This document shows positions 1 through 64,000 of a DNA stretch of 64,000 nt, piece after piece. The notes beneath the pieces were generated by a model. That model worked only from the letters and a program-made list of their open reading frames with translations. It did not search any database and was not told where the DNA came from. A program made the translations under genes and the position numbers. Every line of letters begins with the position of its first letter. The stretch's first letter is position 1. The DNA is from Amphiura filiformis (lineage: Eukaryota > Echinodermata > Ophiuroidea > Amphilepidida > Amphiuridae), in the NCBI RefSeq assembly GCF_039555335.1, contig NC_092646.1:23934893-23998892 (forward strand). Direction: 5' to 3'.

Positions 1-1027
1 TAGGTGTTTGGAAATATTGGTACTTTTGTGTTTTAGGAAGGATATGTAAACGACAGATAACACCAAAAAATATGAACAAATTATTTCTAAACTGTGTTAA
101 GTCTGCAAACCATTATGCTTCTCATTTTCAAGAACGCTGGTTAACAATAAGCAGACTATTGTCTCATTTCGTAAACAAAAGCCCAGACAGTATTGTTACC
201 TTGCGTTCGCTTTATAATCATTCACCCAACTGAAACTATAATACCAGCTCATTGTTCATTGCACAGGTAAAACAGACACAAGTGCAGTGTGTATTTAACC
301 AGAGAAGATCTGATGTAACATAGTTGAGCTGTTTTCATTGAGTGTTATCTTGGTTTAATAGCTTTTAATGTGGTTTAAGTCCTTCAAAGGTCGTGGTGAA
401 TTCTACTGTAGACATGACTGCATCATGATTATTTTAAAGTCAACAACATTCAACAATATGATCACCGTGATAGTATGACAGTATCAGTAGTGGGTGTCAG
501 TGATCCTGGCCTGACACAGTAGACAAACAAACAAACACGCCACACACATGGCACATGCATGCAAGATAACATTGACTATACACTAATCAAACAATGGTAT
601 TGATCCTGTACAACTGTTTGTGGTTTATTTACATTCGATTCATTTAAAATCCACATAGTAAACATTAATTTTGGCAAGAGTTTTCTCTCTCTGGAACGAT
701 GATGCATCAACTGGCTCCGCGTAATGAAAAGATCTAACATGATTGGTCAATTTAGCTCCGCGAAGCGAAAAGTAAGCTACGCGTAGCAGCTCCACGTTGT
801 GGCGGTTACGGCCAGCCATATACTGATCATGCGAAAATCGTAAAACATAGAATAGAAACAGTGTGGCCGGCTCTCAAAATCTCAAATTGTATGCATAGCC
901 TGAGTCGCACGGCCTATCTCGAACAAAATAGCTCAAAATCACCATGCGTAGTTGTTGAAAACGTGAGGATTTATCGTACTACCACGGCAATTTTTAAGAC
1001 GAAGATATAGGGATGATGATGGTGTGA
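1..1027. other. No gene seen
   Basis: No open frame with codon-like character and no recognisable domain. Short ACAAACAAACA and CACACA stretches lie near 520-545. A GCGAAGCGAAAAG/CTACGCGTAGC palindromic stretch lies around 745-790. Confidence 0.6.
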
Positions 1028-1180
1028 GGGATCTATACGATGATTTTGTTTTTTGGGTGGATCACCGCATAGGCATTTTACACATAAAATACACGTAACC
1101 CACACACAACGCAATTGAATAACAGACCAGCAGTGCCGCTTGGTTACCAGTTGTTCTCATTTATGTAATCAGCAATTGGA
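1028..1180 (+). repeat. Long direct repeat, copy 1 (153 bp)
   Basis: Begins GGGATCTATACGATGATTTT and ends ATCAGCAATTGGA. It is almost identical over its whole length (one base shorter T run in the other copy) to 1803-1954. The two copies bracket the tandem array 1190-1760. Confidence 0.92.
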
Positions 1181-1762
1181 TGTTGACTGTATCCAGTTTC
1201 ATGTTCATACAACAGTTTTTAGTAATATGACCCCTGGGTGACCCCAAAATGACCTTCCCAAAATTTTGATTCCAAATGTTGATTGTACCCACCAAGTTTC
1301 ATGTCCATACGACAGTTTTTAGTAATTTGACCTCGGATGACCCCTGATGACCCCAAAATGACCTTCCCAAAATTTGACTCCAAATGTTGACTGTACCCAC
1401 CAAGTTTCATGCCCATACGACAATTTTAGTAATTTGACCTCAGGTGACCCTGGATGACCTCAAAATGACCTTCCCAAAAATTTGACTCCAAAGGTTGACT
1501 GTACCCACCTAGTTTCATGCCCATACGACAATTTTTAGTATCTTCCCAAAATTTGACTTTAAATGTTGACCCACCAAGTTTCATGCCCATACTTGTTTTT
1601 AGTAATTTGACCTCAGATGACCCCTGGGTGACCCCAGATGACCTTCCCAAAATTTGACTCCAAATGTTGACTGTACCCACAGTTTCATGCCCCTACAACA
1701 GTTTTTGCAAATTTGACCTCAGATGACCCCTGATGACCTCAGGTGACCTTGACCCACTAACC
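1181..1762 (+). repeat. Tandem array, unit about 105 bp, five to six units
   Basis: Units share AGTAATTTGACCTC, GATGACCCC, AAAATGACCTTCCCAAAA, TTTGACTCCAAATGTTGAC and CCACCAAGTTTCATG. Phase marks (ACA[G/A]TTTTTAGTA) fall at about 1210, 1312, 1420, 1526, 1594 and 1698. One unit is therefore internally deleted (68 bp) and the others run 102-108 bp. Confidence 0.88.
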
Positions 1763-1802
1763 AATACAAACTTATGCTGGGGTCAAGATGCACCTAGAAC
1801 CA

Positions 1803-1954
1803 GGGATCTATACGATGATTTTGTTTTTGGGTGGATCACCGCATAGGCATTTTACACATAAAATACACGTAACCCACACACAACGCAATTGAATAACAGA
1901 CCAGCAGTGCCGCTTGGTTACCAGTTGTTCTCATTTATGTAATCAGCAATTGGA
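1803..1954 (+). repeat. Long direct repeat, copy 2 (152 bp)
   Basis: Second copy of 1028-1180. The near identity implies a recent segmental duplication, unequal exchange, or a haplotype join in the assembly. Confidence 0.92.
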
Positions 1955-3870
1955 GCCTACAAAATGTGGTGCATTTATAGTGTACGGTACTAACATGTGA
2001 TATCGGGAATTGACACAAATTTTACGGTAAAAAAATCAGTCATAGGCCTACACAGAAAGGATAAAATTCGAATTGAGAAAATATTGTATGTGTGACTTGT
2101 TGTACTAAAGATGCATCCACCCACCAAGTTAGAGGAACATGCTTCCCCTACTATGCTAGTCTGAGGTGCTCTGATGATATACTCTGACGATAACACTCCG
2201 ATCGCCATTCAATCTAAGTTTTGTAGGCCACTGGGACAACGGAATCACTACGTGAACGAGCTACTACTACACAGACAGACAAACAGATTCTAGTGAATTA
2301 AATAGTGATGATCAGTTGTAGCGACTACAAATCACGAATTGAACCCACTCCCTTATGCAGTGTTTGTGACCAAAACTTACAGCATAACAGCATTACTTTA
2401 TCAAATTCGGAAGACTGAACATCGGCACTATCGCCGTTTCATACAGTCACTTCCGGGTCCATTTTATCACTATCTGCGCCATCAATCCATTTCAGAATCC
2501 GAATTGATGCAGAATTTATCCTCATCTATCAAACACTCATGATTTTCTTATTCATCTGAAACATTTGCGACATATTTATGATATTAAATGTTGGCAAAAC
2601 TGCATCACTGCAACTGCATCGAAAAGATACGACTCTAGATTGTTTATCATAAACACATGGGCAAATGATAAAGGGCCGAGATACCTGTGAGATCCTGAAT
2701 ACATGAATGGTCAGTCTATACTCTCTACACGGCCGCTGGGGTTCGGATCGCTCCACTTCTAGTGTGAGCGAGCGGGCCAAAGCGGCTGATGTAGAGACTG
2801 AAAATTATATTCATTCATAAAACTCACGGCGCGTCGATTATACTACGGGTGACGTCGTATGAATTGAAAACATCAGCAAATAAATTTTTGACATTTTCTT
2901 TCCAGATTTATGAAGAAAATATGAATGTTTTTCAACAGATCATCAAATTACTTTATTATATTTTTTTTCAATTGGTAGCGTTACCCACACGCTTTATAAT
3001 TATATATTGCTCCCACGCTTTTTAGAAACCCACCCTTTATTCCGCAAAATTGTAATTTTTACAGATTTTCAGAATTCCCAACCCACGCTGTAGAAAGCGT
3101 GCCAGACAAACAATGATAATGAATAGCCAGATGTGACCTTCGCTGTCGAGACGTTGTTTTCAGGGTTGTTAAACCCGCGATTTGGTAACCCAATTAGGCG
3201 ACTTTTGAAGATTTTCCCGGGACAATTTCCTGCCCCATAGAATACAAAGGGAAAAGAAAAAAAATGGGCGACTTTTCGATTATTTGACCTGCGATTCGGG
3301 CTGAATTTTTTTGGCAACCCTGGTTATTTAGCGTTAATTTAACTAAATTACTACGCCGCTGGTCTCTAAATATTTTGAAGTGTTGTCCCATGGTAACAAA
3401 ACTCCTGAGAACTCAATAAACAATCTGGACAAAGGAATCATCCAATCACGTTTCTATCCATGTGAGATCACCGCAAAATTCATGATAAAAGGTCACTTTC
3501 CCAAAGAAAATAGTGCAATCCGTCAATTCCCGCCATGATCTCACAACTTAAATTACTCAGACCAAAATAATCTCTAGCGCATACAGGGAACCAAGCAAAA
3601 CGATAGAAATGACTTGTTTCTCATGACGACTTTTGACTTCTCTCACTTCAAAATAAGTACTTTCCCCACCCCAAATTCACTTCTAAAGGAGTGCAATCGA
3701 TTGCTAAATAACTAAGCAAACCTTGGAACGTAATTTCAAAGCCAGATATCATACACAAAAGAAGCCTTAGCATAAAAAGCAATAATGCAAGTGGCCAAAA
3801 TATGTAGCAAAAATACAGTCCTCACTGACTGCAATGACTAAGGCTCACTAGCTCCGCTAAGAGCCAAAAA
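1955..3870. other. No gene seen
   Basis: Several 65-84-codon frames show no domain, splice context or mutual agreement. A CRE-like TGACGTCG lies at about 2849. Nothing else is supportable. Confidence 0.55.
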
Positions 3871-4267
3871 CATTAGACGTTAACATATTAGTGGGCCTGC
3901 AGTGATGGGCTTTTGGTCTGAGGACCCGTCTTATATCTAACACGGGTATTTGTTAGGGGGAAATAAAACTAAATAATTATAAAACATTAGACGTTAACAT
4001 ATCAGTGGGCCTGCAGTGATGGGCTTTTGGTCTGAGGACCCGTCTTATATCTAACACGGGTATTTGTTAGGGGGAAATAAAACTAAATAATAAAACATTA
4101 GATGTTAACATACCAGTGGGCCTGTAGTGATGGGCTTTCGGCCCGAGGACCTGATCTAACACTGGTTTTTGGTATCTCTAAGGGGAAATAAACTTAAATA
4201 ATAAAATTCAGATGTTTACATATCAGCGGGCCTGCAGTGATGGGCTTTTGGTCCGAGGACGTGCCTT

Positions 4268-4617
4268 CAGTGGCGTAACCAGCGGGGGGGCTGGAGCCCC
4301 CCCAATTTGAACCCTTGCCCCCTGTTTGCCCCCCACCAAATGAAAAAGTTAAAGTAGGCCTACTTCTGAGAGTTATTAATTAACCTCATATCTGGTCATT
4401 TTAACCTTAAAAAACACAAATTTGTGCGCGCTTCGCGCACATTTATTCCACTTTTTTACCATATGTCACCAGTTTAGCTTCAATATGCCAAAACTTTTCA
4501 CAAGATTTGTACCATACACTTCTTTTGTCGCCAAAAGGTGCTGGATTCCTGCCCCCTCATTTATTATGTTTGCCCCCGCTTGCCCCCCCCAAATGAAAAT
4601 GTCTAGTTACGCCACTG
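4268..4617. mobile_element. hAT-like non-autonomous element, 8-bp target duplication
   Basis: Terminal inverted repeats are CAGTGGCGTAACC and (G)TTACGCCACTG. The flanks CGTGCCTT at 4260-4267 and 4618-4625 form an exact 8-bp duplication, the hAT signature. It is C/G-run rich near both ends and has a GCGCGCTTCGCGC palindrome at 4424-4438. No transposase is present. It sits inside a unit of the 110-bp array, which proves insertion after the array existed. Confidence 0.9.
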
Positions 4618-4746
4618 CGTGCCTTACATCTAACACGGGCCTTTGGCATCTCTTAGGGGAAATAAACTTAAATAATAAAACATAAGACATTAACATATCA
4701 GTGGGCCTCCAGTGATGGGTTTTTGGTCTGAGGAGGACCTGACCTA

Positions 4747-4958
4747 TAGACGAATCTGACGAGCCACATTCCTACACCTCACTGGCGGCCATAGTTTACC
4801 GCTCCCGTGACGAGGTGCAAGTGCTATGCGCTCCGATGCGCTCGCGATATTGGGTGTCTTGGATCGCAATCCAAACAGAGTAAGCTAGTTTGGCGCGGAT
4901 GGCCCCCAGCTATGGCCGACTTAATCCTGACTATCACTTGGCTCGTCAGATTCGTCTA
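4747..4958. mobile_element. Tc1/mariner-like MITE with TA target site
   Basis: The ends TAGACGAATCTGACGAGCCA and GGCTCGTCAGATTCGTCTA are perfect inverted repeats. Each is flanked by TA (4745-4746, 4959-4960). Inner sequences GGCGGCCATAG and CTATGGCCG also pair. It lies inside a unit of the 110-bp array; a relative is at 22681-22978. Confidence 0.88.
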
Positions 4959-5560
4959 TATCTGGCACTGGTATTTGTTAGGGGGAAATAAACTTAAATA
5001 ATAAACATTAGATGTTAACATATCAGTTGCCTGCAGTGCTGGGCTTTTGGTCCGAGGACCTGCCCTATATCTAACACTGGTATTTGTTGGGGGGAAATAA
5101 ACTTAAATAATAAACATTAGACGTTAACATATCAGTTGCCTGCAGTGCTGGGCTTTTGGCCTGAGGGCCTGCCCTATATCTAGCACTGGTATTTGTTACG
5201 AGGAAATAAACTTAAATAATAAACATTAGACGTTAACATATCAGTTGCCTGCAGTGATGGGCTTTTGGCCTGAGGACCTGCCTTATTTCCAGCATTGGTC
5301 TTTGGTATTTCTTAGGGGAAATAAACTTAATCAACATTAGACGTCAACATATCAGTTGCCTGCAGTGATGGGCTGTTGGTCTGAAGATCTGTCTTATATC
5401 TAACAGTCTTGTCTGTGTTATATCTTAGGAGAAATGAACTTCAATAATAAACTTAAGACATTAACATATCAACAGGCCTCCAGTGATGAGCTTTTAGCCT
5501 GAGGACCTGCCTTATATCTAACACTGGTCTTTGGTATCTATATGTATTAGGGGAAATAAT

Positions 5561-6431
5561 TGTAAAGAAAGAATAAATAAAAGACACAAAACTAATATCA
5601 CATAAACGAAGCGGACTTTGCATTCATTTTCAAAATTTTAATTGGTTTCATGATCATTCTAAAAATCCACATACAGGAATTGTGTTGGTTTCTTATGCTT
5701 GTGCTGGACTAACCATGGTCAAGGCACTGCTGGACAGGGTATCAAATTGGCTGTAAATATCTAAGAATTTCCTATAATATGGGCATCTAAATTGCTCTGA
5801 AAATCACAGAAAAGGTATCAAATTCCTTTCTACCAGACCTGAAGGGGTAGTAAATCTTTTAGTGATTTTAATTTCTTTATCACCAGAAAATGTTGTTCTT
5901 TTAAATAATTTTCGTCCCATTGAGGGTTATCTAAGCACAAGCATGGGAGTTTAACTAAGATCCCAGAAACCACTCCCTTTAGACAATACCTTTTTTTAAA
6001 AAACCCTTCAGAAACAAGACTTTTATTTTAAATCACATTGTTATGACTGCTATTTCAAACACTTCAAGACTTGATGGATTCGATGTGATATCACTGGTCG
6101 ATTTCAAATAAGAATCTGATGCAGCATTAAGGCTAGTCGGAGCAGTGCCTGATCTAGTAGTGTTTGTGCTCAAATATTGAGAAAAATAAAGCCCACACTC
6201 ATTAATAAAAGACTCCTGGTCTTCTGTTGTCTCTGCTTATCCTGGGACTCACTTTGTCTGTACTTCCTGTCACTTCAAGTTTGGTAGTGCTTTTACATCA
6301 TTTTGCTGCATGTGTGCGGACAAACCACCCTTGTATGGTTAACACAGGCGATTCAAAATTGCAACCAGCGAAAGAGGCAACTATGTCACTACCAAACTCC
6401 AGGTGTCACACAGTAGGTGACAATGCATAAC
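5561..6431. other. Downstream of BRIX1; nothing supportable
   Basis: This probably includes BRIX1 3' UTR or intergenic DNA. A minus-strand AATAAA lies at 6022-6027. No domain is seen in the short frames. Confidence 0.5.
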
Positions 6432-6602
6432 TGGCTTTTCCACATTATATCCATGCATCCCCTGCAAAAGACATGACCTTAATCTTCCACAAAGGGAGTG
6501 TGAATTTCAAATGGGGTTACCTGAATGGGTGACTCCATTTGAAATCTACACCCCTCATATCTTCCATAGGGGGTGTATGGGTTTCAACTGGAATAGCCCA
6601 TT
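6432..6602. mobile_element. GGAATAGCCCA palindromic MITE, copy a (worn left end)
   Basis: The right arm CATAGGGGGTGTATGGG...GGAATAGCCCATT and the centre GGGGTTACCTGAATGGGTGACTCC match other copies. The left arm is degraded before GACATGACCTTAATCTTCC. It ends only about 33 bp from the BRIX1 stop, so it lies in the BRIX1 3' UTR or just beyond. Confidence 0.82.
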
Positions 6603-6634
6603 ATGCACAAATCACAACAACATATAATAGCATA

Positions 6635-9600
6635 TCATGATTGGTCCGTTTCAAAGACTTCTTCAAGAGTCTGTGCATTGAATGTGACATCTGGTCTTCT
6701 CTCCTCCCTGCCCATCTTGGCTGCCACTTTATCTTGGTATTTACTGGACATCATCTTCTTCAGCTCACGTCGTTGCTAATGTTGAGAAACAAAAAGAAAT
6801 GGGAAAGGAAAGAGATATAATTATCAAGTTTATATTTAGAGAATAAAGGTATTATTTTTAGCTCCTGTTAAGCATCTATTGTCTCTTCATACACTCCTTT
6901 ATCAAAGCAGCCAATCAGAAAAGCTGTTAGAAAAGTAAGCGGTGTGCATTGATTGTGTATAATGTGCACTTTGTGTACTATGCACAGTGTTTCACATGAG
7001 TTCGCGTCACATAGGATTGATTCATTTGCCAGGCAGGTTGATGCATTTATATTTGGTTCTATTTTCCAACATATTTACTGAACATTTGTTATAAAAACAG
7101 CAAAAAGCATGTTTTTTTCTTCTCGTGTATGAAATAGGTTAATAAACATGTATTACTTGTTGCTTTAGATGCATCAACATCAGCGCACATGCATTATTTT
7201 GTCTAATTTCTCTCCCCACAAGTAACACACGTTCATTAACCTATAAATATAACACGGGTGACATCATTATGTTAAGTAAAACAATGAGGTTTCGCCATGT
7301 TGTTTTACGTCAAAAATAATGATGTCGTCCGTATTATATGAGACGATAGATGCACAACAGCGGCTAAAATAATACCTTTTATCAGCTTATAAAGCATACA
7401 GAAGTTTACCCAAATCAAAGTATGTCCCCTCCTTTTCTGCCTGCCATACTTCAAAAAGCCTTTATAATTATAACATGATGAGATTCAACATAATTTCACT
7501 GTGAATAAGGATACAGGCTGTATCAAAATGATGATATAGGTACCCATCAGTTTGATTATATATTAGACTGCCACTGCTACCTTATTTATAGATAAATGTT
7601 ATAAAAGGTCACAAAACTATAAATCCTGGGCATTTCAAATCCAATTTCAGCGACAGGATTGTCAAAAAACATCACATATCACGGTTGTTTGATGGGATCA
7701 TTTATTAGTTTTTCAAACAAAACATCATGTATAACCAACTTTTAGGCTTAAACACCTAAAAGTGATATCATGCTAATGTATACAGATGCTTTTGAGTCGT
7801 TCTCAACTTTAATTTCCCCTCTTTTACAAAATTATTCATTTTTATAGTATTTTTGAAGCTTTTTTGGATATAAAATGTATGTATTAATGCGCAAATTGGT
7901 GGTGCTATTTAGTTACTGGAAATTACCCTTTTAAGCTTTTAATACAAATAATTCCTTTTGTTGTTTGATAAAAATATGTTTATAAAATGTCCTTGTTGCT
8001 TGTTCCACCTATTCCAGCTATTTTAATGGCGGTATTAATCACCTAACCCTTGCAAATAAAGAAATATGATTTAGGGTAAATAGCGCCATCTATAGTTTGC
8101 ATTTAGTTAATAATGAAGCCAATTCTATATACGAAGAGCTTGTTTCCAAAAGGCGCTAAATCCATATTAGTGAAATGGGAGAAAATCATCGTTTTTTAAA
8201 TTAAAAGCCTTATTGGTATTTATTCATTTATTTTTTGGTTTTAAATGTTAGTTCTCATGTCAGTAACTACAAAAACACCAATTTTTGAGATCCTGATTAT
8301 AATATTTAATTGTAAGTATTCTTTTATTAAACAGCTTGAAGTGGATTTAGCGCCTTTTGGAAACAAAATATCCAATAACCGTGGATTTAGCGCCTTTTGG
8401 AAACAAAATATTCAATGATATTCAAAATAATTTGCTATATTAAACGAAATACACACAAATATTTTTTTATAAAGCAAACTGCACTTTATTTCAACAATGT
8501 AATGATATTTATTCACCAAAAGCTTGAAAATGTGAAAAAATTGTGCAAATTTTTTTCAAAAAAAATTTTCAACGAAAATTCGGTCAAATCATGCAATTTT
8601 ACACGCAAAATGTTGTCTGTGCTTGCTGGCGGTGTACTAGTGTATGTACATGTTGAAATTCTAAACTTTTGTGATTAAATTTTGATCAATAGTTGCCTTG
8701 TCAACAGGAGAATAGTCCTATGCAATTTTAGTCTTTAATTTCCTACTGAGCACGGTGATTGGTCGAATGGATTTAGCGCCTTTTGGAAAAAAACTGAAAT
8801 GGAGTTAGCGCCTTTTGGAAAAAAAAAAAGTCAAAATTCTGGCCCACCCTGTAATGGGATTAAGCTCCTTTTGGAAAAAATAGTTTGATTCCGTGAAACT
8901 AATGCCGTAACACTATACATTGGTACCAATAACTCAATTTTTTCCAAAAGTGGATTTAGCGCCTTTTGGAACCAAGCTCTTACATCAAACAGCCGTGATA
9001 TAGAGACGACAGTCCAGTTAAGTTGTCCGAAGATATGAGACACTTTTTTTTTCATTTTCAGCCTATTTCACAAGTTGGCCTCAAATGACCTTTGACCTTA
9101 GTGTGTGACCTTGAACTGTCACATAAAAGTTCCTATAGTGTAGCTATGGCCAAAAATTGGATTTGAACTGTTCATGCAAGTCCAGATTTTTAATTTTCAG
9201 CCTATAGATTTACAAGTTGACCTCTAATGATCTGTGACCTCAGAATGTGACCTTGGATATCACCAATACATGAAGTCATAATGCAGCTATTGCCCAAATT
9301 TGGTTGCAATAGGATTTAAACTCTTCATACAAGACCAAATTTTAACCAAAAGCCATACATAATTGTTGACAGGCAAAACACACACTGATGGACGTACAAC
9401 TCATGATGCCATAAGCTTTTTCTTTCGGAAGACACAGGGCCGGATTTACCATCCCCAAATTTTGGGGGCCCCCAAATTGCCCTGTGCAGTGTCCATCTTC
9501 CATTTTAGCCGAAAAACACATGTGTTGGGCCAAATCAGGGTACAAAAATTGCAAAATTTTGCGCGCTTCGCGCGCACTGCCTGTTATAGGCCTATAGCAA

Positions 9601-12600
9601 AATTCAGCTTCAATTTGGGCTAAAATAATTTAAAATTGAATTTTTGCGCACGCTTCGCGCGCAAATTTCCTAGTAAAGTCTAAAAACTTGGCTACTTGAG
9701 TGCACATGCCTTCCTGACGGTGCGTTTGGGGGCCTCCCAATTTTGGCCTGGCCCAGGGCCCCCAAAAAGGTAAATCCGGCCCTGGGAAGACATAAAAATT
9801 ATGTTCACATTAATATATCCATTTGAATCCACACACCCTGTATGGAAGACATGACCATAATCTTCATTCCAAATATATGCACAATATTACCAAGTGAATC
9901 ATGAGAAATAATAATTGGGAACACAATTGGTATCCCTTTAATACCTACACAATAAACTGAATCTAAACAAAAGGGGAATTCCCGATTTGAATAAACGTGA
10001 TGAGTTGGCAAGTTAAAATATTGAAATAATAGGAACCAGTTTATTTTCAGAATTTTAAAAATAGCAACCAGTTTATTTTTGGAATTTTAAAATTTCATTG
10101 ATTATTAATCTGATATTATAACTTTACTAAAAGGAAAGCAATAAAAGAAAGAGAGTTTAAATTATCTGAAACTTTAAAATAATACACCTTTTCCATGTAT
10201 ACTATTTTATTTTGTCCAAAAGATCTGAACTAAAGATGCGAAGATTACTATTGCAGTGAAAATAATAAACTGGGAAATTCCAAATTCAAAGTCAGATTAT
10301 CACGGCTGATTGAGCAATTATTGTTTATGTTAACTATGATTTGGTCACAAACAGACAGGTCTATGTATAGCCTCAATATCAAAGACACCTTCTTAAGATG
10401 AACACAAAATTCAACCAACCCACAGATAACCTGTCACAATGCCACTTGGGGATGAGTTTCTGATGCCTGGAATTACTGAATTTGGGTGACAGGGTTGCCA
10501 TATACATGTATGCACCTAATCCACACAATTGGGCTAGAATTGAGATGCCAAGGTCATGGGTTTGTCACCCAACAAGGAGATCTACAACACTGAAGTCTAG
10601 ATTCATGTATATTGTATAGCTCAATTGCAAAATATCACACCTAGATCGAAACCAAAATACTGTAAGTTTTGGATTTGGGGAATATTTTGTCAACAGAACA
10701 TTGTTTTGTAACAATCAGATTTGTTTAGGCAAAACTTGTCTTCAAACTTCAATATGTACCGTACATACCCCAGCAATGGACCAGATTGGTTAAGTTTACG
10801 ATAAGGAAGTAGAAAGTACATACAACTTTTGGGTTCAACTTCAACGTATCCATTCGAGGTAAGTGTGTGCATGTGAAATAATCCAACATAATAATGGTGA
10901 TTGAATAACTACATTTCAAAAAGCATTTTCCCCCTACATGTAAATCTTTCTTTTATTTTTGAAATATATTACACAGGTCACAGGTCATTGAACTTGGACT
11001 TATACTGGTATACCTTTAAAATAGTAAAATCAAATATCTTACTGTGTTTTCAAATCCTAAGGAAAGATAATTTTCAATTACCTAGGCAACCGATTACCTG
11101 GTGAAAGTGAGCTATATTGTACAGTACTTGCTACACCGCAAAAAATTGATAATAAGCATACGAGTTGCTTGGACACAAACAAATTTTAAGGATAGTTTGT
11201 TAAAACTTTTAATTTTTTTTTTCTTTTAATTTACAAATATCTGTGTATGTGCCTATTAACGAGTTGATCGGACAAGAACAAATTTTGAGGGTAGTTTAAA
11301 AAAAAAATGAAAAAGTTTAACAAACTACCCTAATTTTTTTTCTTGTTTGAACAACTCGTTAATAGGCACATATGCTTATTATCAAATTTTTACGGCATGT
11401 GATCCTCAGCAACTTTTTCTTTGTTAAGCATGCTTGACAGTTTGTTTCTTTTCAGCTAATAATTTTGAATGCCAGACAAGATACATAACGTAATAGCCAG
11501 GGCCGTTCCTAGGGATTTTGCCACCCTAGGCAAAGCCTCTCCCTACCATCCCACCAAAGGATACCAAAAAGTGATAAGGGGGGTTACCCCCTTGAAAACT
11601 CATCAGTTTTGACCTATTTGTACTGCCCATTTTTTCTTCTTTTTATCCGCCCTCATTTTTTCTTCCCTTTTCTTTCTCCATTCCCATTTTTTTTTTTTCT
11701 CGCCCCTCTGCATTTGCCACCCTAGGCGACCGCCTTACCTAGCCTAATGGTCGGAACGGCCCTGGTGTTTGCATCTCTTGGTCCAATTTCCAAGGAGGGT
11801 CTTATAAAGCAAATTCTTAATACTGTTTAACATTTTACTTTTAAATCCAGATGCATCAAGATGGGTGCTTCAGTTACTAAACTAGATACGGGCAATATTG
11901 ACTTAAAAGAATGCATTGGAGAAGGTGGATTTGGATCTGTCCGACGTGTCAAATTTAAAAAGCCCTACAAAGGATACACAGAAGCTGCCGGCAAAACAGT
12001 AGTTCATGAGTTTGCAAGCAAAGAGGTTGAAGTAATGAGCAAACTTTATCATCCAAACATAGTGAAGTTACTTGGGATTTGTGAAAACCTAGGTGCTAAA
12101 CTCATTGTAATGGAATATGCACCTAATGGTTCATTGCATGATTACCTAAAAGATCCAACGAAGCCTCTTCCATATGAGCTGCAAAAAAAGTGGGCAAAAG
12201 AATCGGCACTTGCAATCAAATATCTCCACGGACATGACTTCCTGCACAGGGACATTAAGCCCCAAAACTGCCTTCTCTTTCAAGACAACCTCTTGAAGTT
12301 GTGCGATTTTGGTCTTGCACGTGAGATAGAAAAGTCGCAGACAACATCCAGCCGGAAAGGAACCTACCGCTACATGGCACCAGAAATTCATGTGGGCAAT
12401 AAGCATGGAAGGGCTATCTACTCAAAACCAGCTGATATATGGGCTTATGGGATGCTACTACTAGCTATCTGCACAAGGAAACCACCATTTCAGCGATTGG
12501 AATGGCACAGGGTAGTCTTTGAAGTTGGCAATGGAGCCAAGCCATCAATACCTGAAGGCTGTCCCAAAGATCTGTCAGATATCATGCAGCAGTGCCGGAA

Positions 12601-15600
12601 TGTTGATCCTAAACTAAGGCCTACAATTACATCCATTGCAATGGGTATGTAGAGTAATTACTTTATTACGATATTTTCAAGAAAGATATTATAATACTTG
12701 TGATTTTATTTAACAAGGAGTGGATTTATAATTAAAAACGATTGAACCCTGGCAATAAACACGCTCACGCTTTTCTAGCAATGTGCCAGAAGGCTTTTGC
12801 AAAGCATACGCAGTAATTAAAGTGCGCGTTTGACAGGTGAACGTAAACACAACATGCACTTTGTGGGTAGAACCTCATTTTGAGACGACCGTGCAAGGGT
12901 GAATGGTGGTCGTTCTCACCAACTTTCATGAACCTGCAACGATCTATGGCAATTTGACCCCGTTGCTACAGTGGTCGTCCCCACCAAATTTCTTGAACCT
13001 GCAACAGTCCATGGCGATGGAATGAAGGATTAATTGATAACATGAGAAAACAGGAATTTCTAGTATATAATGTTGTCACTCTGTGCACACCAAATATGCT
13101 ATTAGTGCCGGTAAACAATAAATCTTATATATTTCACTTTCTCTTTCCCTAGCATTGGGTGCTTGTCGCAAGAGAGAATACCATCCAGAACATCAAGGGA
13201 AACAACTTGGGTGCTGTCACACTGCCTGCTGTCCAAATGGAGATATGGTCATGGCTTCTTGGGAAAAACTCTATCTCATAGACGGCGATGGGAAATGCAA
13301 AATGCCGCTGATATCAACTGAAACCGACGCTGACAGGAACATTAACTGTGTTTATAACATAAGTGTATCGCCGCTAGGATACATCTTTGTTGTAAGTTAT
13401 TCATGTAGATATGTCCATGTGTTTACCGTAGAAGGGAAATACCTCCACTGCTTCACACCTGATGGTGATTCCAACACGTCTTTTAAGACCAAGTGTCTTG
13501 CCATAGATAGAGAAGGTCGGTTGTTGGTGGGTGATAGGGAGATGAATACCATCACAATCCATACATGTCAAGATGGTAAGATGGTCAATAAGATCAACTG
13601 CTCAAAAATTGGCAAGAATGCAAGCATGATTGTCAATAGTAAGAATCAAATCCTGATTCATTCCAATCCAGTGTATAACACAGCGCGCTACAGTACAGTG
13701 GTAGCAATCGATTACTCAGACAATGAGGTGTTCAGCTTCACACCCAAGATAGATGAGGACGTTTCAGGTCGACATGTACGCCCATGTGGGATAGTGTGCG
13801 ATGACAACGATAACATTTACGTCGCAATGTTGATAGATGTACAAGGTGTAGTTGTATTTGACACAGGTCACATTCACAAGTACAGCCCCACGGGTGAATT
13901 CCTACAGTGCATTGCCAGAGGACTGTTCCATCCCTGCGATTTGTCCATGACGCCTGATGGATCACTGCTGGTCGCTAACGAGAAATCAATACTAAAATAC
14001 ACCCTGTAGTTTCAGCAACAAATACTGTAAAAGGGGATATATTCGCGAGCAGTTATTTTTGGCGATTAGGAGAAAAAGAGGCATTTTCGCGAATGTTATT
14101 GCTAAGTCCTGCCCTATACTTGTAATACATATTTGTATATATTCGCGAGGTGTTATTTTCGTGATTGGAGCTCCAATCACGAAATTCGCAAAAATTAAAC
14201 CCCACAAAAGTTTCCCTTTTACAGTATCTCATGATCATGATGGTGCAAATATCCATTAGATATCTTGTCAGTTTTGTATGTGGACAAAATTGATGTGTAC
14301 CAATCATTTTGATACAGCCTGTATACTAACCACAACTGATGTTGATAGTAAAAGAGACATACCGGCATATTACGTGACACATACCGTATTTCCTCGATTA
14401 GATCGCCCCTTCTATTAAACGCCCCCACCATTTTTTGCAACCAAGATGTTTAAAAACTGCTGACATTTTCATGCTATCTTGTGTAGTAAGCTTACCAAGG
14501 TGCACACATGATCGCTAATGGCGTTGGTAGTTGGCGAAAGTCTGATCGTAAACTCGGAAGTGAACCGGAAGTCATTGATCTTAAGTTCATCATTTCAGCC
14601 TGAATTTTAAGCTTATCTAATGATTTTAACAGGAATTATCGTTCTAAAAATGACCTCTAATAAACGCCTAAATGCAACACTCTCTGGGGTGTTTAATTGA
14701 GGAAATATGGCAATGCGGATTCTCATACAGTAATGGACCACCAAAACTTCCTTCAAATATCTTAATGAGGTTGAGAGGAAAGAGACTTATCATATTAGGC
14801 GACACATGTGGATTCACATATAATACTGGACCACCAAAACTTCCTCCAAATATCTTAACAAGGTTGAGAACAATAAGACTTACCATATTTCGGAATGCAT
14901 AATGTGGATTCTCATATAGTACTGGACCACCAAAACTTCCACCAAATATCTTAATGAGGATGAGACACAGAATTAGAGAAGGAGAACCGGGACTCCCTAT
15001 ACCGCCATATGCAATTGCGCCTTGAGTTATGGGGAGAAAATTGGGGGTATTCGGATCCTTGCCGATGGTGCGCGGAGATGAACGAAAACAATTCTGCTTC
15101 TCATCTGAAGCGTCTTGGTACTCGTGTGCAGGTCGCATCAAGTGCGTCTATCAAATGCGCCCATCATCCATGTCGCGCTTGCATGACTACGAATGCCTCA
15201 AGTGCATTTCGAGGGAAACTGAATACCCCCAATTTCAAGATGTTGGATTGAGTCCCGATTCTCCTTCTTGAGAGCAAAGAGACTTACCATATTAGGTGAC
15301 ACATAATGTGGATTCTCATACAGTACTGGTCCACCAAAACTTCCTCCAAATATCTTAATGAGGTTGAGGGCAAATCTGGGACCTATCTCAGCTAAGGAAG
15401 CATCTTCTTCTATAATCTGTTTCAATTAAGACATTAGATTTAGTTTGAATGTATGGATTGGAATAATTAAGATTATAAAAATGTATTAAAGGCATTAAAA
15501 GAGGCTTCTGCACCTTCAAGAAAATACAATATACATGTAAGGTAGCATTTACACAAAACATTTGCCATGACCAGATCAGAAAATTAAAAATTGAAAATCA

Positions 15601-18600
15601 GAAAAAAATAAAGCTTATTTGATCAAAACCTCTTGTTTCTCATGCATTTCTTTTAATATTTTACCAAAAAAATGTTCATTCAAATTTGGAGTAGTTTGTA
15701 TTTTTAAATGTATATTTTATCAATTGACAGGGTAATTAAGGGAACTGAAATGAGCGTTTTGAGCGTTTCGACAGCATTTTTTGTGGGACATGAGAGCACA
15801 TCAGACATATCGAATTGCATTCTGAATATGAAGAATGTCTTTCTGATATCAAATAATTTTCATTTTATGACAAATTATTAAAATTTGATATTTTTCACAT
15901 TTTGGAGATATAACAGTCCTCGAAGTAAATTTTATAAATTTAATGATATAGTCTTAAAGTGTATGTAGCTGGGAGGAAAAGCCGACGATCAATTGAAAAT
16001 TTTGACCTTTCATATTGAAGATATGGATTTTTTCCCAAAAGACCAATTTTTTTTTTTTGTGTTTTGGGAAAAAAAATCCATATCTTCAATACGAAAGGTC
16101 AAAATTTTCAATTGATCGTCAGCTTTTCATCCCACCTACATGCACCTTAGGTAGAAATCATCAGATTTATAAATTTTACTTGAGTACTGTTAAATATCAA
16201 AAATATCAATTTTAATGATTTGCCATAAAATGTGTATTATTGCAATTTCAAAAATCAAAATTATTTGATATCAGAAGGCCATTCTTCAGTATTCAGAATG
16301 CAATTCGATATGTCTGATGTGCTCTAATGTCCCACAATAAATACTGTCCAAACGTTCATACCGCACCCCTTAAGTTGACAGGCAAATTTGGTTATTCCAG
16401 TTGAAATCCACACACCCCCTATGGAAGACATGACCTTAATATTCTACTCAGGAGGTGTAGATTTCAAATGGAGTCACCCATTCAGGTAACCTTATTTAAA
16501 ATTCACACTCCCTGTGATGAAGATTAAGGTCATGTCTTCCATAGGGGGTGTATGGAATTCATCTGGAATAGCCCATCCCATCACAATAATAACTAGTTTA
16601 AGACACAAAAAAGGTAAAAGATGGCTGCCACACCTAGGTTTCATTATCATTGAGGTATAGGACTTTTTATTTTTTCGGAGGAGAGCAGGTAGGACAACTA
16701 CTTGATTATATTTCTACATGTTCATACTACATACTCTGAAAATTTTACAAAATTCGCACGAGTCCGTTTTTTAAAAATCACATTTTTGTTCCTAAAATGG
16801 GGGTTATAGCGCCCTCAACGGGCACTCTCTCCATAGGACTATATGTAAAGACCAGTATAGACAAATGGCCCTAAAATAAAAAGCGGACTCGTCTGCAATT
16901 TCCTCCAATTTTGCATATGATGTAGATTTAACATCTGGAATGTAATGCAAGTGATGTCGTTGCTGCTCTTCTAAATTCATTTTTAAAATGTCCGCCCCAG
17001 ACCAAGGTGGCCAGTCAGATTATTTGTATGATTCATTATTTCATGTTGCAATGGTTTGGATATGCTCTGCTTCAGTGCATTGCATTTGTTGTTAATTTTT
17101 ATGCGCTTTATGAGAACTATGTATGTATGTGTATCTCAAGAACAACCTATTGAGCTATAGTGCAAGAATTGTTAAACTGATAGTTTAGTTTCTTAATATT
17201 ACTGTTTGTCCAGGGGGAGGGTACTTTTATAAGTTCCAGGGTAACCAAGTGATCATGAGTTCCAGGGGTTCAAAAGGAGACCCCATACGTCCCACTAGAA
17301 ATTTCATTTGAAAGAACACAGCTTTCAACAGCTGTACGCACACACAGGAAATCATCACACAGTGTATGCAGAGAATCATCACGATGTGGTGAAATTATTC
17401 TAACAATGTTGCTGATTGTTCCAATTGATAATGAAAACTTCTTTTTGACCAATCAGCAGGTATTTCTCATGGGGTAAAGTTACCTGATAATTTCTAAACC
17501 ATATCCTGTTGTCAAGGACAGAGAATGTGTAGACCTTATCTGAGAATGGCTGACTCTTTGGATGCAGGTATGGTACGGAAAACATCTGAAATTCAACAAA
17601 ATACAATCAATTAAAGATACTCCAAATAACGTTCTGCAAATAGTTCATAAAGATTATCAGTAAAATAAGAATTCTTTTATACAAATCCAAAATTTGGGTT
17701 GATGGTACGTACCTCAATGACAGTTTTGTGCTAAGACTTACCACTTCTCAAATTGACTGACACATCAACGATGTGCAGGGATTGATCAGTCAATTTGAGA
17801 AAGTGTGTAGTCTTAGCATGAAACCGTCACTGAGATATGTAACATCAACCTAAATTTTGACTTTGTATAAAAGAATTCTGAAATAACTACAAATAAAGTG
17901 TTGGTGACTTAACAATTTATTCTTCTGACAACTGTGATATATTCAAATCATTTTGCATCAATACAACACAATCCTAGCACAGCTCCTCTCAACACTTTTT
18001 GAGATTATCAATACAATCTTACAGCTCCCCATAACACCTGGGTGGGGTGAAGCAATCAAGATTAAACACTTTGCCTAACTACCTCAGTTGATTTTGATTT
18101 TTTTTCCTGGAATGAATCAATACTACTTGCCAAGAGGGGCATAAAATGTAATATCCTTTCCTCTTTTCTCCTCTTCCTATCAATCAATCAATCAATCAAT
18201 CAATCAACTTTATTTCCATAATCATTCATCTCACCTGTAATAGCAGCTCCTTGAGTACTTGATAATGCGGTTCGGCATCAAACGATTTGTCAAATGACAC
18301 TATGGGTCGTGACCCCTTCAGACAGTTTCCTGTCATCTTCAGTTCACTCATTGTGTGCACTGCAAGGATAAATGTGATGGTTGAATGAGAGAAGGTCGTA
18401 AGTGCATCTGCATTAGGCCAAAAAAAATATTGTTGTGTTGCCCTCAACCGTCCTCAGGGTCGCATTTTTTTTTTTTGAATGATGATTTTTACAGATTTGT
18501 TCAAAAACTCAATGTTTTTCACTTAAAATTAATATTTTATTGTAAGACTAGTCTTTAATTGTTGTCTAACAGGTATCCAGAAGTCAAAATTGACAAATGT

Positions 18601-21600
18601 CCCCTTATTGAACAAGCATTATTTAATATTTGAGGGGATTTTTTAAGGTTTAAAAAAAAAAAAAAAAAAAATCCGACCGTCCTACACTACCAGGTTGCTA
18701 TTGCTGCCGACCCCAGAGGTACATTGCTGCCCAGCTACTTTTATGGTTACTCTAGAGTGCAGTACTAATCCAGTACCAGTGTGTGTACTCACTGTACTGT
18801 ACATGTGATTCCGATGTGTGTACTTACCCACATAGGTACTCTGAAGTATCAATAAAGTAGCTGGGCAGCAGTGTACCTCTGGGGTGGCAGAAATTAGGAT
18901 CTCATAGTGTACTCAGTCTTCTTCACTACGATTTCCTCTGGTCCTAAGGTCCGAGGCATTAACCATGCCAACCAGCAGGGCACACAGAAACCAAAATTAT
19001 TAACGAATTCTCACTTCCTACCTTTCATCAATCACATGAGGACAAAGTTACAATTACAAAAAACATTTGGCACATCAGCGTACATTTTGAGTACATTTAA
19101 AGGTGTACAAATGACCAAAAAATGGATTTACATAATTAGCTCATTAACATGCACATAATTATTGTTGTACTTACTATTTTCAACCAGAAACTTTGCTGAT
19201 GGCCCATGAGGCGGGTTTGAAATCCTGACAGAAAAAATACACAATAAAAAACTAAATAAAACAAGAAGACTGATAATGTAACATGGAAAAACATTGCATG
19301 ATCGACCGGAATATTATGGGCTATTTGCGGGGAGGAGATAAGATTGAGTGACCACTTGTAGGTTCAAATTTCAACCTGCATAATAATGAAGCTCCGGTGG
19401 CAACATACTTGGCAGTGGGGTTTGACCCCCACCCTTTTTATTTTACCCCCACCCTTTTTATTGAGGCACCCTTTATATTGAAAATTCCTGACCCCCACCA
19501 CTTTTTACTGAGGCACCCTTTATACTGAAAATTCCTGACCCCACCACTTTTTGCTTTTTCCCCTATTTGTATACATTGATGAAGTCACAGGCAATTTGGT
19601 TTGAAGTAAATCAAGTACGGTATGCCAAATTCTGCACCTATATCTCCTAGTAGATGTAAACATGCATCAAATGGAATTTTATCTTGCGATATGGTTTGCT
19701 GGCAGTGGTTTGGCACTTATTCTTGTGGTTTGGTACTTATTCTTGGAAACTAGGATGATTTTATCATTCAATGAAAATATATTGTAAGCTGGCACTCCCA
19801 CCCTTTTTATTTTACTCCCACCCTTTATATCAATCCACCCTTTTTACCAACAAAGTTTAAACCCCCACCCTTTTAAGGATTTTCCAAATTTCCAAGTGGC
19901 ACCCTTTAAAAAGGGTGCCCTGCCAACAGTGGGCAAAGTGGTTAAGGCACAGGTCTCGTAAATCTGAGGTCCTGGGTTTGATTCCCAGATGGGATCACCT
20001 TTTCTATTTGTCTCTTTTATTATTTGTGATGCTGAACCTGATTGAAAATTATGTTTACTTGTAATGTCCTTAATTACACATTTATAAGGGAAAAGGAAAT
20101 TTGTCTCACATGGGACTTGTGTCAGCAACCTTTTGTAACAAGTGTTTATTCACATTTTGGAAACATCTAGTCTTCTTAAGGATGCACACAGGATTGTTTT
20201 GGTGGGAAAATATTTGGACCAAACATGTAAATTAAATGAATGATAAAAATTGCATACTATTTTTCTAGAGTCGTTGCCAACAGCTGTATGTGATTGGATG
20301 GCAATCTTATTTCAATATACATAATGTGGCCGGGGGGAATATTGATCAAACCAGATCAAAAAAATAAAAAAATAAATGGAAACAGTTCCCCAAAACGAGC
20401 CTGCGGGCAACCTTAAATTGCCTCTTTGCAGTGTCCACGTCTTCTCTCAATACAAGGCTATATACAGTCAGAATTAATAGGTAAATTTTCACGGGAAAAT
20501 TTTCTGGACACGTGACACCCATGGGCGCAGACATATTAGCATTATGGAATGTGACCCCGAGCACAGCGGTTGTTCTTCCAATGTATTTGAATAGGAAGAA
20601 TTCCTCCTTTGAGGCAAAATAAGTTACTTTTCACGCAAGTTAATAATGTTATGGTAATACTTTCCGTAGATAAATATTTTTTTCCGTAGATAGATATTTT
20701 TAAAATTACGTTTTGATGATTTTGCTAAAAAATTAAGATAACATAATATTCAATAAATTTGCAATGCACAAATTTCTATCAAAATTGCGGTCAAAAATAC
20801 TATTCCAATTCAAAATTACCAAGACTTGAATAGCGAGTTCACCGCCGGGGGTCAGAGATCAGGTTCGAGGTTACACTCACATTGATAAGCATTGGTCACG
20901 TGTCCAGAAAATTTTCCCGTGAAAATTTACCTATTAATGTTGACTGATATATACAATTCAAAGGCTACTCTCTGAGCTACCAATTTGATTATTTTCTTTA
21001 CTATGTGCTTGTTTCAACTTGGCTTATGACGAGATGAGATGACTGAATGTTTGTGTCTAAAATCTTACCACATGTAAAGATCCATCTTCTTTCTTGCTTC
21101 AAAGAAAATAACTTTGTTACAATTCCGCATTTCACACAACTGCAATGAGAATAAAAGCCATATTATAACTGAAATCCAAGCTCGTAAGATTTGTTACTAC
21201 AATCAGTGTCCTCAACAACAATAGTATGGGGGTGTATGGGAACAATGTTAGTGTGATCATATCCATTCTTGGGCTTGTAAAAATTGAATTATATCTTTCA
21301 TGGAGTAATAGTAAACTTATGGATATGTAACCAACCTGGGGGAGAGAAGCCCAGTCACTGAAATTTTGGGTCTTGGTACAATGTAAAACAGGGTAATCAT
21401 CTAAGTTCATTCTTTTCTTTCATATTTTACCTAAAAATGTTTCCAATGGGGTGGTCTGGTTATATCATAGAGATTATGACCAAAGAGTACCGACTATCGT
21501 AAATCCACCATATTGGTTTGTTGCTCATGGAGGGCAAATAGTGTACCTCTGGTGTTTTTCAGCAGGAGTCCATCAATACCAGTATCAGCAGTAGATAGCT

Positions 21601-24600
21601 ACTTCATCAATACCAGTATCAGCAGTAGATAGCTACTTCATCAATACCAGTATCAGCAGTAGATAGCTACTTCATCAATACCAGTATCAGCAGTAGATAG
21701 CTACTTCATCAATACCAGTATCAGCAGTAGATAGCTACTTCATCAATACCAGTATCAGCAGTAGATAGCTACTTCATCAATACCAGTATCAGCAGTATAT
21801 AGCTACTTCATCAATACCCGTATCAGCAGTAGATAGCTACTTCATCAATACCAGTATCAGCAGTAGATACCTACTTCATCAATACCAGTATCAGCAGTAG
21901 ATAGCTACTTCATCAATACCCGTTTCAGCAGTAGATAGCTACTTCATCAATACCAGTATCAGCAGTAGATAGCTACTTCATCAATACCACTATCAGCAGT
22001 ACCAGTGTTTCGGCAAGAGCCAACAATTGAACAATATTTTGCGTCTTGAATGTTGAATGTTATTAACGTTTGTGCACTCAGCACACATTTGTGGCACAAT
22101 GTGTTACATGCAGAATGCAAACGACAATACACTTTGAATCAAAGTTTGCCGGTGCATAGCAAAATTATCTGGCGGAGGTACAATATTTGCACTCCATGAG
22201 GGACACGCAAACGTGGCGGAGTATGTACTCTTTGGTTCTACATCATTGGGTTATAAAATTTTGGTATTCTTACCTCATTTATATTTTGAAATCCTTGAGA
22301 TTTATCCATCTTTGAATCTGTAAATAGTAAAAATATTATTGCTTATTAGAAACAAATATACCAGTATCAGCAGAAGAAAGCTACTTCATCATTACCAGTA
22401 TTAGCAGTAGATAGCTACTTCATCATTACCAGTATTAGCAGTAGATAGCTACTTCATTAATACCAGTATCAGCAGTAGATAGCTACTTCATCAATATCAG
22501 TAGTAGATAGCTACTTCATCAATATATCAGTATCAGGGGTAGATAGCTATTTCATCAATATCAGTATCAGCAGTAGATAGCTACTTCATCAATATATCAG
22601 TATCAGGGGTAGATAGCTATTTCATCAATATCAGTATCAGTGGTAGATAGCTATTTCATCAGTTTTAGTTCAGCAAGATATAGACTAATCCAATTTCACG
22701 CATTCCTACACCTCAATGGCAGCCATAGCTGGGTCCCGTTGGCTCCATCCTACCTAAAATGTGAAATGATACAGCCTTGGTGGGGATTTTAAACTGCATT
22801 CTATTGTCTGTGTTACACATAGACAAAAGAATGATGACAGTTTACAATACAATATAAAATAAATTTTAAGCAGCTTCAATCCACCCAATTTGGCAGTCAC
22901 AATGCCAGTTTGGTGCGGAGGGGACCCAGTAATGGCCGAATGAATTCTGACCATCACTTGGCACATTGGATTTGTCTATAGCCACTTCCCCAATACCAGT
23001 ATCAGCAGTAGATAGCTACTTTCCCAATATCTGTATCAGTAGTAGAAAGCTACTTCAATACCAGTATCAGCAGTAGATAGCTACTTTCCGAATATCTGTA
23101 CCAGTAGTAGATAGCTACTTCAATACTAGTATCAGCAGTAGATAGCTACTTTCCCAATATCTGTATCAATAGCAGAGAGCTACTTCAATACCAGTATCAG
23201 CAGTAGATAGCTACTTTCCGAATATCTGTACCAGTAGTAGATAGCTACTTCAATACTAGTATCAGCAGTAGATAGCTACTTTCCCAATATCTGTATCAAT
23301 AGCAGAGAGCTACTTCAATACTAGTATCAGCAGTAGATAGCTACTTTCCCAATATCTGTATCAATAGCAGAGAGCTACTTCAATACCAGTATCAGCAGTA
23401 GATAGCTACTTTCCGAATATCTGTACCAGTAGTAGATAGCTACTTCAATACTAGTATCAGCAGTAGATAGCTACTTTCCCAATATCTGTATCAATAGCAG
23501 AGAGCTACTTCAATACTAGTATCAGTAGTAGATAGTATAGCTACTTTCCCAATATCTGTATCAGTAGTAGAAAGCTACTATATCAATACCAGTATCAGCA
23601 GTAGATAGCTACTTTCCCAATATCTGTATCAATAGCAAAGAGCTACTTCAATACTAGTATCAGCAGTAGATAGCTACTTTCCCAATATCTGTATCAATAG
23701 CAAAGAGCTACTTCAATACTAGTATCAGCAGTAGATAGCTACTTTCCCAATATCTGTATCAGTAGTAGAAAGCTACTTCAATACCAGTATCTGCAGTAGA
23801 TAGCTACTTTCCCAATATCTGTATCAATACCAGAGAGCTACTTCAATACTAGTATCAGCAGTAGATAGCTACTTTCCCAATATCTGTATCAATACCAGAG
23901 AGCTACTTCAATACTAGTATCAGCAGTAGATAGCTACTTTCCCAATATCTGTATCAGTAGCAGAGAGCTACTTCAATACCAGTATCAGCAGTAGATAGCT
24001 ACTTTCCCAATATCTGTACCAGTAGTAGATAGCTACTTCAATACCAGTATCAGCAGTAGATAGCTACTTTCCCAATATCTGTATCAATAGCAAAGAGCTA
24101 CTTCAATACTAGTATCAGCAGTAGATAGCTACTTTCCCAATATCTGTATCAGTAGTAGAAAGCTACTTCAATACCAGTATCTGCAGTAGATAGCTACTTT
24201 CCCAATATCTGTATCAATACCAGAGAGCTACTTCAATACTAGTATCAGCAGTAGATAGCTACTTTCCCAATATCTATATCAGTAGTAGAAAGCTACTTCA
24301 ATACCAGTATCAGCAGTAGATAGCTACTTTCCCAATATCTGTACCAGTAGTAGATAGCTACTTCAATACCAGTATCTGCAGTAGATAGCTACTTTCCCAA
24401 TATCTGTATCAATACCAGAGAGCTACTTCAATACCAGTATCAGCAGTAGATAGCTACTTTCCCAATATCTGTACCAGTAGTAGATAGCTACTTCAATACC
24501 AGTATCTGCAGTAGATAGCTACTTTCCCAATATCTGTATCAATACCAGAGAGCTACTTCAATACCAGTATCTGCAGTAGATAGCTACTTTCCCAATATCT

Positions 24601-27600
24601 GTATCAATACCAGAGAGCTACTTCAATACCAGTATCAGCAGTAGATAGCTACTTTCCCAATATCTGTATCAATACCAGAGAGCTACTTCAATACCAGTAT
24701 TAGCAGTAGATAGCTACTTCCCCAATACCTGTCTCAGTAGTAGAAAGCTACTTCATCAATACCAGCATATAGCCATTTCGCAGTGGGTGGTCTACCATTG
24801 CATTTGAATATTAGGAAGAATTTGAAGCAAAATAAGTTACTTGTTGCAAATTAATAATGTTAGGGTACGAGTTTTCATTAATAAACATTTTTTTCCATTG
24901 GTAGATGTTTTAATGATATTGAAGAAATTATGACTGCTGAATATTCAAAAAATTTACTATACACACATTTTGGTTGAAATTGTGGCCAAGAATACTATTC
25001 CAATTCTTGACCTGAATAGTGAGGGAAGGTTACACTTACACCGATACGCATTGGTCACATGTGCAGTAAATTTACTTGAGAAAATGTATTCTGTATATCG
25101 CCGACTGCTTATAATAGGGGCAGGGGTGTTTAAAATGAATTAAGTCTGATGCCCTAGTCTTACCTGCTTTTGAATGAGGCATTAACGTTCTTATATCCTC
25201 CATAAGATGCCTGCCTCGAAATGACACCCCTCTTGAAGCGAATACTAAAACACGCTGTTTGTTGGTCCATTTTGCCTACAGGATAAAAACAGGGAAAAAA
25301 TTATTACTTACAGATAAATTTCATTTTATTAGATATGTCAGGTTCAATGACCACTAGATACGAACCAAATTAGCAGCAACAGTGAATTTCAAAATGGCCG
25401 CCATTTTGGTACATGTATGTTGGCTTATTGACTTAAATTATGCACGTATTGCAACTTGAAACTTAAAGTAGGCATATGTACAGGGTTCGCAGGTTTTTGC
25501 CGTAGGTGGAAAAAACCGCGGTTTTTACCGCGGTTTTAACCACTTGGCAAAAACAGTTTTTGCCGGCAAAAATGGCAAAAACTAAAAAAGTGAATTATAG
25601 TTCAGTTTTTTCATTTTTAATGAGTTACAAAAATAAGTTCCCGAGTGTAACAAGGCCAGATTTTGTAATTATAAGCAATATATTAAGATATTAAGGGGGT
25701 ACTACACCCATGTGGTAAATTTGTGACTATTTTTGCATTTTTCTCAAAAAATATTTACACACTGGTAACAAAAGTTATGTATATTATTGGGGCAAGGAAT
25801 CCAATTACTACACTGAAATTTCAGTGACTCAAGACAAGCGGTTCCATATATATGATAAGAAACGAGGTACATCATAGCGGTACCTTATTTTTGATCATAA
25901 ATAACATACCGCTTGTCTTGGGTCACTGAAATTCCAGTGTAGTAATTGGATTTCTTGCCCCTATAATGTACATAACTTTTGTTACCACTGTGTTCTTAGT
26001 TTTTGAGAAAAATGCAAAAATAGACACAAATTTATCGAGGGGTGTAGTACCCCCTTAAAGGCATGCATTTTCATTGCTCAGGTGCGTTTAATCGAAATGT
26101 GGCATGTATCACAATTCAAAACTTTTTTAACTTTTTCATTTTAAGGACTTGATGAGACAAAAAATATATGTTGAATGATTCATCAAAAGTTGTGTGTTAC
26201 TTTTTATGAGCTTTCTGTGTCACTTTTTAATATTTGAGTGACTATATGTGGGTTTTGCCAGTTTTGCCATTTTGCGGTTTAAACCAGGCAAAAACTGGCA
26301 AAAACAATTTTTGCCAGGTTTTTGCCACTTTGCCGGCAAAAACAGGTTTTTGCCGGCAAAAACCGAACCCTGCATATGTACCAATTTGGCAGCCATATAA
26401 CATTTCAAAATGGCTGCCAGCTATATAATCACCGTTATAAAAATCAATATGTTGCTTACAGTAGGCCTATATTCTTGAAGTAAATAAAATTCATCTTGCT
26501 ATTCCACGATGCGATGCCTTTGTTTACAGCAGTATACATGGACCACATTGTTTGTATGTTGGAATTAGTTGTCATCATCATCATCATCTGAGAATAGTTC
26601 CTGATCCATGTTCTCACATTAGAGTATGTGTGCACATGCTCCAGTGCAATATTGAGTTCATTCTTTCTGCAGCTACATTTCATTGTGTTGCATCCTGTAG
26701 AACAATTGCATTGAATCATCTTCAGCAATGATTCTGGTGCTGGACTTCTTTTCATCATGAATGGAACAAATTTGTCACCCTGAAGAATATATCTCCAATC
26801 AATTGGATGCATAACTTCACTTTTACACATCCACTGCATGACCTATACATGTACCGTATTCGTTCCAATAAGCGCCCATGCCCCAATAAGCGCCCACCCA
26901 GCGACTTTGCAACAAACACAATATGAAATTATTAACCGCCCATCCAATGTTGTCAAAATACTTCCAGTAAGCTTACCTGTCGAGTGATTTTACATGCGTG
27001 CATGAGGGAAATTGAGCATCAAAAGTATCCAAAATGTTCACCAAAATTAAATGTATAGATATTAAAAATATTTCACAATAACCACCTGCAAATGCCTTTA
27101 AAAGGCCAAGTTTGAGCTAATTCTGTCTCAAATTCGTATTTTTTGCCGGCGCGGCAGCAGCCATCTTTATAGTGCGCCCTCAAAAACATTTTGTCAATAT
27201 AATATTAAATTAAGACACATATGAGGGCGCACTAACTGAGAGTAACTAAATACTTTCAGACGGTGATTGGTGACTAAAAACCAGGTACAAAATAAGCGCC
27301 CACCCAAAATGACTTTGATAAGCGCCCAGCGCTTATTGGAATGAATACGGTAGATTCATTCTTTCTGCAGCTACATTTCATTGTGTCGATCAATCTGAAT
27401 ACCACAATATAAAGATTCATTACTACATCCAGTAATGTACTTCTGAACAAGGTTGTCACCAGTGGAACCCACAAAAACGAGTGAAAAATTGATGAAATCA
27501 GTAGATTAATGGGTATTTTTCAAGCTTTTGGCGGCCATTTTGATTACGTCACAGTTGGACCCCTCGCCCAAGTTCAATTTTTGTAAACTTTTGATATGTT

Positions 27601-30592
27601 ATTTATTAGACCTTATATTGCAAGAAAATACCAAAAAAGCTTCTGTTGCAATTTTTTTTTGGGTTAGGGGTAGCTGTGTCATATTTTGATCCTACTATGG
27701 TGCCCAACATAAAAAACATGACCATGTGTGATTTGCATGTACCGTATTCATTCCAATAAGCGCCCATGCCCCAATAAGCACCCACCCAGGTCCCAGGGTA
27801 TATTCAATTTGCTAAATGGTACCATTAATGTTGAAGTGACAGATAGATGTTGATATAGTGAAATAGCTGGAGGACTGCACATCCGGTGTAAACTTGCAAT
27901 ACATTTTCTACATCAGAAAAGCTACTAGAATGTCATTGGACCCTTTTATAACGTGGGGAATTCATCTCTAATAATCGCCCCTCGCAAAATATTAGGTAAA
28001 CCAGGTAAAAAATAAGCACCCACCCAAAATGACTTTGTTCAGCGCCCTGGGCGCTTATTGGAATGAATACGGTACATGTAAAAGAATAGATTCCTATTTA
28101 AATGTTTGTTTTCACTGATCACAATATCCCCTTTTAATTTTGAGCCAAACAAATGAGGTATAACGAAGAAAATTGCGATTTGATTCCAGCGCCTACAATG
28201 TGTGTACTAGTCTACGCTCGCCGATCATATAATATGCAATACTACAGCATCGCACTTGACGTGTGTACACATAAGCTGACATCCGCGCAGCATGTTAGCA
28301 AGCACTAACGGTGAACTCGGAATAAAACCTGGTCTCCCTGGTTTTAATATAAAAGTTAAATTTTACTGTTATATTAAAGCACTTCAGGCCTTAGTCTTTT
28401 ACGTGGTATTTTAGAACACCACTGGCACTAGGGCATTATAATTATGCAAAAAGTAGATATCCGAGCAGGGTTCACAGTTTGCTCCCAAATAACCGGGTCA
28501 TCTTTTTTTATGCTGGACCTATTCAGATCCCATTTAGTTGAAATTTGCGGGTCCCAAATTGATTTTTGTGGGTCCAAATTGCACTTATGTACGAAACTGG
28601 GTAAAAGACGACTTGCCGCGATCGAACGACTTTCTCATAAAGAACTACTTACTAGTATTACTACCGGTACGGTACCTAATAACATGCTTTACTTTAATCA
28701 TCTAATTATTTGGTTATTTTGTTATTTGCTCGGTTGAAATACAACTACCGGACTACCGGTACCACAAAAACATTTTGGAGTGATTGCCGAATAGGGTGCA
28801 ACTCTACTAGTCTTATTACAAGACTGCCCTACCCCTACCGTTAATAATCAGTCATAGACCTTAAGCATCAGCTTGGACAGATGTGTTATCTGGCGTTCCC
28901 CAGGGCACGGTGCTAGGACCTTTGCTATTCCTCATATATATCAATGACTTGCCACAAAACATACAGTCTGAAGTCCGGCTCTTTGCCGATGATTGTGTTA
29001 TCTATAGGCAAATAGTTCACAATCATGACCATGTTCAACTCCAGGATGACTTAAACACACTTGTCAAATGGCAGAATGATTGGCAACTACATTTCAACAT
29101 CCAAAAATGTTTCGTCATGAGGATCACCCATGCACGGTTGATTGAAATGTTTGATTACAAACTAGGAGACAGCATTTTAGAAGAGACAAAATGCCATCCC
29201 TACCTAGGAGTTGAGATTTCCAACAATCTTTCATGGTCAAATCACATCAACCGCAACACATCATCTGCAAACAGACAATTAGGATTTGTTAGAAGGAACT
29301 TATACTCTTGCACCAAACAAATCAAACAAAATGCCTGTAGACATGTCACTTGTACGTCCCCACATTGAATATGCCAGTTCAGTGTGGGACCCCACCAAAA
29401 GGACCTAAGTAACAAAATTGAGATGGTGCAGCGTCGCGCAGCGCGCTTTGTTATGAATGACCACAAAAGAACTAGTAGTGTCACTAACATGCTGAAGGAG
29501 CTGGATTGGTGTTCTCTTAAAGATCAGTAGAACAGCCAATAGGTTAACCATCCTCCACAAGGCTAGAGAGGGTCTCCTGCCCCTACCGGTCGACGACCTC
29601 CTTCTGCCGGTCCAACGTCCTTCTAGGCACTCCCATCAGAACTCATATCAAATTATAACAGCAAATAAGGACTGCTACAAGTACTCGTTCTGGCCAAGGA
29701 CAGTACAAGACTGGAACAAACTACCCTACCACATCACCACGATACAAGACTCAAAAGAATTCAAGAATCAAGCAACCAACCACCTAAAGCAACTACAATA
29801 AATAGCATTCCGCATGTGCACAACCATTTCCTGTTCGTCTGGCTTCACCTGAAGCGTTGAGCAGTATTGCTACAGATACAGATACATCATATTTCGAGAT
29901 GCGGCACCAAATTGGTGTCGTATGACCTTTGACATTCTTTTGTGGCGAGTGACATGGTCTTTAAATTCATGCCGAGTGTCCTTGACAGGCGTGACTAGTC
30001 TATGCTTGAGTGGTCATGAAAGAATTCAAAAGATAACCTCTGCCCCAATATAAATCCCGAGCTATTGTCTGAAACTGCTCCTCAGAAGATGTATCATAAG
30101 AACTCAGTCTTCAAATGATAGTCATGTAACGACCAAAAGATAAATGACTGACTATCATGCATTGAAGACTGAGTTCCGCAGTCTAATTAATAATATAAAT
30201 ATCATGTCTCATGATCATGATAATATGATGATAGGAAATTGTCATGATTGTGGAAAATAATTAATACGCGCTGGACGATAAAGCAGTATCATGTATGCTG
30301 CCATAATTTGTTAAAGGAATTCTGCAAAAAATTATAATAGCTTTTACAAATGTTAAAGGCTTAAACTTAAACTAACATTCATGACTAGTATTGAAGTCTG
30401 AACTAACTCAACATGCTCAAACTTCAAAGTGAGTAAGCTTACCTCTTTTTTCTCAACTTCAACTTTTTGCTTCTTTTTCTTCTCTACCTTGCCTGTGGAA
30501 ACTTTCTTGAACTTATTGGGCCTACTAGTTCTTTTTCGCCTCCTTTTCCCCTCATTATCACCACCACCATTTTGTGCTTTTCTCTTCGGCAT
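6635..30592 (-). CDS. BRIX1: BRIX1: ribosome biogenesis protein BRX1 homolog, nine coding exons
   Basis: This gene encodes a nucleolar Brix-domain factor needed for assembly of the large ribosomal subunit. Exons in coding order (all minus strand) are 30592-30443, 25275-25164, 22317-22274, 21139-21069, 19224-19175, 18359-18235, 17585-17484, 15416-15288 and 6775-6635. All junctions are GT-AG and the phases join to 924 nt, or 307 residues plus a stop. Exon 1 is a basic tail beginning MPKRKAQNGGG. Family landmarks are RGVSFRGRHLMEDIR (exon 2), CEMRNCNKVIFFEARKK (exon 4), NPPHGPSAKFLVEN (exon 5), MTGNCLKGSRP (exon 6), LDNRIWFRNYQ (exon 7) and EIGPRFALNLIKIFGGSFGG (exon 8). The ATG at 30592 was chosen because it opens the basic tail and leads in frame to the first donor. 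The protein ends just after a DVF-like motif, so it lacks the basic C-terminal extension of vertebrate BRIX1. Introns hold satellites and an antisense gene. The assignment is secure; the C-terminal end is slightly less so. Confidence 0.95.
6844..7382. mobile_element. Inverted-repeat element, about 540 bp
   Basis: Ends TAAAGGTATTATTTTTAGC and GCTAAAATAATACCTTTTA are inverted repeats. Next to them TAAGCATCTATTGTCTC pairs with GAGACGATAGATGCACA. A second hairpin lies within (about 7249-7338, ACACGGGTGACATCATTAT against ATAATGATGTCGTCC). The flanking TA is compatible with a mariner-type MITE. It lies 69 bp upstream (intron side) of the last BRIX1 exon. Confidence 0.75.
8139..8972. mobile_element. 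Inverted-repeat element with seven GGATTTAGCGCCTTTTGGAA-type boxes
   Basis: The ends GAAGAGCTTGTTTCCAAAAG and CTTTTGGAACCAAGCTCTT are inverted. Copies of the box WGGATTTAGCGCCTTTTGGAA occur inverted at about 8150-8173 and direct at about 8342, 8381, 8768, 8797 (GGAGTTAGC), 8856 (GGATTAAGCTCC) and 8950. Repeated terminal-type boxes inside an element resemble subterminal transposase binding sites. No transposase is seen; the 93-codon frame at 8397 is A/T-rich and unconvincing. Confidence 0.75.
9052..9330 (+). repeat. Dispersed repeat dimer rich in TGACCTTTGACC
   Basis: Two units of about 130-140 bp share TTTTCAGCCTAT, ACAAGTTG(G/A)CCTC, AATGA(C/T), TGTGACCTTG and a GCAAT/ATTTGGAT region. They are diverged by perhaps 30%. 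It looks like an old dispersed repeat adjoining the hAT-like insertion. Confidence 0.55.
9435..9784. mobile_element. hAT-like element (CAGGGCCGGATTTACC ends), exact 8-bp duplication
   Basis: Ends CAGGGCCGGATTTACC and GGTAAATCCGGCCCTG are perfect 16-bp inverted repeats. GGAAGACA occurs at 9427-9434 and 9785-9792. The interior has two GCGCGCTTCGCGCG-type palindromes (about 9561 and 9648) and GGGGGCCCCC-rich subterminal blocks. It is 350 bp with no transposase. Confidence 0.93.
9793..11135. other. BRIX1 intron / upstream of kinase-NHL gene; no gene seen
   Basis: A/T-rich sequence with no convincing exon. Any noncoding first exon and promoter of the kinase-NHL gene would be expected near here or at 11396-11850. 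Confidence 0.5.
9811..9870. mobile_element. GGAATAGCCCA palindromic MITE, half copy b
   Basis: Only a half is seen: ATCCATTTGAATCCACACACCC, then TATGGAAGACATGACCATAATCTTC. The rest has no match to the family. It abuts the hAT-like element 9435-9784. Confidence 0.6.
11136..11395. mobile_element. Palindromic element, about 260 bp
   Basis: CCGCAAAAAATTGATAATAA at left pairs with TTATTATCAAATTTTTACGG at right. An inner stem (TGCCTATTAACGAGTTG with CAACTCGTTAATAGGCACA) and CAAACTACCC blocks repeat in both orientations. It lies 0.5 kb upstream of the kinase gene. Confidence 0.7.
11498..11764. mobile_element. hAT-like element (CAGGGCCGTTCCTAGG ends), copy 1
   Basis: Ends CAGGGCCGTTCC and GGAACGGCCCTG are perfect inverted repeats. 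Subterminal CACCCTAGGC appears on both sides. The interior is a C/T-rich low-complexity run on this strand. The 8 bp flanks (GTAATAGC, GTGTTTGC) agree at 5 of 8 positions, so the duplication is only suggested. It ends about 97 bp before the kinase ATG, possibly within its promoter or 5' UTR intron. Confidence 0.78.
11861..14009 (+). CDS. Protein kinase (TKL-like) fused to NHL-type beta-propeller, two exons
   Basis: Exon 1 is 11861-12644 and exon 2 is 13153-14009. The GTATGT donor and a CTAG acceptor after a pyrimidine run join in phase 1, giving 546 residues. Residues 15-258 are a protein kinase: glycine loop GEGGFGSV (20-27), candidate ATP lysine K44, HRDIKPQN (129-136), DFG (149-151) and APE (173-175). 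Loop spacing and sequence resemble TKL kinases (MLK/TAK1/RIPK-like). Residues about 265-546 contain repeated NHL-like strands such as CGIVCDDNDNIYVA and CDLSMTPDGSLLVANE, as in TRIM2/3/71 propellers. The start MGASVTK fits an N-myristoylation signal (G2, T6, basic K7), and the ATG has A at -3 and G at +4. An AG at 11849-11850 may be the acceptor of a 5' UTR intron. The gene sits inside the last BRIX1 intron on the opposite strand. The substrate is unknown. The catalytic residues look intact, so an active membrane-tethered kinase is inferred. Confidence 0.88.
14023..14226. mobile_element. TACTGTAAAA MITE with TTCGCGA boxes, in the 3' UTR of the kinase-NHL gene
   Basis: Ends TACTGTAAAAGGG and CCCTTTTACAGTA are perfect inverted repeats. 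Inside are several ATTCGCGA/GATTGGAG boxes. It begins 14 bp after the stop codon of the kinase-NHL gene, so it must lie in its 3' UTR unless polyadenylation is immediate. A relative is at 49980-50192. Confidence 0.85.
14382..14710. mobile_element. TACCGTATTT...AAACGCCC MITE, copy 1
   Basis: The left end TACCGTATTTCCTCGATTAG is followed by AAACGCCCCCACCATTTTTT. An inner stretch (CAACCAAGATGTTT...CATGCTATCTT...GTAAGCTTACC) is the reverse complement of part of 36287-36599. The right end (AATAAACGCC...TTAATTGAGGAAATA) runs into the last decayed exon copy at 14707. Confidence 0.75.
14707..14962 (-). repeat. Three decayed tandem copies of the 3' half of BRIX1 exon 8
   Basis: Copy B (about 14962-14884) reads IKIFGGSFGGPVLYENPHYAFRNM and still has a GTAAGT donor. 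Copy C (about 14867-14791) reads VKIFGGSFGGPVLYVNPHVSPNM, has lost one codon, and its donor GT is now AT. Copy D (about 14775-14707) reads IKIFEGSFGGPLLYENPHC, has lost its donor, and runs into a MITE. The period is about 93 bp: 77-78 bp of exon plus 15 bp of intron (GTAAGTCTCTTTGCT). None has an acceptor of its own, so they are exon fragments in the intron, not used exons, unless read through. Confidence 0.9.
14974..15273. mobile_element. Palindromic element between BRIX1 exon 8 and its decayed copies
   Basis: GAGAAGGAGAACCGGGACTC (14976-14995) pairs with GAGTCCCGATTCTCCTTCTT (15250-15269). An inner pair is ATTGGGGGTATTC with GAATACCCCCAATT. It splits what was a continuous four-copy exon array. 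No transposase is present; the two plus-strand frames inside are short and unconvincing. Confidence 0.72.
15736..16373. mobile_element. Large palindromic TTAA element, copy 1
   Basis: Bounded by TTAAGGG at left and CCCCTTAA at right, consistent with a TTAA target duplication. Almost the whole 638 bp folds back: ACATCAGACATATCGAATTG pairs with the right arm, and GATATGGATTTTTTCCCAAA pairs at the centre around 16020-16090. It has the same structure as 42634-43247. Confidence 0.87.
16389..16576. mobile_element. GGAATAGCCCA palindromic MITE, copy c (full)
   Basis: Both arms are present: GGTTATTCCAGTTGAAATCC at left and its near complement ending GGAATAGCCCAT at right. The ACCTTAAT/ATTAAGGTCATGTCTTCCAT stems and the usual centre CACCCATTCAGGTAACC are also present. 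It lies in the BRIX1 intron between exons 7 and 8. Confidence 0.88.
17668..17879. mobile_element. Palindromic element, about 210 bp
   Basis: AGAATTCTTTTATACAAA at left pairs with TTTGTATAAAAGAATTCT at right. Inner arms CTCAATGACAGTTTTGTGC and CTTCTCAAATTGACTGA also fold back. It lies just upstream of BRIX1 exon 7, in the preceding intron. Confidence 0.75.
18178..18208. repeat. (ATCA)n microsatellite
   Basis: About seven TCAA/ATCA units beside the exon 6 donor side of BRIX1 (exon ends at 18235). Confidence 0.9.
18704..18890. mobile_element. Palindromic element, about 185 bp
   Basis: ACCCCAGAGGTACATTGCTG and GCCCAGCTACTTTAT pair with their complements at 18856-18888. It lies in the BRIX1 intron between exons 5 and 6. 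Confidence 0.75.
19344..20060 (+). repeat. tRNA-Thr-derived SINE split by an inserted element
   Basis: The left piece (19344-19400) matches the pre-tRNA leader at 35928-35978. The right piece (19929-20060) continues with GTGGTTAAGG, GTCCTGGGTTTGATTCCCAG and the SINE body CTTTTATTATTTGTGATG. Together they reconstruct the same SINE as 35928-36117, interrupted by the element 19401-19928. Confidence 0.8.
19401..19928. mobile_element. Inverted-repeat element inserted in a SINE
   Basis: Ends near CTTGGCAGTGGGG and CCCTGCCAACAG. The interior has repeated ACCCCCACCCTTTTTATT blocks on the left and AAAGGGTG complements on the right. SINE sequence resumes on either side, with GTGGC(A)A duplicated imperfectly. 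hAT-like placement is only an inference. Confidence 0.65.
20459..20953. mobile_element. Inverted-repeat element, about 495 bp
   Basis: Left TATATACAGTCAGAATTAAT, then AGGTAAATTTTCACGGGAAA and TTTCTGGACACGTGAC, pairs with the right end GTCACGTGTCCAGAAAATTT...TTGACTGATATATA. The interior matches 24766-25105. Confidence 0.82.
21562..22010 (+). repeat. Satellite block 1, 34-bp unit, about 13 copies
   Basis: The unit is CATCAATACCAGTATCAGCA followed by GTAGATAGCTACTT; most copies are identical and a few carry single substitutions. It lies in the BRIX1 intron downstream of the 44-nt exon 3. Confidence 0.97.
22352..22676 (+). repeat. Satellite block 2, diverged 28-36-bp units
   Basis: Degenerate copies of the same GTAGATAGCTACTTCATCA unit with shortened and altered spacers (ATATATCAGTATCAGGGG variants). 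It begins about 35 bp upstream of BRIX1 exon 3 and ends against the MITE at 22681. Confidence 0.9.
22681..22978. mobile_element. Tc1/mariner-like MITE, second copy, TA flanks
   Basis: It shares CATTCCTACACCTCA, CAGCCATAG, CTGACCATCACTTGGC and GTCTA ends with 4747-4958, in the same order. Flanking TA is at 22679-22680 and 22979-22980. The terminal repeat has drifted (CTAATCCAATTTCACG). It is inserted between two blocks of the BRIX1-intron satellite. Confidence 0.82.
22979..24765 (+). repeat. Satellite block 3, 65-bp higher-order unit, about 27 copies
   Basis: Each unit joins two related monomers: TTCAATACYAGTATCAGCAG TAGATAGCTAC, then TTTCCCAATATCTGTA plus a variable AGTAGTAGATAGCTAC/CAATAGCAGAGAGCTAC. 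At least four second-monomer variants alternate in repeating patterns. Confidence 0.95.
24766..25105. mobile_element. Second, left-truncated copy of the 20459-20953 element
   Basis: Shares GGAAGAAT, GCAAAATAAGTTACTT, TTAATAATGTTA, ATACTATTCCAATTC and GCATTGGTCAC in the same order. The left terminal repeat is absent and the array 22979-24765 ends directly against it. Confidence 0.7.
25481..26372. mobile_element. hAT-like element (CAGGGTTCG ends), 8-bp duplication, carrying a nested TTAA element
   Basis: Ends are CAGGGTTCG and CGAACCCTG, with CATATGTA at 25473-25480 and 26373-26380 as an exact 8-bp duplication. Subterminal regions are dense in TTTTTGCC/GGCAAAAA repeats in both orientations. 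It is 892 bp including the 368-bp nested element 25691-26058; no transposase. It lies in the BRIX1 intron between exons 1 and 2, about 200 bp upstream of exon 2. Confidence 0.93.
25691..26058. mobile_element. Palindromic TTAA element nested in a hAT-like element
   Basis: Ends TTAAGGGGGTACTACACCC and GGTGTAGTACCCCCTTAA. The arms pair nearly throughout (ATTTTTGCATTTTTCTCAAA, CCAATTACTACACTG and CAAGACAAGCGGT with their complements). The TTAA boundary is of piggyBac/Kolobok type. Confidence 0.9.
26456..26839 (-). pseudogene. Fragment of a multicopy cysteine-rich (CxC...CSCRK) gene family
   Basis: The minus-strand frame contains WRYILQGDKFVPFMMK, then APESLLKMIQCNCSTGC and MKCSCRKNELN. The order 'G..L.P.M..APE.LL..I.CNC...C....CSCRK' is a C-terminal signature I know from many multicopy, uncharacterised, probably mobile-element-linked invertebrate proteins. 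After CSCRKNELN the expected further cysteines are absent and the frame degrades into a Met-rich run (an ATC/CAT simple repeat at 26573-26590). The coding length fits only a fragment, and function is unknown. A second short copy of the CSCRK segment lies at 27355-27390. Confidence 0.5.
26852..27352. mobile_element. TACCGTATTC...AATAAGCGCCC MITE, copy 1
   Basis: Ends TACCGTATTCGTTCCAATAA and TTATTGGAATGAATACGGTA, each followed by AGCGCCCA. Additional AATAAGCGCCCACCCA boxes lie subterminally on both sides. It is 501 bp and separates the two CSCRK gene fragments. Confidence 0.87.
27355..27470 (-). pseudogene. Second fragment of the cysteine-rich CSCRK family
   Basis: About 33 bases (27356-27388) are nearly identical to 26657-26689 and encode TMKCSCRKNE on the minus strand. 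Upstream (27395-27470) another frame reads like a continuation, GSTGDNLVQKY, but is shifted relative to the CSCRK frame. It lies immediately right of the inverted-repeat element 26852-27352, so the pair may be one gene split and partly duplicated around that insertion. Confidence 0.4.
27740..28074. mobile_element. TACCGTATTC...AATAAGCGCCC MITE, copy 2
   Basis: Same ends and subterminal boxes as 26852-27352, 335 bp. The outer CATG on both sides (27736-27739, 28075-28078) may be coincidence or part of a duplication; a TA site reading is also possible. Confidence 0.87.
28871..29889 (+). mobile_element. 5'-truncated non-LTR retrotransposon (LINE) with reverse transcriptase 3' half
   Basis: An open frame from about 28871 to 29366 begins AWTDVLSGVPQGTVLGPLL. 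It contains the RT catalytic box in the form LFADDCV, followed by the thumb-region landmark YLGVEISNNLSW. These features are typical of jockey/CR1-like LINE reverse transcriptases. Beyond 29340 the reading continues with frame breaks: EYASSVWDP, VQRRAARFVMND, PRTVQDWNKLP and a stop at 29799-29801. A short 3' UTR ends in a tail of ACAGAT-like repeats (about 29870-29885). The 5' part of the RT, the endonuclease and any ORF1 are missing, so it is a dead-on-arrival insertion. Exact clade assignment (CR1, jockey, Rex or other) is not possible by eye. Confidence 0.88.
30101..30175. repeat. Short hairpin, 75 bp
   Basis: AACTCAGTCTTCAAATGATAG pairs with a slightly longer complement ending TGAAGACTGAGTT. 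The loop contains CGACCAAAAG. It lies in the BRIX1 5' flank on the intron 1 side. Confidence 0.6.
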
Positions 30593-33001
30593 AATTTCAG
30601 GTTTTCCAGGTTCTTCTTGATCACTGGATACAACAAGCAGATGGAAGACTTTTATTTTTGTCGACAAGGTCACACACGTGGAGATTTACTTCCGGTTTAT
30701 ACTCTAGTAAATTGCAAAGGTCACATAACTTGCCCTTAAAAATCAGCTGTCTTCATTGACAAGAACATTAAATTTAGAGCTTTTTATGCACCTAGAAGCT
30801 AATTAACCTTAATGTGAGGTTAATAGGTATATTTATTAATTCAAAGAGCCAAAATCTTAACTTTATTTTTTGACCGGAAGTAAATTGTACACCACTTATC
30901 AGGTCATGCGTCAGGTCAAGGACAAGTTGACAATCAACAATGGTTTTGGAGTTGAGCTGCGATCAACACAAACAAGAAGTGTAGAAGAGATGAAAATTTG
31001 TACATGTAAGCTGCATAAATTATGCTGTTTTGATTCTTTTTAAACCATTGAAGTTCGAAGTTTGTTTTATAGAAGTGTCTCGTCTATTTCAGCTCATATT
31101 TCATGTAATTTGTAAATAAATGAGTAAGCTTAACTAAACTATAATTAAATTAGGCAATTCTTGGCCAAACTGGAACATGCGCGTTGCGTCCAAGTAGTGT
31201 ACTATGCGTGTACGCAGTGTAAGGCGCGTGTATACTTTCTTCTGTACCGCGCTATATTCGCGTGTGTTTATCGCGGAGCCACTAGCGTTCACAGTGTTCC
31301 AGTTTGGCCAAGAATTACTTCATTTGATTATAGTAGTAGTATAAACCAAAAATGATTCTTCCTTCCTTCCTTCCATATACGTGCTTACCTCAAATGGTTG
31401 AGTATCAACGCACGGGCTTTACGTGCACAGTTTACCTATGCACGATCCTGGAACCTAGGATTGATTGCAGATGGTCCCCCTTCTCTTTTCGAATAGTTCT
31501 GACACTTAACGTGCACAGGGTTTGACTCTTCCTGTACACGGGACCAACGGCTTTACGTGACTTCCGAATCACGGATGAAGCACATACACTACCTATATCA
31601 GCACGTGATAAGCAGTGTATGGGGCGAGAAGAAATTCTGAAATTAAATTTCTGAAATTAAATTTCTGAACTGAATTGAAGGATTTCTGACCATATAGGAA
31701 CTTTTTGGGAGGGAAGAGAATTTTCACCTAAGGCAATCCCAAGGCTCGAACCCTCGTCGATCGTATCTCCCGGCCAGCAGCGCAACGCCTTAACCACTCG
31801 GCCATCTCGCCCTCTTCTTAGTTTAGACAGTCTGAGCTGACACTTTATTTCTTGTGAATGTGAGACTTAATTACTTTACTATTTATAAAATATAATCAAA
31901 ATACCGTATCTATATTAAAATAAAGCATAGTCCTCACGCAGTGCCATACTGTAATGAAAGACCGAGATAAAAAGACTAGTTCGCGTCTAGACTATACGCA
32001 TGTACGTCAGGGCAAAGGCGTGCCGTGATTGGTTGCCGACCTGCGCAGTAGGCCTACGGCATTTTCTGTCTAGTTGTCAGAATTTCATTATAACCATGCT
32101 AATGCTGTTACTTTCCTATTCATTGTGGATGACACTTTTGACATCCTTCCTTGTCTGTTTACAAACAGAGAACTTTTTTGTACCGTACTATGTAGTAGTA
32201 GACCTGTCAAAACTGTTCCAGTTGTCATACACTCAAGTATCAGAAGGATGGTCCACAAAAGAGTGATGCATGCAAAATGAATAGCATTTTAAAAAAGCTG
32301 TTTAAAAAAGTGATATCTACCAGAGAAGATGTAAGAAAGAGGAGGTTGATCCAGCTATCCTCAAAATAAAATATATATGTGGAGTAAACATTTGATGAAC
32401 CACCCTATTAGCCGCTTAAAACAATAGAATACCGGTACCACAATGGGGTTTGAACCCTTAACGTGTGTGATACACAAGTTACAGATGACTACTTTTAGGG
32501 ATCTAAGGGCAGTGATTGCATTTATGCAGGCCCTGTCATCCAGTCAATATTTCAGATAAAATATGACTGAAGTTCCATGGCCAATTACAATTTTTGCCAC
32601 TTGTTGTCACTTTCAGCCTCTATTATTTATGATAGAGAAGATTCTCAATTATCAGAATATCTTTAATAGGTTTACAGGAAATGACGGGAAAATACATAAA
32701 AAAATAAAACAGAAATGATCAACAATCATCACTTCCAAAAAATCCTAAAAATTTCTTCTTTGGAAATTTATTTTTACCAAAAAGGACAGATTTTTAGGGA
32801 AATTTTACAACACTTGATTTCTTTCTTGTATTATCCACTTGTGGTATCCCATCTTAGCAGCAGGTCCTTAACACACACGTTTCATATTTTTCAACAAATT
32901 CTGAACGGTCCTTGAGAATAAAGGACTATGAATAGATTCAACAGGATTATCTCAAGTACCGGTATATAATTCTGTTAACCCTCTTCTTTCTTACATCTTC
33001 T
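30593..33001. other. Divergent intergenic region between BRIX1 and PAIP1
   Basis: Apart from the SINE at 31352-31813 no gene is seen. The 5' UTRs and promoters of both genes must lie in this 3-kb gap or its right edge. A TATA-like TATATAC lies at 33468 and ATATATAG at 33522, shortly before the PAIP1 ATG. Confidence 0.55.
31352..31813 (-). repeat. Full-length tRNA-derived SINE with (GGAA)n tail
   Basis: On the minus strand the head (31812 downwards) reads GGGCGAGATGGCCGAGTGGT, TAAGGCGTTGCGCTGC, then the B box GGGTTCGAGCC; this is a Ser/Leu-tRNA-like promoter. The body runs about 390 bp and includes GTGCACGTTAAG and GGTCCCGTGTACAGG. The end is a GGAAGGAAGGAAGGAA tail at 31357-31372. It lies between BRIX1 and PAIP1. 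Confidence 0.8.
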
Positions 33002-33074
33002 CTGCATCTACACCTCCTGTGTGGGAGATTAATGTCATGTCTTCTATTTAGATTTCAACTGGAATCGCCCTATG
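33002..33074. mobile_element. GGAATAGCCCA palindromic MITE, half copy d
   Basis: The right half only: GATTAATGTCATGTCTTC, then ATTTCAACTGGAATCGCCCT. It lies upstream of PAIP1. Confidence 0.65.
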
Positions 33075-33194
33075 TCAATGTCTTCTTGTGGGGGAGAATG
33101 TGCAAATAATTGACCATTGGGATTCCTTTCAATTTTTTTTTTCAACAAGAAGTTTCAAGTAAATGCAAATGACTCACCACTGTTAATGTAGGGA

Positions 33195-33415
33195 CTGTGC
33201 AATATTTATTAGCCATGGAGGAGGGTAAAATAGGGGGGGGGGGAGCAAGAATTTTTGGCCAGCCAAGTAGAGGGAAGCAATTTTTGGCATTCATGGGACA
33301 TCTTTTAATTAAAATGCTCTAAAAAGGCTTTGGGTAACACTACAAAAATGTTTAAATATGCAAATTTTCCTTTTAAAAGGGGAGGGCAAAAAGACCGATT
33401 GCACAGCCCCTAAAA
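33195..33415 (+). repeat. Dispersed repeat, copy upstream of PAIP1
   Basis: Shares GCAATTTTTGGCA, AAATGCTCTA, TTGGG...AAATGTT(C/T)AAATAT and ACAGCCCCTAA with 50800-50955. It contains a run of about 13 G at 33231-33243. Confidence 0.5.
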
Positions 33416-33554
33416 ACATCTTCCATTTCAAACAATAATTGCCTTCTTCATAAGCAAATTGGAGTGTATATACACACTTTTAATCTTTTATTACGTACGG
33501 TATTATTCTTCACAGTGCAATATATAGTAAGCTGTTAGGAGTGGATAAATCAAG

Positions 33555-36500
33555 ATGGCGTTCAAGCTGTCAGCAGGTGCGAAGGAGTTTGTTCCTGGCA
33601 AGCCATGGGGAGCTGCCATGAACTCACAGCCACAACAGCAGAAGCCTCAGGGTTATGGTGACGCACCCCGGTAGATGTCTACAATCAGTATGCAGGGCCA
33701 CCGGTAAGACACTTATTACACTAGTTACAGATTAGGCTAATGGGCTATTCCATTTAAAATATACCCCTGTGGAAGATTTAGCTAAAGTCTTCCACAGAGG
33801 GAGTATATGTTTTGAATAGAATAGACAATTGGGTAACTTCCATTCGAAATACCCACTCCAGTTGTGGAAGATATAGGTAAAGCCATGATACAGAGGGAGT
33901 ATGAGTTTCAAAATGATTAACTCTGACCAATTACATTTGAAAAACATACACCCCCTGTGGAAGGTATTTTCAAAATTTTCCACAGGGTTAGTGTGGATTT
34001 CAACTGGAATAGCCCAATGTCACCTGCCCACATCTTTTTTTTATATTTTGGGCAAAACTTTCATCAAGTAAAATTCAATTTTCTGAAAATTGAAATGGAA
34101 TTAACAAAAATTAAAATAGAGGATGTACGGTAGTCAGTAATGAAAATTGAAGGATCACTATATCATCTTCCTGGTAATTACAAAAATGGCAAATTTCTTT
34201 TTATTTTAATAAAAACAAACTCGATATTACTCATCTGTTGCAGAATGTCAGTTAAGACATTTAAAAATGAAATCAACTTTGACTCCCCATATCTTGAAAT
34301 GGCTGAGTGCGACTTATGGCGGGTTTCGTCAGAGCAGGTCACATATGTTAAATGCACGCATCATTGATGCATTAAATGTTCAAGAAAATAAACGTAATAA
34401 CACATCCCTACTAACTGCCCTGAAAATGATCAAGTGACCCCGAAAATTCTGAGGTTTGGATGGAGGAGTGTCTAATAACACTGATATTGTACACTTTGTG
34501 TTTTCAGCAGAGTCGTAGCAGAAACGCTGCAGAAGGCGATCACATTCAGATTGTACAGGACACTATTTACCAGATGTCACTGAGTCCTGGTAACTATGAT
34601 GAGTTTATGAGAGATCTTGTGGACATGTTGAATACAAGTCTTACAGACCCAAGGCAACTAGAAGATGTAGCTGACATTGTGTTTGATCAGGTATGGCTTT
34701 AAGGGTAGACTAGGTATTGTTGGTCAAAGCAGTCACAAAATCAATTTTCATTATCTAAATCAATATCTTCTTGAAAAATAACACTTTGATGTTTTGCAAA
34801 AGTTAATTCTACAAATCATATACTTTGAAAACTTGTTTGATTTATTGTTGTTAATGAGTTATGTACATTTTACAAAAGTGTTATTGTTTCAGCCCTCTTT
34901 ACAACATAACTTAAGAACCACAGGACCTACAAAAGTATATCTGTGATATTTGAATTCTTCTACATACCCGCTATGAAGTGGTCAATGCAATTTTTGCCAA
35001 AGCTCATTACCATTCGCAAGATGCTGTGAACTACCAAATCGCAACAATTTAAAATAATTGCTAACCGTAATGTTACAAAATGTTAAATTGTGAATTAACA
35101 ACTGTAGAATAGTACTGTAGAAATGTACCAACATTGCTGCTTGGTTGTACATTGTACATAGACTAAATCCTTCTAAATCCCCGAGTGGTGTCAAATGAAA
35201 GAGAGAAAAAGTAAAGAATATAATAAAAATATTTTCTTCACCAGAAGTGACACTCCTCATAAGTCCGGATCAATAATACTCGTTTAAATTAAATACTCCT
35301 TTTTTATTTTGGGTTTTTTCTACATTAAATAACCTGTAAATAAAAGTGTGATCCCCAGGTGGTGTCACATGAAAGAGAAAAAGTCTGAAACGTGTGACAG
35401 TGGTATACCACAATATACTGCTGAAGCCCTATGGCACAGCTATTGTGCAGTAACCGCTCCTGTTCATTTCTTTCATTTCAGTCGGTATTAGAGCCTAACT
35501 TTACCTACACCGGCGCTAGAATGTGTGAATATCTCCATAAACACTTGATGCTGAAGGAAACATTTGCAGATTTTAGGAAACAAATCAATAAAAGGTATAG
35601 TTTACAATAACCTTGTAAGTAATAGTATTAGGCATGGGAACGTTAAACGCATGTACCGTTAAACACACGCATGATCCGTTAAACGTTTAGCAATTGTGGT
35701 AAACAGGTAACACACAAGTCATTTTCAACCTTCAATTTTCCATTTTTCAATGCTAATCAACAGTTGACAGTATAAACAAAATCTGAAGACAACCTTAATA
35801 ATTTACAAAGTATTCATTATTTAACACTAAAACGTTGAAATAATGCATAGTTTCTGACATGTTTGGGCAGTTGACTTCGCAAATTTTACCTTTTGTACGG
35901 CGCCATTGGTACTAACATATTCTGTTAGAGTGACCGCTTATGGGTTCGAATTTCAACCAGCCTAATCATGAAGCTCCCGTGGCCAAGTGGTTAAGGCGTA
36001 GGTCTCGTAAACCTGAGGTCCTGGGTTCGATTCCCAGGCGGGATCACTTTTTCTACTTGTCTCCTTTATTATTTGCGACGGCGAACCTGATGAAAAAATA
36101 ATGTTTATTTATATTCTGTTAGAATTTCCGGTTTTGTGAGGTGCACCGCACCTATCGTATATTCATGAAATCTTGCCGCCAGACGGGGCTGATTCAATAC
36201 ATATTAATACATTAAACGCACACATCACTGATGTGTTAAACGTGTAGGAAAATAAATGAAATAACCCATACTAAATAGTATACACATACCGTATTTCATC
36301 AAATAAACGCCCGAGCGTTACATTTTCCCAAGGGGGCGTTTATTTAAGGGCAATTTTAGAACGATAAAAAACACTAAAATGATGAAATATGAACTAGAAA
36401 CACTGACTTCTGGCTCACTTCCGGGTTTCCAATCCAGATTTTCGCCAATTATTGACGCTATTATCTACCATGTGGGCAACTTGGTAAGCTTACTACGTAA

Positions 36501-39500
36501 GATAGCATGGAAATATCGGCATTTTGAAACATCTTGGTTGAAAAAAGTGGTGGGGCGTTTATTTGAGGGGGGGGGGCGACTATTTGACTAAATACGGTAG
36601 GCCTATACCGTAAAGATTCACCTAATGGCTCATATGAGCTCCCTTGAAATAACTGGAATGTTAGGCACAAACTAAAAGTGCCCTTCTGTAATATTCACAC
36701 CAACAAATAAGGGTATAGACCCTTAATTCTTGTTGACATTGTCAGAGGAGGGCCATGTGCACCATTAGTTCAGATGAATCTTTATGGTATGCGACATGAT
36801 CTGATCCACTCATACCAAAGTTGTACATTTTGAAAATTGAGTTCTTACCATCTTGAACTTGCGCTTCATTGAATAGGCCATGTAGAATCATGTGACCCTG
36901 GCGTTAACAGATTCTTTTCATGTCATAAACACCAGGTGCATGTTGACAAGTACAAAGGGATATTACTGTAAAGGTTAGACATGACCAATGGGCGTATTAA
37001 ATGTCTACCAAAAATGTATAAATGTGTGATGTATTTCAGATCTCTGATCTTCTAAATTCCTGATTTTTTCCTTCTTCCCTCACCCTGTGTATAATGTGAT
37101 GGTTGGTGTATTTTTATTGCAGAGCTAAAGATATATGTGTAAATAGGAACATCATGGTAAAACATCCTGAAGATGTGCACAGGTTACGAGGAGCTACCCG
37201 ATTCCTGACTGAATTATTCCTCAATTCAGAGGTAAGCAGGTATATAATTGCTATGCGCAGGTCTTTGCTGATGGTTTCATACTTTCTGCCACTTGCTGTT
37301 GAGCGGTGTGACGCTTGCACTTTTCTGCAAATGGAGCGGCGGGCTGCTGAGTGGCAGCATCATGACTGCTGCTCAGCACAGCTCCAGCTCATTGGCCAAA
37401 AATAGTATCATTTTCTCATATGTCAGTGCACTGCTCCTGAGTTGACTTGAATTCAACTCCTAGCAATATGCCACTTTGGGAAAAGTGGTGGAGAGATAGA
37501 TATCGGCTTGCTGCTGGTCACCGCTAGTATTTCTGGTGCGACTACGTAGTGAAGCAAAATGTTGTCAGAGCAGCAAAGCGGCAAGAAGTGTGAAACCAGC
37601 ATTATTAGTATAATCACTATACAGAGGATAGTGCCCCAAACATGGATTACATTTTCAGATGTTAGTTAGGGTGATTCAAAATGCTCTTCTTTTTTTTTAC
37701 ACAGCTCAATTTTGCCTAATTGCAGCAAAAATGTGCAAAATTCCTACAAATTTGGTAAATTGCCAATTTGCCTAACCCTGGATTAAAAAAAACCAGTTGA
37801 AAACTGAGCACATTAAAATCAGAGTTATTGTGCAGGTTATCACACGACTTAGTTAATACATTTTGTGTTTACCTTTACAGGTTATGGTAGAGGGTCAAAT
37901 AAAAAGAATAGACGTTTATCGGATCGCACAAAAACAAATGATGGAGACTTTGTCAAGTAATCCTACAACGGAAAACTTTAAGTGTTTAGGACAAATATTT
38001 AAGGTAAGTAATTAATTATTTGTCCTAAGGAAAAAGACCGTATAGTATCATGAATCGTGTGTCAGCCCATCAGTCATTTTGTCTATTTGTCAGTCAGTAT
38101 TAAAAGCATTTGGTTAAAATTTGGTCTTGTGACATATTTACACTTGTTTTATGGGAACCTTCATGTATTGTTAGTTGTTGTTGTTGTTCAAGGTAAAATT
38201 CATTAGCTGTCAACTTATAAAATAGCTGAAAATGAAAGAAAAGTATCTCACATGGATATTTACTATGCATGGTCTTCACTACCCATATCTTCAGATGACC
38301 TATTTGGAACTGCTGTCCATATTAGTTATTTATATTTAACAGATTCCTGCAAAAATTAACAGTTTTTGAGAAAATCTCAAAATTTGATTTTACTTTACTA
38401 ACTCAAGGAAGGTATACGGCCTATAGTAGTGCAGCCCATATCTCTCAGTTGCATGTGCACACAAGCAGATTTGCCAAATGTCCCATTCCCCAACACATTA
38501 ATCTGCTGAATAAGCAGTAGTGGCCACTGGTTTGTGAGTTGGTGGCTACCCTTGGTGTCATTTTGCATCTCTCTGCTGTCTTCCATGTCATGTTCATGTT
38601 ACCTTTTTCAGATTTTTGCCAATATATATTTTGTTTCTTTCATAATATTTGTTGTGTGTCTTGTATAATGCAATTCGGCTGTTTGGCTGTAATGTTGTAC
38701 AGGTTGATAAAATCATAATTATCATAAACTGGGAGAGATCTGGTTCTATCTTAGTTTGACTAAAATGTTGTATTGTTTATTTGTTCAGCTTGCAGGCAAG
38801 TTAATTGAAGACTTTGATAGGGAGAAGGAGAAGACCAAATATGCTTCAGCAGTCACACAAGTCTTTAACAATGCAAAAAATGTGGTCATTGATGCATCCA
38901 TAGACAGGTAAGGCTAGCTCGAGATACTCTAGCTAAAATACAGGTTTACATTTACTATCTTACATTATTTTGCTGTATTTCAGCTAGAGCTCCAAACGAC
39001 AAGCTTCCGGGTTTTTTTGGAGAACAATACTGTTACGTAAGATGAGGAAGAAACCCGCCTCGGAGCCCGCCCTACTCATTATTTCATTGTACTTATTGCA
39101 ATTTGCCTCGACACATTACGTAATCAACACAAAGCTTTCGTGAGGATTAGTGAGTGGATAAGAAATTGACAGTGGAGGATACTGAAGGACACGCCCGATT
39201 GTTAGTTGTCAATCATGAATTGCCGCAACGTATTAATATTTTACTGCATGGCATTCCGCAAACACCAAGACAAATTATGCCGTATTTTTCCCAAGATCAT
39301 CTCATATGAAGTAAGCTGAATGCGATCTGTACTTTTGTAACATTCCGATCGCTTTTGATCACCTATTATCGGCGAATTTGCTTGAAAACACGTGAGTTCA
39401 TGTTGTGTAAACATAATTAGCATAGACACAAATGAAATTACGATGCAATACAATGCAATTTGAATGCGCAGCAGATCTATAGAAATAACGTTGCCCGGTT

Positions 39501-42500
39501 TTATGCAGAATTAGACCCTGTCTGGGTAAGGCTGCTAATGTCTAATCTAGACCTGCTATAAATTATGTGAATTTCAGGGTCGGTCTTGTAACTCGAAATA
39601 AATATTACAAGTCTGACTTTATTTCTGAAATAATTTCCTTATTTTGAATAGCGCTCTCAAAAACTTTGATCCAGTTGTCATTCTCAAAAATATTCATTTA
39701 TCAACTTGCATACTTTTGCTACTTAGCGAAACTTTTTTGGTATCCTAAGCTTAAACTTCAAAGGATAAAAATACAATTAGTTCCATTTTTATTCTGTACT
39801 GATCAATGATCATCAAATTATTGTTGTCTATAACCTACACAGGGATGTACGTCAGATGTGGTTACAATTGATAGAAAGACGAGCTTGTGATTGGGGTCGA
39901 GCCAAAAATTCACCACTAGTAGCGCCACCTGCAAGTGTTCCAGCAACCATACAGAGTGGACCCCCTGCAGTTGCCGCAGCAGCAGCGGCAGATGTACCTT
40001 TTACTGTAAGTTTATATGTTGCTCTGTGCAGAGATACGCTTGGGTCCTGATGGGACCAGTCTTAAGTAAAATGATCAAGCCCATGCGAGGCCAAAAAAAC
40101 CATAAGCATGCTGGTCTATATCAGGCTGTTGCAACTCAAAAAGGTGCAATGCAAAAAGGTGGCGACACTGTCGGCTTCCCCCGTGTATTATCCGCCAGCG
40201 CCATTGATAAGTCACGGCCGCTGCCATTAATATTGAATATTGCTACAATTCATTTGTTTATGTTTCTTATATTCTTTCTTTTATAACTATGACCATTTAT
40301 ACATGTACTTTAAATATTAACTGTCATGACTCTATCCGTTTGTTTGGTAAATTTTCATGAAATATTGATAAATTGAAGAATTAGTAATTAAACCCTGGGT
40401 GACACCATTTTAGAAAAGTGAAGAAAAATGCTGCTGCCACCACGACAGTACTAAAAGCTACCTAAAAAAATATGCGTAGTGCTGTGGAGACTTACGTTAA
40501 CATGGCGTCACGAATATGATAATTAAAGAAAAATGCTGCTGCCACCTATGTCCACATGTTCCAAGTGTTGACGTCGCTGACCTCACATCGACGAACGGAG
40601 TTGCAAGTCCATCGCACTTCGTGCTCTATTCTTCGTCCATGTCTATATAGTAAGGGGGGAAAAGCGCAGTGATTTATAGTGCGTAATGAACAGGCACAAT
40701 GCCTAGATGTGGATCCAAAGCCTCAGCACACTTGAAAGGAAAGAGAGATAATTGATCGTTCCCAACAAATTATGTGATGAACAGTTTATCTTCATCCTTT
40801 GGGTCTGGAGAGAGGAATAGCCCTAACCGAAGTGAGTCTCACTAAAGCTCGCTATTAAAACCACTGAGTGTGCATGCATTCCATGTGATGCGATGACGCA
40901 ATCAGCCTAGGTCATATATACCCAGGGAAACGCTGGCCGGGCATGTCACTGAGCACAATATGAAAAAAATCTGATTACCACTTTTAAATACTTTTTGAAA
41001 TTGTACTTATTGATACTCTTTGTTTCAGAATGAGCCAGTTTTCTTCAGCCCTGATGGCAAGATTATATCAGCAGCAGAAGCAGGTTTGTAGCTTTGGTTG
41101 TAACTCCTGTAACTATAATGTTTTGGATTAAAAAATTATTGTCTTGTTTTACCAAATGAATCATAGCTAAATCCTAATCCTTTTTGTTAGTTCTAACTGG
41201 CAATAAAAGATTGAATTTTAATATGTGGCCAATTTTTGGAAATAGGGCCAAAATATTATAATAAGGTGCGATATCACCCATGCTTATAAAAGTGATCATT
41301 TTCCCTGTTTCTCTCTGTTCAGGTTTTTCAAATGTTGATGATTTTGAAAGAGAGTATGAAGCTTATGGACCTGGAGATGCATTTGATCAGTATGATGATG
41401 ATGCAGACGACTATAAGCAGATAGAAGAGGCAATAGCTGCCGCCACGTAAGTCATCACTGTTGCTATTGTTAAACCACTTAATTTCGCTAGGGACTTAAT
41501 TTCGCTAGAAGCCTCAAATTGCTAAATTAAATGCCTGCAAATTTGACCATTTTAAATTGAATTGTAAACATGAATTGCTGGATTAGCGACATTTTAATTT
41601 CGCTAATTAAAAATTTAATTTTAAAATACTCCACAAAAAGTGGTGGTCATTGGCAATTAGTGAAATTAAGTATTAGCGAAATTAAATAGCTTTGAAGTAT
41701 TTTGTTATAGATCTAGGGGTTAGTACTAGAAGGCCATTTCCACAATAGCTGCCCTGTAGACTTGTGGCAATACCTGCATTCTTGTATTGTACATATCTCA
41801 AAATATGACACCTGGCAGCTATTGCAGATAGGGGGTCTCCTTAGACTATAAGACTATAAGTCTAAGGAGACCCCCCATCTGCAATATGAACAGTATGAAA
41901 CCAGCATTAAGATATCTCAAGGGTTTAAAAACCCTGGAGATATCTTAATGCTGGTTTCATACTGTCATGCTGCTTGCCGCTTTGACAAAGATTTTATGTC
42001 ATACGCAATCAGCCTATAGACAAAATATCTAATTGTCGATCATGAGAGGAGGTATCTTCTGCATACTGTTGCGTATGCATGCACTTTTTGTGTAATAACA
42101 CGATCGCGTGACCTACATGACCAAACTTCGACCCTGCCTAGCGACTACCGTATTCGAAGACCATGATTGGTCAATTCTCAAAAGATGTGCTTGCTCCGTA
42201 ATCATGTGGTCTTTGCGTAGTATGTTTGACACAAATATCCGTGCGTACCCATGTTGGCGCTCATGATCAAGAATTGGATGTTTTGCCAATAGCAAATCAA
42301 GTAGTGAGCAGCGGCAATAGCCATCAATCCACTGCTTTACCCAAAGCGGCAAATCACTAGGCACTGAATTCAAGTCAGTTGGGAGTGTTGTCACTCTATA
42401 TATGTGAACAGGACACAATTTTTGGCCAATGAGCACAGAGCGGAAACATTGGCTTTCAGAATCAGCTGTATTCTGCTAGGTGACTGCAGCTTGCAGAAAA

Positions 42501-44383
42501 GTGCAAGTGGCACAATGAAGTGTCATACTGCTCAGCGGTGTACCGTATGAAACCAGCATTAATAACAGATGCCGAGTTGATATAAACACTTTTATTGGTC
42601 TGTGAATAGCCATCTTGAAAATTATAGGAGATGTTAAGGGCTGGGGTATGAACGTTTGGACAGTATTTATCTTGGGACATTAGAGCACATCAGACATATC
42701 GAATTGCATTCTGAATATGAAGAATGTCATTCTGATATCAAATAATTTTGATTTTTTGAAATTAGCAATTGAATACACATTTTATGGCAAATCATTAAAA
42801 TTGATATTTTTGATATTTAACAGTACTTGAAGTAAACTTTATAAATCTGATGATTTATACTTAAAGTGTATGTAGGTGGGATGAAAAGCCGACGATCAAT
42901 TGAAAATTTTGACCTTTAAGTATTGAAGATATGGATTTTTTTCCCAAAACACCAAAAAAATTAGGTCTTTTGGGAAAAAATCCATATCTTCAATATAAGG
43001 TCAAAATTTTCAATTGACCGTCGGCTTTTCCTCCCTGCTACATACACTTTAAAATATATCATTAGATTTATATAATTTACTAGAGGACTGTTATATATCA
43101 AAAATTTGAAAAAAATATCAAATTTTTATAATTTGTCATAAAATTTGTATTATATTGTGATTTAAAAATTCGATAGGTCTGAGGTGCTCTCATGTCCCAC
43201 AAAAAATACTGTCGAAACGCAATAAACGCTCATTTTGGATCCCTTAATTAGATTTGATGTATTTCGCTTTCTACTGCTCTCCTTATATCTAATATAGGAA
43301 AGTGATTTTTAGCTCTCCTTAGTTGACCATTATCTCCTTACACTCTATTGGAAATGCTCTAAACAGCTCTCCTTGAAGGCTCTAGAAGAGCTATTTAATG
43401 CTCTACTGCCAATTCCAAAAGACAGTCCCTGATTTTCAAGACAGTGTAAAATACTCAGAACTTTGCTTCTGACGTAACATGTTACTCAAAGTAGAAAACA
43501 TGTTTTGATTGGCTGTCATGCGGATTGACCTTATACACAGGGCCGTGACACTTGTATTCAATCCCTGTACAAAAAGTGAAGTCACTTTACGGCAGTTTGA
43601 TTGACATATCGGCAGTTTGAGTGACGGTTGCTAAGGAGTTTGGTACCAAACTCGGTACCAAAGTAGTTGATTGACAGTTTTGGTAGTTTGGTACCCTAAA
43701 TTATGTTGATTGACAGTTTTTGGGGAGTTTGGTACCCTAAATTTGTCCAAGATGGAGCACATCGACTGCCAATTATTCGGACCCTTTCCAGCAAAAAAAT
43801 ACAGCTTATTTAGCCAGTCTCGTCATGGGGTCCTCGGTTATAATATTTTCCTAGTATATTGAGCTAACTCCTCAGCTATTTGGTTTTTCACGATATGATA
43901 GTAATGGAAAGATTCGACCAAATGTTCGCCGTTTTTCGCCATTTAATTTGTTTTGAAACGATGACGTAAACATTGCATCATCTCTTCCACAGGTAATACA
44001 CTCCTACACGTACATGCGTACATGATACTATGCCATCACATTATGCATTATCGCGCATAGGCCGAATGACTGACTTCATTTGCGCAAACGAGTGGCTTAT
44101 CCTATAGTATATTAGTACTCGAGAATCCTTGTTATACATTATTATTGGATCTGGGTCACCATACGTGTGGTAGAAACTTGTCAGGCCCCTCAGAGAGTTT
44201 ACCTCTGCCCGCAATTATAAGTGGGTATTGAGTAATCCCCCATTTCTCCATGTTGTTCTCTGCAGACTGGGACCTGGTGGTGATTACAGTAGTATGCAAC
44301 CCTACGACGACTGGGACCCGGAAGTAGAAGCCGCATTCGAACAGTTCCAGCAAGAGAGCGGTTACCATGGTGATTATAGATGA
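33555..44383 (+). CDS. PAIP1: PAIP1: polyadenylate-binding protein-interacting protein 1, ten coding exons
   Basis: This protein links PABP to eIF4A/eIF3 and stimulates cap-dependent translation in the cytoplasm. Exons are 33555-33703, 34508-34690, 35482-35594, 37123-37231, 37881-38003, 38789-38907, 39843-40005, 41029-41083, 41323-41446 and 44266-44383. All splice sites are GT-AG and the phases agree from exon 2 onward; the total is about 418 residues (human is 479). Exon 1 carries a PAM2 motif, KLSAGAKEFVPGKPW, near the N-terminus. Exons 2-7 form the MIF4G-like domain, with landmarks NFTYTGARMCEYLHKHL and RFLTELFLNSE. The last exons carry NEPVFFSPDG and an acidic tail ending WDPEVEAAFEQF, the PAM1-like region. 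Exon 1 is not open to its best donor: an in-frame TAG at 33672-33674 requires one extra base just before it, probably in the CCCC run at 33666-33669. This is either an assembly error or an allele. The gene identity is secure. Confidence 0.93.
33739..34018. mobile_element. GGAATAGCCCA palindromic MITE, elongated variant e
   Basis: Ends are TGGGCTATTCCATTTAAAAT and TTTCAACTGGAATAGCCCA. Between them several stem-like blocks built on GGAAGAT...CTTCCACAG recur, making it longer (280 bp) than the usual ~190 bp. It lies in PAIP1 intron 1, 36 bp past the exon 1 donor. Confidence 0.8.
35928..36117 (+). repeat. tRNA-Thr(CGT)-like SINE
   Basis: The head 35973-36046 folds almost as a tRNA: acceptor GCTCCCG with CGGGATC, A box TGGCCAAGTGG, anticodon loop CTCGTAA (anticodon CGT, threonine), B box GGTTCGATTCC. 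The T stem has one base too many for a canonical tRNA. The shared leader (GGGTTCGAATTTCAACC) and body (TTTATTATTTGCGACGGCGAACC) with 19344-20060 show it is a SINE, not a functional tRNA gene. It lies in PAIP1 intron 3. Confidence 0.8.
36287..36599. mobile_element. TACCGTATTT...AAACGCCC MITE, copy 2
   Basis: Ends TACCGTATTTCATCAAATAA and CTATTTGACTAAATACGGTA, with subterminal AAACGCCC in inverted orientation. Part of the interior (CAAACGCCCC to GTAAGCTTACC on the reverse strand) matches 14382-14710. It lies in PAIP1 intron 3 (between exons 3 and 4). Confidence 0.85.
37268..37605. mobile_element. CTGGTTTCATACT-type MITE, copy 1
   Basis: The left end CTGATGGTTTCATACTTTCT pairs with the right end GTGTGAAACCAGCATTA. 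GCTTGCACTTTTCTGC and GCTGCTCAGCA blocks are shared with 41945-42562. It starts 36 bp after the PAIP1 exon 4 donor. Confidence 0.72.
37606..37880. other. PAIP1 intron 4 remainder
   Basis: No feature beyond the splice acceptor TTTACAG at 37874-37880. Confidence 0.5.
38004..39842. other. PAIP1 introns 5 and 6
   Basis: Apart from exon 38789-38907 this is intronic, with no recognisable gene or terminal-repeat element. Confidence 0.55.
40006..41028. other. PAIP1 intron 7
   Basis: A frame reads through the exon 7 donor for about 280 bp, but the GTAAGT donor and loss of family similarity mark it as intron. AAAAATGCTGCTGCCACC occurs twice (40426 and 40528), a short internal duplication. Confidence 0.55.
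41821..41885. repeat. Perfect long hairpin 1
   Basis: ATTGCAGAT then GGGGGTCTCCTTAGACT pairs with AGTCTAAGGAGACCCCCC then ATCTGCAAT; the loop is about 8 nt. It lies in PAIP1 intron 9. Confidence 0.85.
41890..41964. repeat. Perfect long hairpin 2, next to hairpin 1
   Basis: ACAGTATGAAACCAGCATTA then AGATATCTC pairs with the exact complement ending CTGGTTTCATACTGT. The inner AGGGTTTAAAAACCCT also pairs. Its right arm is the terminal sequence of the MITE 41945-42562. Confidence 0.85.
41945..42562. mobile_element. CTGGTTTCATACT-type MITE, copy 2
   Basis: Ends TTAATGCTGGTTTCATACTG and GTATGAAACCAGCATTAA. The interior contains AAAAGTGCAAGTGGCAC and GCAGCTTGCAG blocks related to 37268-37605. The minus-strand 107-codon frame inside it (42436-42113) has no recognisable domain. 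Confidence 0.75.
42634..43247. mobile_element. Large palindromic TTAA element, copy 2
   Basis: TTAAGGG...CCCTTAA ends are present, with the same arms as 15736-16373 (GAGCACATCAGACATATCG, CAATTGAAAATTTTGACC, centre near 42955). It lies in the last PAIP1 intron. Confidence 0.87.
43248..44265. other. PAIP1 intron 9, right part
   Basis: Contains short GCAGTTTGATTGACA and GTTTGGTACC repeats around 43590-43740. No gene is seen. Confidence 0.5.
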
Positions 44384-44693
44384 TAGTAACGGCATAATTA
44401 ATCTGTTATTAATTAATTAATTATAGTGGCCCTTTAAAAAGGGAGTGTAATAGCATGACACTTTTATGGCATCAAGGTTTTATTTTGCACTGTGTACAGT
44501 ACTTTTGACACACTGTGTACAGTACTCTTGATACAAAAAAGCATGACGGTTTCGCATAAACAATAGCACCTTACTTATGACAGGAAATTTTTCGCAGGCA
44601 TGTTTGCGCTCTTGCTGAAACAGGTAACCAGGAATTAAAACCCACAAATATTTACAAGTCATAGGCTTCAAGATATAGTCGTTTCAAACTGCG

Positions 44694-44699
44694 AATAAA
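44694..44699 (+). terminator. Candidate PAIP1 poly(A) signal
   Basis: AATAAA lies about 310 bp past the PAIP1 stop codon. It is the first strong hexamer on the coding strand; usage is not shown by sequence alone. Confidence 0.35.
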
Positions 44700-44873
44700 A
44701 CAACTGTTCAGAAAACTAAACAGTTATACAGTACTTATCAGCTATTCTATCGATTGTTGCGAAGTTTTCATGTGGAATTGGTCATTTTCAGCTAAACTCA
44801 GCATATTATGTAGTATGTGAACTACCGTCATATTTTGTATGATTCTAGAGTTTGGGTATTACCTTCACGTAAG

Positions 44874-45484
44874 TCTACAGTAGAAATTTCAATTGAATGA
44901 AGACAGCCTGACGATTTTTTTGGGTACATTGCGCGATGTACGCCAGCGTGTGCATGCGACTGCGCATTTGTAACGCTGTAGTGAACCCACCCATGCCAAC
45001 TCACTCATGATTGATATAAAATTGGATGGTTTGAACCCAATACACAAATTTATTGAATCGAGCTGTGAGTTTTAAAATATTGGGAGACGAAGTCGAGTCC
45101 AATATTTTTAAACTCATAGCGAGACCAATAAATTTTGTATTGGGTGAAAAAACCATCCAATTTTACTTTTGGTAAAAAAACATGACTTTTGGCAAAAATG
45201 TGATTTTTGGTCAAAAATGAGCAAGTCAAAAATGAGTTTTGGTCAAAAAATTGTAGAAAACAAAATTTTTTGGGAAAAAGTGAGCCTATCCAACACAGTC
45301 CAAGTTTTGAGTCCAAGTGTTGATTATATTGGACTCTTCAACTCTGTACAAAGTATAGGAAGGAAGATTCTGAGAACATAATAATGGTTAGTATTGTATC
45401 CAAGGTTATGCGTTCGCGTTGTAGTGTGAAATACGCGATATTCGATCGCGGCTGTGTTCATTCAATTGAAATTCCTACTGTAGT
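44874..45484. mobile_element. Inverted-repeat element (CTACAGTAGAAATTTCAATTGAATG ends)
   Basis: TCTACAGTAGAAATTTCAATTG...AGCC at left pairs with GGCTGTG, CATTCAATTGAAATTC and CTACTGTAGTA at right. An inner stem-loop (45026-45162: TGGATGGTTTGAACCCAATA with TATTGGGTGAAAAAACCATCC) looks like a second element. Related fragments occur at 17300-17400 and 59940-60090. Confidence 0.72.
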
Positions 45485-45820
45485 ATCTCTCAATGAAATC
45501 TTAACAATAGGATAATTTGGTGTAGGCTCACATGAAGGATATATACCAGAGTTGGAAACTACAAGTTTGCATGATGTTTTTTTCATCAAAGTTTGCAGCC
45601 TTAATTTTGGTACCTTTTGGGGGGAAAAACAACTTTGTAAAGTATACAATATACACCCTTTGCCATGTCAGTGTCATCCTCTTACGCGCAATTTAGAGTC
45701 AGTTCAATTTTAGATTTTAATATATCTTGCCAATGTCTTGGCATACTACTTGTAGAGATATTGAGTGTCTTTTGTATATGCTTGAGTGTGATTGAATGAT
45801 GCCAGTGGTATCAAAACAGT

Positions 45821-46257
45821 AAGGGCTGGTTTCTCGAAGCATGGCTAGTAGTCAGGATTCCTTAGCCATCGGGTTTAAATCCAATAGAGGTTATCCATGT
45901 TCTATAAGCTGCATTTCCTATCAACGACTGCTATACCTTGTTTAGGATATCCTAAAGAAGTACCTGCATGTGCAACCATGACTGTTTCAAAATAGCCCTC
46001 CAAAGTCATGCAGGTAACTCTGAGGTCGTGCATTGAATTAGTTTGAATGAGGAATACTACGTGAACCAGTGCCTTTTGTTAGAAGTCACACATGAGTGAA
46101 GTGGATAACCTCTATTAGTCCTATATACCAGTGCTTACAATTTCACATCGTACATCACCTAGAAAGATAAATCAATGAAATGGACTCCACATTGGTAGGG
46201 CTAGCCTGCTGGCTTAGGAAGCCCGACAACTAGCCATGCTTCGAGAAAGCTGCCCTT
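45821..46257. mobile_element. Inverted-repeat element (AAGGGCTGGTTTCTCGAAGC ends)
   Basis: Left AAGGGCTGGTTTCTCGAAGC then ATGGCTAGT and TTCCTTAGCCA pair with right TGGCTTAGGAA, ACTAGCCATGCTTCGAGAAA and GCTGCCCTT. An inner pair ATAGAGGTTATCC / GGATAACCTCTATTAG is also present. Confidence 0.82.
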
Positions 46258-46439
46258 AAAGTCTTGTAAAGATAATTAGCAGGGACTGTATCGTAACTAT
46301 TTTCATCACTATCCATTTAGGCAAGTAATTGTGGAAAGTTCAACATTTGGATTGTACTGTACAGTGTAAAAATACTGGTCTATACATTTTGCAAGATTGC
46401 TAGGTAGGCCTACTCTTAAAATGAGCATATATGATTGTT

Positions 46440-46633
46440 ATTTAAAATCCACAGCCCTGTGTTGGAGATTAAGTTCATATCTTCCACACGGGTGTATGGA
46501 CTTCAACTGGAAAACCCCATTTTGGAGCAGACGACACTGAATGGGTGGCTCCATTTGAAATTCACACTCCCTGTGTGGAAGATTAAGGTCATATCTTCCA
46601 TTGGAGGTGTATGGATCTCAACTGGAATAGCCC
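46440..46633. mobile_element. GGAATAGCCCA palindromic MITE, copy f
   Basis: Contains two right-arm-like blocks (ACTTCAACTGGAAAACCCC and TCTCAACTGGAATAGCCCA) and the core GGTGGCTCCATTTGAAATTC. It ends next to the hAT-like element 46646-46843. Confidence 0.8.
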
Positions 46634-46645
46634 ACAGGTGCATTA

Positions 46646-46843
46646 CAGTGGCGTAGCTGGGATTTTTTCCGGGGGGGGGGGCAAGCCTGTATGGGGCTGG
46701 GGCCCAAATCCACCAAACAAAAAATCTTTTCCCCTTTTTTCCCATCTCTCTCACTCCTTTATTATTTTGCCCTGCGCTAGGGGGGGCGGAAGCCCAAATA
46801 GGCATTGCAAGGGGGACAATTGCCCCCGGCAGCTATGCCACTG
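46646..46843. mobile_element. hAT-like element (CAGTGGCGTAGCTGG ends), exact 8-bp duplication
   Basis: Ends CAGTGGCGTAGCTGG and CAGCTATGCCACTG, with GTGCATTA at 46638-46645 and 46844-46851. It is 198 bp, G-rich at left and contains GGCGGAAGCCC. It is in the same end family as 4268-4617. Confidence 0.92.
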
Positions 46844-47138
46844 GTGCATTATAAAGAGTTCAGAAGAAAAGTCCAATGTATCCAAAGTTTGCCGAGTGTA
46901 CTTTTTAAAATGCTTTTTGTTATTTTACGTAATGAGAAACTTTCTTGCAATTTGTGGATCGGATACAAAGAACCTTGTCTTCTGAGTTTAGTATACCAAT
47001 CTTAATGAATCTGTTCAATCTTGTGTTATCCTTATGTTAAAAATGGTAAGAAAAACAAAAATTTATCAACAAATATATTGTGGCAGAGAAATTTTGAAAA
47101 TGAACCTCCTGAAAGTAGCTTGCTGTACAGGATGTTTG

Positions 47139-47510
47139 TTAAAGGAAGTCTCCGGCAATCACAACATTATGTCTTATATGTTAGAAAAATAATTATGAAG
47201 CACGAATCACATGGTTTTATTTAAAACAAACTCATTTTAACCATAAAAACGAATGAGAACAGCCATTCAACATTCCCGCGCAGAAATGCTCCAGAGCAAT
47301 GACGCCATGGTTATTTGTGCTCATTTGTCGTCAGGCTTCATTGAATTATTGGGATGTCATTGCTCTAGACAATTTTGGCATGGGAATTTTGAATATAGCA
47401 TGTTGAGAGATGGTTTTTATGGTTAATATGAAAACCATGTGATTCATGCTTGATAATTATTTTTCTAACATATAAGACATAATGTTGTGATTGCCAGACA
47501 CTTCCTTTAA
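47139..47510. mobile_element. TTAA inverted-repeat element (TTAAAGGAAGT ends)
   Basis: TTAAAGGAAGTCTCCGGCAATC at left pairs with GATTGCCAGACACTTCCTTTAA at right. The arms extend about 60 bp through ACAACATTATGTCTTATATG. It is intergenic, between PAIP1 and the YJU2B-like gene. Confidence 0.85.
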
Positions 47511-48764
47511 TAAGTTTGAAGTAGAATACTGAAATTTTTATCACACTTATCACAATTTGTAACCCTTTTGCACACAAATCAATTTGAAGCTTCCATTTGA
47601 TTTTTGATGAATTTGAAAAATCAAATATGTATGTATGAAGGACAATCTTAGCATTAAGTTGATTTGTTCAGTTTTGGTAGCAGTATTTTTCTGTATTTTG
47701 TCAGGATATACCTGGCATTTAGCAAATGTGATGGGTTTGTAATTTGTTTGATATTTTTATATTGCAATTACAGTAATAGGTACCTTGACCCATGGATACC
47801 ACTGGCCAAGAAAGAGCTATTTTGATCGGTTACAAAAAGGGCTATATCATGCATTGAGCCAATGCAATATTTTTGGATCTATATCAGTTTTGGGGCACTC
47901 ATAATTCATGGACGTCTCCGATATCAAATACGGCTCGGTGATCTCACATACGGCGAGCTTTGTTGACAGCTGGACACTGTGTTTTCCTGTGTTTAGCAAA
48001 TATTTACCTGTGCAAAAATCAATCATATCTACCAAATTCTGACAAATGGTCCCAGAAAAGACTTAAGCTTGCACAATCGAGCCAATTATGGCCAAAATCT
48101 AACGTTTTGAAGTAAAAAATCCCAAGTTACTATCAGATTGAGTGTCACAATAGACTCTGGCCTGCAGGTACTCAACTTGGGTTAGCTACAACCCTGATTA
48201 GGCCTACTACAAGAAAAATTAATCCTGCTGCACCGCTTCACATTCAACAACATTACTAATATCGTTTGTGACTGGGTTTTGAGACTAGGGAGCATGTGAT
48301 TGATGAGACGTCCTTGAACTATGACATGATACTCTAACATGACTCAGCATTTCAAGAGTATTTGTTATCAAACACATCTGTGAATTACGAGTGCCCCCAA
48401 ACTGATATTAGAAATAGTGTGTATTTTCACAGCCAACATAATAAGGTACCTTTCATAATGAGGCATCACATTTTATTTGATTAAAATCATTTTATGCTCA
48501 ACAATCATGATGAACATATTTTAGTGTGTATAAGGCCAAAAATTAAAAGTTTGTCTCTGGTTTGTAAAACCATGCAGAAAAACTTTTTTTTTCTCTTTAT
48601 TTAAATTTTAAAAATTTTTGAAAATAATTATTGAAAAGTTATTCAGGAAATGAATACAGAACGTATACCAGATTGCATATCCAACTTCCAGTGAGACCAG
48701 AGACAAACCTTTTTTGTGGGCGTAATGAAATATTGTCAATGGCCAGTCTATGCTAACAGCATTA
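47511..48764. other. Intergenic, nothing supportable
   Basis: A/T-rich sequence without a recognisable domain or terminal repeats between the TTAA element and the 110-bp tandem repeat. Confidence 0.5.
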
Positions 48765-49275
48765 AATTTGTGTTGTAAACAGGATATATTATATGCAGGA
48801 GTACAACACTCTATGTGTGACACGATCAAGGGAAATGAGTCGGATGTCGCTAATATTGATTTTGAGATATTGGCAGAGAAAGTGTTGAAATTCTTTTGTT
48901 TTATATTGTTTTCAGCGATTGATAAATTGATGTAACTTTGCAAAGAGAATGTCCTCTTTAGAAACATAATTATGTAAAACTCATTTGCGACCAGAGTCGA
49001 CATGTGATGATGTGACCCATTCCCCTTGATCATGTCACATATTATGTTGGAACAAATTTTTGTAAAAGTGCAAATTTTTGCACTCGTGCTAGCAACATTA
49101 CATTATGTGTTGTGTTGTAAACAGGATATATGCAGGAGTCCAACACTCTATATTATGTAAGAACACATTTGTGTAAAAGTGCACATTTTTGCACTCGTGC
49201 TAACAATATTTACTTTGTGTTGTAATCAGGATATATGCAGGAGTCCAACTGTCTGGAACAATTGTTTGTAAAAGT
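48765..49275 (+). repeat. Tandem repeat, about 110-bp unit, three units, interrupted by a MITE
   Basis: Units share TTGTAA(A/T)CAGGATATATGCAG, GAGTCCAACACTCTATATTATG, then TTTGTAAAAGTGCAAATTTTTGCACTCGTGCTA. The first unit is split by 48813-49039. Confidence 0.8.
48813..49039. mobile_element. TGTGACACGATCAAGG MITE, copy 1
   Basis: Left TGTGACACGATCAAGGGAAAT then GAGTCGGATGTCG pairs with right CGACATGTG...CCCATTCCCCTTGATCATGTCACA. It is inserted in the 110-bp tandem repeat. Confidence 0.82.
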
Positions 49276-49979
49276 CCAAATTTTTGTACTATTTTGATGT
49301 TGGTGCTTTTTGTGCTCTTCTAAGGGAACAAACTAAAAGATTGATGATGTCCTATGAACAAAACTAGTTTCATCAGGGAAAGTTCAAAATGTTGATGGCA
49401 CTTTTCCCATGCTCTAAAAAAACTCATTTATTTTTTACCCACTTCTAGGGGAGGAAAGGGTCAGTTATGCACTAAAACTAGTTATTATTACAGGGCATTG
49501 TTAATCTTTTGGTTTGTCCCCTAAGCTGGAGGAAATTAACATGCAATTGTGTTAATTTAGCATGTATGTCTATATAGACAACTTAAAAGTTGCATGTCAA
49601 AAATTGTCTTAAAATTAAGACATAGGGATGGCTTCAAAACCTACCTGCTGGTAGACCACATGTACCCTGTGAGAACTGGTGTTTGGGTCTTGTTTATAGT
49701 CTTCAGAACAACATAATGCGGTGAAACCACTGTTTTTCTGCCAAGGCGCTGGCGGTGGGATTTTGAAAGCATCCTTTGTATAGAATACAAAGATCTCAAA
49801 ACCTTGGTTGGACCGTCAGGTATTATTAAACAAGAAGCATGGCCATGCTTGCATTAATTTATTAGCATAATTGGGATCAAAACTTGTAGCAGTGCAAAGT
49901 TCTAGATACGTTGTTTTTCATTTTTACACAGGTTCCACCATTTTGTGAATTTGCTTCTTCTGAAGTGATGGAAAAGTAA
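49276..49979. other. Intergenic, nothing supportable
   Basis: No coding or repeat structure identified by eye. Confidence 0.45.
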
Positions 49980-50192
49980 TACTGTAAAAGTAGAAATTTT
50001 CGCGAGGTTTTTATTTTCGCGAATTTCGCGAGTGGATATAAAATCGCGAAACTAAAAACTTGCGAAAATAACCTTTTGCATTAGGTTTCTATTGTATCAA
50101 TATCAAAACCGCGAAATTTAATACTCGCGCAACTGACAAAATCTTCAAAATCGCGAAAATATCTTCTCGCGAAAATATTAAATTTTACAGTA
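49980..50192. mobile_element. TACTGTAAAA MITE with TTTCGCGA boxes, second copy
   Basis: Ends TACTGTAAAAGTAGAAAT and ATTAAATTTTACAGTA. The interior contains seven or more TCGCGA-type boxes in both orientations. It is the same design as 14023-14226. Confidence 0.85.
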
Positions 50193-50799
50193 TTAATGTC
50201 ATGGATGAAAATTGGACAAAAGTTCATTGGGCAATTGCATGGAAGAGACCATGCAATACCATTGTATTGAGTTTGGCAAATTTTTCGAACTAAAGTTCTT
50301 GATAAACTTGTAATACATATGTCCTAATTTGCATTTAATTTGAATCGGCCAATTTTGACAACAGCATGCAGTTTTTAATTAATGTCATAATTATAACATT
50401 AAATCCTCCATAGAGATCCACAGTTAAGTGGCGGCAAGTGGGTTTTCTTTTACTTCATTATTCGGTTTAAGATGGACAGAAAATTTCCTGAAAGTCATTA
50501 CGAATCTTGTTTCATAATTTTTGGCAATGCATAATAAATCAAAACATAATAAATCAAAATTTGACCAAAGCTCATATATTATGGCTTTAGCTCCACCAGG
50601 CATCCCCCATTCTTTGAATGTGTAATGGAGTCATTTGTATCTGAAATGTTTTAAACTAAAGTCAAGTCATGAATTATATGTTGTTATTTTAATAATTGTA
50701 GGAGGAAATGAATTTGTTTGAAAAAGTGCATTATATGCTAGATTCCAGTATGACAGTTCATCAGAACGACAGTAGTCGCATAGATTACATGATTTATTT

Positions 50800-50955
50800 C
50801 AAAAGGGCGGGCAAGCAATTTTAGCAGGTGCAAAGGGCTGGTGATGCCAAGCAATTTTTGGCACACATTTACAGGGTGCTTTTAAATAACATGCTCTAGA
50901 AAATCTTGGGAAAACAGAACAGAAATGTTCAAATATTTATTGTACAGCCCCTAAT
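50800..50955 (+). repeat. Dispersed repeat, second copy
   Basis: Same ordered blocks as 33195-33415, about 150 bp. No terminal structure could be defined. Confidence 0.5.
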
Positions 50956-51180
50956 ACGTAAATCTCAAAAAGGTTTAACCATGTTCATGGTATTTATTTA
51001 TTAATGGCCTTTACCTAAATATCAGGTCTGCTGACATGGTCCTGGTTTTGTAGTAACAGGTCACAAATGTAATGTGAACAAACCTCGATGAACACAGTAT
51101 TGTAAACACTACAATCCTTTAAGATATGTCATAACCTCTGACATAAATTGACATCTCATGAAGCATTGTAACTTATTTTG

Positions 51181-51315
51181 TCGTTGGGCAGGAAAACCTC
51201 TTATAAATGTGTTATTGGCCCCTGAACATGTTTAAAGCAAAACCTATGTAACCAGATAGCATATATTTTAAACATGTTCAGGGGCCACAAACACAGGTTT
51301 TTCCTGCCCAAAAAC
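51181..51315. repeat. Palindromic repeat, 135 bp
   Basis: TCGTTGGGCAGGAAAACCT and GGCCCCTGAACATGTTTAAA pair with TTTAAACATGTTCAGGGGCC and AGGTTTTTCCTGCCCAAAAACG. Confidence 0.75.
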
Positions 51316-51880
51316 GTTATGTAAAATATCCCTGGTCCAATTAGGGAACAAACCAAAATATGGATGATTAAACAAAACTAGTTTTAGCTTGATCCCCCAC
51401 CCTTGTCTGTGGCTAGACCGGAGGTGCATGGAGCAAAGGTCACGTTAATGTTTTTATACAGTATGTAAGGAATGTAAAGAGCATTTGTCACCCTCCCACC
51501 GTATATACATTTTTAGAACATTATCAATCTGTTAGTCTGTCCTCTTATTTGTAGATCCCATTTTCTTACGATATCCAAACTGACTCGTAAGTTCTTTTAG
51601 CAACCATGCCAGTTTCGTAGCTAGAAATTGAGACATTGGTACGTATTAAAGTTTTTAGCAAGGTTCTTCAGTGATCTGTCGATTTGGCGCTTTTTAAAGC
51701 ATAAACATGGAAGTGAGGTTCTGATTGGCTAATTGAATCATGTCATTATCACATTGGCACCTCATTAGCCAATCAAGCTATGTAGCATCACATGACCAGG
51801 CGCAACTCGGTTATTTTTACTTGATAATCAGGAAGAGCAGTAGGACACTGCTGCTGAAGGATTTTGCTGAATACTATATA

Positions 51881-53233
51881 CCGTAAAACCCCGTCTACAA
51901 GCATACAGGGTGTATCAAAATGATTGGTACCGGGCTATGTGACATTTTCAAAAATATATAAAAAATATAAAATTGCTAATTAATATAGTTTTTGTACTAT
52001 AAATAGAAAGGGGCATATGTTAACTTATTGCTCTATTAATCTGAAGTTGATAGGTTGATGCATCTGGGAGCCATTGTCATTTAAACGAAGATCGACGTAA
52101 TCATGGTTTGACACAAGATGAATATTGTTCACTGCTTGAACCATCTATTGCATACATACTCTTCAATATCTCACCTCAGTATACATAACATAAAATTGCT
52201 TTACACATGCATTTAGAAAGATGTTCCTGAAGTCCATGCCTTACGACTCTGGCAGTGTGAGGTGAAGCTCTATCTTGAAAGAACTTAACAACTGGGATGG
52301 GTCCATTCTGTAACTGCCATATCAAATTTTGAAGCATTGCAAGTTATAGCATGTATGCATTGGATACGCTTTGCTCTTAGCATGGAAGAAAAAGCTCTTA
52401 GAAACTGTCTCCTAAATCTTCTCTGCACTTCTCCATATCTTTGTGTGATTCTTAACTATGAATGCACACTGAAGTGTGGAATACTGTGGAGCCATTCCAA
52501 TAACTTTTACCAGGTCTAAACTAACCTATACTGTCTACAGTATATAGCCATTCTGCCACACCATCTACTTAGTAATCTCAAAAAAATAATAATTTTCCGC
52601 CCTTGATGGTGTTGATACACAAACTTCTTTCACCCCACCTAAATTATTTAAGTCAATAATATGACTCTCAAGCAATAAATATTGATTATTACATTAATAT
52701 ATATTATGAATGAGGAAATAGGCAGGGAAAATATTTAACATTTCCATGATTTTCAACATATCATCCTCACAAGGTATTTGCAGTAAAATAGAGCTTTGAA
52801 AATGGTGCGCTACTGATCCAGCGTTACGATGAAAAGTGTAAAAACACCTACTTTCCTTTAGAATCCATGTAACTTCTGAATAGAATGTGCTATCTTTATG
52901 ATCTAAAATTCTTAGAGAAGATAACACTACTATAATTACAAATATTTAAACAATTAACCCCAAACTGGCACAAAAAATGGTAAAAAAATTCGGCAAAAAA
53001 TGAGAAGTCTTCGGTACCAATCATTTTGATACACCCTGTATATAGTGTTTTTTATAAAAGCTTAATTAATTCGAAGCAAGCGTTAATATACCATACAATA
53101 GACCGGTCTTAAAATAATACTTGTTTGTATATGCTTGGACCCGTAATTTATTTGCTCAAACTCCATAATGGCGAATGGATTAATGTAGCTTTCATCAGAA
53201 GCACACTATATGCTTGTAGACGGGGTTTTACGG
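51881..53233. mobile_element. Inverted-repeat element (CCGTAAAACCCCGTCTACAAG ends) hosting a mariner
   Basis: Perfect ends CCGTAAAACCCCGTCTACAA and TTGTAGACGGGGTTTTACGG, then GCATA/TATGC, flanked by TA at 51879-51880 and 53234-53235. The Tc1/mariner-like element 51906-53038 is inserted just inside its left end, so the outer element was originally only about 220 bp. Confidence 0.87.
51906..53038 (-). mobile_element. Decayed Tc1/mariner element nested in another TIR element
   Basis: Ends CAGGGTGTATCAAAATGATT and AATCATTTTGATACACCCTG (then GGTACC) are perfect inverted repeats with TA at 51904-51905 and 53039-53040. On the minus strand near 52290-52215 a frame reads FFQDRASPHTARVVRHGLQEHL, matching the DDE-region 'QDGAPPHTA..V' signature of mariner-type transposases. 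The rest of the frame is broken by many stops. At 1133 bp it is near the usual mariner length, slightly deleted. Single-end remnants of the same family appear at about 7513 and 14298. Confidence 0.8.
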
Positions 53234-53234
53234 T

Positions 53235-55119
53235 AGTTGAATAAAATTGCATGCCCTGACTTTGACATGAATCAAACTTGACTTAACTTATTTGAGTTCA
53301 CAATACATTGGGGATCACACGTTGGACTGTCACATAATGTAGACCGTAAGAGGGCATTTCAATCAATTTTAGTCACAACTGAAATCAAACTTATATCACT
53401 AGAGCAGAAATAAGATAGTGTGACATCACAAATGGCAAGTGGATTCAAATGGACCCACAGTATGTCATTAAGAATCGTGTCATTCCAATAACATATCACA
53501 CCCTTGTTTATCAATGTACAAACCTACCATGACACAGATGGTGGCTTAGATGTCTTATGTATCATAATTGCTGTGTTAGTGTAAACATCTATTCCTGAGA
53601 TAAGAAAGTTATTTTCATGCAAACAAATTACTAGTATTATCGAATCAAGAAGTAACAATTATGTTTGTGAGTTTTTAACCCAAAACAGAAGCAACTAGAT
53701 AAATTACATAAGGTGGAATTAGAAAATAAAATTTAAAAAATTAGCATAGTTAGGCCGGGAGCCTGTTATATATACCGGCAATGACAGAATATGTAGGCCT
53801 ATACGCCTGCATCATCAGTAGGCTTAGGTAAAATAATCAACCGGGTCAATTTTCTTCATGAGAGTGGGTATAGTGTGAACAGAGATTTTTGAACCCGGAC
53901 CCGGGTACAACCCGGATTAACTCGGGTCCCGGGTAAATAATTCATATGTGAACATGCCCTTATGTGCAAATGGGCTATTCCAGATGAAATCCATACACCT
54001 CCTATGGAAGATGTGACCTTGATCTTCCACACAGGGTGTAGAATTCAAATGGAGTCACACATTCAGGTAACTTGATTTGAAATTTACACTCCATGTGAGA
54101 GATTAAGGTCCTGTTTCCATGGTAGTGAATGGATTTCAACTGGAGTAGCCCTTAGCATTGTGAAATTGCACATAAAAATCCATAATTTGTTCAAACTTAA
54201 ATACCTCTGTATGTATCATATAACTATTATAAGTTTATATAACTGTGTTAGTGCAAGAAATGCTACTGGTTGCCTTGTAATAAATCTTGATCAAGAATAA
54301 TGAGAAGATATTGAGAGGCCCCCCCTAAAAAAAAAACCCACACCAATAATTGTATCATTACTTCCATCCATAACACTCAGATACAAAATGTTAACTGATA
54401 TTGGATATGAATTTCTTGCACAAACATGATACAAATCATCATCAGTACCAAGTCCCTTGTTAAATGAATGTTCAAACAAAGCTTAAAAGTCTCTATTTCA
54501 TCTGGTCCATCCCTGTGTAATACAGAAAGTTGTCCTTTTTTTTAATGCATTGTATACATGGAGGATTTAACATCCAAATCCTTCATGTACAGTTATTATT
54601 GTGTGTATCTATAGTAATGATAAATATTTGTACCTGTACAAAAAAAATGCAGTAAAATTGAATACAAAACAACAAAAAAGTTCATAGTTCATTGTATTTT
54701 ATTTTGTGAGTACTTAAAACATGGCATATAGGTGAACAAAAAAACACCCTATTTATGGGCCTGACCGACCTTACCTTTTGGGAGATTTGTGTGTGTTTGT
54801 TTTGCTAAAATTACATAAAATCAGCCATAATTTGGCCAAAATTAATTGATTTTGACTGAATTTTTTTTGAAAACATTTTTGCATTCAAGTTTGTGGTGAT
54901 ATTTTATGGTAATTTTAGCCTCCAAATAAATTCTAACTGACCGACCCTACTTGAAGTCTGTCCGCTCTTAAGACGGTTGGTTTTTTCTGTCACCTAAATG
55001 AACAACAATCCCTAGGATTTAAGGATTTTGAGCTTGAGCCAATTTGGTCATTTTGCTCAATATCATTTATCCTTCTTAGCAGCATGTCATATTGACAGAA
55101 GCTTAAAAAGTTACCTTTT
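53235..55119. other. Intergenic, no gene seen
   Basis: Apart from the MITE at 53967-54153 no domain-bearing frame was found. A degenerate CCCGGGTAC/ACCCGGATT repeat occurs at 53890-53940. Confidence 0.45.
53967..54153. mobile_element. GGAATAGCCCA palindromic MITE, copy g (full)
   Basis: Left end TGGGCTATTCCAGATGAAATC, right end TTTCAACTGGAGTAGCCC, centre GGAGTCACACATTCAGGTAAC. Stem divergence is moderate. Confidence 0.85.
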
Positions 55120-55462
55120 CAGAGTCTGCGTAGAGCAGCAACGTAGCTTGCGATGCCATCATGGCCTCTTCATTCAGCGTAGTGATTACTCTCCTCCAGG
55201 GTAGCGATTACTCTCTCCAATCACAAACATAACATCAGTATGGACAATGTAGATGTGATCGGCAGGGAGGATAACTTTTGGAACCGGAAAATCAGAGAAG
55301 CCTTGGGAGATCAAGACCCAAAGACCCACACTCAACCGGGATGCCGGATATGACCTGCCTGACATCTATGACGATCTGCTATCACTTGTGGGTGGTCAGG
55401 TGACCGGAGGAGAGTAATCACTACGCTGAATTAAGACTTGATGGCGTCACAAGCTATTTAAG
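55120..55462. mobile_element. Inverted-repeat element enclosing the Penelope-like fragment
   Basis: The left arm (about 55125-55200) and right arm (about 55408-55460) are imperfect inverted repeats. The shared core is AGCGTAGTGATTACTCTCC on one side and its complement, with a G-to-A drift, on the other. Outside the core the arms GCTTGCGATGCCATCAT and ATGGCGTCACAAGCTATT also pair. No clear target duplication was identified. Confidence 0.5.
55238..55400 (+). mobile_element. C-terminal tail of a Penelope-like element (GIY-YIG endonuclease region), frameshifted
   Basis: An open frame from ATG 55238 reads DVIGREDNFWNRKIREAL. A one-base shift near 55305 then gives EIKTQRPTLNRDAGYDLP and IYDDLL. 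The combination of REDNFWxRKIxEA, then PTLNRDxGYDLP, is the familiar C-terminal signature downstream of GIY-YIG domains in Penelope-like retroelements and related invertebrate elements. Nothing of the RT domain was found nearby. The fragment is flanked by inverted sequences (55170-55200 versus 55408-55440, core GTAGTGATTACTCTCCTCC), so it appears captured inside a small inverted-repeat element. Confidence 0.6.
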
Positions 55463-56038
55463 CTTATGGTATCCTTATTATTTTCTTTTTTTCCTCAAAT
55501 TCCTGGGTTTCTCTATCAGAAGTACTTTGATGGCAATAGGCAATCCATTCATTTCTATTTGTTCTATTATTCCTTTTATTCCACTTTTCAAGAGTTTTGT
55601 TGAATTCTTTTTTGACTTTTTGGTTGCTGCGATAGTGTTTCAAGCTCATCATCAATCATCAATATTTGTTGGCATTGTTTCACCTTCTGACTGTGCTTGA
55701 GGAAGCTAATATATTAGATATATCTGTTGCAGCCATTTCTTTTCGCAGTATTGTCAAAGTGATTTTTTATAGTTTTAATTTTTTGTTTCATTGGTCACCA
55801 CTGATTGATTTGAATACAGTCTCTAAAGTTGTCAAATTTGCTATCCAGAACAATGCTTCTCTTCTAAATCACATGGCCTCCTTTTTACAAAACTTGAAGT
55901 GAGACGCACATATTAAAAAATAAAAATATTATAATTAGTCATTATTGATTGCATTTCCTAAAACAATACGGTAGCATCTGTTGTGGTATTGAGAACTGAA
56001 ATTAAAAGAACTGCACTGCCATCAATCTTCACAAGGGG

Positions 56039-56486
56039 TCAGGCCCGGGGGGTCAGGGCCGTTCCTAGGGATTTTGCCGCCTTAGGCAAAGTCTCTCCCT
56101 CCCGCCACACCAAGCATACCAAAAAAGTGTCTTTTTTTTCACCGCCCATTTTCATCTTCCTTTTCTCCGCCCGTTTCTTCTTTCTTTTTCTCCGCCCCAT
56201 TTCTTCTTTCTTTTTCTCCGCCGTGTCTTCTTTCCTTTTCTCCGCCCGTGTCTTCTTTCCTTTTCTCTGCCCCGTTTCTTTTCCTTTTCTCAGGTCCCTC
56301 TTTTCCTTTTCCGTCCTGTTTTCTGTTCTCTTTTTGCCGCTTTTTATTTTTCCTCCCATTGTTCTTTTTATCCGCCCTCTTTCTCCATTCCTGTTTTTTT
56401 CTTTTTTCGCCCCCTTTTTTTTGCGCCCTTCTGCGTTTGCCGCCCTAGGCGACCGCCTTACCTGGCCTAATGGTCGGAACGGCCCT
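56039..56486. mobile_element. hAT-like element (AGGGCCGTTCCTAGG family), copy 2, 8-bp duplication
   Basis: It has the same subterminal sequences as 11498-11764 (CAGGGCCGTTCCTAGG, CGACCGCCTTACC, TCGGAACGGCCCT). ACAAGGGG flanks it at 56031-56038 and 56487-56494. A 14-base extra stretch (CAGGCCCGGGGGGT) precedes the left terminal repeat. The interior is expanded by tandem TTCTTTCCTTTTCTCCGCC-like blocks. Confidence 0.82.
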
Positions 56487-56516
56487 ACAAGGGGTGCTTG
56501 ACACAATGAAGAATGC

Positions 56517-56776
56517 CCATATGTGACACGATCAAGGGAAATGAGTCGGATGTCGATAATATTGATTTTGAGATATTGGCAAAGAAAGTGTTAAAATTCT
56601 TTTGTTTTATATTGTTTTCAGTGATTTATAAATTGATGTATCTTTGTAAAGAAATGTCGTATCAACATGGGGTTTTCAGTTTCGGAAAGCTCTAAATGTC
56701 CTCTTTAGAACTGTATGTAAAACTCATTTTCAACCAGGGTCGACATGCGACTCATTCCCCTTGATCATGTCACATA
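56517..56776. mobile_element. TGTGACACGATCAAGG MITE, copy 2
   Basis: Same ends and a nearly identical interior (ATATTGATTTTGAGATATTGG, TTCTTTTGTTTTATATTG) as 48813-49039. It is about 35 bp longer and lies immediately right of the hAT-like element 56039-56486. Confidence 0.82.
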
Positions 56777-57369
56777 TAATTTTGCTTCACTATGTCAGAA
56801 TTTCCAGAAAATGTGTTACATCTACACTTGGGGCGCTGTGGTCACATGTCATCATTGATGCAACAGGGAGGCAAAGTTTAGATTTAATTGGATGACGTAT
56901 TTAGTTCATATACTAAGTATTTTTTGAAGAAAGTTTATTTTTAGCATTTATGAATGAACCTGTTGCATCAAGGTATATAATATCCTTTTAACCTATTTTG
57001 TGGTATACATTAACTGAATTTTCTGTCCATAACAGTTGGTACATTGTTGGTGATAAAGCTTGTTCAACTAATTTGCGTGCATGTCTGTCTGGTTTGCTAT
57101 TCAATGATATAATATTATACCAAGAAATAAACTCTTCTACTTTAAATCTGTTTCCTACCTTCAGGAAACGATTTTGAATATCAATTGTATTAGCATGATT
57201 CCATAATTTGTTTATATTAATATCAATCAATTTACTGCTATCAGGCAAATGTTCCCAGTTACTTTTCAGTGTGTTAAGATCACATTTTTTATACAATATG
57301 AGATACCCATCTCTTAAAACAGCATTGTCAAATATTTGTTCTGTCACAATATCATCATTAATCTGAGAT

Positions 57370-57582
57370 CAGTGGCTGCACCAGGAATATTTTTTTTGGG
57401 GGGGGGCATTAGGGGGGACAAGTGAATTTCAGGGGGGGGGGCAAAATCAACAAATTTTGCACAAAATTACCGCAAAAAGTGGAATTTTCGTAATTTTGGG
57501 TTTTTTCGGGGGGAGGGGGGAACGGGCAAGAATTTTGACTGGGGGGAAATTTTCCCCAATGTCCCCCCGTGGCGCCGCCACT
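57370..57582. mobile_element. hAT-like element inserted in the USP pseudogene
   Basis: Ends CAGTGGCTGCACC and GGCGCCGCCACTG. Strong G runs lie on the left and CCCCAATGTCCCCCC on the right. USP coding sequence continues on both sides. The 8-bp flanks (TCTGAGAT, TGTTACAT) do not match clearly. Confidence 0.78.
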
Positions 57583-57914
57583 GTGTTACATAATGGCCAG
57601 ATTGCAATGTTTTCCCTCTACGCTGGATCACTGATTTCAGTGTGATATATCATGTGGTAATATTATTGCTTTGTTAACTGAGATGCTCTTTCTGGTTTTG
57701 TTACATTGATTATCACATCGGATTAATTGAATTACTAAAATTTCACGGCTGCTTTCTATTGTTGGAAGTAAAGGTTTTTTGCTGTTTTTCATCACACACA
57801 TCACAATCAATGCCAGTACGCACCTCTTCTCTTAGAAAATCTGAAATGCAACTTTGAACTGAACCTGAATTTGTTATCGCCAATGCCAATATGTTATGCA
57901 CAGATGATGTGTCA

Positions 57915-57925
57915 TTTATTTTATT
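57915..57925 (-). terminator. Candidate YJU2B-like poly(A) signals
   Basis: Two adjacent AATAAA hexamers on the minus strand lie about 270-280 bp past the stop codon at 58196. They fall within the upstream end of the USP pseudogene. Confidence 0.3.
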
Positions 57926-58142
57926 GCAACCTAGACGCCTTGTACTTTCTTTGCAAATTAATGACGTGTTGTGAGAAGAATCTTCCAAAAAAATGACAAA
58001 ATGAACTTGTAAAAAATTTACTTACACCCTGTTCATTACACGTACATATACTTTAAAAGTTTTGAAAGCAAATTTTTAAAGCTGTCAGCTAGAATTGTTA
58101 CTGGTGTATTCACACCATATGTCATTTGTGACTACTTAACAA

Positions 58143-58178
58143 CAGGTGGTAGTGTGGATTTCAAATGGAATAGCCCAA
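58143..58178. mobile_element. GGAATAGCCCA palindromic MITE, terminal fragment h
   Basis: Only the terminal part TGGATTTCAAATGGAATAGCC is present, 18 bp beyond the YJU2B-like stop codon and so probably in its 3' UTR. Confidence 0.6.
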
Positions 58179-58195
58179 TTTGCATATTTTTCTAA

Positions 58196-61100
58196 TTAAT
58201 CACTATCACTACTGCTAGTATAATCACACAAAAGTAATGACCTAGTGCTCTTTGGCTGTTCACTTCCTGTCACAATAACCTTTGACCTATCAAGTTCTTG
58301 TTCACCATCACCATCTAACTTATCAACATGTGTTAAAGTAGAAACAAGGTCATTCACCTTTGAACTTTCACCTTGCAACTTTACATGTTCCTGACTATTT
58401 TCAAAAGTTTCACTGTGGTTTGATTTGTTACTACAAGTCATTTTTGAGTCTCTGGATGAATTTGGTGAGATATTCGAGATATCGTCATGTCTACTTCTTC
58501 CATCACATGCTATTAGATTCTCGACACTACCACCTGTAGTGCTTTTTGATTGTTTACTGTTAACAGGGGTTGATGATACAACAGCATCAGTATTATCAAG
58601 TTTTCTTTTCTTTTTGATGACTACAAGTCCTAGATTAGACTTTGTAGTATCAAAAGCGTCTCCGAATCCTCCTGGGCTGGATGTCTTGAGTCTATCCAGC
58701 CCAAGCCTCTTGTGGATCTCTTGAAGGTTTTTCTTGCCACTAGTTGCTGCCATATTTGGAGATGTTGATGGTTCCTTGGAGATTGCAGCGGATGGCTTGG
58801 AAGATACAAATAGTGGTCTGTTTTTGATCTCTTGTCGTTTGTGCTTCTGTTTGTCATCAAAGGCTGAAAAATTGAAACGCATTAAAAAGGGTCAACTTGG
58901 AAGTACTATTATGTGAAAAGATTAGTAACAGGCTAATTCCATTCAAGGCTAAATTGGGCTATTCTATTTGAAATCCATCACCCCCTGTGGAAGACATGAC
59001 CTTAATCTCCCACACAGGGAGTGTAGATTTCAATTGGAGTCACCCATTCAAGTAAGCCCATTTGAAATTTATACTCCATGTTTGGAAGATTAAAGTCATA
59101 TCTTCCACAGAGGGTGTATGGATTTCAACTGGAATAGCCCATTGCACAAACTGGCCAGCATGGGCACTTTGGAAAAAGTGTACACCACAAAATAAATGTT
59201 ATCAACTGTTTCTTGTGTACAACAACATCCAAACTATGGGTTAGAAAGAGAAGAAACCCAATGTTTTGGGAGCATAATAACATCCCTTTTACAAGGTAAA
59301 AACATGTGCAGGCGCATAGTAAGGGGCCCAAGGGTTCAGGGGCATCGAGCCAAAGCGAAAAAAAAAAGCGTTAAAAGGGCCCGCACTGCTCCTTTTCCAT
59401 GGCTCCCGAGGCTCTTGCTATGCCCCTGAACATATGCGACAAAAGGAAGAATATGAAGACAGAATTGACCTTTCCTTCATACATGCCAATCATAAACAAA
59501 GTGTGAAGCCTGTTATGAGAGGATCATGTTGCTTATCCCAATGAAAAAATTTGGTGGCGTAGCATCATAGGGGCACGTGCCCCCAATCAATTGCAAAATT
59601 TAGAAAATCCCACAGGAAAATTGCCAAAAAATGGCTTGCGCCCTCCATCAAACCCGGTAGCCCCCCATATGATGACCCACGCTACGCCACTGATAATCTT
59701 TGTATGCTGTTTATCTTGCTCACAGTCAACTTACATTCCACTACATTATATTTCATAAGAGCTGCTAATTTCTTGTCTTCATCACTCTCAGCCACCAAGG
59801 GAATATCCAAAGATGATTTGGTTAACAGAGCTTGGTCTTGTTCTTCAGCTATCTTCAACGATTTCTTTTCTTCCTACAACAGAGAGAAAAGTGAAAATTA
59901 ATTTTGTGATGAATCCATGTCATCATGTCAAGTGACTTTGATGTCATATCTAGAATTTCAATTGAATGAACACAGCTGTCAACAGCGTGATGATTCTCCG
60001 CGTACACTGTGTGATGAACGCACGTGTGTGTGTAACACGGAAGTGAATCCAACCATACCAACTCACTCATGATTGGTTAGTATTCTCATTGTTGTATCCA
60101 GGCCTTGTCGTTTGAGGCGATACACTCTGGGTAATATTGATTAGCATCTGTTACCATTTACAGTACACTTACTCTAAACTTATTCCTCAGCATTTTGTTC
60201 TGCATATAGTCATCTCTCCATGCATCCTGCATATCCTCTATCTGTGACAAGGTTGGTATTACAGACTTCAATTTCTTGCCATCTTCCACACCGTGTTCAA
60301 GCTTGTACATAGGATCCCGTGATCTCTTTTTAATTACCTCTCGGTCTGAAAATATAACAAAATTGTTGATAAGAACTTTATTGGTCTTAAGGGTGAAATT
60401 ACTTCTTGAATATCAAAAATACAAGTTAACCACATATGATGGTGAACAATGATTAATAACTTTGTTAGGCTCATTTTTAAATACATATTAGAGTTGTGCG
60501 GTACAAATTACATACAAGCAAAGCATTTTGTGAATTTTGTACCAAAAATTAAATGAATGAAAATTCATAGATGGTCGCATGTCACAAATAGGTCACCCAA
60601 AAATGGAGGAGCCGTAACATGAAAATGCTTTCTTCCCACTTCAAGTTTAGTTTATTCTAAAAGTATGATACCTATTTTAGAAAGTTTGGTGTCATTTTGT
60701 AGATAATTATGTTCTTTGTCAAATACAAAAAACCACAAGTCAATTGGACAAATACTTTGAGATTTATACTTCATTCTTATTCAATGGGTGCGTCTTGTAA
60801 AGAATTCACGTAATTTGATTGGTTTTCGGTGTATAATATCTCACAATAGTTGATAGTGATATTAGTCAGGGCGCTACCGCATACGCAACGGCGGCACGCT
60901 TGTTGCTCCTCAATGATCGCGCGATAATGCGTTCACAGAACACACGTCGAGAACTAAGAACGCGATTCGCGGCTTAGATGTTCGTGATGGTTTCGCTCAT
61001 TTAAAACAACGGGGATGTCCTCACAAAAGTAACTTTATTTTTTTCTGAAAAAAGGCAGTTTTTCTCCCAAAAATTACATTAAAACTGAATAAGAATGAGA

Positions 61101-62986
61101 ATAAATGATATGATTTTGTCTTTTGCCTATCCAATATCGTGTCATAATGGACGGACTGGCCAATATTTTTTATCGTAGTGGATACGCCGCGCCGCATCCA
61201 CTACTCAAAATATTGGCCAGCCCATCCATTATGACACGATATTGATAGGCAAAAGACAAAATCCTATCATTTATTCTCTAAATATGTAAGATGTGTCAAT
61301 GGAGGAGCTGGGGCGGGTGAGCCCCATAGGGTTGTACACAAAATTGTGAAAATATAGCAAACTTCAAACCTTTGTATCTTAAAAAGTACAACTAGCATGA
61401 ACACCAAATTGCACATACATCATCCTGGATTGTTAATCTACCTCATAGTAGACCAACTGTAACAAAAGATGTAGCTAATTAATTGCCTAATTAGATGCTA
61501 ATTAAGACAGTTTTCCCTATATGTTACTGTACAAAGTGTGCACGTAATGCTCCGACATTTCTAAATGGCCTATCTCTTGCCCGAGTCACCCTGTTTATTC
61601 AAAAGTACACATATTTTTAAGGAAATTTGATGAGGAATTCAATTATGCTATTAGTTTTAGTGCCAGATATGGAGGAAAAAAGTTTTGATTGATAATGTCA
61701 TACAAATTGTAAAATTATTTTACAATTTTTGACCACCCTGAATGTTTAACGCAAGGGATACCAAACTCTTTCTTCCTAATTTGTTGGAAGGGCCAATGCA
61801 ATGTCTTTCTGAATCCATATTTATTTTGAGCTACATAGCTTTCAGAAAAAGAAAATATGGGGTTTACCATGACCCAAATTTTTTTTAAATTTTGTTGATG
61901 TTCCACCCTGTATATTTCTTACCCACCCTGTATTATGATTATAATTTGTTGATTTGGCATCCTTGTAATATAAGCTCTCCAGAAATGTATACTTTTAACG
62001 GTCTAAAATGTATTCATTAAAAGTTGTGTTGAAGTGAATTAAAATTAGTGATATTTTTATCATAAAACATTATGTTACACAAAAGATGACCAATTCATGA
62101 CATGCGACCAGATGGGAAAAAAACCCATGAATATGGTAGTAATGCTACCCTATATTTTCAGATTTAACAGGCCTCATTATGTCAAATAGGTATAAGTAAT
62201 AAGTCATTGGGCTAGTAAGTTTGATTGGTTAGTATCTGCCCAACTGGTTTGTTAATACATGAAAACACTCCTGACCAAACTTTACAATGCAACGATGTGA
62301 CCTGCTACCACAAAATGAGCCTAAAGTCACAAGCTGGTAGTTTCGAGACGTCCTGGCTGCTGTGTAGGTAGGTATTCCTTGTTTCACATGCACCTGTTCA
62401 AGCCAAAAGTATGTCTGTATGTCTTTTGTGATGAGGGCACAAGGTTCATGAATTCACAAAGAACACACTTCTGGCTTGTATAACAAAAAACATAACTTAG
62501 CAGCCAGGATGTCTCAAAACTACCAACTTGCAATTTTATGCTCATTTTGTGGTAGCAGGTCACATATAGGTAAGTCACTAAGGGAAAGGGGAGGGGGATG
62601 TCAGAAAAATATGTTGATCCAAGTAAAAATATAATAAGCATACTAGAACTAGCCTATTGTCACCAAGACTTCATGTGGAATTATACAGCAATTTATTCTG
62701 TAAGCTGTATAATCCATGTCTTGTTTTGATACTAGGCTAACTCTGTGAAGGCTTACATGATGATTGTCATACCAAATCCTACCTTCAGTAAGGACCTGTT
62801 CATTATCAGCCATGTCCCATTTCTGATTCTTTCGTCGTGCTCCTTTGATGATCTTATAATCGCAATTCTGTGGATCTGTCTCGATGACGTAATAGTTGTC
62901 ACACAGGTGACACTTCATCTTGAACTGATAGATTGGGGTGGTGTAATAGTTGCCAACCTTCTTCTTCTCAGCATTGTACCTCACAC
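58196..62986 (-). CDS. YJU2B: YJU2/CCDC94/CCDC130 family splicing factor (YJU2B-like), 3' four exons, 5' end outside window
   Basis: This is a nuclear protein of the CWC16/YJU2 family that acts with the spliceosome around the first catalytic step. Coding exons (minus strand) are 62986-62783, 60345-60173, 59873-59735 and 58863-58196. Phases join cleanly to 393 residues plus a TAA stop. The first visible exon starts in mid-codon at GVRYNAEKKKVGNYYTTPIY and carries a CHLC zinc-binding pair followed by TDPQNCDY and WDMADNEQ. The next exons carry KLEHGVEDGKK and the coiled, charged EEKKSLKIAEEQDQALLTK. The last exon starts FDDKQKHKRQEIK, continues as a long Ser/Lys/Asp-rich tail, and ends DYTSSSDSD, like the acidic end of human CCDC130. 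This tail and the ERDQAL-like segment favour CCDC130/YJU2B over YJU2/CCDC94. The exons encoding the N-terminal YYPPDF-type region and first CxxC were not found up to 64000. Confidence 0.92.
58953..59142. mobile_element. GGAATAGCCCA palindromic MITE, copy i (full)
   Basis: Left end TTGGGCTATTCTATTTGAAA, right end TTTCAACTGGAATAGCCCA, with GACATGACCTTAATC and GATTAAAGTCATATCTTCC stems. It lies in the last YJU2B-like intron, about 90 bp upstream of the final exon. Confidence 0.87.
59309..59428. mobile_element. Short hAT-like element, near-exact 8-bp duplication
   Basis: Ends CAGGCGCATAGTAAGGGGC and GCTATGCCCCTG. Flanks AACATGTG (59301-59308) and AACATATG (59429-59436) agree at 7 of 8 positions. 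It is 120 bp, in the YJU2B-like last intron. Confidence 0.78.
59550..59692. mobile_element. hAT-like element (GTGGCGTAGC ends), worn left terminus
   Basis: Left GGTGGCGTAGCATCATAGGGG, right CCATATGATGACCCACGCTACGCCACTG. The expected CA at the left tip has decayed to TT and no duplication is clear. It sits 43 bp past the donor of the YJU2B-like exon 59735-59873. Confidence 0.72.
59940..60095. repeat. Fragment related to 44874-45484
   Basis: It shares TTTCAATTGAATGAACACAGC, CCATACCAACTCACTCATGATTG and GGTTAGTATT with the larger element. It lies in the YJU2B-like intron between two coding exons. Confidence 0.6.
61097..61278. repeat. Long near-perfect palindrome, about 180 bp
   Basis: GAGAATAAATGATATGATTT, GTCTTTTGCCTATCCAATAT and CGTGTCATAATGGACGG pair with their complements ending ATCATTTATTCTC. 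The tip is GTAGTGGATACGCCGCGCCG then CATCCACTAC. It lies in the YJU2B-like intron. Confidence 0.8.
61279..62782. other. YJU2B-like intron
   Basis: Large intron between coding exons 60345 and 62783. It contains ACCACCCTG(A/T)ATGTTT/CCACCCTGTAT motifs near 61730 and 61903-61930. GGTAG(TTT)CGAGACGTCCTGG near 62337 pairs with CATCC...TCTCAAAACTACC near 62505. No gene is seen. Confidence 0.5.
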
Positions 62987-63837
62987 CTGCGCAATAAAAG
63001 CATATACCAAGGTAATAATGGTCAGTGCATGGTCTTTGTAAACATCCTTTTCTTTGGGGGGAGGGGGGTCCATGCATATTACCAGACCTGCCAACCTACC
63101 GAAGTCAGAATGAGGGACATTGAGAGCAAAACCTTGTACATGTACACAAACCAGGTACCGACAAATTCAAAGACTTGAGGTGTGCAATACTTCCAGAATT
63201 CAGAGAAGGTTTTGCAGGTCTGAATTTATCACAATAGACAATAGAGAATGCTATAGCAAATTTTAAAGTGACATTTTCATCATTTTCTGCTGTTCTTACA
63301 TTTAAATTTCCTATCACTGAAATTTTCAGAAAACAGGACTGTCCCTCATTTTCACTTTGGCAAACCCCAAATCAGGGACAGTTGGCAGGTCTGTATTACA
63401 TGTTCAGTAGGGTATCAGGGTCAGTTGTCTGAGGAGGCAAAGACAAAAATATTTGCAGTGGGAAATATTTTGTTCCTGTGATACTGTGATAATTGCACCA
63501 GAAATGTGATTTTTTTCCATTTTGTACACCATTTTAGCTCAAAATTAAGGTGAAATTTTGTGTTTATCAGGCCAATTTTCAATTTCACTCTTTTTTTGCC
63601 AAAATAAAAATACAGTTTTGTGTTTACTTAAAAGTTTCAATTTTACACGGGGGAGGGACATTTTCTTTGGGGTTGGTCTTTAGGGGGTTGAAATTTTCTT
63701 TTGAGTTAGCAAATCAAGTCATTTGCAGTATTCACACACCCACCTCAACTGCCCTGCAAATTAAAGACCACATTAGTAATGATATAAAAAATGGAGCCTG
63801 ATTTTAAAGACACTGTCCACTCAGTGAGCAGTATCCA
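62987..63837. other. YJU2B-like intron or 5' flank
   Basis: No exon matching the expected N-terminal part of the family was found on the minus strand. CAGACCTGCCAACCTACCGA at about 63083 pairs in part with GACAGTTGGCAGGTCTG at 63376, indicating a further inverted-repeat element of about 310 bp. Confidence 0.5.
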
Positions 63838-63980
63838 AACTTCTTCTTTACACAAGGAGTGTGAATTTCAAATGGGGTTACCTGAATGGGTGACTCCATT
63901 TGAAATCTACGCCCCCTGTGTAGACAATTAATGTCAGGTCTTCCATAGGGGGTATATGGATTTCAACTGGAATAGCCCAA
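63838..63980. mobile_element. GGAATAGCCCA palindromic MITE, copy j
   Basis: Centre GGGGTTACCTGAATGGGTGACTCC and right arm GGATTTCAACTGGAATAGCCC are present. The outer left arm is missing or degraded. Confidence 0.8.
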
Positions 63981-64000
63981 ATGACTTTGTGTCACTGAGC

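Follow-up and report, generated by a model that had tools for sequence, protein, structure and literature searches.

Does an animal genome encode a protein kinase and an NHL beta-propeller in one chain? The question is raised by two neighbouring reading frames on the plus strand of the window, by which we mean the whole 64,000-nt stretch of Amphiura filiformis DNA that was analysed, and which the original prediction had joined by one splice into a kinase-NHL fusion. Applying that join, we reproduced exactly its coordinates and its reading phase, and obtained a protein of 546 residues plus stop from positions 11861-12644 joined to 13153-14009 (1641 nt, ATG start, TAG stop). Judged from these letters, the two exons probably form one gene for a chimeric kinase, in which a MAP3K-like Ser/Thr kinase is followed by a TRIM-type NHL propeller, and for which N-myristoylation and partner-binding are proposed.

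The two exons and their junction

The gene model consists of the following parts:
11861-12644, plus strand: coding exon 1, holding the start codon and a complete TKL-type kinase domain (residues 1-261 and the first base of codon 262).
12645-13152, plus strand: intron of 508 nt in phase 1, GTATGT...CCCTAG.
13153-14009, plus strand: coding exon 2, holding the TRIM-type NHL beta-propeller and the stop codon.
14194-14199, plus strand: ATTAAA, the nearest AATAAA/ATTAAA 3' of the stop codon in a pattern scan.

Both exons lie within stop-free runs of the plus strand, at 11831-12652 and 13122-14009, which are 273 and 295 codons long, and neither a stop nor a frameshift interrupts the 1638 coding bases. 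Considering that the longest stop-free run in 30 random windows generated from a first-order Markov model of the window was 187 codons, runs of these lengths are not chance. Scoring of splice sites with general site frequencies showed that the acceptor before 13153 was very strong (rank 2 of the 3451 AG sites on the plus strand of the window), and that the donor after 12644 was moderate (rank 141 of 3484), though no donor from 12400 to the end of the kinase frame at 12652 scored higher. Exon 2 has its first in-frame ATG at 13245, and a start there would lose the first 30 residues of the exon, indicating that exon 2 requires an upstream coding exon. The phase match, the strength of the acceptor and the lack of an early ATG in exon 2 thus argue well, at the level of DNA, for the exon join. 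Third-position GC was 0.38 in exon 1 and 0.47 in exon 2, which we counted against a single gene.

Across the plus-strand frames of 1-11862 and 14010-23872 no other Pfam domain was recognized, including RING and B-box, in a search that may overlook domains divided among short exons. These scans covered the three plus-strand frames of 2000-11862 and 14010-23872 at a cut-off of 0.5, where two matches (0.06 and 0.37) were both under the curated cut-offs, and positions 1-2042 of the plus strand at a cut-off of 0.01, where no match was returned. On the minus strand, at the same cut-off of 0.01, the 2000-11862 region gave nothing and the 14010-23872 region gave Brix only.

The kinase, the propeller and the N-terminus

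The kinase half matched Pfam PF07714 (PK_Tyr_Ser-Thr) at 8.1e-55 over residues 14-262, corresponding to profile positions 2-257 of 258, and contained the G-loop, AAGK (K45, aligned with the VAIK lysine of TAK1), HRDIKPQN, DFG, APE, DIWAYG and RPT motifs. With these catalytic motifs intact the kinase looks active; by its HRD it belongs to the RD kinases, and by HRDxKPxN and GTYRYMAPE to the Ser/Thr type. TAK1 chains came first of 965 solved sequences (E up to 1e-20), at 136.1 bits and 34% identity (89/265), and were followed among the best 60 of the 965 by a reconstructed SRC-ABL ancestor (133.9 bits), EGFR (127.3 bits), MAP3K9/MLK1 (124.5 bits) and CSK (122.1 bits), with no bacterial kinase name among those 60. 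Since the SRC-ABL ancestor scored so near to TAK1, the kinase subfamily is not firm, and "TKL, TAK1/MLK-like" is a fair label with a narrow margin over tyrosine kinases. The complete-looking TKL-type kinase of the original prediction was therefore borne out in its complete catalytic core, by Pfam and by the motifs, whereas its TKL placement depends on this narrow score margin.

For the propeller half, the whole-protein Pfam NHL score of 21.4 bits was narrowly above the cut-off of 20, with none of the single repeats passing alone. Firmer evidence came from phmmer searches, in which exon 2 matched NHL structures of TRIM3, Thin, TRIM71, TRIM2 and Brat, with E from 7.2e-11 (TRIM3) to 6.6e-6, and hhalign to segments of the TRIM2, TRIM3 and TRIM71 NHLs gave 97.5% over query residues 67-275 of 284. 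Because of these matches we assigned the propeller to the TRIM type, in agreement with the TRIM-like NHL propeller that had been predicted. Most of the TRIM2, TRIM3 and TRIM71 NHL entries matched have chains of 277-288 residues, one TRIM71 entry having 409, which fits six repeats; counted by eye, the propeller would have six blades.

Two features bear on where the protein begins:
11861-11881, plus strand: N-myristoylation-type start MGASVTK, which fits a PROSITE-style pattern, with A at -3 and G at +4 of the ATG.
11849-11850, plus strand: candidate acceptor AG to which an upstream exon, probably untranslated, may be spliced (rank 266 of 3451, below the AG before 11726 in score).

The myristoylation-type N-terminus, for which the known start pattern is MGxxx[S/T], had been overlooked in the original prediction, and suggests that the kinase is possibly lipid-anchored. 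The highest 19-residue hydropathy in the protein was 1.34, where the usual threshold for a membrane helix is 1.6, so no membrane helix is evident; with no RING or B-box recognized by Pfam in the protein, the predicted lack of RING, B-box and transmembrane segment was upheld. Upstream, a strong candidate donor (score 11.7) follows position 10858. Joining 10600-10858 to 11851 produced an in-frame stop and then no in-frame ATG before 11861, and this stretch would consequently be untranslated unless further exons exist. The candidate acceptor at 11849-11850 also means that more upstream coding sequence is possible, in which case MGAS would be internal.

Genomic surroundings and competing explanations

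Elsewhere in the window we recognized the following features:
About 18.5-18.2 kb and 17.6-17.5 kb, minus strand, downstream of the gene: Brix-domain exons (Pfam).
28865-29365: fragment of a reverse transcriptase, probably from a LINE-like element (Pfam RVT_1, 1.7e-13).
35973-36047: tRNA-Thr (CGT) gene.
62652-63095, minus strand: exon of a Saf4/Yju2-type splicing-factor gene (Pfam, 3.4e-27).

The domain types of the protein itself, and the Brix-domain and Saf4/Yju2 exons nearby, fit the animal setting that had been proposed for this locus. On the minus strand, an exon at 15268-15440 resembles the next part of a BRIX1 gene. A 101-nt unit occurs four times on the same strand within 14675-15368, three times in tandem at 14675-14964 and once at 15268-15368, with copies that are 64-87% identical, without gaps, to the reference copy; the unit resembles part of a BRIX1 exon, and its last copy runs on into a longer BRIX1-like reading as far as about 15420. 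Minisatellite blocks lie within 21571-24755, with 34- and 65-nt units in up to 27 copies and the common motif CAGTATCAGCAGTAGATAGCTACTT. Upstream of the gene, a nested inverted repeat of about 260 nt (11136-11395) resembles a foldback transposon, and a dispersed repeat at 11498-11763, about 100 nt before the start codon, has a second copy at 56054-56486 with 82-88% identity over two pieces. Downstream, 14382-14710 has an inverted copy at 36289-36599 that is 72% identical and is probably a transposable element.

The two halves could belong to separate transcription units, with a stand-alone kinase ending at the TAG at 12650-12652 and the NHL exon lying in another transcript or in untranslated 3' sequence, an explanation that we regard as unlikely, although several observations speak for it. 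If the intron is retained, this in-frame TAG ends the kinase just beyond its complete domain; the GT sites at 12836, 12898 and 13110 within the intron outscore the chosen donor, and AATAAA occurs inside the intron at 12754 and 13117. Caution about novel domain pairs is also advised by work on lancelets, which traced interspecies differences in domain architecture to gene prediction errors (PMC4967905). Against separate units, the NHL exon has no early in-frame ATG, its acceptor is one of the two top scorers of the window and agrees in phase with the donor of the kinase exon, and the plus strand of 1-11862 yielded no further exon recognizable by a Pfam domain.

Two further explanations accept the fusion and differ over what it does. 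In one, which we consider improbable, the propeller would bind RNA, as the NHL domains of Brat, LIN-41 and TRIM71 do, and would aim the kinase at ribonucleoproteins. The NHL domains of TRIM71 and Brat are indeed among the nearest solved relatives, but those of the TRIM2/3 type, which are known mainly as protein-binding, are about as close to exon 2, and the slightly negative net charge of the exon-2 part (28 K+R, 32 D+E) makes RNA binding a less likely role for the propeller. The RNA targeting suggested in the original prediction, which would follow by analogy with the family, is thus not favoured by this charge balance. In the other, which we hold to be slightly less probable again, the locus would be a young lineage-restricted chimera, or one of decaying gene copies, without a selected function. 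Such an origin would suit the confinement of each domain to a single exon, the transposon-like repeats that flank the gene on both sides, and the lack of a paralogue, neither a further kinase copy nor a further propeller copy having been found in the window by tblastn. It is less easily squared with a coding sequence free of stops and frameshifts throughout, with catalytic motifs that were intact in every case looked for, and with two stop-free runs that both exceed the longest in the random windows.

Proposed mechanism and comparison with known systems

Returning to the single gene for a chimeric kinase that we prefer, a mechanism can be proposed that starts from the two domains, the intact catalytic motifs, the phase-matched junction and the N-terminal motif. 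Once expressed, the protein would be lipidated, and N-myristoylation would keep the kinase at the membrane, while the propeller may bind a protein partner or scaffold as its putative ligand. Clustering could then lead to trans-phosphorylation of a Thr/Ser of the activation loop, in the TTSSRKGT segment (residues 161-168), and the activated kinase might phosphorylate downstream targets, with MAP2Ks as plausible substrates in its pathway. On a broader reading, which we put forward tentatively and hold to be rather doubtful, the protein would represent an undescribed animal family of lipid-anchored kinases with a TRIM-type propeller, arisen by exon joining, in which the layout of PknD has been rebuilt intracellularly and the propeller, on sensing a ligand within the cell at the membrane, directly switches a MAP3K-like kinase.

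Among the matches listed in literature searches of partial coverage, no animal kinase-NHL protein was found, and database records of one may exist. Within the same partial coverage, no paper was returned with "PknD-like", with "kinase-NHL" phrases, or with NHL domain, kinase domain and kinome together. The word NHL is absent from the main text of an oyster kinome paper (PMC4883820), and a survey of TRIM genes assigned the NHL-bearing subfamily to animals and, in the sections consulted, mentioned no kinase partner (PMC3503706). These searches are weak evidence that the animal pairing is new.

A bacterial or defence origin was considered and rejected. The PADLOC model mad6 (PDLC04138) matched the kinase (11861-12643) at 258 bits, but human TAK1 scored 268 bits on the same model, and we therefore did not read the match as a defence-kinase relationship; with these two kinases scored, the model may recognize eukaryotic TKL-like kinases and not MAD6 alone. 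In scans that detect close relatives only, viral contigs gave 1 and 7 pattern matches to the two exons with no confirmed relative, and genome contigs gave one bacterial kinase segment, 28% identical over query residues 54-156. The NCBIfam matches (16, of which 14 were to the kinase and 2 to the propeller) were all far under their cut-offs, the PknD model PRK13184 giving 46.2 bits with the kinase vs a cut-off of 839. The propeller matched 17 PDB sequences at E up to 10, none of them named PknD, in a PDB copy that may lack the PknD propeller.

Mbk of M. tuberculosis is the same kinase as PknD. Published bacterial kinases with NHL repeats include Mycobacterium tuberculosis Mbk and a Deinococcus protein, which, like the present protein, carry the kinase at the N-terminus and the NHL repeats at the C-terminus of a single chain; Mbk differs in its transmembrane region, none being evident here, and in its outside NHL repeats (PMC1262709). 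Of the original claim that PknD is the nearest known arrangement, the kinase-then-NHL layout stood, whereas the contrast drawn over the membrane helix was weakened by the MGASVTK start, since a lipid could stand in for the membrane helix of PknD. Each half is of animal type, and PknD is an analogue in layout, probably by convergence, and not an evident relative.

The two halves also resemble animal proteins taken separately. TAK1 (MAP3K7) is the top-scoring solved kinase domain, with the MLK MAP3K9 somewhat lower, but an NHL propeller here replaces the C-terminal regions of TAK1 and the MLKs, which are TAB2/3-binding in TAK1 and a leucine zipper in the MLKs; the C-terminal TAB2/3-binding region by which a TAK1 orthologue would be recognized is thus not found. 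With the TRIM-NHL proteins (TRIM2, TRIM3, TRIM71, Brat and Thin) it shares the type of C-terminal NHL domain but, unlike this TRIM subfamily C, it has no RING or B-box, and it is a kinase that precedes the propeller. The TRIM-NHL propeller, which usually aims a ubiquitin ligase, thus appears here to be coupled to a kinase. A real fusion would point to NHL targeting modules that can be exchanged between ubiquitin and phosphorylation signalling, and would provide a simple two-exon case of domain shuffling creating a signalling protein, with a probably convergent counterpart in bacteria.
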